From: Leptolyngbyaceae cyanobacterium HOT.MB2.61
GTDB lineage: Bacteria > Cyanobacteriota > Cyanobacteriia > Leptolyngbyales > Leptolyngbyaceae
NCBI GenBank assembly: GCA_023511615.1
Contig: JAIMBL010000022.1
Location: forward strand, 1 to 36,289
DNA: 36,289 nt
Direction of reading: 5' to 3'
The notes beneath the pieces are model-generated. The model was not told the DNA's origin. It saw only the letters and a list, made by a program, of their open reading frames with translations, and ran no database searches. Shown here piece after piece: positions 1 through 36,289 of the stretch. The translations under genes were made by a program, and so were the position numbers. Numbering within the stretch: the first letter of the stretch is position 1; every line of letters begins with the position of its first letter.

Positions 1-32
1 GACCCGTCAAAATTTTCCTGGCGGAACACTAG
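1..32 (+). repeat. Family E repeat fragment
   Basis: The first 32 bases match one end of a repeat of about 102 bp found nearly complete at 26292-26394 (same orientation) and 18202-18302 (opposite). The shared core is CGTCAAAATTTTCCTG followed by GCGGAACACTA or ACGGAACACTA. The rest of this copy lies outside the window. Its inner edge overlaps the stop codon of the neighbouring response-regulator gene. Confidence 0.75.
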
Positions 33-442
33 TTGCTAATCGGTTCAACGGCAGAGGATTGTTGCCGGGTTTCTAACAGTTCCTTAGCCCGCTGCAAAAT
101 GGTTGCCAACCCGATATCTTTCACTAAAAAAAAGTCTGCTTCCGGGAACAGCCGGGCACTTTCCATATCAACAAACGCTGAAACCATCACCAGAATTGGG
201 CAACGTTCGACATTCTTCTTCAAATGGCGAATGATTGCGTAGCCATTCAGGTCGTTCACCGTCTCAGAACTGGAAGACAGATAGAAATCAATCAGAGCCA
301 AGTCGTAATTCTGGGCTTCATTCAAAAAGTCAGCAGCATTTTCATAAGTTTGCACATCAAATCCGTGCTTACTAAAAAAACGTTTGACCGCGTTATTCCA
401 TGTACGGTCATCGTCTAAAACAGCAATTTTATGCTCAGCCAT
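29..442 (-). CDS. Stand-alone CheY-like response regulator
   Basis: A 137-residue protein made of one receiver (REC) domain with no output domain. The visible receiver residues are the acidic cluster D10-D12, the phospho-acceptor D52 (in ALIDFYL), the switch Ser S88 (in VMVSAF) and the conserved Lys K108 (in FLVKD). It should accept phosphate from a histidine kinase and act through protein contact in the cytoplasm. No histidine kinase is next to it in the window, so its partner is unknown. The start is supported by a purine-rich GGGGGAG stretch just upstream of the ATG. The TAG stop (29-31) falls in the edge of a dispersed repeat, so the last residues may have been set by that insertion. The receiver call is firm; the pathway is not known. 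Confidence 0.93.
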   Translation of the reverse strand: MAEHKIAVLDDDRTWNNAVKRFFSKHGFDVQTYENAADFLNEAQNYDLALIDFYLSSSSETVNDLNGYAIIRHLKKNVERCPILVMVSAFVDMESARLFPEADFFLVKDIGLATILQRAKELLETRQQSSAVEPISN

Positions 443-526
443 GCCCTCTCCCCCAACGATAGATTCAGTTAGGGCTAATAGACCGATTGTAATACTTTGC
501 CAGAGGAGGGGAAGTGATTTGTTGAT

Positions 527-548
527 GTGGGAGTGCGATCGCTCCCAC
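527..548. other. Hairpin centred on a HIP1 octamer
   Basis: GTGGGAG (527-533) pairs with CTCCCAC (542-548) around TGCGATCG, so the HIP1 octamer GCGATCGC (535-542) sits mostly in the loop. It lies between the divergent response-regulator and oxidoreductase genes. No T-run follows on either side, so a classical terminator is unlikely. Confidence 0.5.
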
Positions 549-677
549 GTTCCAGAGCAGACAGGTGTTTCAGCAGATTAAGAATTTAAACAATAACAAC
601 CACTGCCGCAAAGAATTTACTCCCACTACCATCAGTAATCATAGGGTTGTTAGTGTTTAGTTGTTGGTTGTTCGTTC

Positions 678-733
678 GGCGCTCTTGAGAGTTTGGTGAT
701 AAGCTACTCTTTTACTAACAAGCTGGGAGAACC
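678..733 (+). repeat. Family A miniature element, internally deleted (56 bp)
   Basis: This copy carries the left end (GCTCTTGAGAGTTTGGTGAT) joined directly to the right end (AAGCTGGGAGAACC) of the family A element. The central hairpins present in the 123-bp copies are missing. It is flanked by the direct repeat GTTCGTTC at 670-677 and 734-741, which marks it as a complete inserted unit. Confidence 0.8.
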
Positions 734-779
734 GTTCGTTCTTAAAGGGGTGTGAGTAGTGAGATAAAAACTCGAAACT

Positions 780-838
780 CAAAACTAAAAAACTCAACCC
801 TCAACCCTCAATCCTCAACCCCTCATCTACTCCCCTCC
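780..838 (+). repeat. Short tandem repeat tract (degenerate heptamers)
   Basis: Repeats of the type CTCAACC/CTCAATC run up to the ATG of the oxidoreductase gene. This kind of degenerate heptamer tract is common in filamentous cyanobacteria. It leaves no recognisable Shine-Dalgarno sequence before the downstream start. The rest of the 443-839 spacer holds only the HIP1 hairpin and the short family A element. Confidence 0.6.
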
Positions 839-839
839 C

Positions 840-3080
840 ATGCTGCGAAAACCTAAAAAAGGCTGGACTCCTCAACACTGGGCAAGCTGGAAACCCTTCG
901 GACTGGGTGAACAATACCCCAACAATTACTGGGAAGTTCTCCGGGCAATCTGGCAGAATCACGACCAGCTTCCCTATGCCTGGCGCATTCTCAATCAGGG
1001 GGTGTGTGATGGCTGCGCCCTGGGTACCACCGGCATGAAAGACTGGACCCAGGACGGTATCCACGTCTGCAACGTGCGGCTCCGCCTGCTGCGTATGAAC
1101 ACTATGCCTGCCCTCGACTACCGATTACTGGAAGATGTGGTGCAGCTTCACGCCAGGAGTGGTCAGGAACTTCGAGACCTGGGGCGGCTACCCTACCCCA
1201 TGTTGCGCCGCAAGGGGGACAAGGGCTTTCACCGAGTTGGCTGGGAAGATGCGTTAGATTTGATCGCCAACCGCATTCAGACCTCTGCCCCTGAACGCTT
1301 AGGTTTCTACATCACCAGTCGGGGAACCGTGAATGAAACCTACTATGCCACCCAAAAGGCAGTACGGGCGATGGGCACTAACTCTATTGATAACGCCGCC
1401 CGCGTCTGCCATTCTCCCAGCACAGCGGCATTGAAAACAACGGTGGGAGCCGCTGCGACAACCTGCTCGTACAAAGACTGGATTGGAACCGACTTGCTGG
1501 TTTTTATTGGCTCTAATGTGGCGAATAATCAGCCCGTTACAGTTAAATACCTGCACCTGGCCAAGAAAGCGGACACCCGGATTGTGGTGATCAATAACTA
1601 TCGGGAACCAGGGATGGAACGCTATTGGGTGCCCTCAGTAGTGGAAAGTGCTTTATTTGGTACAAAGTTTGCTGAAGATTTCTTCCTGATCAACGTAGGG
1701 GGCGATATTGCCTTTCTGAATGGCACCTTGAAGCACATGGTGGAGAATGGGTGGTGCGATCGCACCTTCATTGACCGCTATACGACTGGCTTTGATGACC
1801 TGAAGGCAACGCTGGTAGCCCAATCCTGGGAAGACCTGGAACGGGTGTCTGGAGCCTCTCGCCAGGACATGTATAACTTCGCCAAAATGGTTGCTGCCGC
1901 TAACACGGCTGTCTTCGTCTGGAGCATGGGCATTACCCAACATGAGTGTGGCGAAGACAATGTGCGAGCGATCGTCAATCTGGCACTGACCAAAGGCTTT
2001 ATTGGGCGAGAAGGTTGTGGTCTGATGCCCATTCGCGGCCACTCTGGAGTGCAGGGTGGGGCAGAAATGGGCTGCTACGCGACCACCTTTCCTGGTGGCA
2101 AACCCATCACGCCCGAAACTGCCACCTGGCTCAGTCAGCAATGGGGATTTGAGGTACCATCCAGCCAGGGTTTAACTGCCCCAGAGATGATAGATGCAGC
2201 CCACCGGCGTGAAATGGATGTCCTCTTCACGGTCGGGGGAAACTTTCTGGAAGTGCTGCCAGACCCAGCTTATGTTGAAGCTGGGCTAAAGCAAGTGCCG
2301 CTGCGAGTTCACATGGATATCGTCTGTTCCAGGCAAATGTTGGCTGACCCGGACGATACCGTCCTCATTCTACCTGCCACCACCCGCTACGAGATTCCCG
2401 GTGGTGTCACTGAAACCAGCACTGAACGGCGCGTTATCTTTAGCCCCGAAGTTCCCGGCCCTCGCATTGCCGAAGCCCGCCCCGAATGGGAAGTATTTAT
2501 GGCGTTAGCACAACGGGTACGACCTGATCTGGTGCGGGAAAATGGCTGCTCTCCCCTCTCATTCAGCGGTACTGCTGCAATTCGTGAAGAAATTGCCCAG
2601 ATTGTTCCCTTCTATGCCGGAATTCAGCATCTGAAAGAAGCTGGAGACCAGTTTCAGTATGGGGGAGCCCACCTCTGCTTTGGCTGGCAGTTTGATACGC
2701 CTGATCGCAAAGCCCATTTTACTCCTCTGGATTTGCCAGAACGCAAAATTCCCCCAGGTTATTTCCTGCTTACAACCCGTCGAGGTAAGCAATTTAATAG
2801 TATGGTACAGGAGCGTAAAGATCAAATCACAGGGGCTGTCCGGGATGCCGTTTTAATCAGCCAGGAGGATGCCGATCGCCTCTCTCTCTGCAACGGCGAT
2901 CGCGTCTTGCTCAAAAATGACTATGGGGAGTATCCGGGACAGATTTACATCGCTCCAGTCAAACCCGGAAACCTGCAAGTCCACTGGCCTGAAGCCAACA
3001 GTTTGTTGGACCGAACCAGGCGATCGCCCATCAGTGGCGTCCCGGACTATAACACTTTGGTGCAGTTGAGGAAGGCTTAA
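840..3080 (+). CDS. FdhF/YdeP-type molybdopterin oxidoreductase
   Basis: A 746-residue, apparently soluble molybdenum enzyme of the formate-dehydrogenase alpha-like YdeP group, close to the usual length of about 760. Residues near 55-80 hold Cys ligands (CDGCALG, then HVC), fitting an N-terminal Fe-S site. The motif ARVCHSPS puts C190 and H191 where FdhF has its selenocysteine-His pair, so C190 is the likely Mo ligand. The dinucleotide-binding domain follows, and the C-terminal molydopterin-binding barrel begins near residue 635. No signal peptide is visible. YdeP-like enzymes have poorly defined substrates (E. coli YdeP is linked to acid resistance), so formate should not be assumed. No FdhD or small electron-transfer subunit is adjacent. 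trmFO starts 59 bp downstream. The start lacks an obvious ribosome binding site and follows a short-repeat tract. Confidence 0.92.
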
Positions 3081-3139
3081 CGTCTTCCCCGCTCCCCTGC
3101 CCCCCTATCCTGGAATCAGATCACCCTTGCAAGGCGCTC

Positions 3140-4654
3140 ATGGTAGACATTCAACCTGTTCAAGTCATTGGTGGAGGATTAGCTGGTACTGAGGCAGCGT
3201 GGCAAATTGCCCAGGCGGGGATTCCAGTCATTCTCTATGAAATGCGTCCGCAGCGGTTAAGCCCGGCGCACCATAGTGAGCATCTGGCAGAGTTGGTGTG
3301 CAGTAATTCTTTTGGGGCGCAGTCCAGCGATCGCGCATCGGGTCTTCTCCATGAAGAGCTACGGCGCCTGGGCTCGATCATCATTCGCAAAGCAGACGAA
3401 CATCAGGTTCCAGCCGGAGGGGCTTTGGCGGTTGATCGGGCTATTTTCAGCCAGGATTTAACCGAAACGCTGACCCAGCACCCCCTCATCGATCTGCGCC
3501 GAGAGGAAATGGAGCAAATTCCAGCCGAAGGAATCGTTGTACTGACCACCGGACCCTTGACCAGCCCTGCCTTAGCGGAGGATCTCCGCCATTTTACTGG
3601 CCTGGAATACATGAGCTTTTTCGATGCTGCCAGTCCTATCGTGGTGGGCGAGTCGATTAATTTCGATATTGCCTTTCTCGCCTCCCGGTACGATCGCGGT
3701 GAAGCCGCATACCTCAACTGCCCTCTGAATAAGGCACAATACCTCCATTTCTGGCGGGAGTTATGCAATGCCGAACAGGCAGAACTGAAGGATTTTGAAC
3801 GGGAGACAGCAAAATTTTTTGAGGGCTGCCTGCCCATTGAAGAAATGGCCCGTCGCGGTGAAGATACTATGCGCTATGGCCCTCTGAAGCCCGTGGGAAT
3901 TTTTGACTCTCGACTGGGGAATCACCAGGATCCTGAAAATCGTTCAAAACGCCCCTATGCAGTGGTGCAGCTACGGCAAGAAGACCGGGCGGGTCAACTC
4001 TGGAATATGGTTGGCTTTCAGACCAATCTGCGTTGGAGCGAGCAAAAGCGAGTCTTTCGTCTGATTCCTGGCCTGGAAGAGGCTGAATTTGTCCGCATGG
4101 GTGTTATGCACCGTAACACCTTTATCAATGCGCCCGAACTGCTGTACCCAACCTTACAGTTTAAGAAGCGCCTGACTTTGCTGGCAGCCGGGCAACTGGT
4201 CGGCACTGAAGGTTACACTGCGGCGACGGCTGGCGGCTGGCTGGCTGGTACCAACGCGGCTCGCCTTGCACAGGGGCAATCTCCCATCGTTTTGCCTCCA
4301 ACCACAATGATCGGAGCCCTGCTCGACTTCATCAGTTCTGCATCCCCAAAACACTTTCAGCCCATGCCGCCTAATTTTGGCATTCTGCCAGAACTGCCCC
4401 AGCGAATTCGCAACAAGCAGGAACGCTATGGCCTATATCGCGATCGCGCCCTCACCGATCTGACAAACTGGCTGGCGAAGTCAGGAGCCAGAAGTCGGGA
4501 GTCAGAGGTTAAGAGTCGGGAGTTAGAGGTAGGAGTGGGTAGTCGGGAGTCAGAGGTTAGGAGTCAGGAGTGGAAAGGCGAAAGGGGTGCTTCATCGCGG
4601 TCACTGTCCACTTCTTATACCGCTTTGGGCTGTAGCATCCCCGACTATAAGTGA
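3140..4654 (+). CDS. trmFO: TrmFO, folate/FAD-dependent tRNA U54 methyltransferase
   Basis: Methylenetetrahydrofolate--tRNA-(uracil-5-)-methyltransferase, which makes T54 in the T-loop of tRNA using 5,10-methylene-THF and FADH2. The N-terminal FAD site is [10 protein letters not shown], followed by the family block LVCSNSFG near residue 53. A second conserved Cys lies in YLNCPLNK, and the C-terminal FAD-binding region contains [20 protein letters not shown]. The start ATG follows AAGG at a good distance. Cyanobacterial TrmFO proteins usually stop soon after the segment ending [13 protein letters not shown]. Here about 55 extra residues follow, rich in Ser, Arg, Glu and Val and encoded by a short tandem repeat (SRESEV, SRELEV, SRESEV). 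This tail is probably a repeat-driven read-through. It overlaps the convergent small gene by 98 bp. Confidence 0.96.
4480..4572 (+). repeat. Short tandem repeats inside the trmFO 3' end
   Basis: Degenerate units of the type AGTCGGGAGTCAGAGGTTA, with shorter variants, repeat through the end of trmFO. They keep the frame open and encode low-complexity residues. Confidence 0.8.
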
Positions 4655-4796
4655 CCTCCTGCCCACCTGAGGAGGTAAACTGCACACACCATTGCCGCTG
4701 GAGATGTTGCCAGTAAACAAAGGCTGTACCCGCTGCCACTAGACTGATGCCTGCTGCGATCGCAATCAGTTTCTTTGTGAGGTTCAATGATTTCAT
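4557..4796 (-). CDS. Small membrane-anchored or secreted protein
   Basis: A 79-residue product that I cannot assign to a family. It begins MKSLNLTKK, followed by a hydrophobic segment (about residues 10-28, [19 protein letters not shown]). This fits a signal anchor or uncleaved signal peptide with a short exported domain. Two Cys (in WCVQF and RGCYS) could form a disulfide outside the membrane. The last 25 or so residues are encoded opposite the repeat tail of trmFO and look unrelated to the ordered part, so the original stop may have been lost. It is convergent with trmFO. The coding case rests on the Lys-rich start, the hydrophobic helix and the ordered Cys region. Confidence 0.5.
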
Positions 4797-4864
4797 GGAT
4801 CAATCATGCCCAATAGCACTAGCATCTCACTGGTTATCTCATTAGTGCCAGAGAAAGTCATTCT

Positions 4865-4987
4865 GGCTCTCCTGAGAGTTTAGTGATAAACATCGCTTAT
4901 CACCGAAACAAAATCAATATTCCAGGGATTTTGTTTTAGATGAAATAGTAGCGTATGCTATCGTTTTACCGGCAAGCCAAGAGAACC
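4865..4987 (+). repeat. Family A miniature element (123 bp)
   Basis: A full-length copy flanked by the perfect 8-bp direct repeat GTCATTCT (4857-4864 and 4988-4995). The ends are GGCTCTCCTGAGAG and, on the other strand, GGTTCTCTTGGCTT. Inside are three hairpins: a GTGATAA...TTATCAC stem, an AAACAAAATC/GATTTTGTTT stem, and a GATGAAA...TTTTACC stem. No ORF is present. Confidence 0.88.
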
Positions 4988-5149
4988 GTCATTCTCTTGA
5001 AGAATAGCCTATTTAGCGTAGGTGGCGGGCAGTAACATTAGAGCAATTTTCACTTGATTAAACCACACCACCTCCGACTCCCCACTTCCCATCTCGACTG
5101 GGGTTTATTTGTCCGAAAATGGCTGTAAATCTGGCTATTTGGATGAGCC

Positions 5150-5192
5150 CCCACTTACCCGTCCACTCATCTACTCATCCACCCATCCCCAT
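5150..5192 (+). repeat. Short tandem repeat tract
   Basis: Degenerate CCACTCATCTACTCATC-type units lie in the 4797-5650 spacer. The same units, in either orientation, occur near 7383-7436 and 14058-14080. Confidence 0.5.
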
Positions 5193-5199
5193 CACCTTC

Positions 5200-5343
5200 T
5201 AAGTAGGTAGACATCATTAATGACATCATTAATTAGAAGAAGGAATTAGAAGAAGGAGGAGTGGGGGCGTTGCCCCCAGGCAGGGGGTTCCACCCCCTCC
5301 ACCCCCAAAACCATCTTTAATTTAATTGCACCCAGCTACTTAC
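5200..5343 (+). repeat. Family C miniature element
   Basis: About 144 bp with inverted termini: TAAGTAGGTAGACAT at the left, GCACCCAGCTACTTA at the right. The core contains two GC-rich hairpins (GGGGGCGTTGCCCCC and AGGGGGTTCCACCCCCT). A second copy is at 26183-26291. This copy has a short extra duplication of ACATCATTAATG near its left end. Confidence 0.8.
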
Positions 5344-5478
5344 CAATTCTCGATTTTGGATTTGCGATTTTGAATTGACAGACACTAAACCCTGAGAGGG
5401 TTCTAGTCCCTTCATTTGTAGCCTTACTTCGAAGAATTGGTACTAACTGTTGCGAATTCCGTTTAAGTTTGGTACGAC

Positions 5479-5601
5479 GTTTCTTCCGGCTTGCCGGTGA
5501 AAGAGTAGCGTAAGCGACTCTTTCATCTAAAACAGAATCCTTGGAATATTGATTTTGTTTCGGTAATAAGCGTCGCTTATCACCAAACTCTCAGGAGAGC
5601 C
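5479..5601 (-). repeat. Family A miniature element (123 bp), inverted
   Basis: A full-length copy in the opposite orientation to the one at 4865-4987, flanked by the perfect direct repeat GGTACGAC (5471-5478 and 5602-5609). The GATAAGCG-type palindrome and the CTCTTTCA stem are well preserved. Confidence 0.88.
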
Positions 5602-5616
5602 GGTACGACTATGGCT

Positions 5617-5635
5617 GAATGGCACTGAAATAAGC
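5617..5635 (-). repeat. Solo end of family F element
   Basis: GAATGGCACTGAAATAAGC is identical to 18038-18056 and nearly identical to the terminus of the full family F element at 35130-35288. It lies about 15 bp past the stop codon of the FHA-reductase gene. Confidence 0.6.
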
Positions 5636-5650
5636 TCATAACCCACTTTT

Positions 5651-7165
5651 CTAAGCTTCGATCGCCAACCGATTCACTGGATAAGCTACACACGCCAGTG
5701 CATAACCCGCCTGCTGATCTGTTTTGGTCAATGCGGTTGGTTGGGTATCGTAGCGGACATTTCCCCGCACAACCCGCACCTTACAGGCACCACAGGCACC
5801 AACCCGGCAGGCATGACGGATTTCGATACCTTGCTGCTCAGCAACTTCCAGAATTGAAGCACTACCATCCGCCTCCACACTCCGTTCAGATTTTAGGAAA
5901 TGAATTTCAGGAGTCCCTGTTTCAGATTCAGAGGAGGAATTGTCTGAATGGGGTCCTTTACCGTTACTGGTAATAACCGTAATCGGTTCTGGTTGCGAGA
6001 TGGAAGATAGCGTGGCTCCTCCCTGAAAAAATTTCGACTTTCTGCGACCAAAGCTTTCTTCTTTGTAGTTCTGCATCGGGAATTGCATTGCTTCTAGGGA
6101 CGAGCGAATGTTTTGCATGAACCCTGCTGGACCGCAAACGTAAACGACTCGCTCCAGAAGATCCGGTGCGACCAGTTGCAGCATGGATTCGGAAACTCGC
6201 CCCGTCAACCCCATCCACGATCGCCCCATAGACTGTTGCGTTACAGTCACTGCCAGATGGAAATTGGGCATCTGGGTGGCGATCGCTTCTAACTCAGCCC
6301 GAAAGATAATGTCTTCCAGTGTGCGGGCACTGTGGAGAAAGATAATGTCGCAGTTTGCCAGAGTATCCTGAACCCAACGAGTCATGGACATCATGGGTGT
6401 GATGCCGCTTCCGGCTGAGATCAGCAACATTTTGGGAGGTAAATCGGGTAAACAGGTAAAGTGTCCCAGTGGACCGCCAATGAACTTGACGCGATCACCC
6501 TCCTTGAGATAGTCGTGTAGCCAGTTAGAAACCAGTCCTGGAGGCAAGTCTGGCTGTTCACCTGGACTGGGTACCCGCTTCACCGTCAGGCTGATGTGAT
6601 AAGGGCGGGAGGGAGACGAAGAAATGGAATAGGAACGGATTACAGGCTTACCATCAATTTGCACTTCCAGGTTGACAAACTGCCCTGGCAAATACCGAAA
6701 CAACACCGGCGGATCGGCAACAAAATAAAACGTTTTTACATCCCGTGTCTCATCAACGATGCGGCAACAGCGGCAGAGCAAATCTTCCTGTGCCCAGTGT
6801 TTTTCGGGAAAACAAAGAGACTCAGAAACCGAGGACTCCAGAGAGCGCGCAGCCACTTCCTCCACGTACAAAAAGGTCTCTCCAAGTTGCAGCAAATCAC
6901 CGGGGCGAAGCTGGCATTTGTCGTTTACTGGAACACCTTTGCCATTGAGAAGGGAACCCGAAGTACTCCCAATATCAATGAAGTAGTAATTACCATCAAT
7001 ACAAATAATGCGTCCATGAATACGACTCACCTCTGGACTTGGTAGAACCAGATCGCAGGTAGAACTTCGTCCAATCACCCATTCCGTCTGTCCGGGATAG
7101 GTTTGTTGCAGATGATGATGTTGAAATTGCTGCTGTTCGAAGTTAACAGATTTCAGTGTCAACAT
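5651..7165 (-). CDS. FHA domain-flavin reductase-2Fe-2S ferredoxin fusion
   Basis: A 504-residue three-part protein. Residues about 5-105 form an FHA phosphothreonine-binding domain with the conserved GRS (G32-R33-S34), SRIHG (S47-H50) and LLNG motifs. Residues about 130-375 form a ferredoxin-NADP-reductase-like module with the flavin motif RSYS and the nucleotide motif GSGITPMMS. The last 95 or so residues form a plant-type 2Fe-2S ferredoxin with CRVGACGAC and a final Cys about 30 residues on. It should move electrons between NAD(P)H, flavin and the 2Fe-2S centre, with the FHA domain docking it to a phosphorylated partner. The start is set at 7165 because AAGGAGGT sits seven bases upstream. 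A longer frame begins 17 codons earlier, in a miniature element. It is the last gene of the kinase/membrane Fe-S protein unit. The exact electron donor and acceptor are unknown. Confidence 0.93.
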   Translation of the reverse strand: MLTLKSVNFEQQQFQHHHLQQTYPGQTEWVIGRSSTCDLVLPSPEVSRIHGRIICIDGNYYFIDIGSTSGSLLNGKGVPVNDKCQLRPGDLLQLGETFLYVEEVAARSLESSVSESLCFPEKHWAQEDLLCRCCRIVDETRDVKTFYFVADPPVLFRYLPGQFVNLEVQIDGKPVIRSYSISSSPSRPYHISLTVKRVPSPGEQPDLPPGLVSNWLHDYLKEGDRVKFIGGPLGHFTCLPDLPPKMLLISAGSGITPMMSMTRWVQDTLANCDIIFLHSARTLEDIIFRAELEAIATQMPNFHLAVTVTQQSMGRSWMGLTGRVSESMLQLVAPDLLERVVYVCGPAGFMQNIRSSLEAMQFPMQNYKEESFGRRKSKFFQGGATLSSISQPEPITVITSNGKGPHSDNSSSESETGTPEIHFLKSERSVEADGSASILEVAEQQGIEIRHACRVGACGACKVRVVRGNVRYDTQPTALTKTDQQAGYALACVAYPVNRLAIEA

Positions 7166-7201
7166 GCGTTTAACCTCCTTGGTTGGGTAGCCGGTACCTG
7201 G

Positions 7202-7314
7202 TATAGCTATAGCCACCAGGCTTAGGACGGGGTGCAGGGGTGGAACCCTGGCTGGGAGCTTGCCCCCACACCCCTCTTAAACCCAGTGTCCTGAGCAACC
7301 TGGCGACAGCTATA
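7202..7314 (+). repeat. Family B miniature element (about 113 bp)
   Basis: The termini TATAGCTATAGCCA and GGCGACAGCTATA form imperfect inverted repeats flanked by TA, the pattern left by TA-targeting (IS630/Tc1-like) transposition. It sits in the intercistronic gap between the membrane Fe-S gene and the FHA-reductase gene. Other copies are at 17110-17225, 19934-20047 and 34694-34808. Confidence 0.82.
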
Positions 7315-7382
7315 TCAGGGTGATGGAGTAAAGATCAGTTGTTAGTTGTTGGTTGTCAGTTGTTAGGGAGGGGTGAGGGGTA

Positions 7383-7436
7383 GATGGGTGGATGAGTGGT
7401 GGTATACCTATCCATCCACTCATCTCTGCTCATCCA
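7383..7436 (+). repeat. Short tandem repeat tract
   Basis: GATGGGTGGATGAGTGG and its inverted form (CCATCCACTCATC) fold back on each other. The tract overlaps the last two codons and the stop of the membrane Fe-S gene. Confidence 0.5.
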
Positions 7437-9133
7437 GTGGTGGCTTTTCGAGCAGGTTTGGCGATGGTTGTTGCTACGGTTGAGGTATCGGAGTTGTGAT
7501 TCGTTGCCTGAGGAGACTGGGCTGCTACTAAAACTTCGGGTTTTGTAGCGGCGATCGCTTCAATCATGGCAAAATGGTCAGAGTCCTTAAGCTGCAAATC
7601 TTGCCGCAATTTCCTACAAAACTCAAAGCTGCCAGAGACATCGGTGGTTTTCTGTTCCAATAAATCCAGTACAACTCCTGTGTAGGTTTGCATCCGCATT
7701 TGTTCAGAAACTCCTTGCATCACTTTCACCAGGGTATAGATTTCATCGGGTGTGAGATCATCCAGGTCGCGCCCTCCCAGTAAGTTAGAGTCGAGTGGCA
7801 ATTTGTGTAATTGTTGCCGCAGGCTGACTGCCATACTTTCACGCTCATACTGGGCACGGGTGCGTTTAAGAGTGCGATACAGCCAGATTGAACCCACCAA
7901 AACAATCAGGGCATTGAAGGCGAGGAGGGGATAATAGGGCAACCGATTGAGGGAAGGACGGGCACCGTAGGAAAAGAAAGTCCAGAATGATGCCCCTGTA
8001 AATAGGGTAAACACAAGATGTTGGGATTGCTCTTTAGACACGGGCCGACCGCGCCAGACAACAAAGGTACGGCAGAGCTTTTCCAGAATGAGCCCAATAG
8101 CGAGCGTAATGGCGATTAAAACACTAAAGGTGATGTAGACCGCAATCGCTTTGGGAATTGGGATGGCATGACCATAAATGTAGAAACCAGTGTCCATCAC
8201 CTTGGCAATCTGGTCGTCTTCGTGAGTCCAGGCCCCGGTAAAGTAATAGTCCCAGTTACCAGCGTAGAGGTAATAATACAGGTAGAAAGCAATCACCATG
8301 CCCAGGTAACCGTACTGAACAAGCCGCCGACCGGGTTTCTTGAACTCAGTCCAGTAGGTTTTTTCGGCGTCAATGTCAAAACAGGCTGCTTTACAGGCTA
8401 CACAGGCGCTTTGTTCCCTGCCCGTTTTAGGATCGACGGTGCGGCACATGGACTGAGTAATAGCTGGCTTCTGTTCTCGATAGGTCTGGCTGCCCAGGAG
8501 CGATCGCGGGCCAGTATAAACCTGTTGCACGGGAGCCATAGGACAGAAGTAATGACACCAGCTTTTACCCGCATACAGATAACCAATCAAAATCGCACAA
8601 ATGATCGTACCAATCAAAAAACTTCCCAGGGCAACGCGATCGGAATTGACATATAGAATGCGAATGCCCAACCCTAAGACAAATAAACCAAACTGAAAAT
8701 AAAGATGATTTCGCCCCAGCCAGGAATTTTCCGTAATCCTGACCACATCCCAACGGGTTTCACCAGTCACCGGATCAACAATTTTACGTCGTCGCTGGAT
8801 ACCCAGTGCCCGTGGAAGTTGGGAGAGAAAGGAGAGTGGGCAAATCCTCCGCCAAAACTCATGCCCAAAAACCAGCAGAATAAAAATGGCAGCGGGCACA
8901 ATCATCGCCCACCACATGAGCGCAGTCATGGAAAAGGGCGTTTGCGGTAGACAGGACTCGCGGATCTGAATACAACGATCCGGATCGACCCGAAATGGGC
9001 TTGCCAGATTGTCGGGTTGGGTCCAGGCGGGGGTAATTGGGTCGTAGAAGAGTGAAGCAATTAACAGAAACCAACCGAGGGTCAATAGCCATCGAACCCG
9101 GTGCATGGTTTTCTCTGAAACTTTGTGCAGCAT
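7430..9133 (-). CDS. Polytopic membrane 4Fe-4S protein (NosR/NapH-like)
   Basis: A 567-residue integral membrane protein with about seven or eight predicted helices (for example residues 14-30, 70-92, 145-165, 172-192, 275-295, 330-352 and one near 400). Between helices lie cysteine motifs typical of membrane ferredoxins of the NosR/NapH type: WCHYFCPMAP near residue 190 and, about 45 residues on, CVACKAAC with an extra Cys upstream. The final 130 or so residues are soluble. Such proteins pass electrons across or along the membrane. The start at 9133 is supported by AAGGTG six bases upstream; a second ATG lies eight codons in. It follows the kinase gene by 81 bp and precedes the FHA-reductase gene, which suggests the three act together, with this protein as the membrane anchor or electron conduit. 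The redox partner is not known. Confidence 0.85.
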   Translation of the reverse strand: MLHKVSEKTMHRVRWLLTLGWFLLIASLFYDPITPAWTQPDNLASPFRVDPDRCIQIRESCLPQTPFSMTALMWWAMIVPAAIFILLVFGHEFWRRICPLSFLSQLPRALGIQRRRKIVDPVTGETRWDVVRITENSWLGRNHLYFQFGLFVLGLGIRILYVNSDRVALGSFLIGTIICAILIGYLYAGKSWCHYFCPMAPVQQVYTGPRSLLGSQTYREQKPAITQSMCRTVDPKTGREQSACVACKAACFDIDAEKTYWTEFKKPGRRLVQYGYLGMVIAFYLYYYLYAGNWDYYFTGAWTHEDDQIAKVMDTGFYIYGHAIPIPKAIAVYITFSVLIAITLAIGLILEKLCRTFVVWRGRPVSKEQSQHLVFTLFTGASFWTFFSYGARPSLNRLPYYPLLAFNALIVLVGSIWLYRTLKRTRAQYERESMAVSLRQQLHKLPLDSNLLGGRDLDDLTPDEIYTLVKVMQGVSEQMRMQTYTGVVLDLLEQKTTDVSGSFEFCRKLRQDLQLKDSDHFAMIEAIAATKPEVLVAAQSPQATNHNSDTSTVATTIAKPARKATTG

Positions 9134-9214
9134 AGGGTCACCTTCTGGTCTTTGGTTATTGGTTACGGATTGTCAGTCATTCGTAATTGGATTGGCCTAG
9201 TAGAAAGCCGCCGA

Positions 9215-11134
9215 CTATTGGGTAGTTACACTCCGCAGCCCGACCGGGTTCATCTGCCAAACGCGCAACCGTTGATTGGAACTCAAGCTCACGAGGTAAT
9301 GGTGATTGGGACTGAGGGCAATATCTAAATTGCGGCCCAGGGTTCCTGCTTCCCTGGGAACCAGGCGTCCTCTTTTTCGTGTCCAGATTCGAATACTGCC
9401 GTTATCGTGGACGGTCACAAGATTTTGATGACTGAGGGAGGCCGCTATGGAATTAGCGGACTTTTCAGGGAACACCAGGGCCAATTCTTCCTGCTTCAGA
9501 TCCCACGCAAATCCCCGGTCTTTGCCAAAGCTATACAGGGTATGATCATCAGCAATCTGTAAACCTACGATCGCATCAGTATGTCCGGCAAAGGTGCGAT
9601 GCAATTGTCCAGAGCGAAGATTCCAGACCTGAAGCTGGCGATCGCTACTGGCACTGATGAGACTGTCGGCGGTTGATCCATAAATCACAGCCGTGACTTC
9701 GGCATCAGGAATCTTCAGAGTTTGTATTCGGATTCCGGTTTGCATATCCCATCGCCGCAGGCTGCCATCCTTACAACCCGTGACGAGCGATCGCTGATCT
9801 GGACTGATGGCAATGGCTGTGATGGGGTGCTGATGTCCCTGAAAAGCCAGTAAAGATTGCCCAGAGTCCAGGTCCCAGACTCGAATCGTGCCATCCTCAC
9901 TCCCGCTTGCCAGCCATTTTCCATCTCGACTCGTCGCTAAAGAGGTCACAGTAGCCCGGTGGCCGTGAAGGGATTTAAGTGCCTTTCCAGCAGGTAAAGA
10001 CCACAGGCGCAGAATATGATCAGCTCCTGCCGTAATCAGCATGCGATTGTCGGGGGTGATCACCATCCGTTTCACTCCCGATTGAATGGGCAGATCTCGC
10101 ACCATCGTTAAGCGAATCTCAGATTGATAGAATTGCTTCCCAAATTGAGTAAGCAGGGTCCTAATATGCTTGCCATGAGCATGAATATACTGCCCACCAA
10201 CGACACCCAGCAGCAAAGCCGCAGCCACTGGAATAAACGTTTGCTGCACAACCGTTCGCCATCCAGAAATTGACTCCAGGTGCCAGGAACGTTTTGCGCT
10301 GGTTAACGTCTGGAGGTCTGTCAGAACGTCGGCGGGGCGCTGGTAGCGATCGCTAAATTTCACACGCACCAGTCCATCTAGAATCTCAATCAGTTTGGGA
10401 TCAACTGATTTTTCATCTAAAAAACGATGCCAGTCGATTTCTCCGGAGATTAAGTCCTGCTTAAATTCACGGGGATGAACCCCTGTCAGCATATGAATCA
10501 CTAGCATGCCCAAGGCATACAGGTCACTGTTTAATTGGGACATGCCCAGGTGTTGCTCATCGGGCATATAGCCTGGAGTGCCGATTGCAAGCGACAAATC
10601 ATCACTATCAGGCTTTGTGCTGGACTCATCCTCTGGCAGAAGGCAAGCAGCTCCAAAATCAATCAAAACCAGCCGACTGTCTTGTCGCCGCCGGATCAGA
10701 TTACTGGGTTTAATATCCCGGTGAATGACTCGCTGGGAATAGAGATAGTCCAGTACGGGGAGCAGTTCTAGCAGCAATTTGATAGCAGCGTCGGACGTTA
10801 AACGCTGCTTGCGGGCAAACCATCGGCCTAAGTTCTCACCATCAATATATTCCTGCACTAAATAAGGCTGCTCCTGCTCATGGCAATAGGCATACAGGGT
10901 TGGAATTTGAGTGTGATGTTGTCCCAAACGCTCTAACACAGAAGCTTCTGTTTCAAACAAACGTTGGGCAGACTCATGCGAAATAGTACTATTCGATGAC
11001 AGTTTGAGACATTTGACAACACACAATGGATGACGGGGAAGATACTTGTCGCGAGCCAGATAGGTTTCGCTAAACCCGCCCGCTCCTAGCTTTTCCAGAA
11101 TCAGGTAGCGTCCGGTTAATAGTTGCCCAATCAT
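9215..11134 (-). CDS. Ser/Thr protein kinase with C-terminal WD40 propeller
   Basis: A 639-residue Hanks-type kinase. The kinase domain (about residues 8-275) keeps all the key parts: Gly loop GAGGFSE, the ATP-binding K41, HRDIKPSN with catalytic D140, and the DFG Asp near 159. It should therefore be active. One hydrophobic stretch near residue 300 (PVAAALLLGVVGG) probably crosses the membrane. It is followed by seven WD40 repeats ending LRLW, IRVW, LRRW, LQVW, FAW, IRIW and LRVW, enough for one seven-bladed propeller. That places the kinase in the cytoplasm and the propeller outside. Kinase-WD40 fusions are common in filamentous cyanobacteria. It is the first gene of a three-gene minus-strand unit whose last product has an FHA domain, the natural reader of its phosphothreonine product. 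The start follows GGAAGG. Confidence 0.95.
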   Translation of the reverse strand: MIGQLLTGRYLILEKLGAGGFSETYLARDKYLPRHPLCVVKCLKLSSNSTISHESAQRLFETEASVLERLGQHHTQIPTLYAYCHEQEQPYLVQEYIDGENLGRWFARKQRLTSDAAIKLLLELLPVLDYLYSQRVIHRDIKPSNLIRRRQDSRLVLIDFGAACLLPEDESSTKPDSDDLSLAIGTPGYMPDEQHLGMSQLNSDLYALGMLVIHMLTGVHPREFKQDLISGEIDWHRFLDEKSVDPKLIEILDGLVRVKFSDRYQRPADVLTDLQTLTSAKRSWHLESISGWRTVVQQTFIPVAAALLLGVVGGQYIHAHGKHIRTLLTQFGKQFYQSEIRLTMVRDLPIQSGVKRMVITPDNRMLITAGADHILRLWSLPAGKALKSLHGHRATVTSLATSRDGKWLASGSEDGTIRVWDLDSGQSLLAFQGHQHPITAIAISPDQRSLVTGCKDGSLRRWDMQTGIRIQTLKIPDAEVTAVIYGSTADSLISASSDRQLQVWNLRSGQLHRTFAGHTDAIVGLQIADDHTLYSFGKDRGFAWDLKQEELALVFPEKSANSIAASLSHQNLVTVHDNGSIRIWTRKRGRLVPREAGTLGRNLDIALSPNHHYLVSLSSNQRLRVWQMNPVGLRSVTTQ

Positions 11135-12195
11135 ACAATTCAGCCTTCCATGGGGTTAGACCTGCACGGGTTCTACCGCCTGGATAGCGGCTTTCGTGAT
11201 TGAATGACCAATCCAATTGATGAAAGCCCCTAGGCTAATACCAATCGTTAGTCAATCAGATCCCAATGCGTCAGGATTTTCATGCGAAATCTGTCTCTGC
11301 ACCAGAAACAACTGCAAAATGACATGAGTTGCAATTGCGCTCACTCCTTCACACCCGGAAACAGGGCTTTTCTCATCAATTCGCGGAGTCGGGGAGCAAA
11401 TCAAACTAGGTGGTAGATGAAACTTTGACTACCCTGGTTCACGAACAACAGGGGTAGACCTGATTTAGATGTCTCTGTAGATTATAGTGACCAAAAGCGG
11501 CGTTGTCCACGCCTTATGACAGAACTAACCGGAACAAGTGAGGCTAGATTAACTGGAACTTGCCGTATGATGAAGTTCTAATTAATTTTCAGCCTCTTGG
11601 GGTCCAGTTAGACTGGCACAACATAGCAGATACTGTGACAATCCATAAACAAGCATACACCAGGTTTTATGGTGAGAGTAGATGGATAAACATAAAATTG
11701 CGATTTAACCCAAATTGCGATTTAACCCGCTTTTCGAATGACTGGAGGAGTGCGTGCTGCAAAAGAGTCAGCGAGGTGACAAAAGTAACTGAAGTGATTT
11801 GTGATACGATGTCGCAGACACATTGGAGGAGAGGTATCTTTGTCATTCTGTAGAAAAAATGGTGTTGCTGAAAAGCAGTATGAATCGAAACGAGGTTTCG
11901 AGCATACGGCATCCATTTCATATCCGGATTCAGCAATCCCGAAAAAACTAAAGCAATGCAATGGATGCCTGTGGCATCTGGGGCATAGGACAGGGAAATA
12001 GGATGTAACGGGTACCAGAGCAATGCTGAATTGGAAAGACTGATTTGTGCTACTTCTAATTCTTCTCGAAGATCAACAACGTTGAAATCAAAATAGGAGT
12101 GCAGCTACCAGAGAGTAAGCAAATCGGTATCGAACTTGCAGAGTTCAAGATGCTGAAATAGATGGATCCATCTGAAACGCAAGGATACACTGAAG
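11135..12195 (+). other. Long spacer with one miniature element, no convincing gene
   Basis: About 1.06 kb between the divergent kinase and PAS genes. It presumably holds both promoters. Apart from the family D element at 11861-11940 I see no ordered gene. Short open frames near 11560-11853 and 11667-12023 start poorly, overlap on opposite strands and have no recognisable features. Confidence 0.6.
11861..11940 (-). repeat. Family D palindromic element (80 bp)
   Basis: The ends GGTGTTGCTGAA and TTCAGCAATCCC are inverted repeats, with a second internal stem around CGAAACGAGGTTTCG. It is flanked by near-identical octamers, GAAAAAAT and GAAAAAAC. Related copies are at 18317-18396, 19795-19874 and 33865-33944. 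Confidence 0.75.
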
Positions 12196-13881
12196 ATGGT
12201 TTTTACTTTCTGGGATATTCCTGGGATTCGGTCTAACAAGTCATTGGAAGTTCTGGAGCGATCGCTCTGTCCAATTTGTATTTACAGCGATCGAGGGCAA
12301 ACCGTTTATGCCAGTCAGAGTTTTCTGGAGTTGCTACAAGCCAAAGCTGAGGATGTTGGTTTCTTTGATTATTTCGCATCGGGATCTACCACCCTGGCAC
12401 TATTAACGAAGTTTTGGGAACGGGCTCTGCAAGGTGAAACCATTGAGTTTCTTTCTAAAACTAAAGACGCCTGGGAAGACATTGAATGTTCCCTCCAATT
12501 CAACCCGGATGCAAAGCTAATGTTTTTAACCGCTAAGAAACTTAACTCAGAGGGAGACACCCAGAAACTGATTGAGGAATACGATCGAGCTGTCTCCCTA
12601 TTTAACTGTGCCAGTCTGGCAACAGCTTTGACCAACCCCGATGGAATAGTGGTTCGGTGCAATCAAAAATTTCATGAACTCCTCGGAACCACTGGCGCTG
12701 AAACGCTTCACCTGGAAAAATTTGTTCATCCAGAGGATCGGCTGGTGGATGGAGATTTAAGGCAAAAATTGCTGGAGGGAGATATCAGTTCCTACACAAT
12801 CGAAAAACGATTAGTCTCCAAAAGCCAGGATGTTATTTGGGTTAATATTAGTGTTTCGCTGATTGATTTGCCTGCCTGCGTGAATGGTTATCGAAAATAT
12901 TTTGTTGTTCTCCTGGAGGACATCACAGAGAGCCGCAAAATTTACAATGCACTGGTCAGAACTGAAGAAAAATGGAAAGCGTTTGTCTTAAACAGCCCTT
13001 ATCTATTTATTCAGACCAGCAATACAGGACAGATTATTTATGCCAGCCCCATAGTTGAGAGCCTGTTAGGCTACAAGGAAGAGGAATTGTTGGGGCGGTA
13101 TGTGACTGAGTTCATCCATCCCAACAACTTCAATGAGTTTGAATTGGCGCTTCAGCTATGGGTCAGTAATGTTCAATCCAGGCAGTTGGGGATTGAATGC
13201 TGGTGGAAGACAAAGTCTGGTAAATGGGTATTTCTATACATCCAGGGACAACAGTTCCCCTCAGTATTAGAAATTGATGGAGTTGTTATTACCGGATACA
13301 ACATCACCGATCGCAAGTACCTGGAGGTTGAACTAAAAGCCAGCGAAGAACGATTTAAATCCCTGACATCCAATATTCCTGGGGCTGTCTTTCGCTGTGA
13401 TTCCACCTATACAATGCGGTTCATCAGTGATGGAATTGAAGAGATCACTGGGTATCCAGCTTCGGCTTTCGTCAATAACCAGAGACTTTCGTATCTGAGT
13501 ATTGTTCACCCCGATGACATTGGATTGATCAAAGATTCGTTGATTCAGTCAGTTTTAGACCGTTACCGCTGTTCCATTGAATACCGGATCATTCATGCCA
13601 ATGGTCAAATCCGTTGGGTATCAGAACGCAAACAGGGAGTATTTGACGACAGCGATAACTTACTCTGGTTAGGGGGCGTTTTGCTTGATATTAGTGATCG
13701 CAAACGCCTGGAAGAAGACCATCGGCGCAGCGAGGCGGAGCGCAAACGCCTGGAAGCAGAACTTCATCGTTGTGAAGCGATTAACCGCACCATGGCCCAG
13801 ATGATTCCTGGGTTAATCCACTCCAATTGTCTGGAATGCTTTCCCCCTCTTGCCTCCAGTAATGCTGGAATTGCTGATTGA
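12196..13881 (+). CDS. Multi-PAS sensor protein without an output domain
   Basis: A 561-residue soluble protein composed of PAS/PAC modules: a weak one at about 15-115, then clear ones at about 125-250 (ending VVLLEDITESRK), 255-375 (ending TGYNITDRKYLE) and 378-508 (ending GVLLDISDRKRLE). The last is followed by a charged helix, SEAERKRLEAELHR, which normally links to another PAS, GGDEF or histidine-kinase domain. Instead the frame ends about 30 residues later, just after AQMIPGLI, the kind of sequence that normally opens the next PAS domain. The protein may therefore be the N-terminal part of a once longer sensor. The stop lies six bases before a tandem 84-bp repeat. There is no strong ribosome binding site (AAGGA 12 bases upstream). 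Ligand and partner are unknown. Confidence 0.85.
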   Translation: MVFTFWDIPGIRSNKSLEVLERSLCPICIYSDRGQTVYASQSFLELLQAKAEDVGFFDYFASGSTTLALLTKFWERALQGETIEFLSKTKDAWEDIECSLQFNPDAKLMFLTAKKLNSEGDTQKLIEEYDRAVSLFNCASLATALTNPDGIVVRCNQKFHELLGTTGAETLHLEKFVHPEDRLVDGDLRQKLLEGDISSYTIEKRLVSKSQDVIWVNISVSLIDLPACVNGYRKYFVVLLEDITESRKIYNALVRTEEKWKAFVLNSPYLFIQTSNTGQIIYASPIVESLLGYKEEELLGRYVTEFIHPNNFNEFELALQLWVSNVQSRQLGIECWWKTKSGKWVFLYIQGQQFPSVLEIDGVVITGYNITDRKYLEVELKASEERFKSLTSNIPGAVFRCDSTYTMRFISDGIEEITGYPASAFVNNQRLSYLSIVHPDDIGLIKDSLIQSVLDRYRCSIEYRIIHANGQIRWVSERKQGVFDDSDNLLWLGGVLLDISDRKRLEEDHRRSEAERKRLEAELHRCEAINRTMAQMIPGLIHSNCLECFPPLASSNAGIAD

Positions 13882-13886
13882 TATAT

Positions 13887-14054
13887 AGCGATCCTATCTG
13901 GATTGTGAAAAGGGATTCCCCAGGAATTCTCTTCACAAAGCCCTTGCATTTCACAAATCGTTCAGGACTTAGCAATCCTATCTGGATTGTGAAGAAGGAT
14001 TCCGCAGGAAGCCTCTTCACACAGCTCTTCCATTTCACAAATCGTTCAGGAAGG
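13887..14054 (+). repeat. Tandem duplication, 2 x 84 bp, each with a hairpin
   Basis: The units 13887-13970 and 13971-14054 both begin AGCRATCCTATCTGGATTGT and end TTTCACAAATCGTTCAGGA, with about 85-90% identity by eye. Each contains an inverted repeat GTGAA...GGATTCC / GGAA...TTCAC that can fold into a long hairpin. The array starts six bases after the PAS gene stop. Confidence 0.88.
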
Positions 14055-14265
14055 CTACAGGTGGATGGGTGGATGAGTAACAGAGTAATGGAGCCATAAA
14101 ACTCTTAATCAGAACTCTGGATTGCTTCGCACAATCTTTCAATCAAACTATTCGGATCTAGAAAAGTTTAGGATAAAATGAATTCATTGCATTTGATTTC
14201 TTCAGGTGTGCCGAGCTACCTTATGAGTAGCAACTGATAATAAACCCTGTAATTATTTTCCTTAA

Positions 14266-15675
14266 ATGAGTCGTGAAGTTCCTGCCCTGGGTGTGAGTGA
14301 GGGGCTGGTTCAAGCCACCCTTCAGTCAGAAGTTGAGTCCGTGACTGAGCCATTCCGTCAGGAAGTGTTTTCTGAAGAAAATGCTGCTCTAGAAGATGAC
14401 TCGAAATTCCATGCCAACTTGCTGAACCAGGCTGTTCAGTTGCAACCCAAAGCTAAGGTTGCTTTAATTCGCGAATTGATTACTCAGCTTGAAACGAACC
14501 ATATTCAGACCATTTTAGAATTCGGGTTGCGAGAGATTGGCAATCGCCACCGTCGAGGTACCGTATCCACCTCGGTCGATCACAACACCCGACTGTTGCT
14601 GAAGAAAGATTACAGTTACCAGGACCGGGGACTGAGTGAACCAACCCAATACTACGTCTATCTGCGGCGGCGCAAACCAAAGCTTGATCGATACATTGGG
14701 GCATTGTTTTACGTTCCTCAAGGTTGCTTACTTTCCTATGGTCTGGACGGGGATGGGCGTATCATTTTTAACCCGCCACATAATATATTCCAATTACAGG
14801 ACTGTACCAATCCGGCTGTGACTCAAATTGTCCGCCTTGTTTCTCTGGAACCACCTCCGCCAGACTACACTTTCACCAAGCAACAGAATGATACTCCAGA
14901 AATTTACCTGAATGTGGAGTATCTGGATGCCAAGACTTACCAACCGATAATGAAACAGGTGTACCCTTTTCCAGCTTGTATGCATGAAGGCGGACCGCTC
15001 GATCGCTATCGCTGGGAAGTTTCACTTGTGCCGGGGGCGCCGAAGTCACCTGATTTCCATGAGTCTAACGTTCAACCTTCTCTAATTAGTCCCCCATTGA
15101 AGAGAGAGTTACCGGTGTTCCCAAATGAATTGAATCCATTGACTGCTGCAAATCAAGCATCTCCTGAGAAGACTGAGCCTGCTTTAAGTCGGCCTGGAGG
15201 AGCTCCTTCCCAGCCATCCCGGCACATTCTTGAGTTGCCAGCAACCAAATCTCTCATCTTTTATTTGTTGAATCGGGACGACTCAGACAGTGTTTTGAAG
15301 CGGATGCGTTTATGGGTGACCTGGAGTGAAAAAGCCATGCCCCAATCCAGATGGACTCTGGTTCAGAACGGGACAGTTTACACGTTGATGAATGCCCACT
15401 TCAAGCGGACTATTCTCAAGTTTTCTTTCGATCAGGGGACGGTGATATTGGAAAACTCACTGCCTGTTTTAGTGAAATGGTTCCATGATTTAAGCCTCGC
15501 CGTTTCTCAGGCTCAGAATCAGCGGCAGTACAGTACAGCTCAATTGAAGCTGGCCCACAGCCTTTTTGTCGATATGAGCCTTCCCCAAAAAGATCCAGTC
15601 GTTGTGTTGAAGAAACTGTTTGGGGTTGAGTTTACTGAAATTCCAGGCAATCAAAAGCCAGCAGCAAAGCACTAA
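14266..15675 (+). CDS. Conserved-looking unknown protein (469 aa)
   Basis: I do not recognise this family. The protein is soluble, without a signal peptide or membrane helix. A first part (residues about 45-235) includes ELITQLETNHIQTILEFGLREIGNRHRRG and an aromatic stretch TQYYVYLRRRKPKLDRYIGALFYVPQGCLLSYGLD. A Pro- and Ser-rich linker follows (about 255-325), then a C-terminal part with regularly spaced hydrophobic residues (about 325-460). This two-domain layout with a disordered linker argues for a real, expressed protein. The ATG has no clear Shine-Dalgarno sequence, and a poly-T/A-rich stretch precedes it. It is convergent with the TPR-like gene at 15882-16670, and nothing in the context points to a pathway. 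Confidence 0.8.
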   Translation: MSREVPALGVSEGLVQATLQSEVESVTEPFRQEVFSEENAALEDDSKFHANLLNQAVQLQPKAKVALIRELITQLETNHIQTILEFGLREIGNRHRRGTVSTSVDHNTRLLLKKDYSYQDRGLSEPTQYYVYLRRRKPKLDRYIGALFYVPQGCLLSYGLDGDGRIIFNPPHNIFQLQDCTNPAVTQIVRLVSLEPPPPDYTFTKQQNDTPEIYLNVEYLDAKTYQPIMKQVYPFPACMHEGGPLDRYRWEVSLVPGAPKSPDFHESNVQPSLISPPLKRELPVFPNELNPLTAANQASPEKTEPALSRPGGAPSQPSRHILELPATKSLIFYLLNRDDSDSVLKRMRLWVTWSEKAMPQSRWTLVQNGTVYTLMNAHFKRTILKFSFDQGTVILENSLPVLVKWFHDLSLAVSQAQNQRQYSTAQLKLAHSLFVDMSLPQKDPVVVLKKLFGVEFTEIPGNQKPAAKH

Positions 15676-15677
15676 AA

Positions 15678-15829
15678 GCTAGGGACCAGGGATTAGGGGC
15701 TGGATGACTTTAGCTTTGAGCCACAACTTTAGTTCTAAGCTTGTTTCAGTGCCATTCATCTTCAATCTACAGCAAGTTTCAAATGCATAAACCACTCTTT
15801 AACTCTAGCCCCTAGACCCTAACCCCTGG
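15678..15829. repeat. Inverted repeat enclosing a family F fragment
   Basis: CTAGGGACCAGGGATTAGGG at the left and CTAGACCCTAACCCCTGG at the right form imperfect arms in the spacer between two convergent genes. Between them, 15706-15757 matches the right-hand third of the family F element (GACTTTAGCTTTGAGCC through TTTCAGTGCCATTC). The structure could end transcription from both sides, but no clean T-run is present. Confidence 0.55.
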
Positions 15830-15881
15830 CTGCTTAAAAAGTGTGGCTAATTCAACTGAAAAACCCTGTAATTGCGTCCAG

Positions 15882-16670
15882 TTATTTAGAAGCTGTTGCT
15901 GGTGAAGTCATATCAGAAGGTTGTATAGTGGGCAGATCGGCTGTAGCAATTTGTAGAAGAGTTTGATCGGGTTCGTAGAGTTTTGTCACGGCCTGTTGTA
16001 ATAACTCCTGAACCAGCAGGCTATTATACATCAGCGAACCTTCCAAGGATTTAATAGCATCGATCGCTTCCTGCCACTCGCCAACTTTTTCCGCCGCGAT
16101 CGCCCGATTCAGCCACTTTGCCTCTTGACTCCAGCGCTGTTTTAACTCAAGGGCGCGATCGTGGAACTGGCTGTTTTCCGGAATGAGCTGAAGCATTGAA
16201 ATCGCCACTTTTACCTGAGCTTGCTGGCATTGGAGAGTTGCCTGTCGGAGTAATTCCTTAGACCAGTCTTCTTGAAGTTGTTGTGCTATTTCATAGTGAC
16301 GACTATTTTTAGGAATTCCTGCAATTGTGGTAATGGCCTGTCCAAATTGTTCACGACTAGCTAGTGCCTGTGCTTTTTCCAGTAAATTGCTGTATAGGTT
16401 TTCCATTGTATTGGGCAGCTTGTCTCTGTCGCCTTGGCTCCATTGGAGATTGAACAATGGCTCTGGATTACTGGAGGTTGCAATGACGGCTTTTGGCAAA
16501 CAATGCTTTTCGGCTCCGCTTAATTGCTGAGAAGCGTTTGAAGAACCCGCTTTGGCAACCTGCTTTTTACAAGCATAATCGCTGGCTTCTGAAGCGGGGG
16601 ATTGTGTCCAGCCATAAATGAGGATTGCCGAGCAGACGATGGTTCCGCTACTTAAGATCTGACGGTTCAT
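15882..16670 (-). CDS. Exported or membrane-anchored TPR-like protein
   Basis: A 262-residue protein with a short N-terminal hydrophobic segment (residues 6-20, LSSGTIVCSAILIYG), probably a signal anchor. The rest is helical, with TPR-like units of about 35 residues: EKAQALASREQFGQAITTIAGIPKNS, then a unit with QCQQAQVKVAISMLQLIPENS, then RAIAAEKVGEWQEAIDAIKSLEG. Such repeats occur in many cyanobacterial extracytoplasmic and kinase-linked proteins and mediate protein contact. Four Cys are visible in the first 115 residues after the anchor. No enzymatic motif is visible. The start has no obvious ribosome binding site. Upstream (16671-16966) is a spacer with short GATAGG-type repeats and no gene. 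Confidence 0.78.
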   Translation of the reverse strand: MNRQILSSGTIVCSAILIYGWTQSPASEASDYACKKQVAKAGSSNASQQLSGAEKHCLPKAVIATSSNPEPLFNLQWSQGDRDKLPNTMENLYSNLLEKAQALASREQFGQAITTIAGIPKNSRHYEIAQQLQEDWSKELLRQATLQCQQAQVKVAISMLQLIPENSQFHDRALELKQRWSQEAKWLNRAIAAEKVGEWQEAIDAIKSLEGSLMYNSLLVQELLQQAVTKLYEPDQTLLQIATADLPTIQPSDMTSPATASK

Positions 16671-16966
16671 AGCCCAAAAAGTCCAAAACGAACAATAGTG
16701 TGAGGATGGCGATAGGTAGGAGATGATAGGCGATAGGCAACAGGTGACCGGTAATTGGAATGATGGTAGCTGGCGCCATTCGTCATCACCTCTTGAGGAC
16801 TAACGCTGGTATTGGGAAAGCAGAAGCACCCTGAGCTGTACAACCCTAAGTCGGTACGTTGCCCGAAAACGGAAGCCATACCAACTTAAAGAGCAAAGGT
16901 GACACATAGGGGTGCAGAGGGCGTACCCCTGCCTAAGGCCCAGCTCCCCTTCATCCGCTGCGAGTT

Positions 16967-17088
16967 GGCTCTCCTGGGAGTTTGGTAATAAGCGTCGCCT
17001 ATCACCAAAACAAAATCATATTCCAGGGATTCCGTTTTAGATGAAAGAGTCGCGTGAGCTACTCTTTCACCGGCAAGCTGGAAGAGCC
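16967..17088 (+). repeat. Family A miniature element (122 bp)
   Basis: A full-length copy flanked by the perfect direct repeat TGCGAGTT (16959-16966 and 17089-17096). It preserves all three hairpins and the end sequences GGCTCTCC and GAAGAGCC. Confidence 0.88.
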
Positions 17089-17109
17089 TGCGAGTTCTGT
17101 TGAAATTGG

Positions 17110-17225
17110 TATAGCTATAGCCACCAGGCTTAGGACGGGGTGCAGGGGTGAAACCTCTGGCTGGGGGCGAAGCCCCCCCCCACCCCCTTAAACCCAGTGT
17201 CCTGAGCAACCTAGCGACAGCTATA
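17110..17225 (+). repeat. Family B miniature element, abutting an RTX gene stop
   Basis: Termini TATAGCTATAGCCACC and AGCGACAGCTATA. The right end (17225) touches the TAA stop (17226-17228) of the minus-strand RTX gene. It lies only 13 bp from the direct repeat of the family A element on its left, so two elements sit side by side. Confidence 0.83.
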
Positions 17226-17918
17226 TTAGACCAGATTAAAGTCGGTTGGTGTAAAGATTGCCAGATTGGCCTGTCCGAGAGGGCCTCGCTGGTTATCCAG
17301 GTTGGCCAGGACGCTGATATTGCCACCATCACCAAGGTCTTGAGAATAGACCAGACGAGTCACTCCTAAGGTTGAGTTGAAGTAGATAAACACTCCTTCG
17401 TCAGAAGTGATATTTGGATTATTGGCGATCGCACGAGCCGCCGCCCCCGCAGCAGGGAAGGCATCCAGCAACACCAGAGCATTACCATCAGCCGCAATTT
17501 GAGAAGTTACCCCTTGCTGGAATACGAAGTTTTCAATCCCCAGATCCTGTCCGGCAAAGGTAAATCGGTCTTCCCCAAAGGTGAAGTCTGTAATCACATC
17601 GGGACGATTCAAGACATTGATACCTGTCTGCCCTGCGGGTAGGGGTGCGCCATTAGCGAAGGGATCACCTGCTAACAAAAACTGATCGAACCCTGGACCG
17701 CCAGTTAACCTATCAACTCCAGGTCCTCCCAATAACACATCATTACCCGCACCGGCATCAATTGAATCATTACCAGCTCCTCCATCAAAGGATTCATTCT
17801 TAATTCCTCCAAAAAATACGTCATCGCCAGCGACCTTAACTGCGGCTTTGGGAGGTAAATCTTGATTAAAGCTAGCCACGAAATCACTGCTAAAGGTTGG
17901 TCTTGGGCCTTTGATCAT
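17226..17918 (-). CDS. RTX-type calcium-binding protein, likely type I secretion cargo
   Basis: A 230-residue protein with a short array of RTX nonapeptides (residues about 45-75: NDSIDAGAGNDVLLGGPGVD and LTGGPGFDQF). These bind Ca2+ outside the cell. No N-terminal signal peptide is present, as expected for type I export with an uncleaved C-terminal signal. The region after the repeats (VITDFTFGEDRFTFAG and onwards) resembles the beta-rich C-terminal part common in cyanobacterial RTX proteins. The start is placed at 17918 because AAGGA sits seven bases upstream of that ATG; a 31-codon extension is open but has no such site. The gene points away from the exporter genes at 18987-24598, about 1 kb away, which likely serve it. 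Its stop touches a miniature element. Function beyond Ca2+ binding is unknown. Confidence 0.87.
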   Translation of the reverse strand: MIKGPRPTFSSDFVASFNQDLPPKAAVKVAGDDVFFGGIKNESFDGGAGNDSIDAGAGNDVLLGGPGVDRLTGGPGFDQFLLAGDPFANGAPLPAGQTGINVLNRPDVITDFTFGEDRFTFAGQDLGIENFVFQQGVTSQIAADGNALVLLDAFPAAGAAARAIANNPNITSDEGVFIYFNSTLGVTRLVYSQDLGDGGNISVLANLDNQRGPLGQANLAIFTPTDFNLV

Positions 17919-18201
17919 GATGACTTCCTTGTTACTCGTTGAACTGTATATGATGAGCTGCAATCTGTCTATCCCACCTGCGGGAAACTGTTCATTTGCA
18001 GATGGGTTCACTTCCCTTTTTGCAGGGAACTTTACATGAATGGCACTGAAATAAGCGGAAACTCAATTCTGCTGTGTTTGTTCGTAGAGACGTTCCAGAA
18101 CACCCTTAGAAAGCCTGTTCACAAGTCTAGAACATTACCAGGCTGGTGAAACGTCCAGCTAAGTTTTGGAAACCTGTAAGCGTTAACCGCTCTAACAGAC
18201 T

Positions 18202-18302
18202 AGGTTCCGCCAGGAAAATTTTGACGGCTCGCAGACCCTCAAAATTTAACCCCCATCAACTTCCTGGGTATTCGCTAACGTCAAATTCAATTTGACAGAG
18301 TA
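18202..18302 (-). repeat. Family E repeat (about 101 bp)
   Basis: An inverted copy of 26292-26394 with about 80-85% identity by eye. One end is a near-palindrome (GTCAAATTCAATTTGACAG), the other contains CAGGAAAATTTTGACGG. Confidence 0.8.
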
Positions 18303-18316
18303 CTAGTAGATTTGCA

Positions 18317-18396
18317 GACGTTGCTGAATCGGGGGATGAAAAAGGCACCAGATGCTTGAAATTTCGTTCCAATTCATCTTACTTTTCAGCAACGCC
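18317..18396 (+). repeat. Family D palindromic element (80 bp)
   Basis: The ends GACGTTGCTGAA and TTCAGCAACGCC are inverted repeats. Flanks GATTTGCA and GCTTTGCA differ at one base, consistent with an 8-bp target duplication. Confidence 0.8.
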
Positions 18397-18891
18397 GCTT
18401 TGCACCTGCGACTTTATAGAGAGTACAACATCACCCTGTACCAACCTAAAGAACCAGAAGAATTTAGCCAACCTGAAATCCTCAGAACTTTTTTGAGAAA
18501 TTACTAGATTTTTATACACACAAAATTGCGTGTAGAAACAAAATCGAATTGAGCTTAAAACCTTACGGGGTAAGCCTTCGACAAGGAAGGACTTAGATTC
18601 ATCTGTGGACGAGTTTTTTCTAGTGTCGCATTTTTTACCAGAAGGTCGCTGTTTGCTAATTAGAACCAGTCTTATCCTGATGGTTCTAAATAAGTAAAAA
18701 TCAATAAAATCCTGATTTCCTGGTAAATGAATGAATAACCGAATTGGGAGTTGCTGAATCGCAGGATGAGTTGAAAGCTGCAACTTACTCGGCTCTAAAT
18801 CCATCTCAGAAGCAGCAATGATCTAAATTCACCGGTGTGGGCGATCACGTCCTCCCTCAACTGGAACAATCTACAAACTGGTTCTAATTAA

Positions 18892-18919
18892 TTGGATGCC
18901 TGAAGGATTGTGGTATAGT
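18892..18919 (+). promoter_or_regulatory. Candidate sigma-70-type promoter for the exporter operon
   Basis: TTGGAT (18892-18897), then a 16-base spacer, then TATAGT (18914-18919). Transcription would begin near 18926, giving a leader of about 60 bases before the parvulin start, which has AGGAAG at good spacing. Only the match to consensus supports this. Confidence 0.4.
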
Positions 18920-18986
18920 CACAGCATAGGGTGCTCCCAAACCATATCTACAAAGCTTTTCTGGCTCAGGGCTTAGGAAGACTACC

Positions 18987-19781
18987 ATGAGTAGCTATCT
19001 CAAAATTGGAAATCGCCTTTTAGATGGCGATCAGATTATTTCTGCGCTTGTGCAATATCAGCTTCTGGAAACATTGGTAGGGCAGGTAATTCTGGACGAT
19101 GTTATTAAGGATATTCAGTTAACACAGCAGGAAGTATTTCAGCTTTTGACTGGAATTACCAATCCCTCAATGCCAGATGACTTTGAAGGATTTGTTATTC
19201 AATGGTGCCAGGACAGAAGTGTGACACCAGAGTACTTCAATACTGTGATCATGCGCGGATTCCGGATCAAAAAATTCAAGCAGCTTTACTTTGCTGAACA
19301 GGTCGAATCGGAATTTCTTCGGGCTAAATCGGATCTAGATCAGGTGGAGTATTCACTCATTCAGCTGACTGATTTGACATTAGCACAGGAATTGTATTTT
19401 CAACTGCGAGACGATGGAGCCGATTTTGCTCAGTTGGCTCAGCAATATTCTTTAGGAAGTGAACGGCACACGGGAGGAAGAGTTGGTCCCGTATCCATGT
19501 CTACGATTCCGGCCGATGTGGCGACTCTCTTCTCTAGTGAGCAGGTAGGAACGGTCTATGGTCCAATTCCGATAGAAGATGTGTTCTGGATTGTTCGATT
19601 AGAGCATTTTTCAGCCGCACGCCTAACGGAATCTACCCGGTTTAATTTGATCAATCGAATGTATAACCAGTGGCTTCAGGCACAGGTCAAAAAAGTGTTG
19701 AGTACACCTGGCATGATTGCCGTACAGCCAGATTCAATAGAGCAATCTCGACAAGATGAACAGCCCTTAATGACGCAATAG
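18987..19781 (+). CDS. Parvulin-type peptidyl-prolyl isomerase of a secretion locus
   Basis: A 264-residue protein with an N-terminal helical part (about 1-110, SurA-like in layout) and a parvulin/rotamase domain at about 115-215. That domain carries family signatures FAQLAQQYSLG, GGRVGPV and the region VGTVYGPI. No signal peptide is seen, so it should act in the cytoplasm. In cyanobacteria such foldases are often encoded next to peptidase-like ABC exporters and HlyD adaptors, where they may keep cargo export-competent. Here the exporter gene follows 290 bp later; the gap holds one family D and one family B element, so the two were probably closer in the past. Substrates are inferred (the RTX proteins), not shown. 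The start is supported by AGGAAG. Confidence 0.85.
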   Translation: MSSYLKIGNRLLDGDQIISALVQYQLLETLVGQVILDDVIKDIQLTQQEVFQLLTGITNPSMPDDFEGFVIQWCQDRSVTPEYFNTVIMRGFRIKKFKQLYFAEQVESEFLRAKSDLDQVEYSLIQLTDLTLAQELYFQLRDDGADFAQLAQQYSLGSERHTGGRVGPVSMSTIPADVATLFSSEQVGTVYGPIPIEDVFWIVRLEHFSAARLTESTRFNLINRMYNQWLQAQVKKVLSTPGMIAVQPDSIEQSRQDEQPLMTQ

Positions 19782-19794
19782 TAAAAGGATGATG

Positions 19795-19874
19795 GGCGTT
19801 GCCGAAAAGCAGGGTGAATTGAAACGAAGTTTCAAGCATCCAGCACTTTTTTCATCTATAGATTCAGCAACACC
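19795..19874 (-). repeat. Family D palindromic element (80 bp)
   Basis: The ends GGCGTTGCCGAA and TTCAGCAACACC are inverted repeats. Flanks GGATGATG and GGATGACA match at six of eight bases. It begins 13 bp after the parvulin stop. Confidence 0.75.
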
Positions 19875-19933
19875 GGATGACATTGGATGATGACTGACTG
19901 ATGGGTGCAAGTCTTATGCCCTTGTGAGGGATC

Positions 19934-20047
19934 TATAGCGGTAGTCATTGTAGTTAGGACAGGGTGCAGGGGGAAAACCCTGGCTAGGGGCGAAACCTCC
20001 ACTTCCTCTCTAATTCCAATGTCCTAACGCACCTGCATAGAGCTATA
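19934..20047 (+). repeat. Family B miniature element, diverged
   Basis: Termini TATAGCGGTAGTCA and GCATAGAGCTATA; the core AGGACAGGGTGCAGGGGG matches the other copies. It ends 23 bp before the ABC exporter ATG and so forms most of that gene's upstream region. Confidence 0.75.
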
Positions 20048-20070
20048 TCAATTGAATTTAGGGAATTGAT

Positions 20071-23000
20071 ATGACACTTTTCGATGCCCCCATGCACTCA
20101 TTTCTTTCAGATTTTTTTGCTGCATGGCCCTTCAATCACCTTCCTCCCAATTTACGGGAGCAGGTTGCAGCAAAACTTCAGTTGCGCTCTTTTCAGCCCG
20201 GTGAGCTGATTTATCCCCCCAGAGAATTGCCTTCGGAAATTCACTGCATCGTACGGGAACGGGTACGAATTTTGGGACCAACTTCGTTTCAAAGCCCAAC
20301 TCTGGCAGTGGTAGGAAAGGGGACGGTTGTGGGTTGGGATTGCTTGCTGCGTCGGGTGGCAGCCGGATCGGTGCGGGCAACCATGAGTTTTGCAGACAGC
20401 GACCATGAGGTTTTGACACTGGCGCTTTCTGCGGATGAGTTTGAGGCGATCGCAGAAGCTCATCTCATGTCGGTGCTCATGGAACGGGTGACTGTGCTTG
20501 AGGTGTTTGATACGCTTTCTCGCTGCCTGTCTAATATGCCTGGACGCCCGTCAGATATTAATTTGAAGGAGATTGTGAATTATGTTGATCAGGAGCAATT
20601 AGCGGTTGTAAAACACTGGGATGGCTCTCAATCTAATGCATTGGAGTTGCCTTCTGATTACATCTGGCTTCTCAGTGGGGGCGAGTTTCTCAATCTTCCC
20701 GTCGGTACTCCGATCAAAAGTGTTGATCAGTTGCAGTTAACTCGAAAACTACGATTCCCAGTACGCCTGTTGGGGATTGATCGAAATTGCATTTCTTCCA
20801 CTTTGCTGCGGCGTACCATTCCCGCTATGACAGAGGGAAATGGAGAGCCTCTGGCTCCGGATGCCTTCTCCCCAGGGTCTCCTCCTATCTATTTTGCTCC
20901 GCCTGAGCCTCCGCCTGCTAACCATTCCTACCCTATCTGGCAGTCTTCGTCCTCTGACCCGATTGAAGATGTGGTAGCCTGCTTTGGCATGATCTGCGAT
21001 CGCTTGCAGGTACCGTATCGCCCCGATTCGCTGCGTCGCTCACTCAAACAGCAATCCGTCAAAAAGTTTGAACCATTTGATCTATACGTTCGCATTGCTC
21101 AAGCAATTGGATTGAATGCTCATGTTGTTCGTTTCACGCCTACATCAGGCGGCATCAATCGGCTCACTACTCCAGCCTTGATTCAATGTGGTGATATTTT
21201 TGCTGTCTTACATGATGTGACTCCCAATACCGTTGTGCTGGGTTCGCCACGGACGGGACTGTTACGTCTGGAACCAGAGGAACTAGCCTCTCGCCTGATG
21301 CTGAATCCAGTTCCTCCGGGAGAACAGGAGGGTTCTCAGTGTCGGGCGATCGTGGTGGAACGCCTGCCAACCACTCCGAAAAAGCGGTTTGGTTTCCATT
21401 GGTTCTTGCCAATGGTGATTAAGCAACGTGGCATCCTGGTGCAAGTTTTGCTGGCTTCAATCGTGATTCAACTGCTGGGTTTAGCCAATCCCTTACTGGT
21501 TCAGCAGGTGATTGACCATGTCATCATCAGTTCCAATGCTGGAGCGATGTCAATGTTTGGCATTTTGATGGTCATGTTTGCCTTTCTGGAAGGGGCGTTG
21601 ACTATTCTACGAACGTATTTGCTGATCGGCACGACAAACCGCATCGATTTGCACCTGGGAGTTGAAATTGTTCGTCACCTGTTACATTTGCCCCTGAACT
21701 TTTTTGAAAAACGTCCGGTTGGGGAACTATCATCCCGACTCCTGGAACTGGAAAACATTCGCCAATTCATGACGGATACTGCCATTACAACCGTTATGGA
21801 CGTGGTATTTTCCATCTTTTATATCGGAGTCATGCTGCTCTACAGCGCCTGGCTGACCGCCTGTGTGCTGCTTACGATTCCGATAGTGATTATTTCCATG
21901 TTGATTATGTCGGGGATTCAGCAGAAACTAATTCGTGTTAAGGCCGACCAAGGGGCAAAGGTCCAGTCTTATCTGGTAGAGGTTCTGAGTGGGATTTCAT
22001 CGGTTAAATCACAACACATGGAATCGTTAGTAGAAGCAACCTGGCGCGATCGCTATGTGCAATATCTGACCAGTGGCTTTACCACATCAACGGTCAACAC
22101 CATCTTCTACTCCTATAGCCAGTTTCTCAATACCATCAGTAGTTTGCTGGTGTTATGGGTCGGTGCTGATCTGGTGTTAAAAGGGGAGTTGTCTTTAGGT
22201 GGATTGATCGCTTTCCGAATTCTGACCGGATATGTGACGGGTCCGCTTTTACGTCTGGCCCGACTGTGGCAGCGTTTTCAAGAAACGTCACTTTCGATGG
22301 AATTACTAGCGGATATTGCCGATTCTCCAGTTGAAGAGGAGCTAGCAGCGGAAAGAGGCCGACTTCAACTGCCTGCTATTAGTGGACATGTGCAATATCA
22401 GGGTGTTAGTTTTGCATTTAAACCTGGACAGCTTCAACTATCGAATGTTGATTTAGATGTTCCGGCTGGTACCTTTGTGGGTATTGTGGGGCAAAGTGGT
22501 TCGGGAAAAAGTACACTCATGAAGTTGCTGCCCCGTCTGTACGTACCGCAAAACGGCAGCATTACGATTGATGGGTATGATATCAGCAAAATTGATTTGA
22601 ATTCTTTGCGATCGCAGGTTGGAATTGTTTCTCAGGATGCGGTTCTGTTTCAGGGAACCATTCGAGACAATATTGCATTGTTTGAAAATCTGCCCGATGA
22701 GGACATTATTGCGGCAGCAAAGGTTGCAGAAGCTCATGATTTTATCATGCAGCTTCCGGAAGGGTATAACACTCAGGTAGGAGAGCGGGGTAGCAACCTG
22801 TCAGGAGGACAGCGGCAACGAATCGCGATCGCCCGTGTTGTAATCCGTAATCCCCGGTTGCTGATTTTTGATGAGGCAACCAGCGCCCTGGACTATGAAA
22901 CGGAACGGAAGGTTTGCACCAATTTAATGCATCGGTTCAAAGACCGCACCTGTTTCTTCATTACCCATCGACTCAATACCATTGCTCGTGCCGATTGGAT

Positions 23001-23109
23001 TCTGTTTATGCAATCGGGCATCATTGCCGAGCAGGGAACCCATTCTAATTTGATGGCCCGTCGCCAGCTCTATTACTGCCTGTATTCTCAACAATCCCGT
23101 GAAGCGTGA
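20071..23109 (+). CDS. Type I secretion ABC exporter with CRP-like and C39-like domains
   Basis: A 1012-residue HetC-like exporter. Residues about 10-145 resemble a cyclic-nucleotide-binding fold. Residues about 297-410 form a C39 peptidase-like domain in which the catalytic Cys position is Asp (D300 in EDVVACFGM) and the His position is Ile (I376 in IFAVL). It should therefore be proteolytically dead and serve to dock cargo, as in HlyB. Six membrane helices follow (about 450-720), then the ATPase: Walker A GQSGSGKST, signature LSGGQRQRIAIAR, Walker B LLIFDEATSALD, His switch ITHRL. The start is supported by AGGGA upstream. The HlyD adaptor gene follows 13 bp after the stop, so the two are co-transcribed. 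Cargo is likely the RTX proteins at 17226 and 27791. The outer-membrane TolC partner is not in the window. Confidence 0.94.
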   Translation: MTLFDAPMHSFLSDFFAAWPFNHLPPNLREQVAAKLQLRSFQPGELIYPPRELPSEIHCIVRERVRILGPTSFQSPTLAVVGKGTVVGWDCLLRRVAAGSVRATMSFADSDHEVLTLALSADEFEAIAEAHLMSVLMERVTVLEVFDTLSRCLSNMPGRPSDINLKEIVNYVDQEQLAVVKHWDGSQSNALELPSDYIWLLSGGEFLNLPVGTPIKSVDQLQLTRKLRFPVRLLGIDRNCISSTLLRRTIPAMTEGNGEPLAPDAFSPGSPPIYFAPPEPPPANHSYPIWQSSSSDPIEDVVACFGMICDRLQVPYRPDSLRRSLKQQSVKKFEPFDLYVRIAQAIGLNAHVVRFTPTSGGINRLTTPALIQCGDIFAVLHDVTPNTVVLGSPRTGLLRLEPEELASRLMLNPVPPGEQEGSQCRAIVVERLPTTPKKRFGFHWFLPMVIKQRGILVQVLLASIVIQLLGLANPLLVQQVIDHVIISSNAGAMSMFGILMVMFAFLEGALTILRTYLLIGTTNRIDLHLGVEIVRHLLHLPLNFFEKRPVGELSSRLLELENIRQFMTDTAITTVMDVVFSIFYIGVMLLYSAWLTACVLLTIPIVIISMLIMSGIQQKLIRVKADQGAKVQSYLVEVLSGISSVKSQHMESLVEATWRDRYVQYLTSGFTTSTVNTIFYSYSQFLNTISSLLVLWVGADLVLKGELSLGGLIAFRILTGYVTGPLLRLARLWQRFQETSLSMELLADIADSPVEEELAAERGRLQLPAISGHVQYQGVSFAFKPGQLQLSNVDLDVPAGTFVGIVGQSGSGKSTLMKLLPRLYVPQNGSITIDGYDISKIDLNSLRSQVGIVSQDAVLFQGTIRDNIALFENLPDEDIIAAAKVAEAHDFIMQLPEGYNTQVGERGSNLSGGQRQRIAIARVVIRNPRLLIFDEATSALDYETERKVCTNLMHRFKDRTCFFITHRLNTIARADWILFMQSGIIAEQGTHSNLMARRQLYYCLYSQQSREA

Positions 23110-23122
23110 ATGGAGAAAGATT

Positions 23123-24598
23123 ATGAAACGTCGTCACTGGTTACTTTACCCAATTGGAGCATTACAAGATCGCTACCGAACCATGCTGAACCAAGTCGAG
23201 CAAGACCTGGAAACGAAAAGCATTGGTTTGCCATCCACGGCAAACTGGACTAAAAGAATGACACAGGTCATTCTGGTTGGAATTACGGTAGGGGCTGGCT
23301 GGTCAATCTTTGCACGGGTTGATGTGGTCGTGAATGCCACTGGCAAATTAGAACCGTTGTCGCAATCACAGGTAATTCAGTCCAGGGTGGGGGGGACCGT
23401 GACCGCTGTCCTGGTGCGGGAAGGAGATTCGGTAAAGCAAGGGCAATTATTGATGCAGCTGGATAAAACAGCACTTCATAATCAAATGCAGGCCCTTCTG
23501 TTACAACGGGAACAACTGGTTAAAGAAACCGCTGTTTTGCGAATGGCTCACCAGGGTAAGCCTTTAGAAGCTTTAAACCAGAGTAAGGCAGAAATTCCAC
23601 CGGAACTGATGAACCGGGTTCAAACTCGGCTACTACTTGTCGCTCAAATAACGGGAGATCCAGGTCAGCTATCACCAGAACAATATCAACGGTATGAGCT
23701 GTTTCAGCGGCAATTGCGCGATCGCCAATCCCTCACCCAACTACAGGAATCTAACATCCAGTCACAAATTGCCGAAGCAGAAGCACAACTGGCCCAAACC
23801 AGATTTCAACTCCAAACCGAACGAGAACTTCTGGCCAGACTCAAACCTCTGGTTGATCAGGGGGCGATTTCACAGGTCAACCTGCTCCAGCGCAAAGTCA
23901 GTGTAAGCGAATTACGTAAGCAACTCATCCAAAATAGTTTGCAGAAACGGCAGTTAGAAGTGAATCGGTTACAGTCAAGGGTGGAAGAGGGTAAATTGTT
24001 GAATGAAACCCAACAGGATTTGCAACGCCAGTTAGCAGAATTAGATGCTCAGTTTGATGCCACTATTAAGGACAACCAGAGGCAACTGATTCAGGTCATT
24101 GCTCAACTAAATCAGGCCAAAATTGACCTCAAAAATCAGGATTTGCGCGCACCTGTTGATGGGGTAGTGTTCAACCTGAGAACCAAACTTCCCGGTGTTG
24201 TTGCCCAACCTGGGCAGGCATTGCTGCAAGTGGTTCCAAGTGAATCGCTGACTGCACGAGTACAGGTTGCCAATGCGGATATTGCGAATATCCGGGTAGG
24301 GATGCCAGTGGATATCCGAGTCGATGCTTATCCATTCACTGAGTATGGTTCGATCAAAGGAGTAGTTTCACGACTCGGCAGCGAGGCCATTCAGTTAAGT
24401 GAAAACACTCCTGGACTGACTGTTTTTCCAGTGGAAATCCGACTGGAACGCCAGTTTTTAGAACGCAAGTCTGAGCGATTGCCGCTGACACCAGGAATGA
24501 GCTTAACCGCCATGATCAAAGTGCGCCAGCGTGCACCTATCAGTTACGTGACAGAGGAAATTACAAAGGCATTTGATGGGATTAAGTCTGTACGTTGA
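23123..24598 (+). CDS. HlyD-family membrane fusion protein
   Basis: A 491-residue periplasmic adaptor of type I secretion. It has a short cytoplasmic N-terminus, one membrane helix (about residues 45-62, VILVGITVGAGWSIFA) and the first lipoyl half (VVVNATGKLEP and GTVTAVLVREGDSVKQGQLL). A long Gln- and Leu-rich coiled coil (about 115-335) follows, then the second lipoyl half (LRAPVDGVVFNL) and a beta-barrel domain. It would bridge the ABC exporter to a TolC-like channel. The start is placed at 23123 (ATG with GGAG eight bases upstream); a GTG eight codons earlier overlaps the ABC gene and is less likely. The small genes downstream are probably not in the same tight operon, as 193 bp separates them. 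That gap has a GC-rich stretch but no full miniature element. Confidence 0.95.
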   Translation: MKRRHWLLYPIGALQDRYRTMLNQVEQDLETKSIGLPSTANWTKRMTQVILVGITVGAGWSIFARVDVVVNATGKLEPLSQSQVIQSRVGGTVTAVLVREGDSVKQGQLLMQLDKTALHNQMQALLLQREQLVKETAVLRMAHQGKPLEALNQSKAEIPPELMNRVQTRLLLVAQITGDPGQLSPEQYQRYELFQRQLRDRQSLTQLQESNIQSQIAEAEAQLAQTRFQLQTERELLARLKPLVDQGAISQVNLLQRKVSVSELRKQLIQNSLQKRQLEVNRLQSRVEEGKLLNETQQDLQRQLAELDAQFDATIKDNQRQLIQVIAQLNQAKIDLKNQDLRAPVDGVVFNLRTKLPGVVAQPGQALLQVVPSESLTARVQVANADIANIRVGMPVDIRVDAYPFTEYGSIKGVVSRLGSEAIQLSENTPGLTVFPVEIRLERQFLERKSERLPLTPGMSLTAMIKVRQRAPISYVTEEITKAFDGIKSVR

Positions 24599-24791
24599 CT
24601 CGTAAATCTAATCAGAAATGCAAATTAAATGGCAGAGTGTGTTAGGCAAACCGTATGAGAGCCGGCCTCCAGGCAGAGGTAGAACCCCTGCACCTCTGAC
24701 AAAACTTTCTCTCTGTTGTACTAGCTGCCATCACTGACCACTTCAAGCTCATTACGAGCACTACCCATTGATTATTGATGAGGAAACTGAA

Positions 24792-24953
24792 ATGCATAAA
24801 TCTCTACTGGCTTTCATTTTGTTTGTTTGCAGCGCAGCTTTCACGTTGATGGTCCTCAATCTATTTGTAAATAGATCGATGTCTAATAGCACATCGAATC
24901 CGCCTGCTCAGGAGAATTGGGATACCCCTTCTTCTGGGGGCAATGGTTATTGA
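24792..24953 (+). CDS. Small single-helix membrane protein (53 aa)
   Basis: MHKSLLAFILFVCSAAFTL opens a hydrophobic segment running to about residue 29, followed by a short polar tail ending PSSGGNGY. The ATG at 24792 has GAGGAAA upstream; a longer frame from 24768 lacks a site. The tail could face the periplasm. It lies between the HlyD gene and a secreted protein gene that also begins MH. No family is recognised; a role in the secretion machinery or as a small exported product is possible but unproven. Confidence 0.6.
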   Translation: MHKSLLAFILFVCSAAFTLMVLNLFVNRSMSNSTSNPPAQENWDTPSSGGNGY

Positions 24954-25070
24954 TTCTCTTAGTAGGGGGATGATTTGGGGCGTAAAGGCTAATGGCCGAT
25001 TGAGCTACGCGATCACTAAATTGTTCTACATTTTGATTTCACTCAAACCCTATTCAGGAGAAAAATTCTG

Positions 25071-25514
25071 ATGCATAGAACACTGGCAATGTTTACCTTA
25101 ACTATTTGCGGATTTGTGATTACCCCAATGGCATTTGCTCGGCCTCTGATTGCCCATCAGCAAACTTCTGCTGGTGATGTTGAAGTCATGATTCATCTTG
25201 ATCCAGATGATTCGCCCTATGCTGGGAAGCCTACGTTAACCTGGTTTATGCTGATGCGACGGGATGGCGATATGATTTCTCCTTCAAGCTGTAATTGTCG
25301 TGTTGTTGCTTACGACTCTCGCAATCGGGCGATCGCTCATCACTTGCCTCTTTCACCGATACCAATTGAAGGACACCAGAAAGGCCATGAAGCAATAAGC
25401 ACAATGATTACGTTTCCCAAACCAGGTTCCTACACGGTTGTTTTGTCAGGCAACTCAAAGAAGGGAGATTTTAATCAATTTGAACTGAAGTTTCCTGTGA
25501 AAGTTCGCCCTTAA
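25071..25514 (+). CDS. Secreted beta-sandwich protein, YtkA-like
   Basis: A 147-residue protein with a clear signal peptide (MHRTLAMFTLTICGFVI, likely cut after AFA near residue 23). The mature part has the pattern of a YtkA/CopC-like immunoglobulin-type fold: GDVEVMIHLDPDDSPYAGKP, then TWFMLMRRDGD, a CNC motif, and a final strand region KPGSYTVVLSG...FELKFPVKV. Such domains occur in periplasmic proteins, sometimes with metal binding. AGGAG ten bases upstream supports the start. It lies in a run of small exported-protein genes between the exporter and the RTX-CHRD gene. The family call rests on pattern only. Confidence 0.7.
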   Translation: MHRTLAMFTLTICGFVITPMAFARPLIAHQQTSAGDVEVMIHLDPDDSPYAGKPTLTWFMLMRRDGDMISPSSCNCRVVAYDSRNRAIAHHLPLSPIPIEGHQKGHEAISTMITFPKPGSYTVVLSGNSKKGDFNQFELKFPVKVRP

Positions 25515-25549
25515 TGAAGTTGAAACGCAGTAATTACAAGGAGTTTCCG

Positions 25550-25654
25550 ATGGTTAGATTGCGTTATCGCTCCATCCAATTGTTCATCCTGATCCCTGCT
25601 CTGGTCAGCGCAATGTTTCTTATCTGTACCGTTCATTGCAGCCTGCCTCATTAG
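25550..25654 (+). CDS. Tiny hydrophobic protein (34 aa)
   Basis: AAGGAG lies eight bases before this ATG, which opens a 34-codon frame: a basic start (MVRLRYR), a hydrophobic core (LFILIPALVSAMFLIC) and a short end TVHCSLPH. The layout is that of a one-helix membrane peptide. It begins 35 bp after the YtkA-like gene and is on the same strand, so co-transcription is likely. No homologue is recognised. It is the third hydrophobic-start product in a row after the HlyD gene. Confidence 0.5.
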   Translation: MVRLRYRSIQLFILIPALVSAMFLICTVHCSLPH

Positions 25655-25731
25655 GATTCCAGCTCATTAAGATTTTGAACAAATTAGGGTGTTCTCCACG
25701 TCAACTCCTATTCCAGAGATGTGGTGACATT

Positions 25732-26160
25732 ATGAAGGTACTATCCCAACGAAACGAGTCCATCTTTGCCAGAGAATCACATTTTGCCGCTCAAAATTCG
25801 CGATCGCAGATTAAGCAGGAGTTACGGCAGAAAATTTATACCGCACTACAGTCTGCCAAAAACTTACCACCAGAGGACTGCTTGAAAGAGATTGAAACCA
25901 GGCTTTTAGCAATTCAAAGTGATTGCAGGGCTCTGAAGAAAACATTCATTGTCGTTGAAGAGAAGATCACCTGCGACCAGTATGAATTAGGTGGGTCCAA
26001 CCAGGACACGGCAATCCTGTTTCGGGGTCCTGCTGAAGATGCTTCGGTTGCAATCTGTGTAACGGCTAAAGGCTCCCTCCTCCATCGCAATGGCTATCCC
26101 TGGACGGTTTATCGAAATGCGGGAGATGTGGATCCAATCGAATATTCTTCACCTCTGTGA
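25732..26160 (+). CDS. Unknown small soluble protein (142 aa)
   Basis: Starting at the first ATG (MKVLSQRNESIF) the protein has 142 residues, with a helical N-terminal half (SQIKQELRQKIYTALQSAKN, then CLKEIETRLLAIQSDCRALKK) and a beta-rich C-terminal half (ITCDQYELGG, TAILFRGPAEDASVAICVTAKG). No signal peptide or known motif. The frame is open upstream to 25636, inside the previous small gene, but only a TTG is available there. The ribosome binding site is weak. It ends 23 bp before a family C element. The function is not known. Confidence 0.6.
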   Translation: MKVLSQRNESIFARESHFAAQNSRSQIKQELRQKIYTALQSAKNLPPEDCLKEIETRLLAIQSDCRALKKTFIVVEEKITCDQYELGGSNQDTAILFRGPAEDASVAICVTAKGSLLHRNGYPWTVYRNAGDVDPIEYSSPL

Positions 26161-26182
26161 TTCTGTTCATCTTCGAGGCTAC

Positions 26183-26291
26183 TAAGTAGGTAGACATAAT
26201 TAATTGGAAGAAAGGGGAGTGGAGGCGTTGCCCCCAGGCAGGGGGTTTCACCCCTTCCACCCCCAAAAATTTAATTGCATCCAGCTACTTA
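26183..26291 (+). repeat. Family C miniature element (109 bp)
   Basis: Termini TAAGTAGGTAGACATAATTA and GCATCCAGCTACTTA; two GC-rich hairpins in the core. It is followed with no gap by a family E copy, so two elements of different families are joined end to end. Confidence 0.82.
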
Positions 26292-26394
26292 CTCTGTCAA
26301 ATTGAATTTGACAGTTGGCGAATACCCAGGAAGTTGATGAGGGTTAAATCCTGACGGGTCGCATATCCGTCAAAATTTTCCTGACGGAACACTA
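26292..26394 (+). repeat. Family E repeat (about 103 bp)
   Basis: It opens with the 21-bp perfect palindrome CTGTCAAATTG/AATTTGACAG and closes with CCGTCAAAATTTTCCTGACGG, itself an inverted repeat. Related copies are at 18202-18302 and 1-32. Confidence 0.82.
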
Positions 26395-26453
26395 CCCAGA
26401 TCCTCAAACAAAATTTCGGGCAGCTAAAGTGTTTATTTCAGCGCCGTTCTCAC

Positions 26454-27242
26454 CTAAAGATCGTCAGCATAGACCAGGCGAGTTGCGGATCGCAATTCAA
26501 ACAATAGATACTCTTCCATCACGCTCCAGAGAAAAGCACGCAATGTTTTGCGCCGCGCTTCAAGTGGAATTGAATATTCAAACGGCGAATCACAGGGCTT
26601 GAGCTTTGCTAAATGATTTTCACACCCACAGCCATGCTCAAGAAAATATCCATGCTGACTGGATACACTGTCGATCAACCGTCGGAGCATTGATACGTAA
26701 CCACCATGAAGAATGGCATCGAATTTTCGAGCTACTGCCAGGTCCTGCTCACTAAAGCGAAAGGAGCGAACCTCGAACAGGTCTAGGCGTTGTAAAGGGT
26801 GTAGAAATGTCCAGTAGAATGTGGCTGGCACATCATAGCCAAGTTCATCAAATAAATCACTGACAATATTCACTAGCGCAAGGCGTTCATGCTGTTGAGA
26901 CTCAAGAGCTGATAGATCGTTCCGAATTTGCTGAAAGTCCGGGTAATTTTCGGGAAGAAAGGCTTCTCCAAAATGGACTACCGCTTCCCACGCTAGCAGC
27001 CCATTTCCTTCACCATAAGCATGCTTGAGATGTTCAGCATCAGGACGCTCTAAAAAGAGGGTGTGGCCATACTGATTTTTGGCTAAAAATACCTGAGCCA
27101 TTGCTGTGTAAACATGGGGCTCACTCATCCAGCTACCCCTGGCAATCCGTTGCCAGGCTTCCGGCATATATTCAAGTGGCACAGCAGGTTCCCCGTTAAT
27201 TGCAGTCAGGCGTGGGCTAGAAGTAACCATTGCAGATTGCAT
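26454..27242 (-). CDS. Unknown soluble protein with a Cys/His motif (262 aa)
   Basis: I do not recognise this protein. It is helical, rich in aromatic and acidic residues, without signal peptide or membrane segment. Notable is a Cys/His group near residue 205 (HGCGCENHLAKLKPC), which could bind a metal or cofactor, and a preceding stretch FSEQDLAVARKFDAILHGGY. The start at 27242 is supported by GGAG eight bases upstream. It is transcribed away from the RTX-CHRD gene, with a 548-bp spacer between, and it sits inside the secretion district, so a regulatory or maturation role is possible but only by association. Confidence 0.72.
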   Translation of the reverse strand: MQSAMVTSSPRLTAINGEPAVPLEYMPEAWQRIARGSWMSEPHVYTAMAQVFLAKNQYGHTLFLERPDAEHLKHAYGEGNGLLAWEAVVHFGEAFLPENYPDFQQIRNDLSALESQQHERLALVNIVSDLFDELGYDVPATFYWTFLHPLQRLDLFEVRSFRFSEQDLAVARKFDAILHGGYVSMLRRLIDSVSSQHGYFLEHGCGCENHLAKLKPCDSPFEYSIPLEARRKTLRAFLWSVMEEYLLFELRSATRLVYADDL

Positions 27243-27790
27243 CAGATTTTCTCCCTATGCTAAACACATTTTTCAGCTTAACGACGCAGGAACTCATGAT
27301 TCAGAAAATAATTTCTGTCCGAATTAACTATGCCACAGGTAGCCCTAATTGTATCCATAAGGTGGATAGGATATTGTTGAGTACTCTAATCCGGTTGTTA
27401 GCTGGAACTTTCAAATCCATTGGTTCTAATTAAATGTCATTCCAATTTGGAAATTGGTCTAACAAATATTGCCACTCATAATCTACCTTGCTATAGTTGA
27501 AGCTAGTAAAGGTGACCATTGATCGTGAAGGGTTCAGGTCCCCAACAGATTTAGTAGTTTTCCTGATTGTTTGTAACCATTCCCATCGTTTGCGTTTACT
27601 GACTACCCAGCATCATCAGCTTCAAGGATCTGGTTGTAACTTTGTATCTACCATTTCAAATTCGTTTCAGACTGTAAGCGGTAATATTGCAGCCAGAAAT
27701 TTAGCGGCTAAAAATCTTTTGGGGGCTGCTTCCCTAAGCATTAATGGGTGACAACCTCTACTTCTATCTCATAATTGCAAGGAGTCAATC
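27243..27790 (+). other. Divergent promoter spacer, no convincing gene
   Basis: The spacer between the minus-strand unknown gene and the RTX-CHRD gene. One open frame (27497-27751) has only a TTG start, no ribosome binding site and no ordered sequence. TGGTTCTAATTAA near 27420 also occurs at 18880, in front of the exporter operon. It may be a shared regulatory word or a repeat remnant. Confidence 0.5.
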
Positions 27791-29188
27791 ATGGAAGGAT
27801 TTGATGACAAGAATCATCTGAACCACAATCACACTCATGGTACTGGAATTGCCGATCCAATTCTCAGTGCTGCTAATTCCAGTAGCTCTACTAACACCTC
27901 AATTGGCTCTTCGGTACAGGAGTCTGAGCTCGAAAAATCACTGAATGATGCCCTTGCACCAAAGGAACAAGAAAAACTCACGCCTGTTAGTGATGATCAT
28001 AACCATAGCCCGGTTGTTGGCAGGTTTGAGCTTCATGTTGATCTAAACAATGTAGACTCTCCCAGGAGTCTGGACCCCAAGAAAGTTGCTCGTGAAACTT
28101 CCTTTAGAGATAACCTTGGTGCCAGGGGCGATATCCTGAATCCCAGGGGTGGTAACAACGTTGTGATTGGTTCCGGTGACAGCGATATCATTCGGGGCAC
28201 AGGGCGCGGATTTAATACCATCACGACAGGTACGGGCAGAGACACCATTATTCTGGGTAAGGAAACAACCAATCGCATTTTTGATTTTGACCCATCAAGC
28301 GATCGCTTCGTCCTCTCAGGTATCAATCCCAAAAATGTCGTGATTGCTCAGGGGAAAAACCCTGGTAAAGGAGGGCTTGAACAACCCCTGGATTCAAGTA
28401 ACAATGCGTTGATCATCGACAAAAAGACAGGGCACATTCTGGCTGCTTTACCGTTTGTCAAAGCATCCGATATCAATGAGAGCCACTTTGTCAGAAATTC
28501 CGCTGAAGCCAATGCAAGCTTGCGAAATCTCAAAGAGCTTGGCGTCAAGAATCAGCGCGGTAGCGGAACGCTGACCGGAACTCAGGGGCGCGATCGTCTG
28601 ATTGGGGGAGACGGAAACGATTTCCTTTACGTAGGTGACGATGGGTTTTCCTTTAACACTGCTAGAGGCGGGGGTGGAACCGAGTTTCCTTTCAAAACCG
28701 ATAGCCCTGGAACTTCTGAGCTGAACTTTGAACTGGAAGAGGGTGTATTTCGCGTCAATGGCAGCTACGAAAACTTCGATGGATTCCCTCTCTTCAGTCA
28801 GGGAGAACAAGAAATCGATCCTAATGCTAAAATTCTTAACGGTTCTGACCCCAAAGCACTGGTTGAGGGCTTCCTCAAAGTTCCTCAGGATAAGGAGGGC
28901 AATCCCCTCTCTGGAACCCACTTACACTACAGCCCAGCGGGAGATAGTCGCGGTAACTTTGCCGATGCAACCGTGATTCGATTCTTTGAGAACAACCCCA
29001 TCGATGCCAAGTCCGGCACGATTTCTGGAGAGTTTAAGCTATCTCCCGAAGAGCAAGCGGCGTTACTGGCTGGCACCCTGTATGTGAACATTCACACTAA
29101 CATTGACGGGGATGGTGATGGTAGAGCGGGCTTCCCCACAGGTGAGAATCGCCTCAATATCAACTGGGATGTGGTCCGGTTTGTGTAA
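27791..29188 (+). CDS. RTX-CHRD fusion protein, likely type I secretion cargo
   Basis: A 465-residue protein. The first 80 residues are polar and His-rich (HLNHNHTHG, DDHNHSP) with no signal peptide. Residues about 110-165 and 255-280 carry RTX-like Gly/Asp turns (GSGDSDIIRGTGRGFNTI; GTQGRDRLIGGDGNDFLYVG), expected to bind Ca2+. The C-terminal 185 or so residues form a CHRD (chordin) domain, recognisable by THLHYSPAG, GTISGEFKLS and LYVNIHTNIDGDGDGRAG. AAGGAG seven bases upstream supports the start. It lies 3 kb after the HlyD gene and is followed by a strong terminator and a DUF2808 gene. Export by the exporter in this window is an inference from the RTX turns, the lack of a signal peptide and the location. 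CHRD proteins are extracellular; their role in cyanobacteria is poorly known. Confidence 0.88.
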   Translation: MEGFDDKNHLNHNHTHGTGIADPILSAANSSSSTNTSIGSSVQESELEKSLNDALAPKEQEKLTPVSDDHNHSPVVGRFELHVDLNNVDSPRSLDPKKVARETSFRDNLGARGDILNPRGGNNVVIGSGDSDIIRGTGRGFNTITTGTGRDTIILGKETTNRIFDFDPSSDRFVLSGINPKNVVIAQGKNPGKGGLEQPLDSSNNALIIDKKTGHILAALPFVKASDINESHFVRNSAEANASLRNLKELGVKNQRGSGTLTGTQGRDRLIGGDGNDFLYVGDDGFSFNTARGGGGTEFPFKTDSPGTSELNFELEEGVFRVNGSYENFDGFPLFSQGEQEIDPNAKILNGSDPKALVEGFLKVPQDKEGNPLSGTHLHYSPAGDSRGNFADATVIRFFENNPIDAKSGTISGEFKLSPEEQAALLAGTLYVNIHTNIDGDGDGRAGFPTGENRLNINWDVVRFV

Positions 29189-29250
29189 CCGTCTGTTTGA
29201 AGCTGCCCTTTTTGAAGTCTTTTCCTCCTGCTGAGTCAGTGTATGGATCC

Positions 29251-29299
29251 CCTGTTGAGGAGTCATGCAATTTTTCGCCAGCTCCTCAACAGGTTTTCT
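29251..29299 (+). terminator. Rho-independent terminator after the RTX-CHRD gene
   Basis: A perfect 12-bp stem: CCTGTTGAGGAG (29251-29262) pairs with CTCCTCAACAGG (29282-29293), followed by TTTTCT. The stop of the gene lies about 60 bp upstream. Confidence 0.85.
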
Positions 29300-29363
29300 C
29301 TATCATCCCGATCGCCACAGCAAGACCTGTATCAAAGACATTCGACTTTTACTGGAGTGAATC

Positions 29364-29903
29364 ATGCTAAAGATCAATAGAGTATTGACATTTGCGATCG
29401 CCAGCATTTTGCTTCACCCATCGGCGGTTGCATTGGAGCCAAACACAACGTCTGCAAATGTCAGCAATAATCTAAAACTGGCAAATGTTTGGGTCACAAG
29501 CCAGCGATCGCCCGCCACAGGTAACATCTACTATTTCACAATGTTTTTGCCCGAACGCACCGGAAAACAATTTACCAAACTATCGTTCTCGTTTACGGAA
29601 CAAAGCCGAGACAAAGCAGTTGCTGTGATTCCGTTTGATCTGTCCACTGCCAGAGCGTTGATTGGAAAACCGGGGGCGTTTGGTCGTGAAATAAGGCTAA
29701 AGGGAGCCTGGATTGATGAAACAGGCACTCTCTGGGTTGAATTTGGTCAGCCAATTCCTTCCAACACAACGCTGACAGTTGCATTAAGAGTGCAACAGAC
29801 AAACTCTAAAGAGTCCTATGAGTATGGAGTTGCAGCCTACCCGGATTCAGAAAAGCCGGTTCCGATATTTGTTGGGAATGGAATTTTAACTACAAATCCA
29901 TAA
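29364..29903 (+). CDS. DUF2808-family exported protein
   Basis: A 179-residue protein with an N-terminal signal peptide (MLKINRVLTFAIASILLHPS, likely cut near residue 23). The mature part matches the DUF2808 pattern common in cyanobacteria: IYYFTMFLPERTGKQFTKLS, AVIPFDLSTARALIG, LWVEFGQPIPSNTTLTVALR and YEYGVAAYPDSEKP. The family is beta-rich and its role is unknown; many members are secreted or cell-surface proteins. A ribosome-binding-like GGAG precedes the ATG by about nine bases. It is separated from the RTX-CHRD gene by a strong terminator, so it should have its own promoter in the 29300-29363 stretch. Confidence 0.85.
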   Translation: MLKINRVLTFAIASILLHPSAVALEPNTTSANVSNNLKLANVWVTSQRSPATGNIYYFTMFLPERTGKQFTKLSFSFTEQSRDKAVAVIPFDLSTARALIGKPGAFGREIRLKGAWIDETGTLWVEFGQPIPSNTTLTVALRVQQTNSKESYEYGVAAYPDSEKPVPIFVGNGILTTNP

Positions 29904-29956
29904 CGGTTTCTCTTCCACCTGATTGACTGACAAAACTCAATTGCCCTCACCCTAAA

Positions 29957-29985
29957 CCCCTCTCCGTGTCGAAGAGGGGCTTTTG
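29957..29985 (+). terminator. Probable terminator after the DUF2808 gene
   Basis: CCCCTCT (29957-29963) pairs with AGAGGGG (29973-29979), followed by CTTTTG. The surrounding CCCTCACCCTAAACCCC sequence is itself a widespread cyanobacterial spacer repeat, so the structure may be a repeat first and a terminator second. Confidence 0.5.
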
Positions 29986-30026
29986 AATCTGACTCCTCTT
30001 CCCTCGGAGGCGGAAGGGACGGGAGG

Positions 30027-30218
30027 TTAGGTCTGAGAAGCCACTACACTTCCTGCAATCACCTTCCAGTTGTCTCCAAATAGCTTCCAAACTCTGAGAT
30101 AGCGAAATTTGCCATCAATATGGAGCAACTTATCTAGAAGTTCCGCACTACTGGTTTTCATTGCTTCCAGGAGATCTTTCTCACTGGCAACGATCTGAGC
30201 CTGGTGGATAGTTCCCAT
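30027..30218 (-). pseudogene. DUF4440/SnoaL-like gene with internal deletion
   Basis: The 63-residue frame joins the N-terminal motif of DUF4440 proteins (EKDLLEAMKTSSAELLDKLLH) to the C-terminal motif (KFRYLRVWKLFGDNWKVIAG). In the family these lie about 60 residues further apart. The missing middle holds most of the cone-shaped NTF2-like fold, so the product should not fold normally. The frame was kept across the join. No clear ribosome binding site precedes the ATG. Matching to the family is from memory of its motifs. Confidence 0.65.
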
Positions 30219-30396
30219 GCTGGTTGCTGTTTAATTACCAAAGATGGATTTATGGTACAGGGGATGGAGTAAAAGAGCAATAAAGAGTACCATTCAACCA
30301 AAGAGTGGTAGGGGGGCATCGCCCACCAGCCTTAATGCAGTATCGTTCATGATTTGGGCACTACCCTTACAGCATTGGGGCAGAAGGTAAAAAAAT

Positions 30397-32397
30397 ATGG
30401 CTGGCAAATTAACGCTCATTGTTGAGCTCGTGACGGTGTTAGGTGCTGCTACTGTCGGCGGGCATCTAGCAAATCGATTGGGGCAACCTTTACTGCTGGG
30501 ATATCTTCTGGCGGGAGCCGTCGTAGGACCAGCCGGACTTAAACTCATTACTACGGAAGGAAACATCCAGGTTCTGGCAGAAATTGGGGTAGCGCTATTG
30601 TTATTTGTCCTGGGAGTCGAGTTTTCTTTCAAGGATTTATTACGCCTCAAGACCATTGCCTTTGGAGGAACGACACTACAAATTCTCCTCACCACTCTTC
30701 TAGGGGGAGGATTGACTTACCTGACGGGCTGGGTCGATTCAATCCCGAAGGCGATTTTTTTAGGTGCCGTACTTTCTCTTTCCTCTACAGCAGTCGTCCT
30801 TAAAAGCCTGATTGAACGCAATGAGGTGCAAACAACCCACGGACAGGTGATGCTGGCGATTCTAATTGTGCAGGATCTGGCTTTGGGGGTGATGCTTGCT
30901 GTGCTTCCTGCCCTCACACAACCACCGGAAACTATCGGCCTTGCTATCGGATTTGCTGTATTCAAAGCCTCTCTTTTTCTGGTTGGAGCCCTTCTAGCAG
31001 GACGCTGGTTCATCCCCTGGCTAATTCGATGGATGGCGCAAAGTGAATCCCAAGAGCTGTTTCTGTTAGGGATCTTAGTGCTTTGTCTGGGGATTGCTCT
31101 GCTGGCATCCAGCCTTGGCCTGGGAATTGCGATGGGAGCATTCGTTGCTGGGCTTATGATTTCCAACGTGGAATACGCCGATCATGCGCTCGATCGCATC
31201 CTACCAATGCGAGATGTATTTTCCACACTGTTTTTCACCTCGATTGGTTTGTTGATTGATCCGGCATTTCTACTTCAGAATTCTCGCGAATTGCTGGGAC
31301 TGGTGGCAATTTCTATGCTGGGTAAGGCGGCGATCGTGACCCCGGTTGTGAGGCTCTTCGGCTACTCACTCAAAACATCGTTGATGGTAGGGCTGGGTAT
31401 CAATCAAATTGGGGAATTTTCGTTTGTATTGGCGAGTGTGGCGCAGGCTCAAGGTTTATTTTCCAGCAGACTCTACGGGCTGGCGATAGGAACAACTGCC
31501 ATCACCCTGTTAATCACTCCGTTTACCTTAAAGTCAATTCCCTACTGGCTAACTTGGCTGGAACAATGGCCACTTATTGATGCCATTCTGCATTCCAACC
31601 GTCTGTCCCATCAGTGGAATGGGACAGAAAAACTGACCGGGCATGTTGTTGTTGCAGGCTATGGTCGAGTTGGGAAAACGCTGGTACGTATGCTTTATTT
31701 TCAGGGCTATCAAATTCTGGTAATTGATAACAATGAAGCCGCATTACAGACTCTGCGAGAGCGGAATATCCCTTACCTATTTGGCGATGCCTCCAGCCAA
31801 ATCGTCTTAGAAAAAGCCAATCTTGCTACTGCCAAAGCGATGGCGATTACCCTTCCCGACCCGCTGGCAACACGGCTCACCCTCAAACGAGCCTTGAGCC
31901 TTGCTCCAGATCTGGATATTACCGTTCGTGCCCATGTCAATAGCGAAATCGATTCTCTTTATCAGTTAGGGGCACAGGAGGTAGTTCAGCCTGAGTTTGA
32001 AGCAGCCCTGGAAATGGGAGCCCATTTGCTACTGAAGCTGGGAGATTCTACCTTTGATGTGCAGCAAATGGTTCATCGCTATCGCAGCGGCAGGTATCGG
32101 GATATCCTGCCAGAGCGGGCAGAGTACTGGGGAGCCTCTAATTTGGAATTAGCCCTTGAGGGATTGCAGCGAAACTGGTACGTGGTGCAGGCAGACTCTC
32201 CTTTGCTTGGACGAACTTTAGCCCAGGCGCAGGTGCGACGGTTGACAGGAGCAACGGTGATGGCGATCGAGCGCAACAAAAAGCTATATCGCTATCCTAC
32301 AGGTGATGCCCTGCTGGAGTTGGGCGATCGCCTGCTAGTTGTCGGTAACGATAAAGAACATCGTGCTTTTCTGGCGCTGCTAGAGGGAAATCTCTAA
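30397..32397 (+). CDS. CPA2-family cation:proton antiporter with RCK domain (KefB-like)
   Basis: A 666-residue membrane protein. Residues about 5-385 hold the Na+/H+-exchanger-type core with about 12 helices, including the family stretches GQPLLLGYLLAGAVVGP, LLLFVLGVEFSF and LGINQIGEFSFVLASVAQAQ. A TrkA-N/RCK nucleotide-binding domain follows (about 415-535, VVVAGYGRVGKTL and VIDNNEAAL). The final part (about 595-660) is a TrkA-C domain (LGRTLAQAQVRRL and LELGDRLLVVGN). It should exchange K+ or Na+ for H+ across the plasma or thylakoid membrane, gated by nucleotide binding to the RCK part. AAGG upstream supports the start. No regulator of the KefF/KefG type is adjacent. The downstream 19 bp separate it from a convergent pseudogene. 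Confidence 0.94.
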   Translation: MAGKLTLIVELVTVLGAATVGGHLANRLGQPLLLGYLLAGAVVGPAGLKLITTEGNIQVLAEIGVALLLFVLGVEFSFKDLLRLKTIAFGGTTLQILLTTLLGGGLTYLTGWVDSIPKAIFLGAVLSLSSTAVVLKSLIERNEVQTTHGQVMLAILIVQDLALGVMLAVLPALTQPPETIGLAIGFAVFKASLFLVGALLAGRWFIPWLIRWMAQSESQELFLLGILVLCLGIALLASSLGLGIAMGAFVAGLMISNVEYADHALDRILPMRDVFSTLFFTSIGLLIDPAFLLQNSRELLGLVAISMLGKAAIVTPVVRLFGYSLKTSLMVGLGINQIGEFSFVLASVAQAQGLFSSRLYGLAIGTTAITLLITPFTLKSIPYWLTWLEQWPLIDAILHSNRLSHQWNGTEKLTGHVVVAGYGRVGKTLVRMLYFQGYQILVIDNNEAALQTLRERNIPYLFGDASSQIVLEKANLATAKAMAITLPDPLATRLTLKRALSLAPDLDITVRAHVNSEIDSLYQLGAQEVVQPEFEAALEMGAHLLLKLGDSTFDVQQMVHRYRSGRYRDILPERAEYWGASNLELALEGLQRNWYVVQADSPLLGRTLAQAQVRRLTGATVMAIERNKKLYRYPTGDALLELGDRLLVVGNDKEHRAFLALLEGNL

Positions 32398-32416
32398 ACA
32401 GCAGTTCCAATAATCC

Positions 32417-32575
32417 TCAAAAGCGAACTATAACACCGAGCAATAGCCCATTCTGACGTAAATTGACCCCAGCTCGTCTCAGGCCAGAGCCATCCTCAAA
32501 TTCAAAATTGTTGATGCGATAACTCAGTTGCAACGATATGCTGGGAGAAAAGTGATAGCGAACATCAGCAAGGAA
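32417..32575 (-). pseudogene. 3' fragment of an outer-membrane beta-barrel gene
   Basis: About 52 residues with alternating hydrophobic strands (RYHFSPSISLQLSYRI, GLRRAGVNLRQNGLLLGVIV) and a C-terminal Phe, the usual ending of outer-membrane barrels recognised by the Bam machinery. The 5' part is gone: it runs straight into IS5-type transposase codons in one open frame. The call rests on strand pattern and the final Phe. Confidence 0.6.
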
Positions 32576-33039
32576 ACCGAGATGCAACTTGCGCCAGGTT
32601 CGCCGCTTACTCGCCCCATGCTGGCGGGTCTTCCACTCCCCCTCCCCGTATACTTTCACTCCCGTTGAATCCACCACCACATGGACGGCTTTATCGTTGG
32701 GAATCACCGGTAGCGTCACGCTCAACTTGCCCAATCGACGCGACAGCGTGGAATGGTCCGGTGCCTTTAACTCAATTTTCATCAGCCTGAATCAGGACTC
32801 CAGAAATCCCTCAGTTTGCCGCCCACCCAGATGAAACAGGCTTTTGACCGTGCCCATCGTCGCAATCGCCAAGTCACTGTACGCCTTCGAGGCTCCTCGC
32901 TTTCCTGTTTTCCCCGATTATTCCACTGCTCAATCACCGCCTCACTCACCCAGAAGGTGATACTGCCGCGTTGTTTAAGCGCTGCATCGTACTCCTTCCA
33001 GTTCCGGATGCGATAGGTTGCTTTCGGGGGAGTTTTCAT
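32576..33039 (-). pseudogene. IS5-family transposase, frameshifted and truncated
   Basis: The start MKTPPKATYRIRNWKEYDAA and the later stretch ELKAPDHSTLSRRLGKLS, then VDSTGVKVYGEGEW with a probable catalytic Asp, identify an IS5-type DDE transposase. Two frame changes break it. One is near 32879, after which the true sequence continues as YSDLAIATMGTVKSLFHLGG in another frame. The other is near 32800, where the expected ESL reads as ES-stop. Translating the intermediate frame restores the missing section, so little has been deleted there. The C-terminal half is absent after RRTWRKLHLG. Confidence 0.85.
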
Positions 33040-33104
33040 GGCAGTCCACTAAATCTCTCGATAGGTAAAATTTACCATCTTCCACTTTCATGCAACAACG
33101 CCCT
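32576..33104 (-). mobile_element. IS5-family insertion sequence remnant
   Basis: The 5' end is near 33104, where the outer-strand sequence GGCGTTGTTGCATG resembles termini of IS5-group elements. The element is cut off at about 32576, inside the transposase, where an outer-membrane protein fragment begins. The second terminus is missing, so it cannot move by itself. Confidence 0.75.
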
Positions 33105-33151
33105 GTTGCTGTCGTTTTTGTTGGTTGGCAAATCCGGCTTCCAACACAATT

Positions 33152-33184
33152 GCATAGTGAAGTCAGATGCATAGTGAAGTCAGA
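33152..33184 (+). repeat. 17-bp tandem duplication
   Basis: GCATAGTGAAGTCAGAT is followed at once by GCATAGTGAAGTCAGA in the spacer upstream of a small gene. The 33105-33523 spacer shows nothing else of note. Confidence 0.8.
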
Positions 33185-33523
33185 AAGTTCACTGCATAAC
33201 TTCCCCTCGCCTGGGAGATAAATATCAGTGAGACCTAAATGTTCATCGTTTGCCCTCAGGTCAGAGTTTTCTGAATCTTGAGGGCAATTTCCTTATGGGT
33301 TCGCATAACTTTTGAGCGATCGCCCGATAGATCATTACAACGTAATGTTCCCTGAGGAAATACCTATGAACACAACTCCCAGCTTCTGGCTTCTGGTTCC
33401 CGAACTTCATTACCTGACAAGATCACAACCAATCGGAATAGGCTGAACAATTGCAGACCTGAACAACCCATAGCATGTCTGTTTCTGCCCACCTTACAAG
33501 CCCCTTGAATAAGGATAGAAGCC

Positions 33524-33808
33524 ATGAAGCCCCAAAATCTGATTTTGATGCCGCCAATTTTTTCGCCACCTGCGATCGAGCCCTGTAGACCCGTAGACAC
33601 TCCGCAAGATCGAGAGGCTCGTTTAAGAGAATTTATCCGCTGGGCGTTGCAGCAAAGCCGCAGTGGACAATACCTTCCCTGCCAGACAATCCAGTTGTTG
33701 AGCAGCGCCTGGGAAGCACAAAAATTGCTCTGGCACCTACAAACCCAAAGCATTGAAGACGAACAGCCTGCCACAGAAAAAGCTAATCATAATCTCCACT
33801 CAGTTTGA
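33524..33808 (+). CDS. Small unknown protein (94 aa)
   Basis: AAGGA nine bases before the ATG supports this frame. The product is soluble, with a Pro-rich start (LMPPIFSPPAIEPCRPVDTP) and a helical middle (REARLREFIRWALQQSRSGQ and LSSAWEAQKLLWHLQTQS). No known motif is seen. It lies upstream of the PAS-LuxR gene on the same strand, but a family D element separates them. Confidence 0.5.
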   Translation: MKPQNLILMPPIFSPPAIEPCRPVDTPQDREARLREFIRWALQQSRSGQYLPCQTIQLLSSAWEAQKLLWHLQTQSIEDEQPATEKANHNLHSV

Positions 33809-33864
33809 GGCTGTTCAACAATTTTGAAAATGTGCATCGAACTGCTTCCCTATGAACGATTCAC

Positions 33865-33944
33865 AGCGTTGCTGAATCTGGGGATGAAAAAGGTGCTGGA
33901 TGCTTGAAACTTGGTTTCAATTCATCCTACTTTTCAGCAACGCC
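33865..33944 (+). repeat. Family D palindromic element (80 bp), at the LuxR gene 5' side
   Basis: The ends AGCGTTGCTGAA and TTCAGCAACGCC are inverted repeats. The open frame of the downstream regulator extends back into this element, with only a TTG codon as a possible start there. No clear target duplication remains. Confidence 0.78.
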
Positions 33945-33975
33945 CAATTTGCCCTATCCCATTGTTCGCGTTCGC

Positions 33976-34710
33976 ATGAAATTCTTAACTATACCTGTTC
34001 GCGTCTCACAGATTAGCTCATCATTTCAGCCCATTGTTCTTAGCAATAACGAAAACATTGCCCCATTGATTTGCAAACCCCTACACAGTCCCCTTGCACC
34101 TATGCTGACTCAATCAGATCGATTCCAATTCCTTTCTACTGAAAAAAACACTCTTCTACAAGGTGTGATCGAAAGTCTGCTGGATGGCATTTTGATTCTC
34201 ACCTCTCAGGGAAAGCAGATTTATATCAATGATGCAGCCCGTCGGATCTGCCAGCGGCTTGATCCAGGTCAGATGACGGGGATTCCGAGGGAAATCTGGC
34301 GTGCCTGTGAAGCACTGATTGAAAGCCTGGGTTTATATTCCAACCGTTCAGTTGTGATCGAGTCTGAGATTGCCCTGAGCAAATCGGATCTCTTCCGCAT
34401 CCGAGTCCGCTGGTTACCACTGGAAGATGCCCACCATCCCCATCTGGTGGTATTAATGGAAGACTGTTGCCAGTCTCTTCAGAGTCGGGCGATCGCTGAA
34501 GTTCAGCAGTACAGCTTAACTCCGCGCCAGGCCGAGGTCTGGATTCTGCATCGCATAGGCTACAGCTATCAAGACATTGCAAAAGAACTATACATCAGCC
34601 TCAACACCGTCAAAAAACACATTAAGGATATCCACGTGAAACGATATCCACGTGAAACAACAGTTAGCCACATCCACTACCGGAGATCAGAATTAAAGCC
34701 TAGTCACTAG
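33976..34710 (+). CDS. PAS-LuxR transcriptional regulator, C-terminus frameshifted
   Basis: A DNA-binding regulator with a PAS domain (from about residue 60: VIESLLDGILILTSQGKQIY, NDAARRIC) and a LuxR-type helix-turn-helix near the C-terminus (SLTPRQAEVWILHRIGYSYQ, then DIAKELYISLNTVKKHIKDI). The start is uncertain. The first ATG outside the upstream element is at 33976; another at 34102 (MLTQSDRF) fits the family better; neither has a clear ribosome binding site. A 16-bp tandem duplication at 34627-34658, just after the recognition helix, shifts the frame and replaces the normal tail. Removing one copy gives a frame that ends at a TAA at 34693-34695, on the edge of a miniature element. DNA binding is probably retained because the helices lie before the shift. 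Confidence 0.85.
   Translation: MKFLTIPVRVSQISSSFQPIVLSNNENIAPLICKPLHSPLAPMLTQSDRFQFLSTEKNTLLQGVIESLLDGILILTSQGKQIYINDAARRICQRLDPGQMTGIPREIWRACEALIESLGLYSNRSVVIESEIALSKSDLFRIRVRWLPLEDAHHPHLVVLMEDCCQSLQSRAIAEVQQYSLTPRQAEVWILHRIGYSYQDIAKELYISLNTVKKHIKDIHVKRYPRETTVSHIHYRRSELKPSH
34627..34658 (+). repeat. 16-bp tandem duplication within the LuxR gene
   Basis: GATATCCACGTGAAAC occurs twice in a row. As 16 is not a multiple of three, it changes the reading frame of everything after it. Confidence 0.92.
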
Positions 34711-34808
34711 GCTTAGGACGGGGTGCAGGGGGAGAACCCCTGGCTGGGGGTGGAAGCCCCCCCACCTCCTTTAAACCCAATGTCTCAAGTAACCTGGCGA
34801 CAGCTATA
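34694..34808 (+). repeat. Family B miniature element at the LuxR gene 3' end
   Basis: The left end (TAAAGCCTAGTCACTAGG) is diverged; the core and right end (CTGGCGACAGCTATA) match the other copies. The current stop of the LuxR gene (34708-34710) lies inside it. Confidence 0.78.
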
Positions 34809-34848
34809 ATTAGTACTCTCTGGCATAAGTTTGGCAACTAATTGGAAC

Positions 34849-34971
34849 GGTTCTCCCAGCTTGCCGGTGAAACAGTAGTATACGCCACTGTTTCATCTAA
34901 AACAAAATCCCTGGAATATTGATTTTGTTTTGGTGATAAGCGTCGCCTATCACCAAACTCTCAGGAGAGCC
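34849..34971 (-). repeat. Family A miniature element (123 bp)
   Basis: A full-length copy flanked by ATTGGAAC (34841-34848) and ATTAGAAC (34972-34979), which differ at one base. All three hairpins are preserved. The surrounding 34711-35438 spacer contains no gene that I can support. Confidence 0.87.
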
Positions 34972-35129
34972 ATTAGAACGGAGTGGAGAGTGGGAATAGT
35001 CCGTTAATTTACGGGCGTGGAGGGGGACGATCACCTGTGATATTGCCACAAAAATTGCCCCTCGCTTTAGCAGTTTATGACGAGTGGAAGATTCCCATCT
35101 TCGTAGATTACTCAATTGAAAATATAATT

Positions 35130-35288
35130 GAATAGCACTGACTCAAGAGCCTTGAGATAAATCTCAGGCTCAAAGCGGAAACCTGTTAAAACAGGTTCAA
35201 ACCCTAATAAATTTGGGTTTCAGTCAGTTTCAATTGACTTTAGCTCTAAGCCAGAACTTCAGTTCTGAACTTATTTCAGCGCCATTCG
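35130..35288 (+). repeat. Family F multi-hairpin element (159 bp)
   Basis: The ends GAATAGCACTGA and TTCAGCGCCATTC are inverted repeats. The element is flanked on both sides by the perfect 9-bp repeat AATATAATT (35121-35129 and 35289-35297). Inside are at least three stems: GAGCCTTGAGAT/ATCTCAGGCTC, AACCTGTT/AACAGGTT and AGAACT/AGTTCT. Partial copies are at 15706-15757, 5617-5635 and 18038-18056. Confidence 0.8.
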
Positions 35289-35379
35289 AATATAATTCAA
35301 TGTTCAGAAAAGCCTCTTTCGAAAGATTTGCCTCATTCATGCACTGTCCCATCTGGCATGATGGCCTCTTTCAAGTAAA

Positions 35380-35409
35380 CTCCCTGAAGGTTAGCTCCCT
35401 GAAGTTAAC
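35380..35409 (+). repeat. 15-bp imperfect tandem repeat
   Basis: CTCCCTGAAGGTTAG is followed by CTCCCTGAAGTTAAC just outside the IS3-family transposase gene, close to where the element's terminus should lie. Confidence 0.55.
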
Positions 35410-35438
35410 CCCCCGATTCGGACAGTAAATGAAAGAAT

Positions 35439-36289
35439 TTAAGGAAGTTCTTCCTTTGTACCACGATTTTCTTTTTGTTGTTCATTCCATTTTCTTTCAT
35501 ACTCGTCTGGCGTTAGATAAGCCAGTGAAGAATGAATTCTCTTCTTTGTGTACACATCCTCCAAAAACTGTTTGACCTGCTGATACGCTTCTGTGAAATT
35601 TCGATACTCTGACAAATCGACTTCTTCCTCCTTGATTGTTCTCATCAATCGCTCTGCATATCCGTTCTGCCATGCCGCTCCAACCTCTGCCATGCTGATC
35701 TTTACCTGATGCTGTTGCAACAATTTCACGTATTCATTGGCTGCATATTGCACCCCCTGGTCAGAATGGTGAATCTCCGGTTGTCCCTTCTCTAATCCCT
35801 TGTTCAGAGCCGTTAAGGTCAAACTCACATCCATGCTTCGAGCCAGATGCCAGCCTCGAATACTACGAGTGAACACATCCATCAACACAGCTAGATAAAC
35901 AAACTCCTGTTGTAGCCTGATGTAGGTGATGTCTGCCACCCACGCTTGATCTGGATGGTCAACCACCAAATTCATCATCAGATTTGGATACCGATTGAAT
36001 TCATGGTTGCTATTGGTCGTGCGTTTGCGCTTGAGTGGTCGCTTTCCTACCACTCCCAGTTCTCTCATCAAACGGGCAACTCGTTTGTGGTTGACTCCCC
36101 ATCCTTGTCGATTCAACATTGCCGTAATCCGACGATAGCCATAAGTCGGATGTCGCCCTGCCAAATCTGAGATCGCAGCCTTGATGTCGGTTTCATCAAC
36201 GGCAGACTGTGGCTCGTAGTAGACCTGGCTGCGGGGATAGTCCAGTACCTGGCACACTGTTGCAATTGGATACTCCCAACTCAACGCCA
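35439..36289 (-). CDS. IS3-family transposase OrfB (partial at window edge)
   Basis: The integrase-type (DDE) half of an IS3-group transposase, about 281 codons visible. An N-terminal HTH_21-like part (HPTYGYRRITAMLNRQGWGV) precedes the catalytic core, with the expected Asp in WVADITYI, Asp in HHSDQGVQYA and Glu in NGYAERLMRTIKEEE. All three are present, so this half looks functional. The frame is still open at the window edge; only a TTG is available as a start there, and in this group OrfB is usually made by frameshifting from OrfA, which would lie beyond 36289. The right end of the element is therefore outside the window; the left end should lie between about 35405 and 35438. Confidence 0.92.
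   Translation of the reverse strand, partial: ALSWEYPIATVCQVLDYPRSQVYYEPQSAVDETDIKAAISDLAGRHPTYGYRRITAMLNRQGWGVNHKRVARLMRELGVVGKRPLKRKRTTNSNHEFNRYPNLMMNLVVDHPDQAWVADITYIRLQQEFVYLAVLMDVFTRSIRGWHLARSMDVSLTLTALNKGLEKGQPEIHHSDQGVQYAANEYVKLLQQHQVKISMAEVGAAWQNGYAERLMRTIKEEEVDLSEYRNFTEAYQQVKQFLEDVYTKKRIHSSLAYLTPDEYERKWNEQQKENRGTKEELP

Follow-up and report, generated by a model that had tools for sequence, protein, structure and literature searches.

A membrane Fe-S protein and an FHA-linked reductase form a conserved cyanobacterial gene pair beside a type I secretion exporter

FHA domains classically bind phosphothreonine, and switches made of a kinase and an FHA protein include PpkA-Fha1 of the type VI secretion system, PknB/PknG-GarA and OdhI. 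Ser/Thr kinases and FHA domains are plentiful in cyanobacteria; to our knowledge, few of their circuits are known there. Here, we analyzed a window (the whole stretch of DNA under study, 36,289 nucleotides) in which three genes encode a Ser/Thr kinase with a WD40 propeller (KIN), an Fe-S membrane protein with eight transmembrane (TM) helices (MEM) and a fusion of FHA domain, reductase and 2Fe-2S ferredoxin (RED). In analogy to the above switches, a writer kinase and an FHA reader may be united in one system. Unlike in those cases, a redox enzyme would do the reading, with the tail of a membrane Fe-S protein as its candidate ligand. A literature search for combinations of FHA reductase, NosR and WD40 kinase in cyanobacteria yielded no relevant publication, and we found no published description of a KIN-MEM-RED system.

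Three genes and their products

The ORFs of KIN, MEM and RED were all found on the minus strand (Table 1), overlapped on the opposite strand by small ORFs only, and the three genes named in a preliminary description of the locus are thus real. A consensus scan of positions 4600-12300 revealed one promoter-like site on the minus strand, located upstream of KIN (11/12 matches). Since a Shine-Dalgarno-like AAGGAGG lies just 5' of the ATG at 7165, this start appeared likelier for RED than the GTG at 7216.

Table 1 Features of the locus (positions are those of the window)
Feature	Residues or length	Positions	Strand	Basis or remark
KIN	639 aa	9215-11134	minus	
KIN kinase domain	12-264	11101-10343	minus	Pfam Pkinase
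KIN single TM helix	315-332	10192-10139	minus	AlphaFold helix
KIN WD40 propeller	342-628	10111-9251	minus	Pfam WD40 and AlphaFold
MEM	567 aa	7430-9133	minus	
MEM conserved residues	C54, C61	8974-8951	minus	invariant or nearly so (alignments of 71, 22 and 42 homologues)
MEM conserved residues	H91, C98, C193, C197, C230, C244, C247, C251	8842-8381	minus	invariant or nearly so (same alignments)
MEM disordered C-terminal tail	538-567	7433-7522	minus	pLDDT <50
MEM tail threonine motif, candidate phosphothreonine docking site	T552-VAT-T556-IAK-P560	7480-7454	minus	motif statistics
RED from GTG	521 aa	5651-7216	minus	
RED from likelier ATG	504 aa	5651-7165	minus	
RED FHA domain		7081-6881	minus	Pfam
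RED FAD/NAD reductase		about 6772-6047	minus	Pfam
RED 2Fe-2S ferredoxin domain		5893-5678	minus	Pfam
Candidate single operon promoter	TGGACA-17-TATAAT	11481-11509	minus	consensus scan only
PAS-repeat protein		12196-13881	plus	divergent neighbour, kept at most close relatives' loci
P14, no family assigned	469 aa	14266-15675	plus	conserved neighbour
RTX (haemolysin-type Ca-binding) protein		17226-18011	minus	Pfam PF00353, 6e-9
PPIC-type peptidylprolyl isomerase		18987-19781	plus	Pfam; exporter cluster
T1SS peptidase-domain ABC transporter (HlyB-like)		20071-23109	plus	
HlyD-family T1SS adaptor		23099-24598	plus	TIGR01843, 230 bits, over cut-off
CHRD and RTX exoprotein, probable T1SS substrate		27791-29188	plus	Pfam CHRD, 1.2e-5

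KIN matched the Pfam families Pkinase (2.6e-34) and WD40 (1.5e-40), and its AlphaFold (AF2) model (pLDDT 81) exhibited 28 propeller strands forming seven blades of four, confirming the proposed Ser/Thr kinase with a seven-bladed propeller. Since there is only one TM helix, the propeller is probably extracytoplasmic, as had been proposed as well. The catalytic Lys, HRD Asp and DFG Asp of Hanks-type kinases (K41, D140, D159) were at least 95% conserved among 30 KIN sequences; the homologues L108 and L123 seem to carry LIYQDLKLNHL at the HRD position, so that their activity is uncertain. The best prokaryotic PDB match of the propeller was 5yzv (TMt 0.86), whose record describes a WD40 domain from a prokaryotic protein of Thermomonospora; we take this protein to be PkwA. 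Like KIN, the PkwA-type Ser/Thr kinases of Thermomonospora combine a kinase with a WD40 propeller, but KIN differs in being part of a conserved operon with MEM and RED.

The predicted fusion in RED was recovered as the Pfam domains FHA, FAD_binding_6, NAD_binding_1 and Fer2, with the FAD motif RxYS, the NAD motif GSGITP and the four Fer2 cysteines present. RED shares the FAD-NAD-Fer2 module with reductases of the NqrF/Hcr/PaaE/GbcB type, and NqrF chains were among its PDB matches. Unlike these enzymes, it has an N-terminal FHA domain and scored below every listed NCBIfam reductase cut-off (e.g., GbcB, 342 bits, cut-off 500; Hcr PRK10684, 192 bits, cut-off 383). Across 62 RED sequences, including some with only about 36-40% identity, the phosphothreonine-binding residues of the FHA domain (GR...S..H...N; G49, R50, S64, H67, N91) were conserved to at least 95%. 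Judged by alignment, RED thus keeps the complete set.

The AF2 model of MEM (pLDDT 78) showed eight long helices. For comparison, we used the features of the NosR/NapH/RdhC (CX3CP) family given in PMC5928378. MEM resembles this family in being polytopic and in having an intact CX3CP motif (C193-HYF-C197-P) and further 4Fe-4S cysteines on one side. Its only Pfam signal, Fer4_5 (PF12801), was at 21.1 bits below the cut-off of 22; homologues exceeded it with 22.8, 25.0 and 29.2 bits. Unlike in the family, the first CX3CP is reduced to C98-P (WRRICP, with a single Cys; all 22 aligned homologues keep C98 and P99), so that one of the two CX3CP motifs was found. Where NosR and NapH have two full 4Fe-4S motifs, MEM has only C230 plus CX2CX3C at 244-251. 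The periplasmic FMN-binding domain of NosR and RdhC was absent from its Pfam matches, its predicted N-terminal loop being only about 35 aa, and its partner is a soluble FHA reductase. The suggested NosR/NapH-like character therefore held for one CX3CP motif, but not for the other site or for the FMN domain. Seven cysteines on the cytoplasmic side are invariant. Profile and fold searches of the PDB with MEM returned no significant match, and the cluster types and electron path are thus read from the Cys pattern. In other lineages, MEM carries its own FHA and/or cNMP domains by fusion.

Conservation of the gene neighbourhood

Of the 62 RED loci in other cyanobacterial genomes, 56 had MEM as the immediate upstream neighbour of RED, with intergenic gaps mostly below 150 bp, and a KIN homologue preceded 27 of these 56 pairs. 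Gene order and orientation were shared by several families and by separate replicons. Among 291 genomes, the 56 bearing RED all fell within the 127 bearing MEM (kinship uncorrected). The linkage of KIN, MEM and RED is not a local accident: MEM and RED are a conserved gene pair, which a transmembrane Ser/Thr sensor kinase joins in many genomes. A chance operon was rejected on the MEM-RED adjacency. Since KIN adjoins only about half of the pairs, the writer may be a kinase other than KIN or may operate in trans. The MEM-RED pairs of Scytonema, Hassallia and Rhizonema have a CHASE2-kinase gene downstream in place of the upstream KIN. Outside the cyanobacteria, plasmids of R. etli and A. fabrum carry a MEM-FHA gene with a gene for a RED-type reductase behind it, and a cytochrome c peroxidase gene is oriented divergently from them (domains checked in R. 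etli).

A threonine motif in the MEM tail and models for its role

In unfused pairs, the C-terminus of MEM is a disordered tail in which a threonine motif is conserved. Scored as T-[VIL]-[AVI]-[RK], a pattern spotted before counting and counted in related sequences, it occurred in 44 of 64 (69%) unfused RED-linked MEM proteins versus 2% of 771 other protein C-termini. These 64 tails contained 72 motifs, while 1.7 were expected from shuffles. Fused RED-linked MEM tails yielded 7 motifs in 12,719 aa (3.9 expected), fused RED-less tails 3 in 15,949 aa (4.6 expected) and unfused RED-less tails one in 878 aa; no enrichment was found in RED, KIN, fused MEMs or RED-less MEMs. Together with the shuffles and the 771 unrelated proteins, these sets ruled out general composition as the source of the motif. 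It was kept even in tails that could not be aligned, in up to several copies; the strict pattern matched in only 11 of 22 MEMs below 50% identity. Searches of the FHA-cNMP linker and the C-terminus of fused MEMs revealed nothing consistent. Since the tail motif is missing from fused MEM-RED pairs, docking in them must differ.

The site logos of mycobacterial PknA/PknB (acidic before Thr, hydrophobic at +3, basic at +4; PMC7164672) are of a similar type, but the MEM motif is hydrophobic at +1/+2 and basic at +3. We set this likeness aside as evidence, since the register differs.

A conserved threonine tag that the FHA domain of RED could grip suggests an undescribed phosphorylation switch that turns electron flow on. 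In our best model, to which we give an even chance, the genes encode a conserved cell-envelope redox switch. The propeller of KIN would read an outside signal and activate the kinase, which would phosphorylate the MEM tail at T552/T556. RED would then dock there through its FHA domain, and electrons would pass from NAD(P)H via FAD and 2Fe-2S into the Fe-S centre that MEM has on its cytoplasmic side. The coupling of writer, reader and redox machinery had been proposed before; it gains support from the MEM-RED adjacency, the FHA residues, the tail motif, which fits the writer/reader idea, and a different sensor kinase (CHASE2) beside the same pair, while the adjacency of KIN at about half of the pairs weakens it. 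By sequence, a writer, a reader, a candidate ligand and an effector come together in one operon, which would exemplify a membrane Fe-S protein whose electron flow is switched by phosphorylation.

Alternatively, MEM-RED might be a redox sensor whose Fe-S/flavin state controls the kinase or type I secretion, electron flow not being the output. The fusion of MEM homologues to cNMP-binding and FHA domains and the PAS protein, sensor kinases and sigma factor-like genes nearby are in agreement with this assumption. However, RED has all parts of a reductase, its FAD, NAD and 2Fe-2S motifs being conserved, and a whole NAD(P)H reductase would be unusual in a pure sensor; the cytochrome c peroxidase gene beside the Rhizobium/Agrobacterium pair also argues against it, and we regard a purely signalling role as unlikely. 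We judge it just as improbable that RED always feeds MEM, with FHA domain and tail as a fixed scaffold and KIN regulating another part of the island, for instance T1SS export or the RTX proteins. Constant supply would account for the wider spread of MEM-RED than of KIN adjacency and for the tail motif at L069, L110 and L125, loci without an adjacent same-strand kinase, but not readily for phosphothreonine-binding residues kept opposite a threonine-centred motif, nor for kinases recurring beside MEM-RED in two architectures.

Type I secretion surroundings

HlyB, HlyD and a probable RTX substrate are encoded near the module, which thus lies in a type I secretion island. The top match of the HlyB-like exporter was found within 20 kb of MEM/RED in 18 of 20 genomes, and in genome G143 each of three contigs with a RED copy also had a linked exporter match. 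CHRD genes adjoin KIN-MEM-RED in other genomes, and CHRD/RTX exoprotein genes are often present in the island. The module therefore sits beside one particular T1SS exporter, often together with CHRD/RTX exoprotein genes. WD40 kinases and FHA proteins are numerous in cyanobacteria, and yet it is very improbable that ordinary signalling and redox genes lie together here by accident, without a joint function. This view is contradicted by the MEM-RED adjacency, by the gene order and orientation conserved among families and replicons, by the short gaps, by the T1SS linkage and by the phylogenetic profile.

In the redox-switch model, MEM would hand its electrons to a membrane or periplasmic acceptor, which would serve the CHRD/RTX proteins after their export or metal/peroxide chemistry of the envelope. 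The full version, in which a kinase-written, FHA-read switch gates electrons into MEM for the reduction of an envelope acceptor for T1SS CHRD/RTX proteins, such as in metal or peroxide reactions at the cell surface, is tentative and rather unlikely; if true, such phosphorylation-gated transmembrane electron export would be an undescribed principle. In Trichodesmium, CHRD-domain haemolysin-type Ca-binding proteins are regulated by iron and dust according to the accessible part of PMC5776111, which mentions no link of the MEM-RED type for these CHRD/RTX exoproteins. The model might thus offer a first functional hint for T1SS islands with proteins of this class.

The T1SS, CHRD and RTX surroundings were absent from the preliminary description. 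On L. boryana plasmids, a PPIC-type isomerase gene occupies the same position beside HlyB.

Domains and conserved residues of the three proteins

The AlphaFold model of the Ser/Thr kinase (KIN) placed a helix at residues 315-332 and 28 strands at 342-628, arranged as seven four-stranded blades, and a Thermomonospora WD40 domain (5yzv, TMt 0.86) was among its best Foldseek matches. Together with the Pfam matches, this bore out the seven-bladed WD40 kinase of the preliminary description, and the proposed fusion of FHA, flavin reductase and 2Fe-2S ferredoxin was likewise recovered in the reductase protein (RED). The sole minus-strand promoter-like site within 4600-12300 lies upstream of KIN.

Features of the window
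Feature	Position	Strand	Description
KIN-MEM-RED ORFs	5651-11134	minus	three ORFs occupying the whole interval
KIN	9215-11134	minus	Pfam kinase domain (2.6e-34) and WD40 repeats
MEM	7430-9133	minus	eight-helix membrane protein; Fer4_5 match below threshold, no other match
RED	5651-7165 (ATG 7165 likelier start)	minus	FHA, FAD, NAD and Fer2 domains
PAS-repeat protein and P14 (469 aa)	12196-15675	divergent from KIN	kept alongside KIN in close relatives
PPIase, HlyB-like peptidase-ABC exporter, HlyD, RTX protein, CHRD+RTX protein	17226-29188		on the far side of the divergent PAS/P14 gene pair

The RED start was preferred because AAGGAGG precedes it. Near-complementary stretches in the MEM-RED gap (7217-7429), e.g. 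ATGAGTGGATGGATAGG and CCACTCATCCACCCATC, could form a hairpin. RED retains the FAD motif, the NAD motif, the Fer2 cysteines and the phosphothreonine-binding FHA residues G49, R50, S64, H67 and N91. K41, D140 and D159 are retained in KIN; two homologues, seemingly L108 and L123 by their other motifs, have LIYQDLKLNHL at the HRD position. Across 71 sequences of the membrane protein (MEM), H91 and the seven cysteines C98, C193, C197, C230, C244, C247 and C251 never vary, whereas conservation of C54 and C61 is 99%. Visual inspection of hydropathy, charge and the model would put the seven invariant cysteines on the cytoplasmic side and C54/C61 within a periplasmic loop.

MEM had been described as NosR/NapH-like. 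Its polytopic build stands, but it does not show the two CX3CP motifs, FMN domain or double 4Fe-4S feature used as family criteria (PMC5928378). By these tests it falls outside NosR, NapH and RdhC, though it may work like them. RED scores under the cut-offs of the listed reductase families. Searches of open-access papers gave no description of the KIN, MEM and RED combination; built from known kinds of parts, it may well be new in function.

Linkage of MEM, RED and KIN across genomes

Loci were drawn from searches of relatives and of the class and then mapped. MEM lies directly upstream of RED at 56/62 RED loci, and KIN precedes 27 of these 56 pairs, about half. This set was partly collected by MEM similarity; its unbiased part, the loci collected through RED, shows the same pairing, some exceptions aside. 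The named set (52/53 RED loci with MEM upstream) was collected by MEM similarity and is hence not independent. All 56 RED genomes fall within the 127 MEM genomes (291 genomes, relatedness ignored). Three RED loci that lack MEM (L135-L137) have no Fer2 either.

In Scytonema, Hassallia and Rhizonema a MEM with additional fused domains comes first, followed by RED and then a kinase, which lies at most about 270 bp after RED (L196, L203) or about 1.4 kb away behind a small gene (L183, L186); the kinases scanned for domains (L183, L186, L196) carry a CHASE2 sensor. Near divergent MEM-RED copies (L104, L114, L116, L119, L120, L138), WD40 and kinase are encoded by separate genes. A sigma-70-type factor (L110:1626-2816, scanned) or its homologues (L112:9777-10982, L118:3005-4195) were seen immediately upstream of divergent pairs.

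The MEM tail and a proposed phospho-switch

MEM is variable beyond residue ~500, with 538-567 predicted to be disordered, and in the window its tail terminates in HNSDTSTVATTIAKPARKATTG. Tails of unfused MEMs that have RED immediately after them carry T-[VIL]-[AVI]-[RK], as TLAKTIAKP in the KIN-linked clade, repeated DPTTVVSRR...DPTTVVARR... in L110, PRTVVRRP in L069 and RTVIRRE in L125. We counted 72 motifs in 64 such tails (mean 1.7, maximum 7 in 500 shuffles), the pattern having been picked after the tails were inspected and the sequences being related. The last 67 residues contain it in 44/64 MEMs versus 15/771 other proteins; among MEMs <50% identical, 11/22 match strictly and many of the rest have near variants. 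Fused MEMs showed no such enrichment, without RED (3 motifs in 15,949 aa versus 4.6 expected) or with it (7 in 12,719 aa versus 3.9), and neither did RED or KIN; unfused MEMs without RED had 1 in 878 aa. Many MEMs also have a motif-like four-mer within their structured core (34 such counts), so a match by itself does not make a site.

Of the models considered, a writer-reader-effector switch, whose parts are present, conserved and linked, has the best support: KIN would phosphorylate the MEM tail, RED would dock there via its FHA domain, and NAD(P)H electrons would pass into MEM. We infer the signal, the phosphorylation and docking steps, the flow of electrons and the acceptor. The acceptor is the model's weakest point; gene context offers exported CHRD/RTX proteins, envelope metals and peroxide as candidates.

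Exporter island and fused relatives

Two L. boryana plasmids have the order CHRD-KIN-MEM-RED with HlyD-HlyB-PPIase close by, and L113 has exporter, adaptor, MEM and RED in direct succession. In 18/20 genomes no more than 20 kb separates the best match to the window's exporter from MEM or RED (distances read off manually and then tested statistically, with a P value that is only indicative because of relatedness among the genomes), the exceptions being G001 (213 kb away) and G117 (different contig). Three contigs of G143 carry RED copies, each with a linked exporter match. CHRD genes occur within 30 kb in many of the 20, with stronger CHRD matches elsewhere.

Many MEM homologues reach 920-1150 aa; their C-terminal part holds a cNMP-binding domain and, in several, FHA as well. 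These fusions are widespread in cyanobacteria (L051:6025-9339, L057:4769-7618, L124:7641-10949); many lack an adjoining reductase, and we found no named function for them. On Rhizobium etli and Agrobacterium fabrum plasmids a reductase follows a MEM-FHA protein (38% identity), and genes for a cytochrome c peroxidase and a two-component system run divergently from the pair (L221:7654-14279, L222:7738-14011). The R. etli domains were confirmed as FAD/NAD/Fer2 without FHA for the reductase and as CCP_MauG for the peroxidase. FHA thus joins MEM both in cis, in these fusions, and in trans, in RED. On an R. leguminosarum plasmid (L223:7636-15138) a MEM homologue adjoins an RTX protein, a GMC oxidoreductase and a ferritin-like protein, and related loci occur on many Rhizobium plasmids.
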